Shown: positions 1 through 46,082 of the stretch, one piece after another | Position numbering within the stretch: position 1 is the first letter of the stretch | Layout: every line of letters starts with the position of its first letter | NCBI GenBank assembly: GCA_029938555.1 | Contig: JAOZUR010000011.1 | Coordinates: 12,327-58,408, forward strand | Reading direction: 5' to 3' | Length of the DNA: 46,082 nucleotides | Source of the DNA: Candidatus Sabulitectum sp. | GTDB lineage: Bacteria > Fermentibacterota > Fermentibacteria > Fermentibacterales > JCC-6 | Translations under genes and position numbers: made by a program | Notes under the pieces: model-generated | The model's input: the letters and a program-made list of their open reading frames with translations, nothing else | The model's database searches: none | What the model was told of the DNA's origin: nothing

Positions 1-1403
1 GAGCTTCCCTGGGAACGATGGCCCTGAGAGCGCCCTCCACCACGACCACCACGTCCACCACTTCGCCTACTTCCACCGCTTCTACTGGAACTGTTCCAAC
101 TGCCTCTTGATGAATCACTTTTCCGACCAAAGTTTTTGGGTGCTGGTTTCAATGATTTTGACGCAGAGTCACTGTGATACTCATGATCCATATCTGCTGG
201 TATCTGCTTGCCCAACAATCGTTCAATGTCGCGAAGATAAGATCTATCTTCTGCGGAGCAGAAGGAAACAGCATCTCCATCTGCACCTGCTCTTGCAGTA
301 CGACCAATACGATGAACATAGGTTTCTGACTCTACTGGCAGGTCATAATTGAATACATGTGTAATATCATCAACATCAAGACCTCTGGCAGCCACATCTG
401 TGGCAACAAGAACTTTGTAACGGCCCTTCTTGAAGCCATCAAGGGCTCTAGTGCGCATTGCCTGACTCTTATTGCCATGAATCGCCGTGGCATAAATGCC
501 AGCTGCAGTTAGCTTCTTAACTACTTTGTTTGCAGTGTGTTTCATCTGAGTAAACACAATTGCTTTTTTCATGGATCGTTCTTTTAAAAGAGATGCCAAA
601 AGTGCATCCTTATTAACCTTATCGACAAAAAGCACCTTCTGGTTAATACTGTCAAGCGTGGGTTTATCTGGTTCAATTGTAATTCGAATTGGATCTGTTA
701 CCATTGTTTTTGCCAATAGCTCCATTTTAGGTGCCATTGTTGCGGAGAAAAACAAAGTCTGACGAGTATCTGGGATTTCATCCAAAATTTTGTTGATATC
801 ATGGATAAAACCCATATCAAGCATTCTATCAACTTCATCAAGAATAAAAACCTCTACCTCATCAAGGTGCACAAAACCCTGTTCCATGAGGTCAAGCAAT
901 CTACCGGGAGTAGCCACTAGAATATCAACACCTCTGTTAAGAGCTTTTACTTGACTGTACTGTTTTACTCCACCAAAAATCACAAAGTGATGAAGATTTA
1001 AATACTTACCATAGGTCATGACACTGTCACCTATTTGCGCAGCCAACTCTCGGGTTGGTGCAAGAATCAGTGCCCTTGGGGTTCCTCTTCTAGGTCTGCG
1101 ATTGTGTTTAGACAAGCGCTGCAACAATGGCAAAGTAAAAGCCGCTGTTTTTCCAGTTCCAGTCTGGGCAGTACCCAACAGATCACAACCCTCAAGAAGA
1201 TGAGGAATACATTCCTGCTGAATTGGCGTGGGAGTCACATAACCCTCACTAGCTATTGCCTGCTGAACTGCAGGAATCAATAACCCAAATGCACCATCAA
1301 GAGGTTTCTCTAACGGTTTAGGGGTAAGCTTGGGACGAACTGGTTGCACAGGCGCAGAATGACGATGGCGTCTGCGAGACGCGTTTGCTGAATAATTTCT
1401 CAT
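1..1403 (-). CDS. rhlE: RhlE-type DEAD-box ATP-dependent RNA helicase (C-terminus cut by window edge)
   Basis: Superfamily 2 RNA helicase that remodels RNA structure with ATP. Translating the complement from the ATG at 1403 gives 467 residues with no stop before the edge. Motifs in order: Q motif (TPTPIQQ, about 57-63), Walker A AQTGTGKT (79-86), Ia PTREL, GG, Ib TPGRLLD, Walker B DEVD (189-192), SAT (220-222), IV VFTQMK, V ATDVAARGLDV and VI HRIGRTARAG. Walker B reads DEVD rather than DEAD; both metal/ATP-binding acids are kept. After the helicase core comes a Ser/Gly/Arg-rich tail with GGRGGRGGGR, like RGG-type RNA-binding tails. The start is supported by AGGAAAAA directly upstream. A long leader and consensus promoter suggest regulated, possibly cold-responsive expression (inference). 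RhlE rather than DeaD/CsdA or SrmB is judged from the core motifs and the lack of a DbpA-like domain; moderate certainty on the subfamily. Confidence 0.93.
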   Translation of the reverse strand, partial: MRNYSANASRRRHRHSAPVQPVRPKLTPKPLEKPLDGAFGLLIPAVQQAIASEGYVTPTPIQQECIPHLLEGCDLLGTAQTGTGKTAAFTLPLLQRLSKHNRRPRRGTPRALILAPTRELAAQIGDSVMTYGKYLNLHHFVIFGGVKQYSQVKALNRGVDILVATPGRLLDLMEQGFVHLDEVEVFILDEVDRMLDMGFIHDINKILDEIPDTRQTLFFSATMAPKMELLAKTMVTDPIRITIEPDKPTLDSINQKVLFVDKVNKDALLASLLKERSMKKAIVFTQMKHTANKVVKKLTAAGIYATAIHGNKSQAMRTRALDGFKKGRYKVLVATDVAARGLDVDDITHVFNYDLPVESETYVHRIGRTARAGADGDAVSFCSAEDRSYLRDIERLLGKQIPADMDHEYHSDSASKSLKPAPKNFGRKSDSSRGSWNSSSRSGGSRRSGGRGGRGGGRSQGHRSQGS

Positions 1404-1588
1404 TTTTTCCTGGTCCGGGGTTAATACAAATCTCTACCCGCCGGACGCGTGGAAAAGAAAGGACCGCAATAATAGCGGTAGTCGAGCATCCGTTGTAATT
1501 AATGAATGCGCGGTATTTACTGAATGACAACACCAAGGACGGCGCCACCACCATATCAGTGAAACCGTCGCGAGAGATAGATCCCTCA
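1404..1588 (-). promoter_or_regulatory. Long structured 5' leader of the rhlE-like gene
   Basis: The stretch between the predicted start site (about 1588) and the ATG at 1403 has no convincing ORF; overlapping open frames here are low-complexity and have no ribosome-binding site. It holds two clear hairpins: ACCGC/GCGGT arms at 1463-1467 and 1475-1479 with a 7 nt loop, and GTCCGG/CCGGAC arms at 1413-1418 and 1441-1446 just upstream of the Shine-Dalgarno AGGAAAAA. Most genes here have almost no leader, so ~185 nt is unusual. A thermosensor or cold-shock leader is plausible by analogy with other RNA helicase mRNAs, but only the structure potential is seen. Confidence 0.5.
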
Positions 1589-1594
1589 ATGAGC

Positions 1595-1623
1595 AATATA
1601 CACAAATAAAACAAAATTGACAA
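1595..1623 (-). promoter_or_regulatory. Sigma-70-type promoter of the rhlE-like gene
   Basis: Reading the minus strand: -35 TTGTCA (1623-1618), exactly 17 nt spacer, -10 TATATT (1600-1595). Both hexamers match the consensus at five of six positions. Predicted transcription start about 1588, giving a ~185 nt leader. Confidence 0.7.
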
Positions 1624-1672
1624 AACACGGTTCCGGAAATAGTTATAGAGCCATGGCTTACATTTTGATCTT

Positions 1673-1689
1673 ACCCTAAATTTTAGGGT
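1673..1689. repeat. 17-bp inverted repeat over the stop codon of the pseudouridine synthase gene
   Basis: ACCCTAAA, one T, then TTTAGGGT: perfect 8-bp arms covering the TAA stop of the gene at 1683-2393. No T-run follows on the minus strand, so it is at best a weak terminator; it could also be a binding site. Confidence 0.35.
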
Positions 1690-2393
1690 TTGGCAGCCTT
1701 CATTAGCTCGCTGAAATAATCAGGTAGTTTTGCCTCAAATGTCATACTCAATTTTGAATGAGGATGGGTGATTGAGAGTTTTGCCGCATGAAGTGCCAGT
1801 TTTCCCTTTTCCTTAACTCCATACCTTTTATCTGCATATACAGCATTACCCTTGTCTGCCAGATGCACTCGGATCTGATTCTTTCTACCTGTGAGAAGAG
1901 CAACCTCAAGAAGACTGTAAAGTTCTGTCTCTTGTATCACCTTGTACCCAGTTCTTGCAAGTTTTCCCTTATTCTCATTGTTAGTTGAGTGCATTTTAAA
2001 GGTACTATCTTCTTCTAGGTAAGAAGAAATCAGACCCTCTTTCTCTTTCATAACTCCGTGAACAATGGCATAATAAGTTTTACTGAAACTATGCCAGTTA
2101 TCCTGAAGATAATGTTTTGCCTTAGGTGTTTTTGCAAAAAGAATGATTCCTGAAGTATCTCTATCAAGTCTGTGAACTATGTATATACGATTTTTAGATT
2201 TACTATTTCCCTTTCGTACAAAATCCTGTAATAGGTAATAAGCTGTATTCTCTTTGATCTTGTCGGTACCCATTGTTAACAGACCACTGACTTTATTGAT
2301 TACAAGAATATCTTTGTCTTCATGAAGTATGGAAATACCTCGTGGCCAATGTCTTCTGGATGGAACTTTAAGGACTGTTTTCTTTTCAGGCAT
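1683..2393 (-). CDS. RluA-family RNA pseudouridine synthase
   Basis: Converts uridine to pseudouridine in rRNA or tRNA. The 236-residue protein has the RluA signature HRLDRDTSG (about residues 75-83) with the catalytic Asp, the substrate-binding region KTYYAIVHG, and a late GRKNQIRVHL motif. It opens directly with the core (DKDILVINKVSGLL) and has no N-terminal S4 domain, like RluA, TruC and other short members rather than RluC/RluD. The target nucleotide cannot be told from sequence. The ATG at 2393 has GGAG eight bases upstream. It lies 21 bp downstream of the VF530-type gene on the same strand and probably shares its transcript. Confident in family, not in target. Confidence 0.93.
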   Translation of the reverse strand: MPEKKTVLKVPSRRHWPRGISILHEDKDILVINKVSGLLTMGTDKIKENTAYYLLQDFVRKGNSKSKNRIYIVHRLDRDTSGIILFAKTPKAKHYLQDNWHSFSKTYYAIVHGVMKEKEGLISSYLEEDSTFKMHSTNNENKGKLARTGYKVIQETELYSLLEVALLTGRKNQIRVHLADKGNAVYADKRYGVKEKGKLALHAAKLSITHPHSKLSMTFEAKLPDYFSELMKAAKP

Positions 2394-2414
2394 GATCTTT
2401 ACTCCAAAGAATGG

Positions 2415-2684
2415 CTATCTTTTATTAAGACGCTTCATTTCTGCTTTTCTGCGTTTGCGTTTTTCTCTTTTGACTGTAACAAGATAAAGGTCTTCAACTT
2501 TTTTCCTTGCCCATGGTGTTTTTCTAAGAAACTTAAGACTAGACTTTACAGATGGATCACTGTCAAAACAGCGTATTTTAATTAACTGACCCAACTCTTC
2601 CCATCCATAATAGTCTTCAAGCTTAACTACAATACTTTCTAAAGTAATACCATGCAAAGGATTATTTATCTGTTGTTCACTCAT
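2415..2684 (-). CDS. VF530-family (DUF2132) small protein
   Basis: An 89-residue protein closely matching the VF530/DUF2132 family, structurally described as a small helical DNA-binding-like fold. Diagnostic stretches are NPLHGITLE near the N-terminus, YYGWEELG, and [20 protein letters not shown] in the middle. The C-terminal 20 residues are very basic ([18 protein letters not shown]), unusual as an extension and fitting nucleic-acid binding. It starts 8 bp after the yehS stop, so the two are probably cotranslated. Its biological role is unknown; DNA binding is the family's suggested function, not something shown here. Confidence 0.88.
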
Positions 2685-2692
2685 TTATATTC

Positions 2693-3163
2693 TCATTCTT
2701 CAACTCTTGGACGATACTTAAGCTGTACACCTTTTAGAAATCTGCGAAGCGTCTGATCGTTGCATTCCCGGTAGTGTTTATGTGTGGGTTTTCTAAAAAG
2801 AGAACTGAGCTCATGTTTGCTTAATGTGAAATCAGCAAGATTCATTATTTCAAGAATATCTTCCGCTTTTAGATTTAAAGCTATTCTTAATTTCTTAAAA
2901 ATGATATTTTTTGTTAATCGAACCTCTGGCTCTACTCTTGAATCATCTTTAGGCCCGCGAAGATCCACTATCAACCCGTTTAAAAAAGCCACGAACTCTA
3001 AATCAGTACACTTCACAAAATCAGGATTATCATCTCGGCTTAACCAGTTACAAACCTGATTTCTGGTGACTACCATTCCGGAATGACCAAATATTTTTAT
3101 CATTGCAGAATCATTAATATCTAGGGCATACCTAACGCGGCGTAAAATATCATTATTTAGCAA
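2693..3163 (-). CDS. yehS: YehS-like DUF1456 family protein
   Basis: A 156-residue protein made of two tandem DUF1456 repeats: residues 1-70 (NNDILRRVRYALDINDSAM...CNWL) and about 85-150 (NIIFKKLRIALNLKAEDI...SLFR). This is the typical length and layout of E. coli YehS. Function is unknown in the family. The start is TTG at 3163, chosen because AGGAGAG lies six bases upstream and because family members begin with the same N-N-D-I/V-L-R block; there is no in-frame ATG. It is preceded by a ~135 bp gap carrying a long inverted repeat, so it may head the transcript with the VF530 and pseudouridine synthase genes. Confidence 0.88.
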   Translation of the reverse strand: MLNNDILRRVRYALDINDSAMIKIFGHSGMVVTRNQVCNWLSRDDNPDFVKCTDLEFVAFLNGLIVDLRGPKDDSRVEPEVRLTKNIIFKKLRIALNLKAEDILEIMNLADFTLSKHELSSLFRKPTHKHYRECNDQTLRRFLKGVQLKYRPRVEE

Positions 3164-3194
3164 GAACTCTCTCCTGTCATTTATTTTTCATTAC

Positions 3195-3264
3195 TCGACT
3201 AAACTGCAGTAACTATACATTTTTGCAACCATTACAGATCACCAATTACTAACAGTTTAGTCGA
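3195..3264. repeat. Perfect 12-bp inverted repeat, arms 46 bp apart, upstream of yehS
   Basis: TCGACTAAACTG at 3195-3206 is the exact reverse complement of CAGTTTAGTCGA at 3253-3264. It occupies the gap between the small basic gene and yehS. It could be a two-site operator allowing looping, the ends of a small miniature element, or a long-loop hairpin. No T-run follows either arm, so it is not a standard terminator. Confidence 0.6.
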
Positions 3265-3298
3265 AATGAAAAAACCGGTTAAACAAAACTCAATGGTA

Positions 3299-3412
3299 CT
3301 AAATGCTTTGTGACTTTTTAGCTTTCTTTTCCTTTTTTTCTTTACGCTTTTCTTTCAAAGTCTTTTCCGGTTTTTTCTTAACATCCTTTTTCGTATCTCT
3401 TCCCTTAGACAT
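3299..3412 (-). CDS. 37-residue lysine-rich small protein
   Basis: A short gene: ATG at 3412 to TAG at 3299, preceded by AAGGGAGTG (Shine-Dalgarno core AGGGAG) about seven bases upstream. The product begins MSKGRDTKKDVKKKPEKT and continues with LKEKRKEKKEKKAKKSQSI; about half of the residues are lysine or arginine, predicted as one long charged helix or disordered. Similar tiny K-rich proteins with a KKKPxKTLKEKR core occur in many proteobacteria as conserved hypothetical proteins (from memory, not searched). Probably nucleic-acid or ribosome associated (inference). It lies 47 bp downstream of fabD on the same strand. Confidence 0.7.
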   Translation of the reverse strand: MSKGRDTKKDVKKKPEKTLKEKRKEKKEKKAKKSQSI

Positions 3413-3459
3413 AATCACTCCCTTAGTGGAAGAGGTCATACAGAACTCTTCCTAATAAA

Positions 3460-4389
3460 TTAACTCAAAGCATCCAGGGTTTTCTTTAATGCATCTGCAT
3501 CATGGGTACCGTATACGGTTACATCACGATTTCTTGAAAGAAGACCTTGAAGAACCCTGCCTGGTCCAACCTCTACAAATGTATCAAACCCGTTTTCTAT
3601 CATTAGTTTCATTGAGTCTGCCCATAAAACAGGTGAAGTTACCTGTTTTATAAGAAGCTCTCGACTTTCCTCTACTCCGGTAATGTAATTAGCTGTAACA
3701 TTGGCCACCACAGGAATACCCGGATCGAAGAAAGCTGCTTCTTTAACAGGGCCATCAAGCCCTCTGGCTGCATCTTCCATCAAAGGGCTATGCCATGCCC
3801 CTGAAACCTTCAGCGGAATAACCCTTCTAGCTCCAGCATCTTTACATAGTTTACCTGCATATTCAAGAGGTTTTTTTGCACCGGAAATAACTACCTGACC
3901 TTTTGAATTCATGTTTGCCACACCAACAGGTCCTTTTGAACTGGCTTTTTTTACTATTTCAGTTACCTTTTCGAGATCCATACCAAGAATCGCCTGCATC
4001 CCTCCAGGATACATATCTGCACACTTTTGCATAAGCTCACCGCGAATTCTAGTTAGTCTTACAGCGGTCTCGGGAACAAGAATTCCCGCTGCAACAAGAG
4101 CTGAATACTCTCCAAGGCTGTGACCAGCTGTACCCTCTGGCTGAATGCCTGCAACCTGCAAAATTCTTAGTGTTGCAATACTGACTAGGGTAATACCGGG
4201 TTGTGCATAATTTGTTTTTGTAAGGTTCTCTGAAGGACCTTTACTTATTGTATCCATCAGATCATGCAACCCGCTGAACTGATAGCTTTTACTTAAAAAA
4301 TCTTTAGCTTCTGGGTAACCTGTAAGATGAGCTTCCATGCCCACTGCCTGTGAAGCCTGTCCTGGAAACAAAAAAGCAATTCTTCCCAT
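3460..4389 (-). CDS. fabD: Malonyl-CoA:ACP transacylase
   Basis: Transfers malonyl from CoA to acyl carrier protein, supplying the extender unit for type II fatty acid synthesis in the cytoplasm. 309 residues, the usual length. Seen: N-terminal LFPGQASQAVGM, nucleophile elbow GHSLGEYSAL (Ser at about 92), the catalytic-His region SGAWHSPLM (His near 200), and VEVGPGRVLQGL near the C-terminus. The start codon ATG overlaps the stop of the upstream membrane fusion gene by one base (TAATG), with GGAGGAAG as ribosome-binding site. No other fab genes are present, so it is separated from the usual fabH-fabD-fabG-acpP group. Confidence 0.96.
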   Translation of the reverse strand: MGRIAFLFPGQASQAVGMEAHLTGYPEAKDFLSKSYQFSGLHDLMDTISKGPSENLTKTNYAQPGITLVSIATLRILQVAGIQPEGTAGHSLGEYSALVAAGILVPETAVRLTRIRGELMQKCADMYPGGMQAILGMDLEKVTEIVKKASSKGPVGVANMNSKGQVVISGAKKPLEYAGKLCKDAGARRVIPLKVSGAWHSPLMEDAARGLDGPVKEAAFFDPGIPVVANVTANYITGVEESRELLIKQVTSPVLWADSMKLMIENGFDTFVEVGPGRVLQGLLSRNRDVTVYGTHDADALKKTLDALS

Positions 4390-6890
4390 TAATCTTCCTC
4401 CAATGTATTCAATTGCAGCCTATTAATTTCTATCACTAAATCAAGATTTCTCTGCCAACCCGGGTCTGCTTCCCAGGCCATATCTACCAACTCAAGAGCA
4501 TCTTCATAACGACCCTCATTATACAAGAGTTCTGCTCCTGTGGATAGAGCAGCAGAAAGCCACCTTCTGCCCATGGCTGTTGAAGTCTCTTCTGAACGGA
4601 AAAGTTCCGCCGCCTCAGGAAGTTGTGTGTTCCAGTAAATGATCTGACCAGTATGCACAGGATTAGCTTCTTGATCAACATCAAGCGATATTATCAGAGA
4701 CATATTCTCGCCGATGGTTTTCTGAGGATCTCCCTGGCACTTTCTAATAAGAAACTGACATGGCGCAAGATCATCTGTATTTGATGCTATTGATGAATTC
4801 ACAATGGAAAGCACTTCAGGATTGGTGAGCAATGGCTGAAGAAATTCAACTTCATCTACCCTGAATCCAGTTGCAGTGAGCTGAGCTGCTGCAATACTGT
4901 CTTCAAACATTGATTCTATATCAAGTTGAAGGGAATCCGCAGAACCAATCAATATCACATGTCTGCCTCCTGCTGGATGAACTGCAACGTGAGGAAATAC
5001 TCGACTCCACGTGGCAATGATTCTGGTAAATTCTTCAACCGGAAGTCTGTGAAGTGGAACCCACTGAGCTGCAACTCCTCCTGGCTCAAGCCTGGAAAGA
5101 ACCAGCGAGTAATACTCTTTTGTATACAATAACCAACTTTCACTTGATCCTGGGTGTGTAGCATCACAAACAATCAAGTCAAACTTTCTGTTCGCTCCTA
5201 GCAGGAAATTTCTACCATCATCACCAACAAGCTCAAATCTTGGATCTAAATCAGGACGGTGATTCTGTTCTTCAAAATGAATGGCTGCATGAACCACTTC
5301 AGGACAGATTTCTGCACAAACCAGAGTATCAATAGGGTGAGACAAAAGAGCTCCACTGGTTATGCCACCACCAAGGGCAACTGCCATGGCAGTTTCTGCA
5401 TTAGAGTTATAACCCCAGGGCAAGTGACCAAGAAGGTAAAACGCTTCAAGAGATGCCTGATCCACAGGAACCTCTTCAACACCATTTATTCTAAGGCTTC
5501 TGTGATTGTCCCATTCTCGTCCGAAAACGGTAACTGTGGCAGTTCTTCCCTCTTCAAAATATGCAAGCGTCATTCCCGCAGGAGGTTTTGAACCTGGAGC
5601 CTGAGCGTTTAGAACAAGAAAAACAGCAAGAACAGCACCAATTGGTGCTATAAGTGAAAACAGAAGTTTTTTCGATTTCCAAAAAGCTAAAAAACCCAAA
5701 GAGGCATTTAAACACGCCAAAAGAAGCACTGAAGGTGTAACCCCAAGGAATCTAAAAAGTATCTGAGAGGCAAGAATAGGACCAACTGCAGCACCAAGAC
5801 AGTTTGCCATGGAAAGTATCCCCACATCCTCTCCAAGTTTCTGCTCACGAGCAGCAGCCTTCATCATAAGCGGAAAAGTTATACCCATAAGAATCGTTGA
5901 AGGAAGCATATAAATCATAGCTGCAAGAATATCACCTGAACTTGACCCAGCCCATCCGCTGGAAAAACTGAGTATTCTAGATAAGGAAATAAAACTACCA
6001 AGTGCAGTTAAGGGAATCACACTTACAATACCCATAAGAACCTGAACAACTCCAAATGAAACCAGAGGAGATTTTGTGGAAGTGGCCAGACGCCTTCCAG
6101 CTATACTACCTATTCCAATACCCAGAAGAACCATCATTCCCATGGTTGCAAAAGCATAAGTACTGTTGCCAAGTACAAATGTAAGTTGACGACTCCAAAC
6201 CATTTCCCAGGAAAGAGCAATCATTCCACTTGAAAAGTACAAGGCAAGGAAAAACAATCCTGGTTTTACTCCCGCTTCAGTGTGTTCTGCACTTTCAGTT
6301 TTAAATTTCACCGGTTTGATCAGGAATAAAGAAGCAATTGTAAGAGCTGCTCCTACAACAAGAGTAAAGGTTATTCCAATAGCTTCCAGCAATATGAAAC
6401 CAGCAAAAAATCCACCCAAAGCAGAACCAAGAGAATTTAATCCATAAAGTCTTGATACTTTCGAAGCTCCTCCTTGCCCTTCAACAAGTTTTGCCATAAC
6501 AGGCACTATACCTCCAGCAAAAAATGTTGCTGGAAAAATCATTAAAAGAGCAATAACAAATCTTGCAGGAATTTGAAGACCTGAACTATAAAGAATAGGA
6601 TAAAATGCCCTGATAAGCGGTGCGATAATAACAGGAATAAACGAACAGATTGCAGCACCACCAGCAACAAATCTTAATACGGAGACTGGGTTAGATGACA
6701 TTTCTGCTTTTTTGCCAAAATATCTGCCACCAAAACCAAGACCAAGCATGAATGCCGAAAGCACCACTGCGGTTGCATCAATACTTCCACCAGTAATCAA
6801 CAACAACTGCCGGTTCCAGGCAATCTGTGCTAAAAGAACACCAATACCGGACAGAAGAGCAAAAACAGACATAAATAAAGAACTCACCAT
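4389..6890 (-). CDS. Fused membrane transporter-like / spermidine synthase-like protein
   Basis: 833 residues. The first ~430 form about 12 hydrophobic helices in two homologous-looking blocks (RNR/SxQL and GxGFGGRYFGKK versus GIGSIAGRR), as in the fused MFS/spermidine synthase family. Residues ~440-680 resemble a polyamine aminopropyltransferase: MAVALGGGITSG for the nucleotide-binding loop, VCDATHPG for the catalytic loop and YYSLVLSRLEPGG. In true spermidine synthases the loop reads D-S-S/T-D-P; here the second acid is His (DATHP) and GGGD is GGGI, so polyamine synthesis is doubtful. The last ~70 residues look like a TPR-like helical hairpin (YNEGRYEDALELVDMAWEADPG). The ATG at 6890 is preferred over the GTG at 6899 because AGGGAA lies nine bases upstream. 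It overlaps the upstream secreted-protein gene by 7 bp and fabD by 1 bp. Confidence 0.85.
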   Translation of the reverse strand: MVSSLFMSVFALLSGIGVLLAQIAWNRQLLLITGGSIDATAVVLSAFMLGLGFGGRYFGKKAEMSSNPVSVLRFVAGGAAICSFIPVIIAPLIRAFYPILYSSGLQIPARFVIALLMIFPATFFAGGIVPVMAKLVEGQGGASKVSRLYGLNSLGSALGGFFAGFILLEAIGITFTLVVGAALTIASLFLIKPVKFKTESAEHTEAGVKPGLFFLALYFSSGMIALSWEMVWSRQLTFVLGNSTYAFATMGMMVLLGIGIGSIAGRRLATSTKSPLVSFGVVQVLMGIVSVIPLTALGSFISLSRILSFSSGWAGSSSGDILAAMIYMLPSTILMGITFPLMMKAAAREQKLGEDVGILSMANCLGAAVGPILASQILFRFLGVTPSVLLLACLNASLGFLAFWKSKKLLFSLIAPIGAVLAVFLVLNAQAPGSKPPAGMTLAYFEEGRTATVTVFGREWDNHRSLRINGVEEVPVDQASLEAFYLLGHLPWGYNSNAETAMAVALGGGITSGALLSHPIDTLVCAEICPEVVHAAIHFEEQNHRPDLDPRFELVGDDGRNFLLGANRKFDLIVCDATHPGSSESWLLYTKEYYSLVLSRLEPGGVAAQWVPLHRLPVEEFTRIIATWSRVFPHVAVHPAGGRHVILIGSADSLQLDIESMFEDSIAAAQLTATGFRVDEVEFLQPLLTNPEVLSIVNSSIASNTDDLAPCQFLIRKCQGDPQKTIGENMSLIISLDVDQEANPVHTGQIIYWNTQLPEAAELFRSEETSTAMGRRWLSAALSTGAELLYNEGRYEDALELVDMAWEADPGWQRNLDLVIEINRLQLNTLEED

Positions 6891-9800
6891 AAAAAGCACT
6901 TCCCTGAAAGAGTTAACTGAGCACTTGAAAGGGTAACAAAATATAATCCTACTGGCATGGAACCACGAGTTATGTTAAAAGAAACAGAAGAACCCAAACC
7001 CGTTCCACTCCACAGCGTAGTAACTTTCCGTCCAGAAAGATCAAAAAGAGACAACTGGGCCTCCTGGTTTATGGGGACTGAGAATGTTACAGCACTTAAC
7101 CCGGTTGAATATGTTGATGTATTTAGAAACCATCCGGCTTCCTCCTGACTGGAATTGTTTGTGGTCATTGTGACAAGGCTGGCAGTTAATGTAGGCATAC
7201 CGGAAAAATCAAGTTCAGCAGTATTATCCGAAGCTGAATGCTGCAGTACAGGTAAATAACCCTGGCTGGAAGAGATATTATAGTTAAAAGGTATATCAGC
7301 AAAAAACAAACTGGAATTAAAAACAGCAGATTCCGTTGATTCATTAACAGTTATAACAACTATTGAATCTCCAGAAGCATTTTGTAATGCTATGAAGTTT
7401 AAAAGTGTATCTGAAGGTAACGAATTGTCAGCCAACTCTTCGCTAAGAACAGTCCAATTGGAATCAACCAGAATATCAAGGTAATTTGTTCCCCCAGTAT
7501 TCCCAGTGAGCCTGGCTACTGCTCCATGTACAATGCCAACCATATCTGTGTTCGCAGTATCTTTGCTGGGTCCCCAATTTTGAAGAATGAACGGGGCTCT
7601 TGATAAACCATCATCACCACCATTGCCACTCATCATAGAAATATCCAAAGCATAAAAAACCAACCCCCTGGCCCCTTCAACAATGGGAGCAGTGGTTATA
7701 TAAAGCATTGTATCCGGTGAAGCACAATAGCTGGGCAGTGCAAACGCATGTCTACCGTAAGACTGTACAACAGCAAACATTGAGTTATCTCTTTCTGTTT
7801 GACTAATACCTAAATCCATAGCTACTTGAAACGCCTCAGGATACCACTGAAAACGCCATCGGTCTACTCTGTCAAAACACAGCAAGCTGTATGGAATGTA
7901 AAAACCATCTTCATGGGGAAGTACAGGGCTTCTGTATGAATCTCTTGTGTGTTGAACTCTTGCTGCAGTTAATACAGTATCACCGTAGCTGTAGGCATTA
8001 AGCTCCACCTGCACAGAACCGGAGGAGTAACCGGTTTCAATAGAAGAAGTACTGGAATAAACATCTCCACCTGTAACAGTAAACAAGAATGAATCAAAAT
8101 AACGAATATCATTTCTAACAAAATCAAAACCTGTAACATCCTGTGTAGGTAAACCTTGAACCTGAACAATATCTGCCGGTCGCATTGCGTTACCTGGAAT
8201 ATCACTTCGCTGAGCAACAAGGGTTTCTGTATTACCATACCAACCAACTAAATGATCAATTCCTGCAAAAAAAGATGGTGAATTACTGTCAACCCTGGAA
8301 ATCCTTACAAAATCAGGCAACTCCTGGGTTTCAAAAAGAGAACTGTAAAAATTAGTTCCTCCGTCTGGGTGAATGCTCCATACTTCTCTATCTGTTTGAT
8401 TTACGGTAATGTAATTACATTGAGTATCATACAATATAAATCCGCTATGCGCAGTTCTTGTACTACCTTTATCAAGTTGTTCATACCATGTTCCCCAGAA
8501 TGTTCCCCATACAGCTGAAGTCGGATTAATCGGAATCTGAACTGGATCATTAAAAACAGATACCAATTCTTCCGAGCCATTATCACCGGCTGTAAAAAGC
8601 ATGATAAAACTCTCTCCTGTTTCATTCTGTAAAACGGTAAGTATGGCCAACCGACCATGGCCGATAATTCCATTTACTTGAAGAATATCTGACCAGTAAT
8701 CAGTTTGACCCACAACAATAACACTGGGTTTCATTGTATCAGAAGATGGGAAATCAGGAAAACCTGATACCACAGGCCCACCTTCATGAGACACTATTAC
8801 CACAGCTTCTTCCAGCAACTGTTCTGATTTCCACAAAACAACAGCACTGTTCACATAGGAAGGTGATTCTTGAATGGCAAAACCTGACCTAAAATCTGAT
8901 GCGTCAACAAAGTCAGGCATAAAATCAATAGGAAAAGACCAAACAGTTTCCAGGTAAAATTCAAGTCCGTTCCATAATATGTTCTGCACCTCTACCAAAG
9001 CAGAGTCACCCTGAGGAAAAACCCTTATAAGTTCGTCACGGCTGTTCGTGGCTTGAATCTGCACAAGATCATTCTGGATCATATCAGTGGTTACGGTGAA
9101 TACACTGGAATAGCAGTCAGTAGAAAGCAAACCCTTCCTTCTGCTACTGTTTTTTACCGGATACATATCCATTCCCACAACATCGGTAAAACGAGCCATT
9201 CTGTTCAGGACAGAAGTGGTATCCGTGTAATAATCTACATAACCAAAAGAATTAGGTGTACCGTATTTTGCATGATAAGACAAAACAGGAAGCGAGAGTT
9301 CTTGCCTTAACAGGTTGTTCCAGTAAGAGACAAATTGAAGCCAGTCATCAGAGTGATCAGGGTCTACAAGATACTTTACATCAGGTTCATCAAAAGCAAA
9401 AGAACCGATAACTTCACCTGGGTAATTCCCCGCAGTTTGTGGAATGTAAAGTGTAAGGTAATCAAGAACCTTCTGATTATGTGCATCTTCATCTAGTGCT
9501 GTTTTTAGCCCGCCAACAATAAGATTAAGTCCGATATTTCGAACGGTAGAGGCCATTACAAAAAACTCATCACCTGGATCCCCTGGTTGTAAAGGAAATT
9601 GTTTATCTGTCAACTCCGACCGTAACAAGGCTGCGTTAAAGCCACTTTCTTTAGCCTCTGCAAGAATGGCAGTAACTGGATTAGGTGTTGAAACATCATA
9701 AATATCCTGCCATGCTAGAATCAGATTATTAGCTGAACGAACATCCCAAGCAATTGGGAAAATTGTTTGTTCAACCCCGTAAGAGCCATAGGAAGAATAT

Positions 9801-9931
9801 GAGTAATTAAACCCATGTGTCATAAACATGTTTTTTCCATACATAGAAAATGCTAAAAATAAAATAAGCAGATACATCTTTCTTATGCCTAAAATCTTTG
9901 TTACCAAATCACACTCTTTTCTGTAAGACAA
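6884..9931 (-). CDS. Large secreted protein, TIM-barrel-like with C-terminal sorting domain (copy 2)
   Basis: About 1000 residues, a clear tandem paralogue of the gene at 9901-12918. An N-terminal signal peptide (KMYLLILFLAFSMYG) is followed by the shared block NYSYSSYGS...TIFPIAWDVRSANNL. Residues ~60-280 carry barrel-like segments ending in FAFDEPDVKYL and VGMDMYPVKN; residues ~700-800 contain SYGRHAFALPSYCASPDTML and GARGLVFYALDISMMSGNG, resembling late strands of clan-A glycosidase barrels. Between them is a ~400-residue beta-rich part. The last ~65 residues (LSLFDLSGRKVTTLW...GLYFVTL) match type A sorting/FlgD-like domains of type IX-secreted proteins. Starts are ambiguous: TTG 9931 (with AAGGAAA), TTG 9907 or ATG 9877; an N-terminus including KILGIRK gives the best signal peptide. 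Function unknown; carbohydrate-active enzyme is a guess. Confidence 0.85.
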   Translation of the reverse strand: MSYRKECDLVTKILGIRKMYLLILFLAFSMYGKNMFMTHGFNYSYSSYGSYGVEQTIFPIAWDVRSANNLILAWQDIYDVSTPNPVTAILAEAKESGFNAALLRSELTDKQFPLQPGDPGDEFFVMASTVRNIGLNLIVGGLKTALDEDAHNQKVLDYLTLYIPQTAGNYPGEVIGSFAFDEPDVKYLVDPDHSDDWLQFVSYWNNLLRQELSLPVLSYHAKYGTPNSFGYVDYYTDTTSVLNRMARFTDVVGMDMYPVKNSSRRKGLLSTDCYSSVFTVTTDMIQNDLVQIQATNSRDELIRVFPQGDSALVEVQNILWNGLEFYLETVWSFPIDFMPDFVDASDFRSGFAIQESPSYVNSAVVLWKSEQLLEEAVVIVSHEGGPVVSGFPDFPSSDTMKPSVIVVGQTDYWSDILQVNGIIGHGRLAILTVLQNETGESFIMLFTAGDNGSEELVSVFNDPVQIPINPTSAVWGTFWGTWYEQLDKGSTRTAHSGFILYDTQCNYITVNQTDREVWSIHPDGGTNFYSSLFETQELPDFVRISRVDSNSPSFFAGIDHLVGWYGNTETLVAQRSDIPGNAMRPADIVQVQGLPTQDVTGFDFVRNDIRYFDSFLFTVTGGDVYSSTSSIETGYSSGSVQVELNAYSYGDTVLTAARVQHTRDSYRSPVLPHEDGFYIPYSLLCFDRVDRWRFQWYPEAFQVAMDLGISQTERDNSMFAVVQSYGRHAFALPSYCASPDTMLYITTAPIVEGARGLVFYALDISMMSGNGGDDGLSRAPFILQNWGPSKDTANTDMVGIVHGAVARLTGNTGGTNYLDILVDSNWTVLSEELADNSLPSDTLLNFIALQNASGDSIVVITVNESTESAVFNSSLFFADIPFNYNISSSQGYLPVLQHSASDNTAELDFSGMPTLTASLVTMTTNNSSQEEAGWFLNTSTYSTGLSAVTFSVPINQEAQLSLFDLSGRKVTTLWSGTGLGSSVSFNITRGSMPVGLYFVTLSSAQLTLSGKCFLW

Positions 9932-12918
9932 ACATCATTTCCTTGAAGAGAAAGAAAATACAACCCAGCAGAATATTCATTTGAATCAAGGCTGAACGAT
10001 TGAAAACTGCCAGAACCTGTATCACACCATAATACTTTCACCTGCCTGCCGGTAAGGTCAAAAAGCACCAACTTGGCAGGTTTTCCTTGTGGCACCGAAA
10101 AAACCACATGAGAAACTCCATTATTTTCTGTTGCTGCATTCAGCCACCAATCCTGGCCTATGACAGTCTCGGGTCTGAATGTAATGGTGATAAAACTTGC
10201 TGATACACCCTTCATTGAAGAGTAATCCACAGCTAAATCGGAAGAGTCTGGGCAAAAAGTTATAAAAGGCAGAAAACCAGAGAATGAAACAATCTCAGCC
10301 CTTGGTGACAAATCATTTAACATTATAACTGAACCAGGTGGTGGGGAAGTATTTGACTCATTAACTGTAATTACAATTATTGAATCACCGGCGGTATTAG
10401 TTAATGCTAGAAAATTAAGCAAAGTATCTTCAACTGTACTGTTAAAAGCTTCACCGTTATCAAACACTCTCCATGATGGATCAATCAATTTACTTAAATA
10501 ATCCACTCCGTCTTCTGAGTTCCCTGTAACAGAGGCTATGGTTTCATGAACCGTCTGAATCATATCAACATTTTCAATATCTCGGCTTGGTCCCCAATTC
10601 TGAAGAATAAAAGGTGCTCTATTAAAACCATCATCCCAACCATTTCCACTCATCATGGAAACATCTAGTGCATAAAAAACAAGACCTCTTGCCCCGTGCA
10701 CAATAGGAGCTGCAATCATGTAAAGCATAGTATCTGGTGATGGGTTGTAACTTGGAAGAGCAAATCCGTGCCGTCCATAAGATTGTATCACAGCGAATGA
10801 ACAGTTGTTAATTGCTGTATATCTAACTCCTACATTAAAACCAACCTGATGGGCTTCCGGGAACCACTGATATCTTAACTGATCATAAACATCACTGTAT
10901 ATCTCACTTTGAGGTAGACAGAATTCATCATTAGATTCTATAAGAACGCTGCGAATAGCATCTCTTGTAAACATGGCTCGAATGCCGCCAATAATTGCAT
11001 TGCCATAACAGTAGTTTACCGGTTCTACTGAAATATATCCTGTTTCTAAACCTTCTTCAAAACTATTTTCCCCTATGTACACATCACTATCTGCTGTGGT
11101 GAAAATTGATCGATCCTGGTATCTGTGATCATTCCGTAAAAAATCAAAATCGGTAACTTCTCCGCTCAAACCGTTAACAAAAATTGTATCAGACTGATTA
11201 AGTTTTCCGCATGAAAAACCTGACCTTGTGCTGACCATTCTGCTGTTTTCATTAAACCAGCCTGTCAAACGATCATACCCTGTAAAAAATGGTGGAGAAT
11301 TACCATCTACGCGAGAAACCTTTATATCATCCGGCATTTCAGAAGAACCAAATAATTCGTGATAAAAAGACGATCCTCCTGTGGGATAAACGATCCATTG
11401 TTTAAGAGCACGCTGATTCAAAGTAATGTAGTCACCATTTTCAGTGTAAATCACAAAACCGTTGCTGATTTCTCTCTGACTTTCACCTGGTAAGTACCAA
11501 GTTCCCCAGAATGCACCCCAAACAGCACCTATGGGTTCATGGATAAGGTGAAAAGGTTTGTCAAATACCGGCTTCAATTCTAAATCATCATTTTGTTCTT
11601 GGATATACAACATAAGAGAATAATTATTATCAACATCTTTCAAGCAAGCCAGAACGGCCAATCTTCCCCTGCCGATAATACCAGCCACCTGCAGATTATC
11701 CATCCAGTAATCAGTCTGGCCTACACAGAAAAAAACAGGGTAGTAGTCAGTTGAACCATGAAATCTTCCTAATTGTGACCACTGTGGTATTCCAGATTCA
11801 CTTACCAGCAAAAGTGTATTATCAATACACAAAGAATCCTTCCACATTACAACTGCAGAATTCACACTGCCCGATAACTCATCATAATAATAACCAGACC
11901 TGAAATCTGATGCACAAACACCATCAGGATAAAAAGACAGTGGAGAACTCCAGACCTGATTCAAGGAAAGATCAATACCATCCCAATGTACTTCCTTCAC
12001 CACAACCATGGATGAATCACCTGCAGGAATTATACCAATAACTTCATCTCTGGAATTCAAAGCCCTTGCATTAACTGGATCAGCTTGAGTTAGATCAGTG
12101 ATTACCACAAATGAGGAATCACAAAAAGAGGATTCCAGATAATCGGTTCTTCTGAAGTTATTCTTCGCAGGATACATATCAATACCCACCATGTCTGTAA
12201 GAGCAGACATTCGGTAAAGAACATTGGTGGTATCAGAATAATAACTCAAATCCCCGTCGGAAGTTACATCTGCGTATTTGGCAAAATAGCAGAGTGTTTT
12301 CAAGTTTAAGCTAAACCGGCACTGTTCTGACCAGTAAGACACAAATTCTACCCATTGATCACTAGTATCTGGATTCTCAAGATACTTCACATCTGGCTCA
12401 TCAAAAGCAAAACATCCAATTACCTCACCAGGATAAATGCCTTGAGTAAATTGCAAGTACAATTTAAGGTAGTTTATCACACTCTGGTTGTGTTTCTCCT
12501 GATTCAATTGGGTCTTGAGCCCGCCAACAAAAACATCAAGACCTATTTCTCGCACGGAAGCTGCAAAAGGAAAAAATGAATCACCTGTAGACCCTGGAAT
12601 TGGCGGAAACCATCTATCGCCAAGTTCACTTCTTATAATTGCGGCATTAAACCCACTGTGGTATGAGTCACCAAGGATGGGTAGAATTGGACTGGGGCGA
12701 TCTATCTGGTAAATTTCCCTCCAGATCTCAAGTAAATTATTAGCAGAACGAACATCCCAGGCAATTGGGAAAATTGTGCGCTCAGCCCCCGAAGAACCAT
12801 ACGAAGAATATGAGTAATTGTATCCATGGTTTTCCCACATGTTTTTTGCCTGCAAGGAAGAACAAAAAACAAGTAACACCAGAAGAATTAACATACCCGA
12901 ATTTTTACAAACAGACAT
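9901..12918 (-). CDS. Large secreted protein, TIM-barrel-like with C-terminal sorting domain (copy 1)
   Basis: 1005 residues. The signal peptide MSVCKNSGMLILLVLLVFCSS is cut near LQA. It shares with its neighbour the N-terminal NYSYSSYGS and FPIAWDVRSANNLL, CFAFDEPDVKYL (possible acid-bearing strand), MVGIDMYPAKN, GQTDYWMDNLQVAGIIGRGR, GAVWGAFWGTWY, SYGRHGFALPSY and GARGLVFYALDVSMMSGNG. The layout suggests a (beta/alpha)-barrel interrupted by a ~400-residue beta domain. The C-terminus (LVLFDLTGRQVKVLW...GLYFLSLQGNDVCL) is a type A sorting-like domain, predicting export across the outer membrane or surface anchoring. It follows tolC by 30 bp and precedes the second copy with overlap. No strong ribosome-binding site is seen before the ATG at 12918. 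No family with known activity was recognised. Confidence 0.87.
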   Translation of the reverse strand: MSVCKNSGMLILLVLLVFCSSLQAKNMWENHGYNYSYSSYGSSGAERTIFPIAWDVRSANNLLEIWREIYQIDRPSPILPILGDSYHSGFNAAIIRSELGDRWFPPIPGSTGDSFFPFAASVREIGLDVFVGGLKTQLNQEKHNQSVINYLKLYLQFTQGIYPGEVIGCFAFDEPDVKYLENPDTSDQWVEFVSYWSEQCRFSLNLKTLCYFAKYADVTSDGDLSYYSDTTNVLYRMSALTDMVGIDMYPAKNNFRRTDYLESSFCDSSFVVITDLTQADPVNARALNSRDEVIGIIPAGDSSMVVVKEVHWDGIDLSLNQVWSSPLSFYPDGVCASDFRSGYYYDELSGSVNSAVVMWKDSLCIDNTLLLVSESGIPQWSQLGRFHGSTDYYPVFFCVGQTDYWMDNLQVAGIIGRGRLAVLACLKDVDNNYSLMLYIQEQNDDLELKPVFDKPFHLIHEPIGAVWGAFWGTWYLPGESQREISNGFVIYTENGDYITLNQRALKQWIVYPTGGSSFYHELFGSSEMPDDIKVSRVDGNSPPFFTGYDRLTGWFNENSRMVSTRSGFSCGKLNQSDTIFVNGLSGEVTDFDFLRNDHRYQDRSIFTTADSDVYIGENSFEEGLETGYISVEPVNYCYGNAIIGGIRAMFTRDAIRSVLIESNDEFCLPQSEIYSDVYDQLRYQWFPEAHQVGFNVGVRYTAINNCSFAVIQSYGRHGFALPSYNPSPDTMLYMIAAPIVHGARGLVFYALDVSMMSGNGWDDGFNRAPFILQNWGPSRDIENVDMIQTVHETIASVTGNSEDGVDYLSKLIDPSWRVFDNGEAFNSTVEDTLLNFLALTNTAGDSIIVITVNESNTSPPPGSVIMLNDLSPRAEIVSFSGFLPFITFCPDSSDLAVDYSSMKGVSASFITITFRPETVIGQDWWLNAATENNGVSHVVFSVPQGKPAKLVLFDLTGRQVKVLWCDTGSGSFQSFSLDSNEYSAGLYFLSLQGNDVCLTEKSVIW

Positions 12919-12948
12919 TTTAACAGAACTGATAATAGACCACGAACA

Positions 12949-14253
12949 CTACTCGCCCACTCTAGGCATTCGACCAAGTTGAATCAAAAGAGATGCTTCA
13001 CTGGTAAGGGCGGTTATTTCAGCGGATACAAGATTTGCTTCTGATTGTGAGAGGTCAGATTGCGCATCAAGAAGATCCATTAACGGAAGTGCACCCATTT
13101 CGTATGACATCAACGAAAGCCTGTACTGCTCTTGGGCCTGTTCAAGCATCAGTTTAGAATCACTGTAATACTGAATATCCAACTTTAAAGAATTGCTCAG
13201 AGATTCGATTGAAGTACTGACACTGTTTTCCAAAGTTTCAAGAGATGCATGTGAGATCAAACTTGAAGCTCTTGCTGATTTGATTCTAGATTCACGCAAA
13301 AAACCATCAAAAACATTCCAGGACAAATTAACACCTGCATTGAAACCATCATTTTCAAACATGCTGCTCACATCATCAAGAGTATTGTCATTCCAGCTCC
13401 AACCAGCAGACGCTCTTAAACTTGGCCAGTAAGCCCTGGTTGCAGCAGTTGATTGAAGTTCGGAAGCTCTTGCTCTAAAAGAAGCACTCTGTAACCCTGG
13501 ATTCTCAGAATAATCAAGAGAAATATCTTGAACTGATTCGATTGGCAGTGGTTCAATGATTGCTCGGGGGTTAATAAGAAGATGATTTACTGATCGATTA
13601 AGACCTGTTGCATTAAAAAGATTGCTGTATGCGGTAAAAACACCCTGCTCTCTTCTACTGACCGTAAGTTTATCACCGCTTTCCTGCACCTGAACCTGAA
13701 GCAATTGAAGAGTTGTTCCAGCGCCTATTTCGTACAAGGCTTCAGTGCGTTCCAACTGACTAAAAGATCTTTCATGAGCAGCCTCAGCAGCCTTTTTCAG
13801 TTCAACTGCCTCTAGAACCCCGTAATAGGCATTTATTACATCCATGGTAATATTCAAGATATCACTTCTATGGTCTGCTTCAGCAGCCTTCAATGATAAT
13901 TGAGCAGCATCAAGATACAACCAGTTTTGACCAGCGGATTGTAAAAGTTCCTGAGACAAAGTCAGACTAGTAGAGAATGAATTTGATTCCGTATCTTCAA
14001 TTTCTCCTCCTGGAACCTGCATTGTAGACCACATCCTTGACGCCCCGGCAGACAAGTTAAGAGACGGCCAGAGGAAAGATTCACTGTTTGTTAGAGAGGC
14101 TTCCGAAGACATAAGAGAGGCATCTGCAGAAGTTATAGCAGGGGAGTTCTCATAAGCAAGTGCTACCCATCCTGAAAGGTCAAGTTCTCTTACCTGATCC
14201 ACTTCTGTCTGAGCTACCAAAAGAACAGAAAACGCAAATAGCAAAGCTGTCAT
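12949..14253 (-). CDS. TolC-family outer membrane efflux channel protein
   Basis: 434 residues with signal peptide MTALLFAFSVLLVAQ, then the TolC/OEP pattern of two repeated helical halves: LALAYENSP-like start (WVALAYENSPAITSADAS), ALA/SLKAAEADHRSDILNITMDVINAYYGVLEA, ERTEALYEIGAGTTLQLLQ, and in the second half SYEMGALPLMDLLDAQSDLSQSEANLVSAEI. Forms a trimeric outer-membrane/periplasmic channel used by type I secretion or RND/MacB efflux. The ATG at 14253 is chosen over longer upstream frames because it makes an ATGA overlap with the upstream gene and has AAGGAGGATC in front. No adaptor or pump genes are adjacent; the two large secreted-protein genes follow 30 bp downstream. Confidence 0.93.
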   Translation of the reverse strand: MTALLFAFSVLLVAQTEVDQVRELDLSGWVALAYENSPAITSADASLMSSEASLTNSESFLWPSLNLSAGASRMWSTMQVPGGEIEDTESNSFSTSLTLSQELLQSAGQNWLYLDAAQLSLKAAEADHRSDILNITMDVINAYYGVLEAVELKKAAEAAHERSFSQLERTEALYEIGAGTTLQLLQVQVQESGDKLTVSRREQGVFTAYSNLFNATGLNRSVNHLLINPRAIIEPLPIESVQDISLDYSENPGLQSASFRARASELQSTAATRAYWPSLRASAGWSWNDNTLDDVSSMFENDGFNAGVNLSWNVFDGFLRESRIKSARASSLISHASLETLENSVSTSIESLSNSLKLDIQYYSDSKLMLEQAQEQYRLSLMSYEMGALPLMDLLDAQSDLSQSEANLVSAEITALTSEASLLIQLGRMPRVGE

Positions 14254-14873
14254 GATCCTCCTTCGGCTCCTGTTGGAGCAATGAATACTGGAAGCGTTAT
14301 TAAAAGAATACCAAACAAATATATAGTCCAGGCAAGTCTTTGCCCAAAACTGGAGGTCTCTTTCCAACCAACAGAAAGACCACAACCCCATAAGTAGACA
14401 GAAACAAGAGATGCCAGATCAAGTCTAGCAAAAAAAAGATAAAGAAAAACCGAAAATCTAGATGAAGGTAAACCCATAAACTCTGCTAAACTCCATGAAA
14501 AATCAGGAGATAGACGAAAAAGACTTGTGATAAAAACAAGCAAAGTTACAACAATCATAAAAGCACCCATGGAAAGAAAACTGCTTGTAATTGCCGGCCA
14601 CAAAGGTTTTTTACCGCCAAGAGCAAAAGAAAGAATAAAAACACCAAGCCCTGCTGCTGAAGCAAGAATTACTCGCTCGATCAATATCATTACAGGTATT
14701 ATCATGTCTGATTCAGAAGGTTTTATTCCTTGAAGAATAAAAGGAATAAAACCAATAAATAAAATAACAAACACAGTTCCCATAAGTGCTTTATTTTGCT
14801 CATTACCTGTAGCATAACCGTATGCCAATTTAGGATTCACAAACTGAATAAAAACTGCAAACAATGCTTTCAT
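14250..14873 (-). CDS. YIP1-family-like multispanning membrane protein
   Basis: 207 residues with five or six predicted membrane helices (FVILFIGFIPFIL, MILIERVILASAAGLGVFILSFAL, SMGAFMIVVTLLVFITSLF, VFLYLFFARLDLASLVSVYLWGCGLSVG, IYLFGILLITLPVFI). The N-terminal soluble lead and helix distribution resemble bacterial YIP1 proteins, but that is a weak fold-level resemblance. Function unknown. It overlaps glgA by 4 bp upstream (ATGA) and tolC by 4 bp downstream, so it is coupled in the same transcript; GGGAG in the glgA tail serves as ribosome-binding site. Confidence 0.75.
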   Translation of the reverse strand: MKALFAVFIQFVNPKLAYGYATGNEQNKALMGTVFVILFIGFIPFILQGIKPSESDMIIPVMILIERVILASAAGLGVFILSFALGGKKPLWPAITSSFLSMGAFMIVVTLLVFITSLFRLSPDFSWSLAEFMGLPSSRFSVFLYLFFARLDLASLVSVYLWGCGLSVGWKETSSFGQRLAWTIYLFGILLITLPVFIAPTGAEGGS

Positions 14874-16276
14874 TCTGAATCTCCCTCAAGCTGAATAATT
14901 TTTTTATATAAATCCATATAACTACTCACCCTTTTGTTCCATGAAAAATCAGATTTTAAACACCTTCTTTTGTACCATGCCCATTTTCTTCTGTTCTTCC
15001 ATACTAAAAGTAGATTTTCAAGGGTAATAATGAATTGCTCATACCCACCTAAAAAAGAGAAACCCAAGTCTTCAGTAACGCTATCTGCAAGCCCTCCAAC
15101 AGATCGCACCAAAGGAACGGTACCATACCTCATGGCCATCATCTGCCCGAGCCCACATGGTTCAAACACTGAAGGCATTAGAAAAACATCTGCTGCTGCA
15201 AAGATTTGTCTCGCTTTTGTATCATTATACGCTATAGTTACAGAAATTTTATCTGGGTAAAGAGCTGCAGCTTTTAAAAGAACCTGCTCTGCCCATAAAT
15301 CACCTGTACCCAAGATCACCAATGTAAAATTCTTTTCCATCATCCAGTGGATTGCTTCTAAAACAAGATCAATCCCTTTTTGTGATGTGAGCCTGGTGAC
15401 CATTCCAAGAAGAGGTGCATCAGGTGAAGGGACCAAACCCAGTTCCTCACATAGTTTAATCTTACAAACTGCTTTTCCTGCAATATTCCCTGAAGAAAAA
15501 TTCCTGAATATTTTCTTATCAGTTAACGGATTCCACAAAACTGTATCTATCCCATTAAGAATTCCGGATAGTTTTCCAGAGTACTCTCTTAAAACTCCAT
15601 CAAGATCATTACCATTTTCTACTGTTGTTATCTCACGAGCATAAGTAGGGCTGACTGTTGTTATTTGATCAGCAAAAACGATTCCACCTTTCAAAGAATT
15701 CCAGTCTCCCCAGAATTCAAGCGCACCCATATGGTACAGAGTTTCCGGCAAAAAGGTTGATGCATAATCAGAATGTGGATAACGCCCTTGAAAATGAAGG
15801 TTATGAATGGTAAGAACCGTGGGAATATCAACTTCTCTTAAATACACAGGAATCAAAGAAGTCTGCCAGTCATGACAATGAATAATATCTGGCACAAAAT
15901 CATCAATTGAAGAAAGAGAAGCAACTGCACGACAAAAAAATGAAAATCTTGCTGCATTATCACTCCAGGAAGAATCTGCCCTTGGGCCATAAATTCCCTG
16001 TCTGCTAAAAAAATCATCTTTAGCTACCAAGAAAATAGTTAGGTCAGCAATTCTTATTCTGGCCAAACCGAATGACTCTCCAATAAATGTTTTTTTAGGA
16101 GATAGCCATTCAAAATCATAAAGATTAAGATCAATATCACTGTAAAAAGGAATAATTACCGCAGCTTCTACATCTTTCAATTTATTCAAAGCCTCTGGAA
16201 GGGCACCCACTACCGAGCTTAACCCACCTGTACTAATTAGAGGATAAACCTCTGAAGCCGCATGAAGAATCCTCAT
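14870..16276 (-). CDS. glgA: Glycogen synthase (GT5, ADP-glucose-dependent type)
   Basis: Extends alpha-1,4-glucan from ADP-glucose. 468 residues, normal length, GT-B fold. Seen: MRILHAASEVYPLISTGGLSS at the N-terminus, HCHDWQTSLIPVYL, TIHNLHFQGRYP, GILNGIDTVLWNP, MVTRLTSQKGIDLV and the C-terminal MPSVFEPCGLGQMMAMRYG, which carries the EX7E acids of retaining GT-B enzymes. Oddity: the family's KTGGL donor-binding motif reads STGGL (Ser15 in place of Lys15), which in E. coli GlgA contacts ADP-glucose. No glgB, glgC or glgP lie nearby. The ATGA overlaps on both sides place it between dedA and the YIP1-like gene. The family assignment is safe; donor preference may differ. Confidence 0.92.
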   Translation of the reverse strand: MRILHAASEVYPLISTGGLSSVVGALPEALNKLKDVEAAVIIPFYSDIDLNLYDFEWLSPKKTFIGESFGLARIRIADLTIFLVAKDDFFSRQGIYGPRADSSWSDNAARFSFFCRAVASLSSIDDFVPDIIHCHDWQTSLIPVYLREVDIPTVLTIHNLHFQGRYPHSDYASTFLPETLYHMGALEFWGDWNSLKGGIVFADQITTVSPTYAREITTVENGNDLDGVLREYSGKLSGILNGIDTVLWNPLTDKKIFRNFSSGNIAGKAVCKIKLCEELGLVPSPDAPLLGMVTRLTSQKGIDLVLEAIHWMMEKNFTLVILGTGDLWAEQVLLKAAALYPDKISVTIAYNDTKARQIFAAADVFLMPSVFEPCGLGQMMAMRYGTVPLVRSVGGLADSVTEDLGFSFLGGYEQFIITLENLLLVWKNRRKWAWYKRRCLKSDFSWNKRVSSYMDLYKKIIQLEGDSE

Positions 16277-16884
16277 TTTTTACTCCGCCTCATTCTGAAA
16301 AAAAGTACAAAAATTCCTACAAGAATCGCTGCAAGTATTGCAATGATAAGAATTACCGTGAGTTCAGACATAAAATCAGTTGCTTTACTTAACTCGGCCC
16401 CCAATATTGTTCCAGCAAAAACCAGCAGTGCATACCAGAAAACAATACTAACTGATGTATAAAAAATAACAGATGATTTTTTCATTCCCGTTGAGGAAGC
16501 TGCAATAACAAGAAGAGATCGAATTCCCGGAATAAATCTGCTGAATACCAATATCCATGGGCCATGTTTTTCCAACAATTCTTTCGCTTTTTTTACACCA
16601 TTCTTGCCTGACGATCTAATAACAAGAGTTTCTAATCTCTCTAATTCAGAACTTCTTCCCATGGAATACAGTATGAATGTGGAAACTATGCTTCCCACAA
16701 CCCCAGGCAACCAAAGAATAAATGTAGGAATATTCCTGCTTGAACCAAGGCCTGATAGGGCGATGTAAAGAACATCTCCAGGAAAAGGAGGGAAAATATT
16801 TTCAATAAATGAAATCAATCCGAGAAAAACCAAATGCCACGAATTGCTGATATCAAGAAAAAACTGCCATATCGCCTCTGTCAC
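16273..16884 (-). CDS. DedA-family membrane protein
   Basis: 203 residues, typical DedA (VTT/SNARE-associated) protein. Family members are inner-membrane proteins implicated in lipid-carrier (undecaprenyl phosphate or phosphatidylethanolamine) flipping and proton-motive-force homeostasis. Seen: ENIFPPFPGDVL near the N-terminus (E and PPxPxE/D-type motif), and FSRFIPGIRSLLVIAASSTGM with the conserved R-x-x-P-G-x-R. Ends in a basic tail (FRMRRSKK). It starts with GTG at 16884, overlapping the ispDF stop as GTGA, with GAGGAG as ribosome-binding site; it overlaps glgA by 4 bp. Confidence 0.93.
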   Translation of the reverse strand: MTEAIWQFFLDISNSWHLVFLGLISFIENIFPPFPGDVLYIALSGLGSSRNIPTFILWLPGVVGSIVSTFILYSMGRSSELERLETLVIRSSGKNGVKKAKELLEKHGPWILVFSRFIPGIRSLLVIAASSTGMKKSSVIFYTSVSIVFWYALLVFAGTILGAELSKATDFMSELTVILIIAILAAILVGIFVLFFRMRRSKK

Positions 16885-18035
16885 AAAAGTCTCCTCGGAA
16901 TGCTTTCCAACTCAGCAAGTACGCTACACCCTACACCTTTTCCCTTGGCAAGGTCACCGATGGTATTAGTTGTTGTCCCCTTAATCCAGATATTATCCAC
17001 AGGTATTTCTGTTATTTCAGATAATCTGTTCATAAGCAATTCTCTTACAGGTGAAATCTTGGGCCTTTCTCCAATAATAGTCACGTCGAGCCTGCTTATC
17101 TTCCATCCAGCCTCGGAAATTTTTGAAACACAGATGGAAAGAAGTTTTGAACTGTCTGCGTCTTTCCACTTTGAGCCAACAGGAGGAAAAAGAGTACCTA
17201 TATCTCCTAATCTTGATGCAGAAAGAATTGCATCTGCCACAGCATGAAGCACAACATCTCCATCAGAGTGCCCCATAAGACCATTAGTTTCAGACAGTTT
17301 GCATCCACAAAAATAGAGAGGTCTTTCAGGGGCAAAAGGATGGAAATCAAGGCCTGTGCCAATAACTCTCACCTGTTTTTCTTTAAAAAATGAAAGCAAT
17401 TCAGCGTCCTCTCTGTCGGTCAGTTTAATATTAGTTCGAGAGCCTTTTACGGTAAAAACACTCAACCCTGCTGCTTCAAAAGCGGCAGCTTCATCAGTTA
17501 CATCTTCCGCAGTAATCAGAACCTCAATTAGTTTTTTCAGATGAAAAGCTTGTGGTGTCTGACTGAGTTTGAGTTCCTCTCTGTTAAGTGTTTCCAGAAC
17601 AATATTGCCACTAACTCTTTTCAGTGTATCTCTCACTGGTATAACAGGAATAACTGCAGCATTTTCTATGGAAGCTTCCATAACTCTTTTGATGCTAGCC
17701 GGATCTACATTAGGACGGGCTCCATCATGTATAAGAACATGCGTAACACCCTGAGTCATCATGTATTTAAGCCCATTCATCACAGAATCTTGTCGTCGCT
17801 CTCCACCAGGCACGGTTTTCAAAGAAGTAGATGGTTTCCACCATTTAGACCAATCTTGTGGTGGAGTTACCACCACAAGAAAATCAACAAATGGCTTTAA
17901 AATTCCAACAGAAAAATCAACCACAGGCTCGCCTGCAAGCAAAGTAAATTGCTTGGGTATATCACCACCAAATCTTGACCCCGCCCCAGCAGCCACTATT
18001 ACTGCACCCCAGATAGGGTTATCAGTCTTGTCCAT
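16881..18035 (-). CDS. ispDF: Bifunctional IspD-IspF (MEP pathway)
   Basis: Fusion of 2-C-methyl-D-erythritol 4-phosphate cytidylyltransferase (IspD, about 1-215) and 2,4-cyclodiphosphate synthase (IspF, about 222-384), steps three and five of non-mevalonate isoprenoid synthesis. IspD shows VIVAAGAGSRFG...PKQF, VLIHDGARP and TDEAAAFEAAG. IspF shows GTGLDFHPF (metal-binding Asp and His), GHSDGDVVLHAVADA, ADSSKLL, TIIGERPKI and KGTTTNTIGDLAKGKGVGC. The ATG at 18035, with CCGGAG close upstream, is preferred to an upstream TTG because the IspD core starts a few residues later. Such fusions are known in alphaproteobacteria and others. It overlaps the PIN/TRAM gene by 14 bp and dedA by 4 bp. Confidence 0.95.
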   Translation of the reverse strand: MDKTDNPIWGAVIVAAGAGSRFGGDIPKQFTLLAGEPVVDFSVGILKPFVDFLVVVTPPQDWSKWWKPSTSLKTVPGGERRQDSVMNGLKYMMTQGVTHVLIHDGARPNVDPASIKRVMEASIENAAVIPVIPVRDTLKRVSGNIVLETLNREELKLSQTPQAFHLKKLIEVLITAEDVTDEAAAFEAAGLSVFTVKGSRTNIKLTDREDAELLSFFKEKQVRVIGTGLDFHPFAPERPLYFCGCKLSETNGLMGHSDGDVVLHAVADAILSASRLGDIGTLFPPVGSKWKDADSSKLLSICVSKISEAGWKISRLDVTIIGERPKISPVRELLMNRLSEITEIPVDNIWIKGTTTNTIGDLAKGKGVGCSVLAELESIPRRLL

Positions 18036-19035
18036 TATCTCCGGTTCCTTCAGCTGCCAATTTTGCAAATACCATTGTGCCGCCCTTGGCGCGGAATGTG
18101 GTGTGAGTAGTTACTTGAGTTTCTTTTCCAAGTAAATCGCCTGCTTCATCCACAACAACCATTGTTCCATCTGAAAGAAATCCCACTCCCTGGCTGGAAG
18201 TTCTGCCTTTTTTCTGAATTCTTAACAAAAATGTATCTCCTGGAAGCACAACTTCACGAGAAGCAGGCCCCACATCGGAAAGTCGAATAACCCTAATACC
18301 TTCTCGTTCAGCAGTATCAGCCATTTCATTATCACCTGTAAGCAGACATACCCTTTCCTTGCGAAGCCATTCAAGAATGCGATGCTTTTCTCTTTCGCCT
18401 TCTCCAAAATCACGGTATTCCATAAGTCCACCGGATTTACCTACTGCTTCTTCAAGGCGTTCAATGGTCTCGGTGGCTCTTCTGGCTCGTCCACGCTTAA
18501 CTACATTTCGCCCTTTCTGCATCTCATCAATATTCTGCTTCACCGATAGTGGAATAGAAAATGGTCCCGGTAAAAGACCTGCTAAAGAAAGATCAGCAAC
18601 CCTTCCATCAACAGCAGCAGAAAGATCCACAAGAACAGGCATATTAAACTGAGGGCCACTTTCGTCTTCAATGGCGATTAGCTCTAGTTTTCTTCCTTTG
18701 TTTACAGCCACAACTGCAAATACATAAGCAAATGCAATTGGAATAAGAACAAGCAAATCAGACCAGCCTGGTTCCCAATTTTCATGATGAGTTCCTATTT
18801 TCAGAACAAGAATAAAAAGAATACCTACAATAAGACCAATGGTAGAACCTGCAGTAAGATAAATTAGTTTATCCGCAGATACTTTAACAATCATTCTTTC
18901 AAAAACCGCAGCAATCACTCCAATACCAAGACCAATGAAACCTATATGATATTCACCTGAAGCAAGAGTTCCTGCTAGACCCAGGGCAAGAATAAATAAA
19001 ATGCGCCCTTCCCAGCCTTTTCCTAACTTAACCAT
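18022..19035 (-). CDS. PIN/TRAM-domain membrane-anchored protein (YacL-like)
   Basis: 337 residues: four N-terminal membrane helices (to about 105), a PIN nuclease domain (about 130-270) and a C-terminal TRAM RNA-binding domain (about 275-330). PIN acids are visible in VLVDLSAAVDGRVADL and VCLLTGDNEMADTA, matching the YacL pattern VDTSAIIDGR and TNDYNL; here the Thr after the first Asp is Leu. Family members are thought to be membrane-bound ribonucleases. The order radA, PIN/TRAM, ispD, ispF matches that found in Firmicutes (radA-disA-yacL-ispD-ispF) but without disA. The ATG at 19035 has AAGGAGAAG just upstream. It overlaps radA by 13 bp and ispDF by 14 bp. Confidence 0.92.
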   Translation of the reverse strand: MVKLGKGWEGRILFILALGLAGTLASGEYHIGFIGLGIGVIAAVFERMIVKVSADKLIYLTAGSTIGLIVGILFILVLKIGTHHENWEPGWSDLLVLIPIAFAYVFAVVAVNKGRKLELIAIEDESGPQFNMPVLVDLSAAVDGRVADLSLAGLLPGPFSIPLSVKQNIDEMQKGRNVVKRGRARRATETIERLEEAVGKSGGLMEYRDFGEGEREKHRILEWLRKERVCLLTGDNEMADTAEREGIRVIRLSDVGPASREVVLPGDTFLLRIQKKGRTSSQGVGFLSDGTMVVVDEAGDLLGKETQVTTHTTFRAKGGTMVFAKLAAEGTGDNGQD

Positions 19036-20402
19036 TCTTCTCCTTTTTTCACTAGAAGACCATTGATTGCAGCAGAAAGTGTGCTGAATCTGAATTTGGC
19101 TTCAGTGTTTTCTTTTTTTTCACGGGCACAGGCTAAATTTGTAAATCCTAAATTACCTGATTCCGCAAGTCTTCTGTCAATTCCGGCCACAGGTCTGATC
19201 TCGCCACCGAGACCCACTTCCCCGCTCAATGCCGTGTCTTTAATTAACGGTCTTTCCAACCGACTGGAAGCAATTGCAAGACATACAGCCATATCTGCAC
19301 CGGGATCTGCAACATTAAATCCCCCGGCAATGTTCACATACACATCCTGATTCCCAAGTTCAATACCACACCTTCGCTCAAGCACTGCAAGCAGCATGGC
19401 AAGTCGGCCTGAATCAAAACCAGTAGCTCTTCTTTGTGGAAAACCATAATGCGTAGTACTGGTCAATGCTTGAATCTCTACTAAAAAAGGTCTTGTTCCT
19501 TCCATAATAGCTGCCACAGCTGACCCTGCTCCAAGACCTCCATCCCGCTGAAGGAAGTAACCTGATGCATCTGCAACTTCACTTAAACCTCTTTCCTTCA
19601 TTTCGAACACACCCAACTCACTGGTGGACCCAAATCGGTTTTTAGAAGCCCTAAGTAGTCTGAATTGATGGAATGAATCACCCTCAAAACTTAAAACCGC
19701 ATCAACCAAATGTTCAAGAACCTTTGGCCCTGCTATGGATCCTTCCTTGGTAACATGCCCTATGACAAAAACTGTCAGGCCCCGTGGTTTTGCCATATTC
19801 ACAAGGCTTGATGCACACTGCCTTACCTGAGAAACAGACCCTGCTGCACTTGAAAGCTCATTAGTATGAAGAGTCTGTATGGAGTCTACAATAAGAATCT
19901 GATACTTATCTGTTTCTATCTTTTTCTCTACACCAGCCAAGTCTGTTGTTGGAAGAAGCTTCAGATTATTGGTTGGGTTCCCAACTCTTCTTGCTCTGTC
20001 TGCCACCTGACCAGGCGACTCCTCACCGGTAGCATACAATACATTAAGACCACTTGCTGCCATATTCATGGCGGCTTGAATCATCAATGTACTTTTCCCT
20101 ATACCTGGTTGTCCACCAATAAGAATAATAGAACCCTTAAATGCTCCTCCACCAAGAACCCTGTCAAATTCTTTAATTTGTGTAGAGATTCTTTCTCCGC
20201 TTTCAGAAACCACATCTGTTAAACTAACAGCTTCAATTCTTGCTACAATCCCATCAACAGTAGGAACTTTGGATGTTTTCTCTACCAGTTCTTCAACCAT
20301 GGTATTCCAACTACTGCAATGGGGGCACTTACCTGCCCATACCGGTGACTCTCCACCGCACTCAGTACAAAAGAAAACTGTTTTCGTCTTTTTCAATGCC
20401 AT
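19023..20402 (-). CDS. radA: DNA repair protein RadA (Sms)
   Basis: RecA-like branch-migration ATPase used in recombination. 459 residues with the standard three parts: N-terminal C4 zinc finger (CTECGGESPVWAGKCPHC, residues 12-29), RecA-like ATPase with Walker A GGQPGIGKST and the RadA-specific KNRFGS loop, and a C-terminal Lon-protease-like domain (GFNVADPGADMAVCLAIASS...SGEVGLGGEIRPV). The active-site Ser/Lys of Lon are not expected in RadA. The start ATG overlaps the dnaB stop by one base (TAATG), which ties its translation to dnaB. Confidence 0.97.
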   Translation of the reverse strand: MALKKTKTVFFCTECGGESPVWAGKCPHCSSWNTMVEELVEKTSKVPTVDGIVARIEAVSLTDVVSESGERISTQIKEFDRVLGGGAFKGSIILIGGQPGIGKSTLMIQAAMNMAASGLNVLYATGEESPGQVADRARRVGNPTNNLKLLPTTDLAGVEKKIETDKYQILIVDSIQTLHTNELSSAAGSVSQVRQCASSLVNMAKPRGLTVFVIGHVTKEGSIAGPKVLEHLVDAVLSFEGDSFHQFRLLRASKNRFGSTSELGVFEMKERGLSEVADASGYFLQRDGGLGAGSAVAAIMEGTRPFLVEIQALTSTTHYGFPQRRATGFDSGRLAMLLAVLERRCGIELGNQDVYVNIAGGFNVADPGADMAVCLAIASSRLERPLIKDTALSGEVGLGGEIRPVAGIDRRLAESGNLGFTNLACAREKKENTEAKFRFSTLSAAINGLLVKKGEEWLS

Positions 20403-21754
20403 TAAAATCCACTGTCCTGCATATCATCAGGGAAAAAAGTAGTGGTAGCTGCGTTGAAAATCAGATTGATGTCGCCTCGCTGACCTTTTCTCTGTTTTGC
20501 AATTCTAAGCAGTATTCTTCTAAGGCCACCCTGAGAGCGATCATCGTCACTACCTGTATCAGCATTTTCATCATGAAGAAACATCACCATATCGGCATCC
20601 TGCTCAATTGCTCCTGAATCTCTTAAATCACTAAGTCGCGGCGGGCCTTCTCGTTTTGCCGCCCCTCGACTTAACTGAGAAAGAACAATTACGGGAACCT
20701 TCATGTCTTTTGCTAATCCTTTTAGATCTGCTGAGTTTTTTGCAACTTTCAACTGATGGCTTTCCATCCCGTCATCACCTTGCATAAGTTGAAGATAATC
20801 AACAAAAACCGCAGCAATACCACCTTTTTCCCTTTGGGCAAGTCTTCTTGTTTTTGCCCTGATTTCCGCAGATGAAATTGATGGTGTTTCATCAATATGA
20901 ATAGGCAAATCTTTCAATTCAGCGGCAGCTTTATTCAAGTCATCGTAAAAATGTGCTGCAAGAGTTCCATCAATTATTGCCTGAATACCAACGCCTGCCA
21001 TGGAAGTGATCAATCTCTTTGTTAAATCAAGTGCAGTCATCTCTAAACTGAAAAAAACAACAGAACCCTTGCCTTGAGCTGCAATATTTCTAGCTATATT
21101 CATGGCAAGACTGGTTTTTCCCACACCAGGCCTTGCGGCAATCACATTCATTTCACCTGCATGAAAACCTGTTGTCATTCTGTCAAGCGGGTCAAGACCT
21201 GTGGATAAACCTGTAACACCATCTTTTGCTTCCCGCATGATATGGAACTCATTAATTGCTTCTGCTGTTAGCTCACCGACCTTAAAAAAGTCTTTCTGCG
21301 AAGAAGTAGTTCCAATATCAAACATTTTCTGACTAATATCATCAAGCAACTCAGTAGCATTTACATTAGTTGAATAGACCTTATCCATGCCCTGATTGGC
21401 GATTGCAATAAATTGTCTGAGCAAAGAAGCGTCTTTCACAATTTTCACATAACTAAGTACATTGGAAAGGAACGGAATGTCATCAGTGATTCCAGCTATG
21501 TACTCAAGACCTCCTGACGCTTCCATTTCTCCTATTCGATTTAACTCATTCGTAACTGTCACCAGATCAATAGGTTCTCCACTAAAATCCACAGTTTTTG
21601 CTGCAAGAAAAATACGCTGATGCCTATGGTCAAGAAAGTCACTCTCTGTTAACAAAGAGAATACTTCAATGGATATCATTGAGTTAAGAAGAACTCCAGC
21701 AAGAACAGCTTTTTCTGCTTCAGGACTCCAGGGAGGTTTTTTTCCTTCTGTCAT
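20402..21754 (-). CDS. dnaB: Replicative DNA helicase DnaB
   Basis: Hexameric 5'-3' fork helicase. 450 residues: N-terminal domain (SPEAEKAVLAGVLLN, DFLDHRHQRIF) and RecA-like C-terminal domain with Walker A ARPGVGKTS, FFSLEMTALDLTKRL, Walker B AVFVDYLQLM, SQLSRGAAKREGPPRLSDLRDSGAIEQDADMV split across the arginine-finger region, and a terminal LRRILLRIAKQRKGQRGDINL. No intein. It begins 2 bp after the uracil-DNA glycosylase gene with TCTGGAG as ribosome-binding site. rplI, the common neighbour of dnaB, is absent; instead it sits in a repair and nucleotide group (gmk-coaB, udg, radA). Confidence 0.97.
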   Translation of the reverse strand: MTEGKKPPWSPEAEKAVLAGVLLNSMISIEVFSLLTESDFLDHRHQRIFLAAKTVDFSGEPIDLVTVTNELNRIGEMEASGGLEYIAGITDDIPFLSNVLSYVKIVKDASLLRQFIAIANQGMDKVYSTNVNATELLDDISQKMFDIGTTSSQKDFFKVGELTAEAINEFHIMREAKDGVTGLSTGLDPLDRMTTGFHAGEMNVIAARPGVGKTSLAMNIARNIAAQGKGSVVFFSLEMTALDLTKRLITSMAGVGIQAIIDGTLAAHFYDDLNKAAAELKDLPIHIDETPSISSAEIRAKTRRLAQREKGGIAAVFVDYLQLMQGDDGMESHQLKVAKNSADLKGLAKDMKVPVIVLSQLSRGAAKREGPPRLSDLRDSGAIEQDADMVMFLHDENADTGSDDDRSQGGLRRILLRIAKQRKGQRGDINLIFNAATTTFFPDDMQDSGF

Positions 21755-21756
21755 AA

Positions 21757-22464
21757 CTATTCTCCAGACTCCCGGGGCAACCGGGCCGTTTCTAAAAATG
21801 CTCTTAACTTTTTCATGTCTTCCCAGACCGGCCTTTTCAGAGCAGGCGACCTAAGTAGCGCAGATGGATGATAAGTTACAAGAACCGGAATATCTTTATA
21901 ACTATGAAAACCCTCTCGAAGCAAACCAATTCCTGTTTTAGTATTCAACAGTGTTCTTGCAACAACTGCCCCTAAGGCTATAATTATTCCGGGATTCATT
22001 ATGGCTATCTGCTGCTCTAGAAATTTGCTACAACTCGCTGTCTCTGAAGCAGAAGGAACTCTGTTATTGATAGAATGGCATTTCACCATATCTGTGATGA
22101 ACAGTTTCTCTCGATTCAGATCAACGGATCCCAGTATTTTGTCAAACAACAATCCAGCTTCACCTGTAAAAGATTTACCCGTTTCGTCTTCTGTAGTTCC
22201 TGGATTATCACCAACCACCAATATGCCTGATTCAGGGTTGCCTGTGCCAAATACAACATTCTTTCTTGTTTCTGCAAGCTTGCATTCCTGACAACTCAAT
22301 AGTTGATTCTCAAGAAAAGCCATTCCCGCCACAATTCCTTCAGGTGCTGAAATCGGTTCTTTTTTTTCCGATATACTCTTCTTAACCCATTCCGGCAGCA
22401 CAAAAACCTGATCTACACCGAAACTTTCAACTACTGCCCAAAATGGATCTTTGACTTCAGCCAT
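21757..22464 (-). CDS. udg: Family 4 (type 4) iron-sulfur uracil-DNA glycosylase
   Basis: Removes uracil from DNA to start base-excision repair. 235 residues. The four [4Fe-4S] cysteines are in the expected pattern: C58 and C61 (LLSCQECKLAE), C129 and C145 (VKCHSINNRVPSASETASC). Motif 2 HPSALLRSP is present at 199-207. Motif 1, normally GEAPG, is GDNPG (85-89), so the first acidic residue is Asp instead of Glu. An extra ~40-residue N-terminal lead precedes the core. The start ATG lies inside the last codons of the gmk-coaB gene (8 bp overlap) with GGGAG upstream. Family assignment is firm. Confidence 0.92.
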   Translation of the reverse strand: MAEVKDPFWAVVESFGVDQVFVLPEWVKKSISEKKEPISAPEGIVAGMAFLENQLLSCQECKLAETRKNVVFGTGNPESGILVVGDNPGTTEDETGKSFTGEAGLLFDKILGSVDLNREKLFITDMVKCHSINNRVPSASETASCSKFLEQQIAIMNPGIIIALGAVVARTLLNTKTGIGLLREGFHSYKDIPVLVTYHPSALLRSPALKRPVWEDMKKLRAFLETARLPRESGE

Positions 22465-23740
22465 TGTTCAAAATCTCCCTTCCTAAGGCAGCTGTTATAC
22501 CAAATGCGACAAATTTCTTTGAACCTAAAGGTATTTCAATATCCTCACTACCGGAAGCAAACAAAAGCATTCCAGAGTTACAAGCGGTTTCCATTCCAAT
22601 TCCTGGTTTATCGCCTCTGTTTAGAAAAATAAACGATGATTTTTTTCGTTTCATTTTGAGTCTGGCATTCTCTACAGCGTCATCTCCATATTCCAAAGCA
22701 AAAGACAATACATTACATGAGGAATTAAGAGATGCAGTAATATCAACAGTAGGTTCAAGATCCAAATTCAATCTGTTACCCTGCCTTTTGATTTTGCCTG
22801 TAACTGAAGAAACTGGGGCAAAATCAGATACAGCTGCTGCCATAACAAGTAAATCTGCATCCTTAATTTCTTTCTGAAGAGATAACAGCATATCCTCTGC
22901 GCTTTCAACTTTCACAAGGCGAACAGGGCCTGGAGGTTTCATATTAAATGCAGGACCACTGACAAGAACAACATCAGCGCCAGCAGACAAAAAAGCTTCT
23001 GCCAGCGAAACACCCATTAATCCACTGGATCGGTTTGAAACAAATCTGACATCATCTATTTTTTCACGGGTAGGCCCAGAAGAAACAACAATACGCTTGC
23101 CGGCCCAAAAACTAAGCCCATCCATATAGCCGGAGTGATAATCAAGAGCTTGATCAGGCCATCCTATATTCTGTATTTTCATTTTTTCAGCAAGATAAAT
23201 ACTTTCAATATCAATTTTTGCCTGTGCTAAAATATTATTGCAAATAAAGTAATCAAAAACACCCATGAAAGAAACTTCTCCAGCAGCAGCTTTCATTCGC
23301 TTCTCTACTGTTTTCCCAGAATCTGTATTTCGTTGTTCTAACCGTTTACGAAGCAAATCGTTACTGGCTGGAAGCACAAAGATTAGAACCGCTGAAGGCA
23401 TTTTCTCTTTGATCTGCACTGCTCCTTGAACATCAATATCAAGAATAACACTTCGGCCTTTGACCATCTGTTGGCGAACCCAAGAGCTTTCAGTTCCGTA
23501 CTTGTTGCCGTGAACATCAGCCCATTCGAGGAAATATGATTTCTCAATCCTTTGCTGAAACTCATCTTTACTTACAAAAAAATAATCTTTTCCGTTTACT
23601 TCCTCGCCTCTAGCAGGCCTTGTGGTTGTGGAAACAGAAAAATGAACTCCATCAAGTTTATCAACAAGAGAATGGGCAAGAGTTGTTTTTCCAGCACCAG
23701 ACGGCCCTGCAAGAACAAAAAGCATTCCGCTATTGAACAT
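22457..23740 (-). CDS. Guanylate kinase fused to phosphopantothenoylcysteine synthetase (Gmk-CoaB)
   Basis: A 427-residue two-domain enzyme. Residues ~5-190 are a complete guanylate kinase: P-loop GPSGAGKTTL, GKDYFFVSKDEF, ADVHGNKYGT, ILDIDVQGA and the lid RNTDSGKTVEKRM; it makes GDP from GMP. Residues ~213-420 are a CoaB-type synthetase: VVSSGPTREKIDDVRFVSN, RSSGLMGVSLAEAF, MAAAVSDFAP, GKIKR and FALEYGDDAVENARLKMKRK; CoaB joins cysteine to phosphopantothenate using CTP. The CoaC decarboxylase half of normal CoaBC is absent. In many bacteria gmk-rpoZ-coaBC are adjacent genes downstream of yicC, so this looks like a fusion across that locus with rpoZ and coaC lost or moved. The ATG at 23740 has GCAGGTGG upstream and overlaps yicC by 11 bp. 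Some late CoaB motifs are weak. Confidence 0.88.
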   Translation of the reverse strand: MFNSGMLFVLAGPSGAGKTTLAHSLVDKLDGVHFSVSTTTRPARGEEVNGKDYFFVSKDEFQQRIEKSYFLEWADVHGNKYGTESSWVRQQMVKGRSVILDIDVQGAVQIKEKMPSAVLIFVLPASNDLLRKRLEQRNTDSGKTVEKRMKAAAGEVSFMGVFDYFICNNILAQAKIDIESIYLAEKMKIQNIGWPDQALDYHSGYMDGLSFWAGKRIVVSSGPTREKIDDVRFVSNRSSGLMGVSLAEAFLSAGADVVLVSGPAFNMKPPGPVRLVKVESAEDMLLSLQKEIKDADLLVMAAAVSDFAPVSSVTGKIKRQGNRLNLDLEPTVDITASLNSSCNVLSFALEYGDDAVENARLKMKRKKSSFIFLNRGDKPGIGMETACNSGMLLFASGSEDIEIPLGSKKFVAFGITAALGREILNNG

Positions 23741-24596
23741 TAGCCACCTGCTCGCGCAGACCGCCAAGAATGTCTTTCATTTCTATAACTTTATGTACTG
23801 CCTCAGAATTATCTACTTTGGAACCCATTGTATTCAGCTCTCTGTGCATCTCCTGCAAAATAAAACCAAGCTTTCTACCACAATCGTTTTCTGAGAGTAC
23901 TTTCAGACCTGATTGAATGTGCGCATCAAGTCTTTGGGATTCTTCTGATATATCAATTCGGTCTGACAATATGGCCATTTCCTGTGCTAGTCTAGTTTCA
24001 TCCAATGAAGGATTTTCAATCAATTCTGATATTCTCTTTTTTCTTTCTGAGAAAATTAACTGAACCCGCTGTTTGTGCCCGAGCGAAACCGGTAAAGAAA
24101 GCTCACCTATCAATTTAAGATTATTGGTAAACATCAAAGAAAGCCCTTCACCTTCATTTCTCCGAGAAATCAATAACTCCTGAAATGCTTTTTCCACAGC
24201 ATTTATCAGATTATCATCAAACCCATCACCTGCTGATATGTCTGGTACACGCATCATGCCGGAAAGGGTAACAAGCCTAAAGGCATCAGGACTGGAAGTA
24301 AGAAAGAATTCTTTTGCCAGCTTATCTGCCCCATCAAGGTAGGCACGAGCCAGTGTTATGTCTGGTTCTGGAAGAATACCACCAGAATCTGATTCAACTG
24401 ATACATTCACATCTATACGCCCTCGAGAAAAAAGTTCTTTTCCCCGTCTGTAAAGAGCTTGCTCTAGATGCGCTGCTTCCCGTGGCATTCTAAAATTTAA
24501 ATTAAGGCCTTTATTGTTTACTGACTTCACCAGAACTGTAATCTTATATTTATCAACAACTTGTGAACTATTTCCAAAACCTGTCATAGATTCCAT
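23730..24596 (-). CDS. yicC: YicC/YloC-family endoribonuclease-like protein
   Basis: 288 residues, the usual length. Diagnostic N-terminus SMTGFGNSSQ, then VKSVNNKGLNLNFRMPRE (family: EIRSVNHRYLEVxxRLP), and C-terminal RLDAHIQSGLKVLSENDCGRKLGF, LQEMHRELNTMGSKVDNSE (broken here at a comma) with IEMKDILGGLREQVANVQ ending in the family's typical E-x-x-REQVQNIE. E. coli YicC is reported as an endoribonuclease acting on RyhB. The ATG at 24596 (MESMTGFG) is preferred to one 12 codons earlier because GAGGGG is nine bases upstream and family members start with the same few residues. First gene of the ~12 kb minus-strand run; yicC followed by gmk is a widely conserved order. Confidence 0.95.
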   Translation of the reverse strand: MESMTGFGNSSQVVDKYKITVLVKSVNNKGLNLNFRMPREAAHLEQALYRRGKELFSRGRIDVNVSVESDSGGILPEPDITLARAYLDGADKLAKEFFLTSSPDAFRLVTLSGMMRVPDISAGDGFDDNLINAVEKAFQELLISRRNEGEGLSLMFTNNLKLIGELSLPVSLGHKQRVQLIFSERKKRISELIENPSLDETRLAQEMAILSDRIDISEESQRLDAHIQSGLKVLSENDCGRKLGFILQEMHRELNTMGSKVDNSEAVHKVIEMKDILGGLREQVANVQ

Positions 24597-24694
24597 ACAT
24601 TGATTCCCCTCTTTGAAATTGCTTCCACACATATCTTATTATCTAAAGAGCTACGCCAATTGTCCACTAAATCAAAGTAACAGATTGTAACTGT

Positions 24695-24724
24695 TTGACT
24701 TCACATATAGTTATATGCGATATT
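24695..24724 (+). promoter_or_regulatory. Candidate promoter of rqcH in the divergent yicC/rqcH gap
   Basis: TTGACT (24695-24700), 18 nt spacer, GATATT (24719-24724), about 88 bp before the chosen ATG. The -35 is near-consensus, the -10 matches four of six. No equally good promoter for yicC was found on the other strand of this ~216 bp gap. Confidence 0.4.
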
Positions 24725-24812
24725 TTGCAGAGAAATCATGTAAATATTCATTGATTTGCGTATGCTCATAAGCAACTTGAAAATAGAATCAAACAACGGT
24801 AGAAAGAAGATA

Positions 24813-26366
24813 ATGGAAGGATTATACTACACAGCCCTAAGGCCTATAATCGAGAAAAAAATCAAAAATAGAACTTGTGGTTCCGTTGGTATGACTTCGT
24901 CTTCCACACTTTCTCTGGGTTTTGGTCTTGGTTGGTTACATCTTCACGCAAAACCAGACTCTCCTGGTCTCTGGTGGACAGATAAAGCCTCTACAATTCC
25001 TCCAGATTCACCTTCTTGGGAACACCACCTAAAAGGCGCTTTAGTTGAAAAAGTAGTGCAACAAGGCATCGACCGTGTTTTTGAAATTTATTTTGCCAGT
25101 CGAAGTCCTTATGATGCCGGTGGAATCAGACTAATTTTTGAGGGTACCGGTAGAAATGCCAATATCATTCTAGTGCGACAGACTGACGATAGAATTCTGG
25201 CCTGCCTCAGAAAAGTTCTTTCCGGTGTGAACCGTTTCAGAGCAATTTCACCTGGGGTTATTTACAAATCGCCTCCATCTTCAGGGTATCCGCCTGAAGA
25301 ATGGGCTTCAGAAAAAATACAGGAACTTGTTCGACAAAATGTTACCCCCCGAACTCTTTATCAGAACTTAGAAGGGGTAGGACCTGCTTCAGCCAGGTCA
25401 ATCATAAATAATCCTGGAACCGTTGCAGATACAATTAAAAATCTTGCCATTTCTTTAAAAAATCAGGACTTCACCCCTTGGCAAACTGAATTCGGTAAAG
25501 TTCCCGTACAACTTGGTGAAGGTTTTGCCATAACAGATCCTCTGGCCCCACCTAAAAAAACGGAATCTGGACTTAAGAAGGAAGAATACAGACCATCCAG
25601 ATCACAACTGGTAACAATTTTAAAAAAACGACTTTCTGCCCAAAGAAAAAAGGTAAGAAGCTCGCAAAAATCTTTGGATCGTTTGGTTAGTCCTGATGAT
25701 CTTAGGAATTGGGCTAACCTTATTCTTACCCATAAAAATAATCTACGCAAAGGGATGAAAGAAACTTCAATTGTAGACTGGCAGGGTGTCAGAATTACAA
25801 TTAAACTAAAAGAATCGCTAAATCCTGTTGAAAATGCAAACAAGTATTTCAGAAAAGCAGGTAAAATTCATCTGGAAAAAAACCGACTGGAAAAACGAAT
25901 TTTATCTTCAATGGAGTCTTCTTCATACCTAGAAGATTTGTTAAAAAGAATTGAAACAATGGCAGATCAGGAAGTTACAAAACATCTCACAGCTTTAGCA
26001 AAACCTGACAAAAAACAAACAGGTGCTCCTTTAGAGTACATTCTGGATGGAGGATGGCGCTGCCTAGTGGGCAGGAACGCCAAGCAGAATGATCAACTCA
26101 CATTCAAAATTGCAGGCAGACAAGACATCTGGTTACACGCTAGAGGCATAACAGGGGCACATGTTATATTGAAAAGAGATGGCAGAGCCGACAATCCCAG
26201 CTCTGCGGTAATGGACCAGGCAGCCCATATTGCAGCCAAGCACAGTTCCTCCAACGGGGTGATTCCTGTTGACTGGACTCTTGCAAAATATGTTAGAAGG
26301 ATGAAAGGTGGAGGTCCAGGTCAGGTTGTTTATGTAAGAGAGAAAACTCTATTTGCCGAGATTTAA
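24813..26366 (+). CDS. rqcH: RqcH / NFACT-family ribosome quality-control protein
   Basis: Recruits Ala-tRNA to stalled 50S subunits and builds C-terminal alanine tails on blocked peptides. 517 residues, slightly shorter than B. subtilis RqcH. Parts: NFACT-N (about 1-210) with GIDRVFEIYF keeping the Asp-Arg pair (D87-R88) essential in RqcH, a helix-hairpin-helix segment (LEGVGPASARSI), two coiled-coil stretches (SRSQLVTILKKRLSAQRKKV and the 300-395 region), and NFACT-R/DUF814 (GRNAKQNDQLTFKIAGRQDIWLHARGITGAHV split over its metal-like loop; final VRRMKGGGPGQVVYVREKTL). The ATG at 24813 has AGAAAGAAG upstream and begins the conserved core (MEGLYYTALRPIIE); an in-frame ATG 19 codons earlier has no ribosome-binding site. 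Confidence 0.92.
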   Translation: MEGLYYTALRPIIEKKIKNRTCGSVGMTSSSTLSLGFGLGWLHLHAKPDSPGLWWTDKASTIPPDSPSWEHHLKGALVEKVVQQGIDRVFEIYFASRSPYDAGGIRLIFEGTGRNANIILVRQTDDRILACLRKVLSGVNRFRAISPGVIYKSPPSSGYPPEEWASEKIQELVRQNVTPRTLYQNLEGVGPASARSIINNPGTVADTIKNLAISLKNQDFTPWQTEFGKVPVQLGEGFAITDPLAPPKKTESGLKKEEYRPSRSQLVTILKKRLSAQRKKVRSSQKSLDRLVSPDDLRNWANLILTHKNNLRKGMKETSIVDWQGVRITIKLKESLNPVENANKYFRKAGKIHLEKNRLEKRILSSMESSSYLEDLLKRIETMADQEVTKHLTALAKPDKKQTGAPLEYILDGGWRCLVGRNAKQNDQLTFKIAGRQDIWLHARGITGAHVILKRDGRADNPSSAVMDQAAHIAAKHSSSNGVIPVDWTLAKYVRRMKGGGPGQVVYVREKTLFAEI

Positions 26367-26423
26367 TACCTCCGTTCAAGTATTGAAAAAAATGTTATGT
26401 TCTGTTGGAATAGGAGGTTGATT

Positions 26424-27599
26424 TTGAAAAAAGCAATTGTTTTGGTACTAGATGGTGTTGGCATAGGTGAAATGCCCGACGCTAAAGATTATAAAGATGA
26501 AGGCAGCAATACATTAAGCAATACTGCAAAGGCTGTAGGGGGTATGTTTCTGCCTAATTTCCAGAAAATGGGTTTAGGTAATATTGAACATATTGATGGA
26601 GTCAATTCTGTGATTTCATCTGTGGCTTCGTGGGGCAAACTTAACGAACTGTCAAAAGGAAAAGACTCTACAACAGGTCACTGGGAAATGATGGGAATTG
26701 TTTCTTCCATTGCCATGCCTACTTTCCCAAACGGTTTTCCCGAGGAACTCATCAAAGAATTCTCGCTAAAGTGTGGACATGTGATTATCGGTAACGAAGT
26801 TGCCTCCGGTACTGAAATTATTAAACGACTTGGCGAAGAACAGATTCGCACAAAAGGACTGATTGTATACACTTCAGCAGATAGCGTTTTTCAGATTGCT
26901 GCCCATGAATCTGTGGTTCCTGTTCAAGAGCTTTATAGATGTTGTGAAATCGCGCGAAAAATGCTTGTCCCTCCCAATTATGGAGTTGGTAGAGTAATAG
27001 CTAGACCTTTTGTTGGAGAATCAGGTGAATACTCTCGAACTGCAAATCGTAAAGACTTTTCAGTCTCTCCACCGGCACAAACTTTGCTCGACAAACTTGC
27101 GGAAAAGAATATATCAGTCACAGGTATTGGTAAAATTGATGATCTTTTCAACCATAGAAACATAAAATCAGAACATACAGCAGACAATTTTCAAGGTATG
27201 AAATTGCTACTTAATAAAATAAAAAAATCATCCGGTGGTTTTATTTTTGCGAATTTTTGTGATTTTGATTCAAAATGGGGGCACAGAAACGATTATCAGG
27301 GTTTTGCAGAAGGGCTAAAACAAGTTGATAACTGGCTTCCTCAGTTACAAAATTCATTAGAAAAAAATGATTTATTGATCATTACAGCCGATCACGGCAA
27401 TGACCCTACAACTCCCAGTACAGATCACTCAAGAGAATACGTTCCTTTGTTAGTTTACTCTGCGGGCTGTAAAGGGGTTTCTCTTGGCACTAGATCAACT
27501 TTCAGTGATATCGCAAGTACACTGGCTGAATATTTCCATCTTGGCAAAAACATTTTTCCTGGAACATCATTTCTTAAGGAGGTAATCTGTGACATCTGA
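26424..27599 (+). CDS. deoB: Phosphopentomutase
   Basis: Interconverts ribose-1-P or deoxyribose-1-P with the 5-phosphates in nucleoside salvage. 391 residues, alkaline-phosphatase superfamily. Metal and active-site motifs: LVLDGVGIGEMPDA, GKDSTTGHWEMMG (phospho-Thr region), NFCDFDSKWGHRND and TADHGNDPTTPSTDHSRE. The start is taken as TTG at 26424: a perfect AGGAGG lies six bases upstream and the family core begins two residues later, whereas the upstream ATG at 26397 has no ribosome-binding site. Its last 11 bp overlap cdd, giving a two-gene nucleoside salvage unit 57 bp after rqcH. Confidence 0.95.
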   Translation: MKKAIVLVLDGVGIGEMPDAKDYKDEGSNTLSNTAKAVGGMFLPNFQKMGLGNIEHIDGVNSVISSVASWGKLNELSKGKDSTTGHWEMMGIVSSIAMPTFPNGFPEELIKEFSLKCGHVIIGNEVASGTEIIKRLGEEQIRTKGLIVYTSADSVFQIAAHESVVPVQELYRCCEIARKMLVPPNYGVGRVIARPFVGESGEYSRTANRKDFSVSPPAQTLLDKLAEKNISVTGIGKIDDLFNHRNIKSEHTADNFQGMKLLLNKIKKSSGGFIFANFCDFDSKWGHRNDYQGFAEGLKQVDNWLPQLQNSLEKNDLLIITADHGNDPTTPSTDHSREYVPLLVYSAGCKGVSLGTRSTFSDIASTLAEYFHLGKNIFPGTSFLKEVICDI

Positions 27600-27969
27600 T
27601 GAAATGATTCGAGAAGCTAAAAGCTTAGTAACAAGAAGTTACAGCCCATATTCACATTTTAGGGTTGCAGCTGTTATTGAAGACATTGATGGTCACTTAC
27701 ATGCTGGAGTAAATGTTGAAAACTCATCCTATGGAATGACCATGTGTGCCGAACGATCTGCTGTTTTTGCAGCTGTTGCCACCGGCGTCAAAGAGTTTAA
27801 ACAAATTGTTATTTATTCACCTGATGGTCCACCGGTACCCTGTGGTGCTTGCAGACAAGTATTGTGGGAATTCTGTGATAAAGATTTTAAGATAACTGTG
27901 GTTTCGGACGGCGTTCCCCCCAGAGATTTTCAGTTAGGGAATCTTCTACCTGAAGCGTTTCAGCTGTAG
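27589..27969 (+). CDS. cdd: Cytidine deaminase
   Basis: Zn-dependent deamination of (deoxy)cytidine to (deoxy)uridine. 126 residues, the short tetrameric type. Zinc and catalytic motifs are intact: NVENSSYGMTMCAERSAVFAAV (CxAE, catalytic Glu) and PCGACRQVL. The GTG start at 27589 has AAGGAGG upstream, inside the end of deoB. The last 83 bp are antisense to the tail of the convergent PAS-domain gene; the C-terminus (LGNLLPEAF) is the normal family ending, so this end is genuine. Confidence 0.96.
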   Translation: MTSDEMIREAKSLVTRSYSPYSHFRVAAVIEDIDGHLHAGVNVENSSYGMTMCAERSAVFAAVATGVKEFKQIVIYSPDGPPVPCGACRQVLWEFCDKDFKITVVSDGVPPRDFQLGNLLPEAFQL

Positions 27970-29962
27970 GATCTAAAATTCTTCTTACAGCATTCACAAG
28001 ATCGCTTGTTCGAAAACCATCGGAAAGATATGTTATCTCACTATTATTCCGTTCTCCACCAATCTGAATTAAGGAAATACCTGGGACTTTTTCTATGATT
28101 TCCTCCGGTGAGAAATCAGGAATTGAAGCTGAAACAATTAACAATCCTCCTCCCTCTTTGGTAATTCTTCTAATAATTTCTGAATAATTTGTTTCAACTG
28201 CAACCGAAAAACCTGAATTTATCAGGGCTGCTCTTGACCGAGCAGCATCAACACTGTCAGCAAGAGCGATGACAATTGTTGCCGAATCAGCATCCATGTT
28301 TACAGATGGGAAAGTTAGAAAAAGTTTAATTGAATTATCTACAGTTTCATAAACAACCTTGCCGCCGTGAGATCTGACCATTGCATAAACTGACGCAAGC
28401 CCTGGAGAATTGGATATACGAGGAATAAATAGCCCTTCTAGAGCGTCTTGAATGCCAATATAGCCCTTAACGGAGACACATACTCCTCCGCTTTTCAAAT
28501 CATCAATAGAACTTATAGTAAAACCTGTAGCGAGGTTTGTATTTTGTAACACAATCAAAAGTCTGACTAAAATATTCTCGAATGAATCTGGATCACAAAG
28601 AGCAGCAGCTTTCGTAGATGTCTCAATTACCAGAGAAATTTCAGGCTGAATCAGATTTTTTAACATACCTGTATTGCTCTTGAGAAAACTGTCAAATCTT
28701 AGTGTTCTGGGATAATTATTTCTTCCTAAAACGTTAGCAACATCCGCAGAATGTAACTTTATCATTCTTGTGGTGGCTTCATAATTCTTCTGTTCAAGTA
28801 ATTCTTCAAGAGAGTAAAGATTTTCAAGCATTGCGCTAGAGAGCCGTCCAATGGCATCCATAACTACAGAACTACTACCCAAACCAGCAAGACCAGCGCC
28901 ACTAATTGGGTAACAAACACCAACCATGCAATCATTTTCAATTCTAGACCAGATAAACTTATGATAAACTAAACCCTTATCGGTTCTCATTCTTAGATCC
29001 TTGCTTCCATCCACTTGATATCTAGTATCTTTCAGCAATTGATCTCTATCATCAGAATGAAATAGTGGAAAAAAAACCTCATTGGCTGGTCCGGAAATCA
29101 AGTCGTAACTTCCGCTAAGTAATGGACGGAAAACCCCTGATGAATCAATCATCCAAACAAAGTAACCGGCCATTGAAGCTGCTTGTTCTATAAACCGTCT
29201 GTCCTGTTTCAAAGCTTTGCTCATAATGCTTCTGCTTGATACATTTTTTGCCACAATAACAGCAAAGTTCTTACCTCTGAATTCCATCAAATCAACTGTT
29301 ACCTCAACTGGATAAACTCCCTCTTCTAATCCTTTATGCTCTGTTTCAAACTGCAAAGATCCTCTGAGCAACAAGGATTCCCATAAAGTTTTCCACCATT
29401 CACCCTCAACCATGGTATTCAATTCGGAAAAATGATGCCCTGGAATTTCATTTTCATTAACACCCAGTTTAGCAGCAACCGATAAATTGCCAGCTATAAA
29501 AACGCCATTATGATCTATTATAAAGAATTCATCTGATGTTGAATTTCCAAATGTTCTTATGAAATTAAGATTTCTCTCAAATTTTTTCTCTCTAGAAATA
29601 TTAGTTAAAAAAGCAACAAAATAACCCTCCCTAGGGGCATAGCAGAACACCTTGAAATAGATGTCGAAACGAGGTGAGTAGAATTCTTTTTCAACAGGGT
29701 CACCAGTAATACCAACACTGGTAAAAACCTGTATATCATCCTTAGTCGAAGCAATAGAGAATAAACCGGATATCCGTTTACCAATAATCTTTTCTTTTGA
29801 AGTGGCTGTGTATTCAGAAAATGTATGGTTAACATCAAGTATCTTATAATCGATTGGTAGACTGTTACCATCAACTAAAACTTCACCGTACAAATATCCA
29901 CAAGGCAAAGCCCCTAGCATCTGACGAAATCTTTTTTTCTGAATCCCAATATCATCAAGCAT
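27887..29962 (-). CDS. PAS-domain sensor protein with degenerate kinase and receiver domains
   Basis: 691 residues, no signal peptide or membrane helix, so probably cytoplasmic. Three PAS-like blocks: about 10-120 (SEYTATSKEKIIGKRISGLF), 130-250 (FIIDHNGVFIAGN...PVEVTVDLMEFRGK) and 260-355 (FVWMIDSSGVFRPLLSG). Then a helical stretch without a recognisable HisKA H-box, a histidine-kinase ATPase-like region (450-560; GLASVYAMVRSHGGKVVYE recalls the G2 box, but the N-box asparagines and the DxGxG box are missing), and a receiver-like domain (565-675) in which the phospho-acceptor Asp position reads LLIVSASIPD. It looks like a hybrid sensor kinase that has lost catalysis but kept its fold. The ATG at 29962 has GGAG five bases upstream. 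The 3' end overlaps cdd by 83 bp, convergent. Ligand and partner unknown. Confidence 0.8.
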   Translation of the reverse strand: MLDDIGIQKKRFRQMLGALPCGYLYGEVLVDGNSLPIDYKILDVNHTFSEYTATSKEKIIGKRISGLFSIASTKDDIQVFTSVGITGDPVEKEFYSPRFDIYFKVFCYAPREGYFVAFLTNISREKKFERNLNFIRTFGNSTSDEFFIIDHNGVFIAGNLSVAAKLGVNENEIPGHHFSELNTMVEGEWWKTLWESLLLRGSLQFETEHKGLEEGVYPVEVTVDLMEFRGKNFAVIVAKNVSSRSIMSKALKQDRRFIEQAASMAGYFVWMIDSSGVFRPLLSGSYDLISGPANEVFFPLFHSDDRDQLLKDTRYQVDGSKDLRMRTDKGLVYHKFIWSRIENDCMVGVCYPISGAGLAGLGSSSVVMDAIGRLSSAMLENLYSLEELLEQKNYEATTRMIKLHSADVANVLGRNNYPRTLRFDSFLKSNTGMLKNLIQPEISLVIETSTKAAALCDPDSFENILVRLLIVLQNTNLATGFTISSIDDLKSGGVCVSVKGYIGIQDALEGLFIPRISNSPGLASVYAMVRSHGGKVVYETVDNSIKLFLTFPSVNMDADSATIVIALADSVDAARSRAALINSGFSVAVETNYSEIIRRITKEGGGLLIVSASIPDFSPEEIIEKVPGISLIQIGGERNNSEITYLSDGFRTSDLVNAVRRILDPTAETLQVEDSLTENLWGERRPKPQLS

Positions 29963-30020
29963 AAACACTCCAATCCGTGTCAGCTAATATACAAATGAAA
30001 TTCAAACTGATAACAGACAC

Positions 30021-30050
30021 TTGACAGTACAGTCGTTCTGATTGTACAGT
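30021..30050 (+). promoter_or_regulatory. Candidate promoter with direct repeats upstream of the PC4-like gene
   Basis: A perfect -35 TTGACA (30021-30026), 18 nt spacer, and TACAGT (30045-30050, four of six). GTACAGT occurs twice, 30027-30033 and 30044-30050, 17 bp apart, one copy on the -10; this could be a repressor site. Confidence 0.5.
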
Positions 30051-30052
30051 AT

Positions 30053-30087
30053 GCCTCCTAACACATAAGTATACAGATTAAGGAGGC
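30053..30087. repeat. Inverted repeat pairing with the Shine-Dalgarno of the PC4-like gene
   Basis: GCCTCCT (30053-30059) is the exact complement of AGGAGGC (30081-30087), the ribosome-binding site of the gene at 30092. If transcribed in full it would form a 7-bp stem masking the site. The predicted start (about 30057) would cut into the 5' arm, so a DNA operator is equally possible. Confidence 0.45.
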
Positions 30088-30091
30088 TCTA

Positions 30092-30328
30092 ATGAACAAA
30101 CAGATAACACAAATAGAAAAAGGCGAAGACGTAGTAAGGGTTGCCCTTACTGAATTCCGCAAACGCCAGTATATTGAAATCCGTACATATTATATGGCTG
30201 ATGATGGAGATTGGAAACCCACACGCAAAGGAATTACACTTGATCCAGACCTGATGAAAGAAGTACATCAAGCTCTTGGCAAGGCTCTTGAAGAAGTAGA
30301 AAATGCAAAAGAATCTGACGCCGAATAG
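30092..30328 (+). CDS. PC4/YdbC-like single-stranded nucleic-acid-binding protein
   Basis: 78 residues resembling the PC4 (transcriptional coactivator p15) fold that also occurs in bacterial YdbC, which binds single-stranded DNA as a dimer. Seen: strand pattern VVRVALTEFRKRQYIEIRTYY, then WKPTRKGITLDPDLMKEV, the family's K-P-T/S-x-K-G-I-x-L core followed by the C-terminal dimerising helix. The C-terminus is acidic. Strong ribosome-binding site TTAAGGAGG. It lies alone between the divergent PAS gene and the convergent prepilin gene, whose stop is 11 bp away. Confidence 0.85.
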   Translation: MNKQITQIEKGEDVVRVALTEFRKRQYIEIRTYYMADDGDWKPTRKGITLDPDLMKEVHQALGKALEEVENAKESDAE

Positions 30329-30339
30329 TTTTTCCTAAG

Positions 30340-30783
30340 TTACCAACTGGCCACGCCGTCATAGATATGACCGTGGCCATTGTAACATTCGAGCATCCAA
30401 CCTCTTACTGCGAAAGTATCATCTTCTCCGTAAAGTCTGTATCTGTAATCCGTACTTCCGGTCAAAGGACATTTGTAACTGTCCGCCCTATATAAATACC
30501 CTTCAAGAAGTGAAAACCCCCTCCAATAATGCGCCTCGCCAGCTGACGGATAACCTCCGTTATCACAAGCATAAAAATTTAAACAGTGTGCCAACGAGTT
30601 AAGATTGCTTCTACAAGATGCTGCTCTCGCCCTATGAGATACATCCTGAAACTTAGGAATAGCAATGCTGCTTAAAATACCTACAATCACCACTACAATC
30701 ATTAACTCGATTAAAGTAAAACCAGAATTACCCGCATTCCGAGTATCCACATTCGAGAGAGCAGGAGACACAACCTGATTCAT
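30340..30783 (-). CDS. Type IV prepilin / GspG-like pseudopilin
   Basis: 147-residue precursor with a class III signal: 21-residue leader ending NSG, then FTLIELMIVVVIVGILSSIA with Glu at +5, the PilD/GspO processing site and N-terminal assembly helix. The mature part is ~126 residues, with cysteines in AASCRSNLN, LAHCLNFYACDN, YKCPLTG and LECYNG; GYPSAG and CPLTG are common in pseudopilin-like proteins of FCB-type bacteria. No pilus or type II secretion genes lie nearby. The ATG at 30783 has GGAGG 11 bases upstream, a long spacing; its leader is encoded within the last 56 bp of nrdJ in another frame. An internal GTG is an alternative start. Confidence 0.87.
   Translation of the reverse strand: MNQVVSPALSNVDTRNAGNSGFTLIELMIVVVIVGILSSIAIPKFQDVSHRARAASCRSNLNSLAHCLNFYACDNGGYPSAGEAHYWRGFSLLEGYLYRADSYKCPLTGSTDYRYRLYGEDDTFAVRGWMLECYNGHGHIYDGVASW
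30348..30377. repeat. Strong 12-bp stem-loop between PC4-like gene and prepilin 3' end
   Basis: GGCCACG, a CC bulge, GTCAT, loop AGAT, ATGAC, CGTGGCC: arms 30348-30361 and 30366-30377. It is 20 bp after the PC4-like stop and inside the last codons of the prepilin gene. No T-run follows on either strand, so it is not a canonical intrinsic terminator, but its position between convergent genes suggests transcript end formation or protection. Confidence 0.5.
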
Positions 30784-33091
30784 ACTTTAAAGGACCTCCA
30801 CAAAAGGGACATGCCCCTGCAAGGTTATTTACTGAGGCAGAAGAAACTGAACTTTCATCTACAGTAACCTCCGTGGTAGTTTCTTTTGCAACCGTCTCTT
30901 CTTTTTTGTGGTCACCTTTGCTCTTCAAGTGCCATTCTAAGGCTTTTCCCATGGCATCTGCACAAGATAGTATTCTGGTTCCATTCTGCCACGCAAGCCT
31001 GTGACAACTGATTCCCTTTAACTCGCTTGCTATTTCAGAAGGATGAACATGGCTACGCAGAGCAAGAGATACCATTCGACTTATGGCTTCACTCTGGCTT
31101 GCAGCACACCCACCTGCTTTTCCCATCTGACTAAATATTTCAACAGGTCCATGTTCGTCTTCATTAATAGTGACATAAAGATTACCACAACCTGTTACTA
31201 CTCTTCTTGTAACTCCTTTTGTAAGCTCTGGTCTTGGTCTTGGACCAACCATAACCGGTATCTCAACCTCTTCTGTCTTCTCTGAGTTCAAATTCAAAAC
31301 CTGTTTATTTCGACTCCCGTCTCTGTAAACAGTCACACCTTTGCACCCAAGCTGCCTAGCAAGGCGAAAGACCTGAGCAACATCTTCTCTTGAAGCATCT
31401 GAAGGAAGATTCACAGTTTTAGAAACTGCGTTGTCTGTAAATTTTTGAAAAGCCGCTTGCATTCTAACATGATATGAAGGGCTAATATCATGGGATGTAA
31501 CAAAAACTTTCTGTACATCATCTGGAACGCCTTCCAGCCCTTTACAACTGCCCTTTTCAGCAACCATTCCAATCAATTCTGCAGAATGAAAATGCCTTTC
31601 CATTGCAACTTTGGAAAACTCAGGTACAACTTCGTGAAGTTCATCTCCTTCATCCAATAGGTTTTTACGAGTGTATGCAAGAGCAAAAACAGGCTCTATG
31701 CCACTAGAGCAACCAGCAAGAATACTTATGGAACCGGTTGGAGCAATGGTTGTTACTGTAGCATTCCTCATTTCAGGCAAATTTTTGGTATCGTAAAGAC
31801 TGCCTTTGAAATTGGGAAATGCACCTCTTTCTCCCGCAAGATCTGCACTGGTCTGTTTTCCCTTATCTGCCACAAAACTCATTATTTCTTCCGCTAGAAC
31901 AAGCGCTTTTTCGCTATTGTAAGGTATGGCCAATCTGAACAACAAATCGGCAAAACCCATAAGACCCAATCCTATCTTTCTGTTACCACTAACCATTTCA
32001 GTAATTTCAGGAAGTGGATACTTGTTTACCTCGATAACATCATCAAGAAACCTCACTGCATTTCGAACAGTTTTTTCAAGACGGGTCCATGCTACTTCAG
32101 GATGCCCATTTGAGCCTCGTCTCACCATAAGAGAAAGATTGATTGAGCCAAGATTGCATGCCTCGAAAGGCAACAATGGCTGCTCACCACAAGGGTTAGT
32201 AGCCTCAATCTGGCCTATATGAGGCGTGGGGTTTGCTTCATTTATTTTATCTATAAAAATCAAACCTGGTTCACCACTGGCCCAGGCACTATCTACAATC
32301 TTTGAAAATATCGATTTTGCACTTAAACTTTCGACTTCTTCACCGGTTCGGGGATTAATCAAAGAAAATTGTTCACCCCTATCTACAGCATTCATGAAAA
32401 TATCCGTTGCCCCAATAGATAGATTAAAATTATTAAGTAGATTCATGTCCTGCTTGACAGTTATAAATTTTTGAATATCAGGATGATCAACCCGAAGCAC
32501 TGCCATGTTTGCCCCGCGACGAACACCTCCCTGTTTAACTGTTTCTGTAGCATGGTCAAAAACAGTCATAAATGAAATCGGCCCGCTGGAAACACCCTTT
32601 GTTGAATGAACACAATCATTTTCCGGCCGAATACGCGAAAATGAAAAACCGGTTCCACCACCACTTTTATGGATAAGAGCAGTGTTTTTTACAGCAGTAA
32701 AAATGCTATCCATACTGTCTTCCACTGGAAGTACAAAACAGGCAGAAAGCTGACCAAGTGGTTTACCTGCATTCATCAATGTTGGTGAATTAGGTAAAAA
32801 TTCTTTTCGAGCCATCATGTTATAAAATACCGCTGCCCACTGGCCGGGATCTCCTTCCCATTTCGATTCCGCATCAGCAATAGTTGATGCAACCCGCCAT
32901 AACATCTCGGACGGGGTCTCTAGTATTTCACCATCACCGCTTCTTGTGAGGTATCGCTTACGGAGCACCATTTCAGCATTTGGCGTAAATGTTGGAGTTA
33001 CCAGATTCTCGACAAGAGGCTGTTCACGCTCTTCCTTTTTATTTTCAGTATGAAAAAAGTCTTCAAAAAGACTATTATTCTCAGTTAACAC
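30728..33091 (-). CDS. nrdJ: Class II (adenosylcobalamin-dependent) ribonucleoside-diphosphate reductase
   Basis: Makes deoxyribonucleotides by B12-radical chemistry without needing oxygen. 787 residues. Seen: LSACFVLPVEDSMDSI (first redox Cys region), GGGTGFSFSRIRP, NPCGEQPLLPFEACNLGS (radical/active-site Cys block), APTGSISILAGCSSGIEP, and a C-terminal zinc-ribbon-like end CPFCGGPLKYESGCVSC followed by CGYSECG, all typical of NrdJ. The start is taken as GTG at 33091 with AGAGGGG five bases upstream; ATG at 33106 or TTG at 33112 are alternatives. A candidate promoter and NrdR-like box lie upstream. A class II enzyme fits anaerobic or fluctuating oxygen conditions. Confidence 0.95.
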   Translation of the reverse strand: MLTENNSLFEDFFHTENKKEEREQPLVENLVTPTFTPNAEMVLRKRYLTRSGDGEILETPSEMLWRVASTIADAESKWEGDPGQWAAVFYNMMARKEFLPNSPTLMNAGKPLGQLSACFVLPVEDSMDSIFTAVKNTALIHKSGGGTGFSFSRIRPENDCVHSTKGVSSGPISFMTVFDHATETVKQGGVRRGANMAVLRVDHPDIQKFITVKQDMNLLNNFNLSIGATDIFMNAVDRGEQFSLINPRTGEEVESLSAKSIFSKIVDSAWASGEPGLIFIDKINEANPTPHIGQIEATNPCGEQPLLPFEACNLGSINLSLMVRRGSNGHPEVAWTRLEKTVRNAVRFLDDVIEVNKYPLPEITEMVSGNRKIGLGLMGFADLLFRLAIPYNSEKALVLAEEIMSFVADKGKQTSADLAGERGAFPNFKGSLYDTKNLPEMRNATVTTIAPTGSISILAGCSSGIEPVFALAYTRKNLLDEGDELHEVVPEFSKVAMERHFHSAELIGMVAEKGSCKGLEGVPDDVQKVFVTSHDISPSYHVRMQAAFQKFTDNAVSKTVNLPSDASREDVAQVFRLARQLGCKGVTVYRDGSRNKQVLNLNSEKTEEVEIPVMVGPRPRPELTKGVTRRVVTGCGNLYVTINEDEHGPVEIFSQMGKAGGCAASQSEAISRMVSLALRSHVHPSEIASELKGISCHRLAWQNGTRILSCADAMGKALEWHLKSKGDHKKEETVAKETTTEVTVDESSVSSASVNNLAGACPFCGGPLKYESGCVSCSLECGYSECG

Positions 33092-33153
33092 AATAACCCC
33101 TCTCATTATCAATTAGGACAGAATTATCAATATTTAGTATCCAAAGCAAACCT

Positions 33154-33181
33154 GTTACACTACAGGTTGTGGATATGCCAA
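33154..33181 (-). promoter_or_regulatory. Candidate nrdJ promoter overlapped by an NrdR-like box
   Basis: Minus strand: TTGGCA (33181-33176), 16 nt, TGTAAC (33159-33154). The 16-mer ACACTACAGGTTGTGG (33157-33172) fits about 13 of 16 positions of the NrdR-box consensus as I remember it and covers spacer and -10, the expected place for repression. A second phased box, usual for NrdR, was not found. Confidence 0.35.
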
Positions 33182-33196
33182 TTATACTACTATACA

Positions 33197-33220
33197 GAAA
33201 CTAGCAAATAGACTAGTTTC
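33197..33220. repeat. 8-bp inverted repeat in the nrdJ/sigma factor intergenic region
   Basis: GAAACTAG (33197-33204), 8 nt, CTAGTTTC (33213-33220): a perfect palindrome-like operator or hairpin between the divergent nrdJ and ECF sigma operon, about 80 bp before the sigma start. Confidence 0.5.
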
Positions 33221-33254
33221 ACGCCGATTTCCAAAAATGCTTAAAGCAAGGCAC

Positions 33255-33281
33255 TTGCCGAAGGTCTTATCTTTTAATAAT
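33255..33281 (+). promoter_or_regulatory. Weak candidate promoter of the sigma factor operon
   Basis: TTGCCG (33255-33260), 15 nt spacer, AATAAT (33276-33281). The spacer is short and the -35 weak; an ECF-type autoregulated promoter (GGAAT-like -35) was looked for and not found on this strand. Confidence 0.25.
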
Positions 33282-33300
33282 GTTCCCGTATGGAGGATTA

Positions 33301-33864
33301 ATGAATACAAAATCTGAAAATAGACTAGTGCTTGAGGGTGAAGTAATGTCTAATCTAGACAGTATGTACAGATACGCTCTTCATCTCTCACGAAATAATG
33401 ATGATGCTGGTGATCTTGTTCAAGAAACTTGTGCAAGATCCTTGAAGGCTGCGGATAAATTCAAGATTGGAACTAATGCCCGTGCATGGTTGTTTGCAAT
33501 TATGAGAAACATATTTTTTAACCAGTACCGCGCCAGAAGCAGAGGCGAAATTCCAAGCGATTGGACAGATGAAGTGGAATCAGGAGATCAAAGATTTACT
33601 GGAAGTGTGTGGCCACAGCCATTCGAACTGTTTCTTCGTGAAATGATGAAAGAAGATATCAATAAAGCCATGGAAAAGTTAAGCAGTGATTTTCGTAGTG
33701 TGGTAATGTTATGCGATGTTGAAGGGTTTTCTTATGCTGAAACTGCCAAACTACTTGATATTCCCGTGGGGACGGTAAGATCAAGGTTACACAGAGCCAG
33801 AGCTTCTCTGCAGAAGATGCTAAGCCAATGGTTCAATGAAGGGTTGGGAAAAAATGGATCCTGA
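33301..33864 (+). CDS. ECF RNA polymerase sigma factor (SigR/RpoE-like)
   Basis: 187 residues. Region 2 (DDAGDLVQETCARSLKAADKF, GTNARAWLFAIMRNIFFNQYR) and region 4 (LSSDFRSVVMLCDVEGFSYAE, then LLDIPVGTVRSRLHRAR) are complete. The GTNxRAWLFxIxRN pattern is typical of the SigR-like ECF groups that pair with zinc anti-sigma factors. The ATG at 33301 has GGAGG five bases upstream; a frame opening 21 bp earlier lacks one. It overlaps the anti-sigma gene by 11 bp and heads a ~10.5 kb overlapping gene string, so it may direct expression of the envelope genes downstream. Confidence 0.94.
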   Translation: MNTKSENRLVLEGEVMSNLDSMYRYALHLSRNNDDAGDLVQETCARSLKAADKFKIGTNARAWLFAIMRNIFFNQYRARSRGEIPSDWTDEVESGDQRFTGSVWPQPFELFLREMMKEDINKAMEKLSSDFRSVVMLCDVEGFSYAETAKLLDIPVGTVRSRLHRARASLQKMLSQWFNEGLGKNGS

Positions 33865-34084
33865 ATGTATTTTTGTTCTTGATCATTATAATGACTACAT
33901 CTCTGGGGAGTTACATCCAGATAAAATTGAAAGGGTAGAAAAGCACTTGAAACTGTGTCCAAATTGTGAAAATTTCCTAAGCAAAGCTTTTCAAATTCAC
34001 GGACGAACAATTGATTTATTAAAAAGAGTTCCCGCGCCAAAAACCCTAAAAAAATCTATATCCGATTTGTTTGATTCAGCTTGA
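33854..34084 (+). CDS. RsrA-like zinc anti-sigma factor
   Basis: 76 residues, cytosolic (no membrane helix). Contains the ZAS signature HLKLCPNC plus an upstream Cys: C5, H31, C35, C38. The spacing (26, 4, 3) is identical to the zinc ligands C11, H37, C41, C44 of Streptomyces RsrA, where oxidation forms a disulfide, releases zinc and frees SigR. The context CIFVLDHYNDYISGEL also parallels RsrA. The RsrA C-terminal cysteines are absent. It binds and holds the neighbouring sigma factor (inference from family and adjacency). The start ATG at 33854 lies inside the sigma gene; its end overlaps the next gene by 4 bp. Confidence 0.88.
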   Translation: MDPECIFVLDHYNDYISGELHPDKIERVEKHLKLCPNCENFLSKAFQIHGRTIDLLKRVPAPKTLKKSISDLFDSA

Positions 34085-34413
34085 AAATCAGCAATAAGAT
34101 ACTCGTTTCAGCTGGTATTATAATTGCATTTTTACCGGTTCTCCTTTTTAGAAGACCTGCAAACACTGTTAGATCGGGAAATGATTTGTCGACCCTTTCA
34201 TGGTTGCTTGCAGACAGTCAAGGTCAGGGAACCTGGCAGCTTTACCCTATAACAATTACAATAACCATTGGTGAATGGGTCACTTTTGCAACCATAACAA
34301 ATTGCGGCAGAACAACTCAACCTAATGAGAGATTATCAGAGTATATTCCATTTCCCCTTGACTATACGCATACAAACAATACTGTTTCAATTATTTTCAA
34401 CGAGGTTCCATGA
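34081..34413 (+). CDS. Small exported or membrane-anchored protein of unknown function
   Basis: 110 residues starting with TTG at 34081, overlapping the anti-sigma stop (TTGA) and ending in an ATGA overlap with the next gene. N-terminal MKISNKILVSAGIIIAFLPVLLF is a signal peptide or anchor, followed by a short extracytoplasmic part with a beta-like run (TWQLYPITITITIGEWVTF) and a single Cys (TNCGRT). No family recognised. No convincing ribosome-binding site, so expression probably depends on coupling to the anti-sigma gene. Confidence 0.6.
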   Translation: MKISNKILVSAGIIIAFLPVLLFRRPANTVRSGNDLSTLSWLLADSQGQGTWQLYPITITITIGEWVTFATITNCGRTTQPNERLSEYIPFPLDYTHTNNTVSIIFNEVP

Positions 34414-34913
34414 TTAATTTTAAATACATTTCAGCCACTGCGCTACTTCTTATCATTTTGTGTTTCGCCGGTTGCAAAGAAGAAGATACGCCTGCTGACA
34501 CCGTTGCTACAGAAACAATTTCAATTCTTTCAGTACCTGGCGTGATCAGCCTTCCAGATTCAGATGGTTTTGTATCAATGGAAGAAAGCGAACATGAAGT
34601 AATCCTTCTATACTGCTGGTTACCTATTGGGGAATATCCGGAAAACGATGGAGATCTTACATTCCTGTCATCATTAAATGAGAGGGGCGTAACCGCTGTT
34701 CCAATCCAATTCAATACTACAGTGCGAAATGCAGCTCAAACTCAACTGAATTCAATGGATATTTCTTTAAGTGTAGCCCTTGGAGATGAAACACTTAAAG
34801 ATTTCCTCGTGACCGATAACCTACCTGTAGCTACCCTTGTTCATGCAAATGGTACTGTTGTTTCTGCATACGGATTTGGCTGTGCCGAAAGGGTTCTCCG
34901 GGGAATTCAGTGA
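34410..34913 (+). CDS. Lipoprotein with weak thioredoxin-like features
   Basis: 167 residues. The signal sequence ends in a lipobox (LCFAGC, Cys at about 22), so it is predicted to be a lipid-anchored periplasmic protein. The mature part has a loosely thioredoxin/redoxin-like pattern: EVILLYCWLPIGEYPENDGDL, LNERGVTAVPIQFN, VALGDETLKDFLVTDNLPVATLVHANGTV, with a cis-Pro-like LP. The CxxC redox pair is missing (only YCW). It could be a non-catalytic redoxin-fold protein or a partner for thiol chemistry; fold assignment is an inference. Overlaps both neighbours by 4 bp. Confidence 0.65.
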   Translation: MINFKYISATALLLIILCFAGCKEEDTPADTVATETISILSVPGVISLPDSDGFVSMEESEHEVILLYCWLPIGEYPENDGDLTFLSSLNERGVTAVPIQFNTTVRNAAQTQLNSMDISLSVALGDETLKDFLVTDNLPVATLVHANGTVVSAYGFGCAERVLRGIQ

Positions 34914-35629
34914 ACCATTATTTCATAAGTGATACGCATCTGTACCCTATTGGGAAAACACATCCAGGTAGACAACCTTTAAAGAATTTTTTAAAGGAAT
35001 TGTCGTGCTTAGAGCCAGGCAAATTATGGATTTTGGGTGATTTATTCGATTACTGGTTTGAGTACAAAACAGTAATTCCATCTGGATTTTCTGATATACT
35101 TTCTCTTTTAAAAAATTTATCGGAAAACAAATGGCAGGTCTTTTTTTTGCCGGGAAACCATGACTGGTGGTGCGGCCATAACCTTGAAGCTGAAACTGGA
35201 ATGAAGATAATTTATCAAAGAACCTATTGTGAAGAAATTAATGGCAAAAAAACTATTCTTGCCCATGGAGATGGGCTTGGCTCTGGCGACAAAAGTTACA
35301 AACTCATGAGACCATTTATAAGGTCAGCTCCGGTTACATTTCTTTTTTCCATGGTTCACCCCACAATAGCAACAGCTCTTGCTAAACTTTTTTCTCATAC
35401 CAGTAAAAGAGTTCTTCGCAAACAAGTTGATTACATTCCTGATTATTTGACTGAATGGGTTCTAAATCAAGCAGACAAAGGTATAGAACTTGTTGTCACA
35501 GGACATACGCATTGTCCTTCTATTACAAACCACGAAAACATTATTCATGTATCACTTGGCGACTGGATAAACCACTTCACATACTTGAAGGTAAGCGAAG
35601 GAGAAATAAAGCTATATGAATATCAATAA
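34910..35629 (+). CDS. lpxH: UDP-2,3-diacylglucosamine diphosphatase-like phosphoesterase (LpxH family)
   Basis: 239 residues, calcineurin-like metallophosphatase. Metal motifs: FISDTHL, GDLFDYWFEY, LPGNHDWW, LAHGDGL and VTGHTHCP, in the order and spacing of LpxH, which hydrolyses UDP-diacylglucosamine to lipid X in lipid A synthesis at the inner membrane. The GDLFDxWxxY block and the length match LpxH/LpxH2. It starts with GTG overlapping the lipoprotein stop (GTGA). Other lpx genes are not in the window, so a role on a different nucleotide-linked lipid or sugar in this locus is possible. Confidence 0.85.
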   Translation: MNHYFISDTHLYPIGKTHPGRQPLKNFLKELSCLEPGKLWILGDLFDYWFEYKTVIPSGFSDILSLLKNLSENKWQVFFLPGNHDWWCGHNLEAETGMKIIYQRTYCEEINGKKTILAHGDGLGSGDKSYKLMRPFIRSAPVTFLFSMVHPTIATALAKLFSHTSKRVLRKQVDYIPDYLTEWVLNQADKGIELVVTGHTHCPSITNHENIIHVSLGDWINHFTYLKVSEGEIKLYEYQ

Positions 35630-36548
35630 TAAAATATTAATTACCGTTGTAATTCCCGTGTACAATGAAGCCGAAAGTCTTCAAGAACTATTAATGGAAA
35701 TCAGCACAGCCTTAAGTGGTAAGAATTGGAATGCTGTTGTAATTGATGACGGCAGCAACGACGGAACATGGAATATTATTTCTCAGTTATCTGAAGAATA
35801 TCCACTGAAAGGGTTAAGGTTTGGCGCCAACCGCGGTAAAGCAGCGGCTCTTGCGGCAGGGTTCAATGAAGCAGATGGAGAATTCATTAGCACCCTTGAT
35901 GGTGACCTTCAAGATGACCCTGCTGAAATTCTACCTATGATCAAAAAAATGAAAAAAGATCATCTTGATTTAATTAGTGGTTGGAAAAAGGTGCGTCATG
36001 ACCCTGCTGGAAAAAGACTCCCATCTAAAGTGTTCAACAGTGTTGTAGGGCTTACAACTGGAATTCATCTTCATGATTTCAATTGCGGGTTAAAAGTATA
36101 CAGAAGTGCTGCTGCAAAAACTCTTGAACTTTATGGTGAGATGCACAGATATACACCTGTTCTAGCTTTTCGAAACGGTTTTAAAGTTGGCGAAAAAGCT
36201 GTAAATCACAGGGTTCGCAAACACGGTTACAGTAAATACGGGCTAGCCAGATTTTTTCGAGGATACACAGATCTAATCACAGTACTTTTCCTCGGTCGTT
36301 ACTCGTACCGCCCACTGCATTTTTTTGGTGGAATAGGCACAATTCTTTCCTTTGCCGGTTTTGCCATAAATGTTTACATGTCCATACTCTGGCTTGGTGG
36401 CCAGTCTATTGGTAACAGGCCATTACTTCTCATGGGTGTATTCCTTATGCTGGCAGGTTTCCAGTTTATATCAATGGGGCTGCTTGGGGAAATGATCCTT
36501 AGGTTTAACCCTCGGAAACCATACACTATCACATCACAGACAAAATGA
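35616..36548 (+). CDS. GT2 glycosyltransferase, polyprenyl-phosphate type
   Basis: 310 residues. GT-A domain at 1-230: TVVIPVYNEAESL, VIDDGSNDGTW, GANRGKAAALAAGF, and the metal-binding TLDGDLQDDP; then RVRKHGYSKYG and two C-terminal membrane helices (FGGIGTILSFAGFAINVYMS; LLMGVFLMLAGFQFISMGL). This layout is that of DPM1/GtrB-like enzymes that move a sugar from a nucleotide donor to undecaprenyl phosphate on the cytoplasmic face. Such a lipid-linked sugar would be the natural donor for a GT-C protein like the YfhO homologue in this operon. Start ATG at 35616 overlaps lpxH by 14 bp. Confidence 0.9.
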   Translation: MNINNKILITVVIPVYNEAESLQELLMEISTALSGKNWNAVVIDDGSNDGTWNIISQLSEEYPLKGLRFGANRGKAAALAAGFNEADGEFISTLDGDLQDDPAEILPMIKKMKKDHLDLISGWKKVRHDPAGKRLPSKVFNSVVGLTTGIHLHDFNCGLKVYRSAAAKTLELYGEMHRYTPVLAFRNGFKVGEKAVNHRVRKHGYSKYGLARFFRGYTDLITVLFLGRYSYRPLHFFGGIGTILSFAGFAINVYMSILWLGGQSIGNRPLLLMGVFLMLAGFQFISMGLLGEMILRFNPRKPYTITSQTK

Positions 36549-37606
36549 GAATTGTTCTTTTAAGCCCTCTTCCACCTTACCGTGGAGGGATTGCACAATT
36601 TGGGAAAATGCTACTTACCGGATTGGAAAAAGAAGATTGTGAAGTAACAGCTATTAACTACTCACACCTTTACCCTAATTTTCTTTTCCCAGGCAAAACC
36701 CAATTTGAAGATGGTTTTAGCTCAGCAGATGGATTATTACATGCTTATCAACCTTTTTCTTGGAAAAAAACAAGAGAATCAATAGACAAAATGAAACCTG
36801 ATATTATTATTTCTCAGTGGTGGCATCCATTTTTTGCCAAATGTCTTTCTGCTGTTAATCCAGGCCATTCAAAATCTGTATCAATCTGTCACAATGTATT
36901 TCCCCATGAATCCTTTCCGCTGGCAGGTTATCTTTCAAGAAAATTCTTCCGCAAACAGGACTTGATGGTGGTTCATTCAGAAAAAGCCGAGATTGAAGCA
37001 GAATCAACAGGAAAAAAAGTATTAAGGTTGTTTCATCCGATTTATGATCAGTACAAAAACACCGGCCTTCCTAGAGAGCAGGCAAGAAACAAACTTGGCT
37101 TGAAAACCGGTCAGAAAGCTCTTCTTTTTTTCGGCCTAGTAAGAGATTATAAAGGTTTTGATGTTCTTCTTAAAGCTTGTGACCTACTTCCGGAAGAATA
37201 CACAATTATTGCCGCAGGTGAAAATTACACCAACACGAATTACCAATCTTCTAGACTTTTATGGGAAAATTCATTCATTCCTGATTGTGATGTTGGTACC
37301 TGGTTCAATGCAGCAGATATTGTTGTTTTACCTTACAGAAAAGCTTCCCAAAGTGGAATTGCTCAAATAGCACTTGCTTTCAACAAACCTATGGTTGTAA
37401 CAGACACAGGTGGTCTTGCAGAAACAGTTGTTCCGTGCAAAACTGGAACAATTGCAGCTGAAGCAACTGCTGAAAGCATTTCAAAAGCCATACTCCAGTG
37501 TTCCAGCCTTATGAACTCAAAAATCACCACAACAGAAATCAGGAAGAAAGCTTCAGAATTCTCGTGGTCATCTTATGTTAAAAAATTAATTGGAGCTGTT
37601 CAATGA
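36545..37606 (+). CDS. GT4-family glycosyltransferase
   Basis: 353 residues, GT-B fold. N-terminal half: LSPLPPYRGGIAQFGKMLL (acceptor side), WHPFFAKCLS, CHNVFPHE. C-terminal half: ALLFFGLVRDYKGFDVLL (donor site), ADIVVLPYRKASQSGIAQIA (EX7E-like region; first acid position is not a clear Glu) and VVTDTGGLAETV. Cytoplasmic or membrane-associated sugar transfer, probably onto a lipid-linked acceptor; substrate unknown. It overlaps both neighbours by 4 bp. Confidence 0.9.
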   Translation: MRIVLLSPLPPYRGGIAQFGKMLLTGLEKEDCEVTAINYSHLYPNFLFPGKTQFEDGFSSADGLLHAYQPFSWKKTRESIDKMKPDIIISQWWHPFFAKCLSAVNPGHSKSVSICHNVFPHESFPLAGYLSRKFFRKQDLMVVHSEKAEIEAESTGKKVLRLFHPIYDQYKNTGLPREQARNKLGLKTGQKALLFFGLVRDYKGFDVLLKACDLLPEEYTIIAAGENYTNTNYQSSRLLWENSFIPDCDVGTWFNAADIVVLPYRKASQSGIAQIALAFNKPMVVTDTGGLAETVVPCKTGTIAAEATAESISKAILQCSSLMNSKITTTEIRKKASEFSWSSYVKKLIGAVQ

Positions 37607-38481
37607 AGATTTTTCTTACAGGTAGCTCTGGTTTTATCGGTGGATATATAAAAAAGGCGGCAGAAAAAGCCGGTCACTCTGTTGTAACACACAGTTTTTC
37701 CAAACAAGGAGTTTTCTCTGTACTTCCTTCTGGAATAGATCTAGCAATAAACAGTGCTGGAAGACTAGGCGGACAGGGTGCTTCCATTGATGAATTGAAT
37801 GCAGCCAATGTACAACTTCCCCTAACCATGAGTTTACAGTGCAAATTAGCTGGAATTCCCTTAATTCATCTTAGTACACCTGGCGTAACAGGTCTTACTG
37901 CGGACAGCAAAGAAACCCACAAATATGATCCTTTAGGCGATTACGAGTTATCAAAAGTCAAAGCTGAAAAACAACTGCTAAACTCTTGTCCTAAAGTCAC
38001 TATTCTCAGACCAGACTTTGTATTCGGACCTGGAGACATGCACAAATTTCCACTGTTTCGACAAGCTAGTAAAGGATGGTTCCCCCTGGTGGGCAAAGGG
38101 GATGCCAGAACGAGACCTACAGATGTAAGAGATGTAGCCGAAGCAGTGCTTAATAGTTTTCCCGGCAAGCCTTTACATCAGGGAATTTACAACATTGGTG
38201 GACCAGAAATTCTTTCAGTACGCGAATTGGTTTTCATGATTTCTGTTGCACTGGGTAAATCAGTGCAGTTTATTCCAATCCCTCATTTTGTTTTTAAAAC
38301 AGCTTTGTCACTGGGCCCTCTGTGTCCCAATGCTCTTTCCCAAAGCAGGTACAATCTTTTTGGAATGGATAGATTCTGTAATACAAACAAAGCAAAGAAA
38401 AAAGGTTTTGCAGCTTCGCACACCTTCAGCATCACAGCCATAGAAGCGGTAAACTGGTACACAAAGCAGGGATTATTGTGA
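37603..38481 (+). CDS. NAD(P)-dependent sugar epimerase/dehydratase-like (extended SDR)
   Basis: 292 residues. Rossmann glycine motif TGSSGFIGG at 6-14, INSAGRLGGQ, IHLSTPGVTG, catalytic YxxxK (Y114, K118 in DYELSKVKAEK), ILRPDFVFGPGDMHKF and RPTDVRDVAEAVLN. These are standard for UDP-glucose 4-epimerase-like or NAD-dependent nucleotide-sugar reductases. Likely supplies or modifies a nucleotide sugar for the glycosyltransferases beside it. Overlaps both neighbours by 4 bp. Confidence 0.88.
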   Translation: MKIFLTGSSGFIGGYIKKAAEKAGHSVVTHSFSKQGVFSVLPSGIDLAINSAGRLGGQGASIDELNAANVQLPLTMSLQCKLAGIPLIHLSTPGVTGLTADSKETHKYDPLGDYELSKVKAEKQLLNSCPKVTILRPDFVFGPGDMHKFPLFRQASKGWFPLVGKGDARTRPTDVRDVAEAVLNSFPGKPLHQGIYNIGGPEILSVRELVFMISVALGKSVQFIPIPHFVFKTALSLGPLCPNALSQSRYNLFGMDRFCNTNKAKKKGFAASHTFSITAIEAVNWYTKQGLL

Positions 38482-39392
38482 CCGGAAAAAAAATCACTTT
38501 AATATCAAAAATCCTTCTGTTTTTAGTTGCAACTATTGCTGTTTTTCTTATATGGAAAAACGGTGGTGTCTGGTATGAAGAAATCCACAAACATCAGTGG
38601 AATTTGAATATAGGTCAACTTGTGACTTCCGCAGTTCTGCTTACTTTTTCCTTAGTCTTGACCCCATCTACATGGGTATTGATATGCAGATCAATGGGCT
38701 CAAAAGTACCTGGCAAAGAATTGTTTGCCGCATGGTATTCAAGTCAACTTGGTCGGTATATACCTGGAAAAATCTGGTTGTTCGCAGGCAGAGCTGGTTT
38801 TTTAAAAGCAAATGGAATGAAAATAGGCAGAGCAGCAGCTACCACTGTTTATGAATTGTTTTTTTCTGTAGCATCAATTGGCCTTATTGTGATAATACTC
38901 GCACTGACCTCCCCTGAAATATTCCAGCAAACTGGAGGTCAAATTCCTGCAATAATCGCTTCATCATTTGTTTTTCTTCTTCCTCTTCTTCATCCTGTAC
39001 AAAACTATTTTTGCAGAAGAAAAGGGATTGATCCAGATTTTCTTCCAACTGTTAACACAACCATAACAGCTACTCTTATATTTTCCTCGTTATGGTTGAT
39101 AAGAGGGTTATCTCTTTTCCTTCTTCTGAAAGGTGCAGGGTTGAACAATATTTACTTTTCTTACTCTGTTGCAGCAGCACCACTATCATGGCTGGCTGGT
39201 TATGTTGCATTTTTCGTTCCAGGTGGTATTGGTGTGAGAGAGGCTGCAGCTGCTGCCATAGCAGCACCTTTACTTATCTCTCCTGCAGCTGTTGTTATTG
39301 CAGGACAACGAATTTTCATGGCGATTATAGAAGTATTTCTAGCTCTGTTAAGCACAGGAAAACTAAAATTCAATTCTAAGCAGGAGGAATAA
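38478..39392 (+). CDS. AglD/MprF N-domain-like membrane protein (UPF0104, lysylphosphatidylglycerol synthase TM family)
   Basis: 304 residues, about eight membrane helices. Family motifs: SSQLGRYIPGKIWLFAGRAGF (conserved G-x-Y-x-P-G-K), GAGL, and FVPGGIGVREAAAAA (P-G-G-I/L-G-x-x-E). Related domains flip lipids in MprF and act in archaeal N-glycosylation (AglD); here there is no soluble synthase domain. It is a clear paralogue of the first ~320 residues of the protein at 41670-43775. Probably moves or helps move a glycolipid (inference). GTG start at 38478 overlaps the epimerase stop. Confidence 0.88.
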   Translation: MTGKKITLISKILLFLVATIAVFLIWKNGGVWYEEIHKHQWNLNIGQLVTSAVLLTFSLVLTPSTWVLICRSMGSKVPGKELFAAWYSSQLGRYIPGKIWLFAGRAGFLKANGMKIGRAAATTVYELFFSVASIGLIVIILALTSPEIFQQTGGQIPAIIASSFVFLLPLLHPVQNYFCRRKGIDPDFLPTVNTTITATLIFSSLWLIRGLSLFLLLKGAGLNNIYFSYSVAAAPLSWLAGYVAFFVPGGIGVREAAAAAIAAPLLISPAAVVIAGQRIFMAIIEVFLALLSTGKLKFNSKQEE

Positions 39393-41669
39393 GTGTATAT
39401 GCTCAAAAATGAAAAAACTATTCTGGGAATAACACTAATTCTTCTGTCAGTTCTAACATACTGGACTATTTTTACAACTTCCCGCCTGCCTGGCGGTGAT
39501 ATGAGTGATACTGTCAGCCAGGGTTATCCTTTTTTCTCGTACACAGAAAGTCGTCTTTCGCAAGGCGAACTTCCACTGTGGAATCCATACATTTTCTGCG
39601 GTATACCATTTTATGAATCCTTTAGTGCACCGGTATTTTATCCGCTGCGCGGCCTGCCCATGGTACTTTTTGGTTCCGAGATTGCCATTAGATTCCTTTT
39701 TCCAGTACACCTTATTATGGCAGGATTTTTCGCATGGCTTTTTCTTAAATCAGTTGGTGTTTCTAGATGGGGCTCACTTGTTGGAGCTTTTGCTTATGCC
39801 TCAGGTGCTTGGGCGAACACGCTTTTTTATGCCGGCCACGGAAGCAAAATTATATGCTGGGCATGGCTGCCACTGCTTTTGTGGGCTGTGGTAAAATGGG
39901 CTGAAAAAAGAGACAGCAGATACATCGCTACAGGTGCCATAGCCATTGGAATGCAAGGATTATCAAGCCATCCTCAAATGATTCTTTATTCAGCTGGTTT
40001 TGCTCTAATTCTTGCTCTTTTTCTAATTAAGAAACCTTCTGTAAAATCCATTTCATTAAACATTGGTGGACTTACCGCCATTATACTTCTGGGTTCAGCG
40101 CTTGCAGCAATACAGCTTTATCCCGGCTTTAAATTCAGTGAATTCACTTCAAGAGGCGAAGATTTATCTCTGGACGCTGCATCAAGTTATTCCCTTGCAC
40201 CAGAAGAATCTCTTACCATGCTTCTTCCTGGAATGTTTGGATTAAGACATGGTTTCCCTGATAGTTCAGTGAGTGGAATACCAGTTTACTTCGGCAGACT
40301 TGGGTTAAGGCTTTCAAGTGAATTTATGGGTGTAGCATTTTTTATTCTTGGTATGGCTGGGCTTATTTTAGGCAAAAATAGAAAAGTAAAATTTGCCCTG
40401 ATAGCGATTGCTCTTACAGGCACAATAGTATCCTGGGGTGGTTACACCCCTGTGTTTGCTGTTCTTTACAAGGTTTTCCCTATTTTTCGGAAACTCAGGG
40501 CTCCTCACATGGCGGCATTTGTAACAACATCCTCTATTGCACTTGCTTCAGGAATGGGATTTGACGCTTTGTTTACAGGGCAACTTAATTCCCAAAAACT
40601 AAAAAAAGTCTTTATCACGCTTTCAGGATTTTCAGCCCTATTCCTAGTTCTAATGTTGGCAGCAAACCCTGTATCAAGATCTCTTCAGGCATCTTGGTGG
40701 GCAAAAGCTGGAATAACAAATACAGCCCAGTTCGGAGCTGTGATAACACAAAGAGTTTCCCTACTCTTTACGGATTTTTTAAGGGTATTTACGGTTTCAG
40801 CTATCTTGGCTGCTCTGGTTTTTGTTATAAAAAAAGGCAAAGGTTCTGTTTGGGTATTTGCCATGATAGTTATAATAATTTCATCTATTGAATTGATTCC
40901 TTTCAACAGAGATTTTCAGGTTTACCTTCCATCTACCACAATTGAATCCATGTTTCCTGATTCTCCTCTGTTAAGAGAAATGGCTGAAAACGGTCGTGTT
41001 TTCCCAGGTGGCAATGAACTTGTTCCCCTTGGAATCAGGTCTGTATACGGTTATCATGCTGCAAAACCTGCGGCAACAGACAGACTTATGGAACTTGTTC
41101 GTTCAGCGTCCCCCTGGGTATTAAGGCAAACGGGAATGACTGTTTATGCATCAAGTGAGGGCAATTTTAGCTGGGATGAGCTTCATCCAGCGCTTGCTGA
41201 GGGCATTCCAAATTATCCTGTAGATCCTATGCCAAGGGCTTTCATTGCAAGATCCGTTTTTTCTGGGTCAACCGAAGACGGTTTCCAAATTATCGAAGCT
41301 GGAATAGACCCTCAAATTCGATCAATTGTTGAAGATTCTCCGCAAACTTATGACGGAGTCACAGGTACTGCAGATATCATTATTGATCTTCCTGAAACTG
41401 TTACAATACAAACAAATACATCTGGAGCAGGTTATTTAATATTAGCTGATTCATGGTATCCTAACTGGAGAGTAACCGTTGATGGAACCCCTCAAACAGT
41501 ATTCAGAGCAAATGGCTGGATGCGAGCTGTTCAGATTCCAGCTGGCCAACATACAGTTGAGTTTTCCTACAGCAACCATAATGTGATTCGTGGTGGTATA
41601 ATAAGTGGTGCTGCGATTCTACTAATTCTTCTGTTGTTTCTGTTTACTACAAAACGAAAAAAAGGCTAA
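39393..41669 (+). CDS. YfhO-family membrane protein (GT-C-like)
   Basis: 758 residues with about 12-14 membrane helices and a C-terminal extracytoplasmic beta domain. Diagnostic YfhO stretches: LWNPYIFCGIPFYESFSAPVF split around P-F near residues 60-80, GAFAYASGAWANTLFYAGHG, MQGLSSHPQMILYSAG, and the C-terminal DSWYPNWRVTVDGTP, RANGWMRAVQIPAGQHTVEF, followed by a last helix and basic tail TKRKKG. In Gram-positive bacteria YfhO is implicated in glycosylation of lipoteichoic acid using undecaprenyl-phosphate sugars. The GTG at 39393 has GGAGG five bases upstream and abuts the previous stop; an ATG two codons later is the alternative. Likely uses the product of the GT2 gene in this operon. Confidence 0.9.
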   Translation: MYMLKNEKTILGITLILLSVLTYWTIFTTSRLPGGDMSDTVSQGYPFFSYTESRLSQGELPLWNPYIFCGIPFYESFSAPVFYPLRGLPMVLFGSEIAIRFLFPVHLIMAGFFAWLFLKSVGVSRWGSLVGAFAYASGAWANTLFYAGHGSKIICWAWLPLLLWAVVKWAEKRDSRYIATGAIAIGMQGLSSHPQMILYSAGFALILALFLIKKPSVKSISLNIGGLTAIILLGSALAAIQLYPGFKFSEFTSRGEDLSLDAASSYSLAPEESLTMLLPGMFGLRHGFPDSSVSGIPVYFGRLGLRLSSEFMGVAFFILGMAGLILGKNRKVKFALIAIALTGTIVSWGGYTPVFAVLYKVFPIFRKLRAPHMAAFVTTSSIALASGMGFDALFTGQLNSQKLKKVFITLSGFSALFLVLMLAANPVSRSLQASWWAKAGITNTAQFGAVITQRVSLLFTDFLRVFTVSAILAALVFVIKKGKGSVWVFAMIVIIISSIELIPFNRDFQVYLPSTTIESMFPDSPLLREMAENGRVFPGGNELVPLGIRSVYGYHAAKPAATDRLMELVRSASPWVLRQTGMTVYASSEGNFSWDELHPALAEGIPNYPVDPMPRAFIARSVFSGSTEDGFQIIEAGIDPQIRSIVEDSPQTYDGVTGTADIIIDLPETVTIQTNTSGAGYLILADSWYPNWRVTVDGTPQTVFRANGWMRAVQIPAGQHTVEFSYSNHNVIRGGIISGAAILLILLLFLFTTKRKKG

Positions 41670-43775
41670 ATGCATAAGAATTCAAAATTTTATAAAATTC
41701 AAAACTGGGCAGGTCTAATACTACTCTTAGCTGCAGGGTATTATTTCTATTCTCAGTTACTGCCTGATTGGCAGCCAAAACTAGAAGAATTCTGGGCTAC
41801 TTCCAGGCAGGATGCCAGTAGACCATTAATGTTGCTATCTTTTGTGCTAGCGTGGTTCGGTTACTATTTTGCACCTCTTCCCTGGAAAAAGATTCTTGAA
41901 GCTCTAAAAGTTCCAAGAATTGATCGAGGCGAACTTCGAAGAAACTGGTACATCACGCAAATGGGCAGTTATATGCCAGGTAAACTCTGGATGGTCTTAG
42001 GAAGACTAACATTTCTCAAAATGAACGGTACTAGCACTTTCAAAGGTGTTACTGCCCTTATTCTTGAAAACATATACATGCTTATTGCCCTTGGAATACT
42101 AGCTCTTGTTGCTTTGCCCTTCCTAGGATCTGATCTTCCACCTGCGGTTACAATCGCACTGTGGATTTCAGCTGCTTTTGCTTTTCTTATGCTATTTGCA
42201 CCTGGATTACAGAAAGTCTTTGCAAAAAGAATGGCCAAAAATTTTGATGTGGATATGGAAGAGCTTCCTCACATAAGTCATAAAGACCAGTTCAAATTTA
42301 TTGGCGCTCATATTCTATCCTGGTCTCTTAGAAGTCTCGCACTATATGTATGGTTCAGAGGGTTTGGTGTTCCAGAATCTACCCCACCTGTTGCCATGGT
42401 GGCAGTATGTCTTCTTGCGGCTCCAGCATCTTGGTTGATAGCGCTGGTTATGGTTTTTATTCCTGGGGGAATTGGTGTAAGAGAATCAATCAGAGGTTTG
42501 TTTCTTGCTCCTTTTGTAGTTGGTGGCATGGCTGTAGCAACAACAATAGCCCTTGCACAACGAGCTGTTGTTATGCTTGTAGAAATACTTTTTGCACTTC
42601 AGGCAGTAATTTATCAATTCCTTTGTAAACATTTCCCAGTAAAGATGAACCATTTGAATCAACTCTCACACTTAAGCTGGAGTGCAATGCAGGCATGGTT
42701 TTGCAGGCACAATATGGCAAAACCTCCACATCCTATTAATGTTACTTTTTCAGTTACTGGAAGATGCCAATCCAGATGCAAAACCTGTTACATATGGAAA
42801 GACAAAGAACACAAGAACATTTCTGAAGACCTAAATCTTGTTACAATAGAACGACTATTTAGATCAATAGGTTGGACTTACTTTTTTAATGTCTCCGGTG
42901 GTGAACCGTTCCTTAGAAATGATCTTGCAGATATTGTAAGGCTGGCGTGCAAACACCTTAGACCGGCAGTTGTACACATTCCAACCAATGCTATAATGCC
43001 TGAAAAAATCGAGGCCACCACAAGAGAAATTCTTGAAATCATTCATCAGGAAGCTCCAGGCACCGTATTAACTATCAAACCGTCTTTTGATGGAATTGGT
43101 GATCAGCATGATGAGATTAGGGGTGTTCCTGGTAACTTCACCAAGCTTCTTGATACCTTGTCAAGACTCAAAATACTCAGAGATGAATTTGAATACCTTC
43201 ATGTAGGCGTGGGCACTGTTGTTTCTAAATTTAATCAGAACAGCCTTGAATCAATAATTGATTATGCAAGCACTCTAGGAGTTAATACCTACATCAATGA
43301 AGTTGCCGAGGAAAGGGAAGAATTCTTTAACCTAGGCAGTGGCATCACCCCTGACGAAGACAGTTATCGAAAAATCATGCTCACTTTCAAAGATAATGTT
43401 AGAGCAAGCATGAAAGGTATGAAACTTCTTTCAAGAATAACAACTGCAATGCGCTTAGTCTACTATGACCTTGCTGCTGATATTCTTAAAGAGAACAAAC
43501 AAGTTATCCCATGTTATGCCGGTATTCTTAATGTACACATCAATTCTGATGGTGGAATCTGGCCATGTGCGGTATTAGCCTACAACGGTCAGATGGGTAA
43601 AGTTGGTGAAAACTCTGATTTCCTGGAAGTATGGAATTCAAAAGAAGCAAACAATATAAGAAAAAGCATAAAAGCAGGCGAATGTGCCTGCCCGCTTGCC
43701 AATCAAGCATACTCAAATATAATTATGGACCCAAAGAGCCTTATGAAAACTATATGGATTGCCATAAAAGGTTAA
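41670..43775 (+). CDS. Fusion of flippase-like UPF0104 membrane domain with radical SAM/SPASM-like enzyme
   Basis: 701 residues. Residues 1-~320: about eight helices with the UPF0104 motifs QMGSYMPGKLWMVLGRLTF (98-116) and FIPGGIGVRES (263-273). Residues ~355-700: radical SAM enzyme with C366-x3-C370-x2-C373 (GRCQSRCKTCYIW), SGGEP (409-413), KPSFDG and GVGTVV; then a SPASM-like auxiliary cluster region with C615 (PCYAGILNVHINSDGG), C633 (WPCAVL) and C672/C674 (GECACP). By family knowledge the first Cys triplet holds the SAM-cleaving [4Fe-4S] cluster. The layout copies MprF (flippase plus cytosolic synthase) but with a radical SAM domain in place of the aminoacyl-tRNA-dependent synthase. It abuts the YfhO gene, so both are coexpressed. 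The substrate is unknown; a lipid-linked glycan or a peptide is possible. Confidence 0.92.
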   Translation: MHKNSKFYKIQNWAGLILLLAAGYYFYSQLLPDWQPKLEEFWATSRQDASRPLMLLSFVLAWFGYYFAPLPWKKILEALKVPRIDRGELRRNWYITQMGSYMPGKLWMVLGRLTFLKMNGTSTFKGVTALILENIYMLIALGILALVALPFLGSDLPPAVTIALWISAAFAFLMLFAPGLQKVFAKRMAKNFDVDMEELPHISHKDQFKFIGAHILSWSLRSLALYVWFRGFGVPESTPPVAMVAVCLLAAPASWLIALVMVFIPGGIGVRESIRGLFLAPFVVGGMAVATTIALAQRAVVMLVEILFALQAVIYQFLCKHFPVKMNHLNQLSHLSWSAMQAWFCRHNMAKPPHPINVTFSVTGRCQSRCKTCYIWKDKEHKNISEDLNLVTIERLFRSIGWTYFFNVSGGEPFLRNDLADIVRLACKHLRPAVVHIPTNAIMPEKIEATTREILEIIHQEAPGTVLTIKPSFDGIGDQHDEIRGVPGNFTKLLDTLSRLKILRDEFEYLHVGVGTVVSKFNQNSLESIIDYASTLGVNTYINEVAEEREEFFNLGSGITPDEDSYRKIMLTFKDNVRASMKGMKLLSRITTAMRLVYYDLAADILKENKQVIPCYAGILNVHINSDGGIWPCAVLAYNGQMGKVGENSDFLEVWNSKEANNIRKSIKAGECACPLANQAYSNIIMDPKSLMKTIWIAIKG

Positions 43776-43825
43776 TTTAATCAAAGTTAGCAGAGAGTCT
43801 ACAAATACAATGAAAGGATATGTTT

Positions 43826-44689
43826 ATGAAATTGTCAATACTTCTTGTTTTACTAGTTACCGTTATGATGTTCGCAGAAAATCCAGGAATCTACGGAACT
43901 ACAAATAATCCTGCACCTGCACAACCTGCAACAGATACTTTTGAAATTATTGTGATTAATACCTTTGTGTGCCCGTATGCAGATATGATTCTTGGTATGG
44001 ATTATGTAAGTTCAGAAGAACTCCTTCTTTTCACAGACAATACTATCGATAATGAAACTCTTTGGGTTGCCAATCCAGACGATGGTACTGAAGTGAGCGC
44101 AATATCATTGACCTGGAGCACTCCCGACCCTTTTGGTATTGCGGATAATTATTCCTCAGGCGGTGAACCTCATTGCAATGATTTTGGTGATACTATGATA
44201 TGGTATGGTCAAAGCTTTGATAACTCATATGTAAATCCATATGAAGCTGATGGAAGAGGGATGGACTTCGACGGCACATATATTTGGGAAGCTCATGGAC
44301 CACTTTATGCAACATCAGGTGCTTGTCTTCGAATGAATCCTGATGGTACAGGGCACACTTTTTATAACTTACCTGGTATCACAACTCAGCTCAGTGGCCT
44401 AACCACTTATCCTATTTCCGGTTCACTTGGAATTGCTGTAACTGCTTATAGTACATCTTCTGATAAGTACATCTGGTTTTTCGAATTTGATGGAAACAAC
44501 ATGACACTGCTCGGTTCAGCCGAACTTCCTGACTGTTACATATCTTTCGGACTGACCTATGCAGATACTCGGGATAGTTTCTTCTGGTCCTGGCTAGATG
44601 AAAGCGCCGGTTATCACATCAGCGAACTTCAGATTACGGGAACCTCCCTCCAGAGAAACACATGGGGCGCCATTAAGTCGTCTTTCTAG
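43826..44689 (+). CDS. Secreted protein of unknown function, possibly beta-propeller-like
   Basis: 287 residues with signal peptide MKLSILLVLLVTVMMFAENPG. The ATG at 43826 is chosen over 43820 because AAAGG is then eight bases away. The mature protein is rich in Asp, Gly, Thr and Tyr, with repeated blade-like segments (MDYVSSEELLLFTDNT, ADGRGMDFDGTYIWEAHGP, SSDKYIWFFEFDGNNMTLLG, RDSFFWSWLDESAGYHISEL), suggesting a small beta-propeller. Four single cysteines (VCPYAD, PHCNDF, GACLRM, PDCYIS). No sorting domain at the end. It follows the radical SAM fusion by 50 bp and is followed by a terminator, so it is probably the last gene of the transcript. Confidence 0.75.
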   Translation: MKLSILLVLLVTVMMFAENPGIYGTTNNPAPAQPATDTFEIIVINTFVCPYADMILGMDYVSSEELLLFTDNTIDNETLWVANPDDGTEVSAISLTWSTPDPFGIADNYSSGGEPHCNDFGDTMIWYGQSFDNSYVNPYEADGRGMDFDGTYIWEAHGPLYATSGACLRMNPDGTGHTFYNLPGITTQLSGLTTYPISGSLGIAVTAYSTSSDKYIWFFEFDGNNMTLLGSAELPDCYISFGLTYADTRDSFFWSWLDESAGYHISELQITGTSLQRNTWGAIKSSF

Positions 44690-44713
44690 AAAAAATCAAA
44701 TTGTTTAACAACT

Positions 44714-44747
44714 AAGGCGGGGCACTTGCTCCGCCTTTCTTGTTATT
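44714..44747 (+). terminator. Intrinsic terminator after the sigma/envelope operon
   Basis: 10-bp stem (44714-44723 with 44728-44737, one G-U pair), loop ACTT, then TCTTGTTATT. It lies 25 bp after the stop at 44689 and is the clearest terminator in the window. Confidence 0.82.
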
Positions 44748-44780
44748 AAGATTTAGCAAACAAGTAGAGGGCTCAGTCCG

Positions 44781-45133
44781 TCAATGTGGTGCATGAACAC
44801 CAAGACATTTAGGCACATTTTTTTCAATCTCGTTTAACTGTTCTGTCTTCGCCGGTACTTTGATATCAATGGACCTGAGAGATTCCTGATTCATGTATCT
44901 TCTTCCCGATATCCAATCCTCGTGTTGTTCCAATAAAACCATCCCAACAAGCCTGATCACAGAGTCCCTGTTAGGAAATATCCCCATGTTCCTGCTCTTC
45001 GCTTCACCTGAACCATGGCTCTTTTCGAACGCTTTCTCGACTCAAGCAACCAGTTGGGATAGTAACTATTTTTCCTAAGTTTTGGAATATTCAGATCGAG
45101 AGTCCCAGCTCTGGTATGCAGAGCTCTAGTGCA
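44781..45133 (-). pseudogene. Remnant of an IS256-family transposase, internally deleted and frameshifted
   Basis: Minus strand, two frames. From 45133 down, one frame reads RALHTRAGTLDLNIPKLRK, then NSYYPNWLLESRKRSKRAM, a typical segment near residues 80-120 of IS256 (mutator) transposases; it runs on as VQVKRRAGT. At about 44985 (ACATGGGGATA) one base is missing, and the other frame continues GIFPNRDSVIRLVGMVLLEQ, HEDWISGRRY to the stop at 44781, the normal C-terminus. The ~220-residue catalytic middle is gone. An in-frame stop near 45135 cuts it off upstream; traces such as QNAYRS suggest the IS ran further to about 45165. Not functional. Confidence 0.8.
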
Positions 45134-45137
45134 CTAG
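45107..45137. repeat. Hairpin and adjoining 12-bp palindrome in the transposase remnant
   Basis: AGCTCTG-GTATG-CAGAGCT (45107-45125) followed directly by the perfect palindrome CTAGTGCACTAG (45126-45137). The palindrome sits where the transposase frame breaks, so it may mark an insertion or excision scar. The rest of 45138-45234 is AT-rich with no feature I can name. Confidence 0.4.
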
Positions 45138-45234
45138 GCGACCGATAAGCGTTTTGATGCTTGCAGAGAATCCTCAATTCATTTCAAAAACGCAAACACT
45201 CAAATACCAATATAGATATACCGCAATGTAAGTA

Positions 45235-45263
45235 TTGACAATAGAACGATATTTGCATATTGT
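45235..45263 (+). promoter_or_regulatory. Promoter of the type I restriction-modification genes
   Basis: TTGACA (45235-45240), 17 nt, TATTGT (45258-45263), 22 bp before the ATG. A 7-bp inverted repeat, GACAATA and TATTGTC, spans the -35 and -10, so a regulator could cover both elements. Confidence 0.6.
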
Positions 45264-45284
45264 CGTTAGAACATTGGAGGCATA

Positions 45285-45836
45285 ATGCAGATAAAAGATT
45301 TAGCAAAGACAAGAATTGGTCATTCATTCAGACACAAACTGGTCAATGACCCTGAGGGAAACACCAAAATAATACAACCGAAGAATATTTCTTCAACAGG
45401 TTTTCTCGATTTAAAAAACTATCCGCCAATTCAAACAAAGATTGTACCAAACAATCCATTAGCTACAGGTGAAGTTTTATTTCTAAACAAAGGAAGGTTT
45501 GTTGCAGCTATTTTTAACGAATCAGAACAAGAGTGCTGGACTACACCAGGCTCTGTAATAATTCTTACTCTAAACTCAACTAAAATCTTACCAGAATATC
45601 TTGCTCTTTACCTAAATTCTTCAAAAGGGCGACAAAAACTTAACAGAGTAACTGAATTTAGTTCAATTCCCTTTATCACAAGAACCAATTTGGAACGAAT
45701 AGATATTCCCATACCCTCCAAAGACAAACAGAAAAACCTCATTAATCTTATGAGCACAATTTCAAGATATGAAAAGTTAACAACAAGAAAAACTAATTTA
45801 CTTAAAAATATTCTTAATGCAAAATTGGAGTTTTAA
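45285..45836 (+). CDS. Half-size type I restriction-modification specificity subunit (HsdS-like, one target-recognition domain)
   Basis: 183 residues. One TRD (LAKTRIGHSFRHKLVNDPEG, IQPKNISSTGFLDL, EVLFLNKGRFVAAIF, PGSVIILTL, ILPEYLALYLNS, IPFITRTNLERIDIPIPS) followed by one helical conserved region (KQKNLINLMSTISRYEKL...). Normal HsdS has two TRDs and ~400 residues, so this half-subunit would dimerise to recognise a palindromic site (known for engineered and some natural half-S proteins). Strong ribosome-binding site GGAGG. It precedes hsdM by 2 bp, the reverse of the common order. Confidence 0.82.
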   Translation: MQIKDLAKTRIGHSFRHKLVNDPEGNTKIIQPKNISSTGFLDLKNYPPIQTKIVPNNPLATGEVLFLNKGRFVAAIFNESEQECWTTPGSVIILTLNSTKILPEYLALYLNSSKGRQKLNRVTEFSSIPFITRTNLERIDIPIPSKDKQKNLINLMSTISRYEKLTTRKTNLLKNILNAKLEF

Positions 45837-45838
45837 AA

Positions 45839-46082
45839 ATGACTTATTCACAAGAAAGCCTTAACAGAATACTATGGAATGCTGCTGATTCATCAAGGTC
45901 AAATGTAGATGCAAGTATTTACAAAGATTATGTCTTAATGTTTCTTTTCTATAAGTACATGAGTGATCTGTACCAGGCAGAGCTTGAAAAACTGAAAATA
46001 AGATATGCCAATAATGAAGAAAGAATTAGAATAAGAATCAAAAAATTCAGATTCATTCTTCCTGAAGGCACAACCTTCTCTG
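45839..46082 (+). CDS. hsdM: Type I restriction-modification DNA methyltransferase subunit (HsdM), N-terminus only
   Basis: ATG at 45839, two bases after the HsdS stop, with TTGGAG upstream; open to the window edge (81 codons). The start (SLNRILWNAADSSRSNVDAS, then IYKDYVLMFLFYKYMSDLYQ) is the typical HsdM N-terminal helical domain. The SAM-binding and NPPF motifs would lie beyond the window. The restriction subunit hsdR, if present, must be downstream. Confidence 0.9.
   Translation, partial: MTYSQESLNRILWNAADSSRSNVDASIYKDYVLMFLFYKYMSDLYQAELEKLKIRYANNEERIRIRIKKFRFILPEGTTFS

Follow-up and report, generated by a model that had tools for sequence, protein, structure and literature searches.

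The reading frame at 41670-43775 (+) of the window, the whole stretch of 46,082 nucleotides from Candidatus Sabulitectum sp. (Fermentibacterota) analysed here, encodes a genuine single protein of 701 residues in which a UPF0104 membrane domain is joined to a radical SAM domain. Our best reading, which we place just short of an even chance, is a membrane-bound radical SAM/Twitch enzyme in a pathway that builds a glycan on a lipid, where it would edit a lipid-linked sugar, with UPF0104 helping translocation. The features of the gene are:

41670..43775, +: the fusion gene (701 aa), a UPF0104 membrane domain followed by a radical SAM/Twitch domain; full-length relatives are known
41670..42635, +: UPF0104 (LPG_synthase_TM) membrane domain, residues 1-322 (Pfam)
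42483-42485, +: Glu272, in the PGGIGVRE motif (hhalign to MprF)
42561-42563, +: Arg298 (hhalign to MprF)
42645..42647, +: junction Met326 (M-N-H), near the start of stand-alone relatives; possible fossil start codon
42645..43772, +: radical SAM/Twitch domain, residues 326-701 (Pfam, comparison with relatives, fold matches)
42765..42788, +: CxxxCxxC, Cys366/370/373
43512..43691, +: auxiliary cluster motif C615-x17-C633-x38-C672-x-C674, Twitch type

The frame is uninterrupted and starts with ATG. The original prediction of UPF0104 and radical SAM in one frame was borne out by a Pfam domain search, which returned both, and SPASM besides, all over cut-off: LPG_synthase_TM (UPF0104) at residues 48-294 (E 3.3e-14, 53.5 bits vs 33.4), Radical_SAM at 361-514 (E 1.4e-10, 42.1 bits vs 29.5) and the SPASM model at 615-674 (E 1.3e-7, 32.3 bits vs 21.5). 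A sequencing error joining two genes is ruled out by the presence of both parts in one frame in 35 of 42 Fermentibacterota genomes and 7 of the 9 genera sampled from the phylum (G041 and G024, among these, are contig-cut at one end). The AlphaFold2 model of the fusion protein has a pLDDT of 82 and a pTM of 0.79.

CxxxCxxC and a PF04055 match above cut-off place the C-terminal half in the radical SAM superfamily. Cys366, Cys370 and Cys373, which by family knowledge we take to be the ligands of the SAM-cleaving 4Fe-4S cluster, are identical in 38/38 aligned relatives (30 fused, 8 stand-alone), in agreement with the motif first noticed at 366-373, and so are Cys615, Cys633, Cys672 and Cys674, spaced x17 / x37-39 / x1. 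These last four had been called SPASM-like: all are invariant, but their spacing is that of Twitch, and the seven-cysteine SPASM motif (CX9-15GX4C-gap-CX2CX5CX3C-gap-C) is absent, only four invariant cysteines being found there among the 38 aligned relatives. SPASM is described as the seven-Cys pattern with two auxiliary clusters, and Twitch as a truncated SPASM with one (PMC6231123); the four C-terminal cysteines fit the Twitch form, with one predicted auxiliary cluster.

In Foldseek comparisons the AlphaFold2 model matched DesII (1.1e-8) among radical SAM structures, and the matches included the Twitch enzymes SkfB, MoaA and BtrN. CxxxCxxC and a four-Cys Twitch-type set are common to the fusion protein, the Twitch enzymes (BtrN, MoaA, SkfB) and the fold neighbours DesII and BlsE, from which it differs in identity (11-18% in the Foldseek alignments) and by its added membrane domain. 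The presence of DesII, BlsE, AbmM, BtrN and SpeY, presumably sugar or cyclitol enzymes, among the fold neighbours favours our best reading, but fold rank does not separate the two kinds: SkfB, PqqE and anSME, which act on peptides, stand equally high in the list. The place of these three among the best fold matches would suit a radical SAM enzyme that, as they do, modifies a protein or peptide, and whose membrane domain serves only for membrane localisation. We give this little credence and consider it highly improbable, as the N-terminal half is UPF0104 and not a peptide-binding domain and glycosyltransferases are the neighbours in several lineages (among genes of at least 80 aa).

The N-terminal half belongs to UPF0104/PF03706 by its score over the Pfam gathering cut-off and its PGGxG..E motif, invariant in all 27 rows of alignment A4 (13 fused); Arg221, Glu272 and Arg298 are kept in 30/30 fused rows of alignment A1. 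Global hhalign against four MprF proteins (E 9e-8) aligned Glu272/Arg298 with MprF Glu280/Arg304, which we take as the MprF gate pair, with R. tropici residue numbers deduced through the motif. Sequence search gave no solved-structure relative of UPF0104; by Foldseek, the AlphaFold2 model matched the MprF cryo-EM structures 7duw (1.4e-4) and 7f47 (1.5e-4), but with low TM-scores (0.26-0.31). MprF subdomain 2 forms part of the MprF periplasmic cavity. The MprF flippase domain is described as 13 TMs in two subdomains, subdomain 1 being TM1-8 (PMC8131360). The membrane domain that had been judged complete is so for Pfam UPF0104, but corresponds to MprF subdomain 1 only, subdomain 2 (TM9-13) being absent.

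Like the fusion protein, MprF joins an N-terminal UPF0104 domain to a C-terminal enzyme presumed to be cytosolic, and its gate pair and PGGxG..E align. The fusion differs in that radical SAM/Twitch replaces the DUF2156 synthase, a domain that Pfam did not find in it, in the lack of subdomain 2, in its head-group residues (those of MprF are not kept in the profile alignment) and in its glycan operon. Moreover, NF033480 (MprF) is not in the best 25 of 40 NCBIfam families for the 701-aa protein, and MprF has no match in the window's genome (G000) at 1e-30. The parallel with MprF in the original prediction holds as anatomy, through Foldseek and the gate-pair alignment, but covers subdomain 1 only and a fusion that is not obligatory. 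A true MprF-like modification of a phospholipid, in its head group or acyl chain, by radical chemistry would agree with UPF0104 being an MprF subdomain and with the weak similarity to the tetraether lipid synthase GDGT-MAS (2.5e-4 by sequence, 2.0e-5 by fold). We find it very unlikely, given MprF head-group residues that are not kept, a cluster consisting of glycan genes and a GDGT-MAS fold match weaker than those of several sugar or peptide enzymes; against the tetraether lipid synthase model NF045702 the protein scored 41.8 bits, far from the NCBIfam cut-off of 450.

In the window, the genes from a 167-aa gene through the fusion abut or overlap, and the genes ahead of the fusion include:

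34910..35629, +: LpxH-like phosphohydrolase, overlapping the GT2 gene (NCBIfam PRK05340 7.4e-33, 113.7 bits, below cut-off 134)
35616..36548, +: GT2 of the polyprenyl-phosphate glycosyltransferase type, ArnC/PgfS/AglJ-like (Pfam 1.7e-28; PRK10714 (ArnC) 1.1e-46, below NCBIfam cut-off)
36545..37606, +: GT4 glycosyltransferase (Pfam Glycos_transf_1 1.8e-15; GlcN_PG_synth best among NCBIfam models, at 8.9e-13 and far below cut-off)
37603..38481, +: SDR / NAD-dependent epimerase family (Pfam Epimerase 1.8e-16)
38478..39392, +: stand-alone 304-aa UPF0104 protein, a paralogue sharing 30% identity with the fused domain (Pfam 1.1e-11, over cut-off)
39393..41669, +: YfhO-like membrane protein, 758 aa, candidate GT-C type glycosyltransferase (Pfam YfhO 1.2e-6, 27.7 bits, just below 28.5; NCBIfam PgfM2 3.3e-6, below cut-off)

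The YfhO, LpxH, GT2 and GT4 assignments thus lie below curated family cut-offs. Across the 21 named loci, out of 33, with ~8 kb upstream, the order LpxH-GT2-GT4-SDR-UPF0104-YfhO-fusion recurs in 19 (in L066 a stand-alone radical SAM gene comes last) and SDR-UPF0104-YfhO in all 21. LpxC is present in the window's genome, and no deacetylase was found among the operon proteins scanned with Pfam and NCBIfam. The modify-then-flip chemistry on a lipid that had been proposed is plausible, but judging by the operon and the relatives its substrate is more probably a glycolipid or lipid-linked glycan than a phospholipid.

GpgSDF, for GlcN-phosphatidylglycerol, and HexSDF, for an aminohexosyl glycolipid, are reported to comprise a glycosyltransferase, a sugar-editing enzyme and a UPF0104 flippase (PMC12713373). 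The window likewise has GT4 and UPF0104 in its operon, with GlcN_PG_synth as the best, if far too low, NCBIfam match of GT4; unlike in these systems, the editing enzyme would be radical SAM and not a deacetylase, it is fused to the flippase domain, and the gene set is enlarged by GT2, SDR and YfhO. In our best reading the pathway would resemble GpgSDF/HexSDF, its editing step being done by radical chemistry. UPF0104 is also described in archaea with STT3/PMT-like and AglD-like genes, and in AglD, a GT2 fused to UPF0104, it again makes up one of the two domains of a protein of lipid-linked glycosylation (PMC5898192); there, unlike in our fusion, the catalytic half is a glycosyltransferase and N-terminal. 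YfhO is listed in the GT-A/flippase/GT-C glycosylation systems, and CsbB/GtcA/YfhO resembles the window in combining a GT-A acting on polyprenyl phosphate, a flippase and YfhO (PMC8035078). The candidates for the three components in the window are the ArnC-like GT2 (below cut-off), UPF0104 and YfhO (just below its Pfam cut-off); here, however, UPF0104 replaces the GtrA-type flippase, GT4, SDR and radical SAM are extra, and the genome has LpxC, in contrast to the Gram-positive host of CsbB/GtcA/YfhO.

In the mechanism we propose for editing of a lipid-linked glycan, the radical SAM domain would lie in the cytosol and take an H atom from the sugar (or carrier lipid) of a lipid-linked intermediate, altering that intermediate, the lipid being a polyprenyl phosphate or glycolipid, while the auxiliary cluster would accept or relay an electron. 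The UPF0104 domain would then take the edited lipid into its cytosolic cavity and help its transfer to the outer leaflet. There the YfhO-like protein may hand the sugar on to an acceptor in the envelope, for which lipid A/LPS is a candidate, given LpxC in the cell and an LpxH-like gene in the cluster. The operon's stand-alone UPF0104 protein would handle either this intermediate or a different one, and this would account for the two lineages that lack the fused membrane domain. That a single chain would both edit and flip, the Twitch enzyme editing the lipid-linked sugar and its own UPF0104 domain carrying it across the membrane, is a tentative proposal that we hold possible but do not favour.

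The two lineages are G014 and G006 (the latter being the ninth genus), where the radical SAM part forms its own gene in the corresponding position of the operon, beginning at the junction, near residue 326, with the membrane part missing; both retain the stand-alone UPF0104 protein. One-chain coupling is therefore not essential. In G005, the eighth genus, the locus is split across two contigs and contains stretches of N; at the fusion locus G027 shows several broken frames and G035 a contig end inside the gene, and the incomplete genomes G019 (67%) and G021 (66%) showed no orthologue. Across 29 fused genes the junction residue is Met in 26 and Val in one, and a simple ribosome-binding-site motif precedes it in 2, in a weak test that detects 4 of 18 true ATG starts of the fusion gene; Met326 may be a fossil start codon, or perhaps an internal second start that would yield a soluble enzyme. 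In a UPF0104 tree the fused domains grouped together in 85% of the bootstrap replicates (branch support 80/83), and the operon's own stand-alone proteins, on long branches, in only 21%, so that the sister relation of the two groups is uncertain. G006 falls in a basal polytomy of the phylum, and 'never fused' and 'lost' thus both fit for it. The fusion is a single event within the phylum, added to an older stand-alone radical SAM family.

An unlikely alternative is that the fused UPF0104 domain serves mainly as an anchor or docking platform beside the glycosyltransferases and YfhO, with the stand-alone UPF0104 protein doing the flipping. This would be in line with the two lineages that lack the domain yet keep the stand-alone protein, and with a membrane part more variable than the radical SAM part (40% vs 63% identity, window vs L061); a mere anchor, however, would not need Glu272/Arg298 in 30/30 fused rows and PGGxG..E in 27/27 A4 rows.

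Outside the phylum, relatives matched at 1e-40 in 44 of 343 sampled genomes, none reaching the membrane part (≤3 candidates scored per genome), and, overlapping this sample, in 1/1, 4/4 and 22/40 genomes of three other phyla, all without it. Three long proteins were rejected as hidden fusions: G110 (750 aa; Pfam on its last 633 residues gave only Radical_SAM and SPASM), G317 (670 aa; a C-terminal reductase instead) and G318 (666 aa; nothing found beyond radical SAM). An amphipathic-helix test for membrane binding by stand-alone forms was mixed and mostly not significant.

Of 49 outside loci, 5 (from three families) have a GT4 orthologue (≤1e-80) near the radical SAM gene and 3 (all of family f72) a GT2 orthologue (≤1e-100); YfhO-like genes occur in 2 (one over the Pfam cut-off) and LpxH-like genes in 2. 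HMMs of the two Fermentibacterota UPF0104 groups hit 0/49, and as controls also miss L071, L072 and four MprFs. A broader HMM found three UPF0104 genes, all in f72 and confirmed by Pfam (L096, L152 and L156; 141-147 bits vs cut-off 33.4); this 3/49 is a lower bound, as the same HMM missed L073; of 28 otherwise unassigned multi-pass frames in these loci, 3 are UPF0104, 10 tested are not and 4 belong to other Pfam families. The three genes represent a UPF0104 subfamily different from the Fermentibacterota ones and lie beside SDR, GT2 and GT4, sharing the strand of the radical SAM gene at 1.4-2 kb from it. A result named as undoing the original prediction, a gene boundary near the junction or two separate proteins in relatives, is thus seen in part, in G014, G006 and f72; most Fermentibacterota are fused. 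That UPF0104 neighbours were found in only 3/49 outside loci, all of one family, and a clear GT4 orthologue in only 5/49, counts against our best reading, as do the two lineages without the fused membrane domain, the operon assignments below cut-off and the absence of MprF subdomain 2.

In the phylum of G115, a geranylgeranyl-reductase-family flavoprotein gene immediately precedes the radical SAM gene in 12/19 loci. This neighbour also counts against the best reading and could mean an isoprenoid substrate, the polyprenyl phosphate or another prenyl lipid, on which radical SAM would act where geranylgeranyl reductases act elsewhere. The two members scored pass the TIGR02032 cut-off (158.8, NCBIfam), the direct neighbour in L128 with 177 bits and a second, non-adjacent copy in L120 with 199.5, and GT2 is of the polyprenyl-phosphate type. 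Yet the window's genome has no geranylgeranyl reductase over cut-off, none was found in the 30 outside loci of other lineages (using an HMM trained solely on the G115 phylum), and the neighbours in common with Fermentibacterota are glycosyltransferases, which leaves an isoprenoid substrate quite unlikely.

A lipid changed on the inner side and then flipped is the known logic of MprF and GpgSDF; new here, if our reading of lipid-linked glycan editing is right, would be radical chemistry. The same reading would give a handle on an uncharacterised radical SAM family that is often encoded close to glycosyltransferases, and would predict that the envelope of an uncultured phylum contains an unusual sugar or lipid, which mass spectrometry could look for. 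Were a single chain to both edit and flip, radical chemistry would sit inside a lipid translocase, and this widespread family would be opened up as one of lipid-linked glycan assembly.

Window 41670-43775 encodes one gene and one protein, with a UPF0104 membrane domain and a radical SAM domain in the same frame, as the original prediction held. The window features considered here are as follows.

41670-43775, + strand: fusion gene, single open frame of 701 residues
22457-23767, - strand: Gmk-CoaB fusion, 436 aa (Pfam)
16881-18068, - strand: IspD-IspF, 395 aa (domain content)
6884-9931 and 9901-12918, - strand: paired ~1000-aa proteins (by-eye likeness)
45285-45836, + strand: short type I restriction specificity (Methylase_S) protein, close to the window's end

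Three Pfam domains in the 701-residue protein lie above their curated cut-offs: LPG_synthase_TM (UPF0104; residues 48-294), Radical_SAM (361-514) and SPASM (615-674). None of the best 25 of 40 NCBIfam matches reached its cut-off, the top one, PTO1314, scoring 62.5 bits against a required 306. The source genome falls in Fermentibacterota, and its closest named relatives, at 88% identity, are Candidatus Sabulitectum and further members of the Fermentibacteraceae. Among 42 Fermentibacterota genomes from 9 genera, both parts occur in one frame in 35 genomes and 7 genera (counting G041 and G024, whose frames stop at a contig edge at one end); the fusion is nearly phylum-wide. The gene is divided between two contigs with internal runs of N in G005, lies in a region of several broken frames in G027 (locus L065) and ends at a contig edge in G035; no orthologue was found in G019 and G021 (67% and 66% complete). 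Two further genomes, G014 and G006, have the radical SAM part alone (genes of ~379 and ~381 aa) in the corresponding slot of the operon, and both also have a stand-alone UPF0104 gene. Since the G014 assembly is 98% complete in 40 contigs, its missing membrane part is no assembly gap. The start boundary near residues 325-350 that the original prediction had linked to two wrongly joined genes does exist in part, stand-alone relatives starting near Met326-Asn-His of the fused protein, but 35/42 genomes are fused. Of 29 fused genes, 26 have Met at position 326 and one has Val, as would be expected of a fossil start codon; Met326 may or may not still act as a second start.

In a phylogeny of 49 radical SAM domains, those of Fermentibacterota group together (support 100/97), adjoined by stand-alone relatives from two lineages, G099 and the G075 phylum. 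G014 is nested within the fused relatives and G006 is placed in a basal polytomy, which gives a single fusion and one clear loss, in G014, with G006 representing either a loss or the ancestral state. In 85% of bootstrap trees the fused membrane domains cluster as a single group, adjoining the UPF0104 proteins encoded separately in the operon. This would agree with a duplication and a later fusion, within the limits set by long branches. An extra, shortened copy of the fused UPF0104 domain (L047:2984-3229; 46% identity) lies between the YfhO gene and the complete fusion gene, and is either the product of a tandem duplication of part of the gene or a remnant.

All 38 aligned members (30 fused, 8 stand-alone) share Cys366, 370 and 373, and likewise Cys615, 633, 672 and 674, the latter spaced as C-x17-C-x37-39-C-x-C. 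SPASM proper has seven cysteines and Twitch binds one auxiliary cluster, as given in sections of PMC6231123 and PMC9012708. The predicted SPASM-like cysteines are invariant, but with four auxiliary residues their sequence pattern fits Twitch rather than SPASM. The modelled radical SAM domain (pLDDT 79.7, pTM 0.84) has SkfB, DesII, PqqE, BlsE, MoaA and anSME as top Foldseek matches, a mixture of sugar, nucleotide and peptide enzymes, so that the predicted fold does not decide the substrate.

The AlphaFold2 model of the whole protein (46 rows; pLDDT 82, pTM 0.79) matched both radical SAM enzymes and MprF in Foldseek; for the MprF structures 7duw (1.4e-4) and 7f47 (1.5e-4) the TM-scores were low, at 0.26-0.31. 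In a forced global profile alignment with four MprF proteins (E 9e-8), Glu272 falls on the glutamate in the PGGxGVFE motif of MprF, and Arg298 on the arginine of a helix that follows. Through these four proteins, we take them to be Glu280 and Arg304 of Rhizobium tropici MprF, whose roles are described in a section of PMC8131360. The residues assigned to head-group binding in that section, Asp234, Tyr303 and Tyr307, would on this numbering have Ser217, Gln297 and Val301 as their counterparts. Unlike MprF, the fusion protein is without subdomain 2 (TM9-13), which forms part of the MprF periplasmic cavity. Because the Glu/Arg pair is aligned, the head-group residues are replaced and subdomain 2 is missing, the fused UPF0104 domain is a plausible component of a translocase, though not one that would move the lipid of MprF. 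The proposed parallel with MprF is fair as anatomy and fails as membership. Separate frames in two genomes of the same genus (G032:C119:3340-4323, G038:C74:3233-4207) match only the synthase half (~515-837) of the MprF model, which has no match at 1e-30 in the window's genome.

A 38-row profile matched 85 of 385 genomes at 1e-40, with no more than three candidates per genome scored; 41 of the 85 belong to Fermentibacterota. The 44 matches among 343 outside genomes all began from profile position 287 onward, none reaching the membrane domain; the weaker ones include remote members of the family that are not orthologues. HMMs of the operon proteins, scanned over 49 outside loci (12 + 20 + 17), detected GT4 orthologues at ≤1e-80 in five (L092, L096, L152, L153, L156), GT2 at ≤1e-100 in three (L096, L152, L156, all of family f72), YfhO in two (L151, above the Pfam cut-off, and L167) and LpxH-like proteins in two of one family (L154, L155). 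Narrow UPF0104 HMMs, insensitive in a control, found none in the 49 loci; a broader HMM and Pfam then detected UPF0104 genes in the three f72 loci, at 141-147 bits against 33.4. In these loci separate UPF0104, SDR, GT2 and GT4 genes follow the radical SAM gene on the same strand, and the cluster is an unfused counterpart of the window's operon. The f72 UPF0104 resembles other paralogues (L071, L072) more than it does the fused domain, so the association of radical SAM with UPF0104 in a GT2/GT4/SDR setting seems to have originated, or persisted, on more than one occasion. In 12/19 loci of the G115 phylum (L093, L120-L137), the gene immediately upstream of the stand-alone radical SAM gene encodes a flavoprotein of the GG-reductase family, a conserved pair; both members tested (one adjacent to the radical SAM gene in L128, the other a second copy in L120) passed the TIGR02032 cut-off, and no GG reductase above cut-off was found in the window's genome. 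From these outside matches and loci, the radical SAM family is therefore older and wider than the fusion, with glycan and lipid enzymes as recurrent neighbours. One relative, L157:8115-10124 (G317), carries a C-terminal reductase-like FAD/NAD module (PF00970, PF00175), perhaps the electron supply of its own radical SAM part.

The fusion gene abuts the upstream YfhO-like gene with zero gap; further upstream, as far as a 167-aa gene at 34410, the genes likewise abut or overlap. The order LpxH-like, GT2, GT4, SDR, UPF0104, YfhO-like, fusion is found in 19 of 21 named loci (of 33) with ~8 kb upstream each. L046 and L060 keep the operon from the SDR gene onward only, and in L066 a stand-alone radical SAM gene stands in the slot of the fusion. 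With NCBIfam scores below cut-off, GT2 is closest to the polyprenyl-phosphate glycosyltransferases ArnC/PgfS/AglJ and GT4 to GlcN-PG synthase. LpxC is present in the window's genome.

Elsewhere in the window, guanylate kinase (Pfam 1.4e-45) and the CoaB/DFP domain of pantothenate metabolism (6.1e-53) share one frame, a fusion of which we know no earlier description; IspD and IspF (YgbB) domains likewise form a bifunctional isoprenoid enzyme. The ~1000-aa proteins, similar by eye and encoded by adjacent overlapping genes, had no Pfam match at 1e-5.

Among the titles and abstracts matched in one open-access library, none reported the fusion or its setting, and no paper matched there named radical SAM together with UPF0104; an InterPro/UniProt entry is possible. 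The nearest functional parallels are GpgSDF and HexSDF, in each of which a UPF0104 protein goes with a glycosyltransferase and an enzyme that deacetylates the sugar; in a section of PMC12713373, GpgF is annotated as UPF0104 and the flippase activity is stated as unverified. Another parallel, described in a section of PMC5898192, comes from archaea, where AglD-like and STT3-like proteins are encoded near UPF0104. Most likely, in a chemistry that we infer, the radical SAM part would edit a lipid-linked sugar or glycolipid at the cytosolic face, the UPF0104 part would carry the edited product across the membrane, and the YfhO-like protein would use it.
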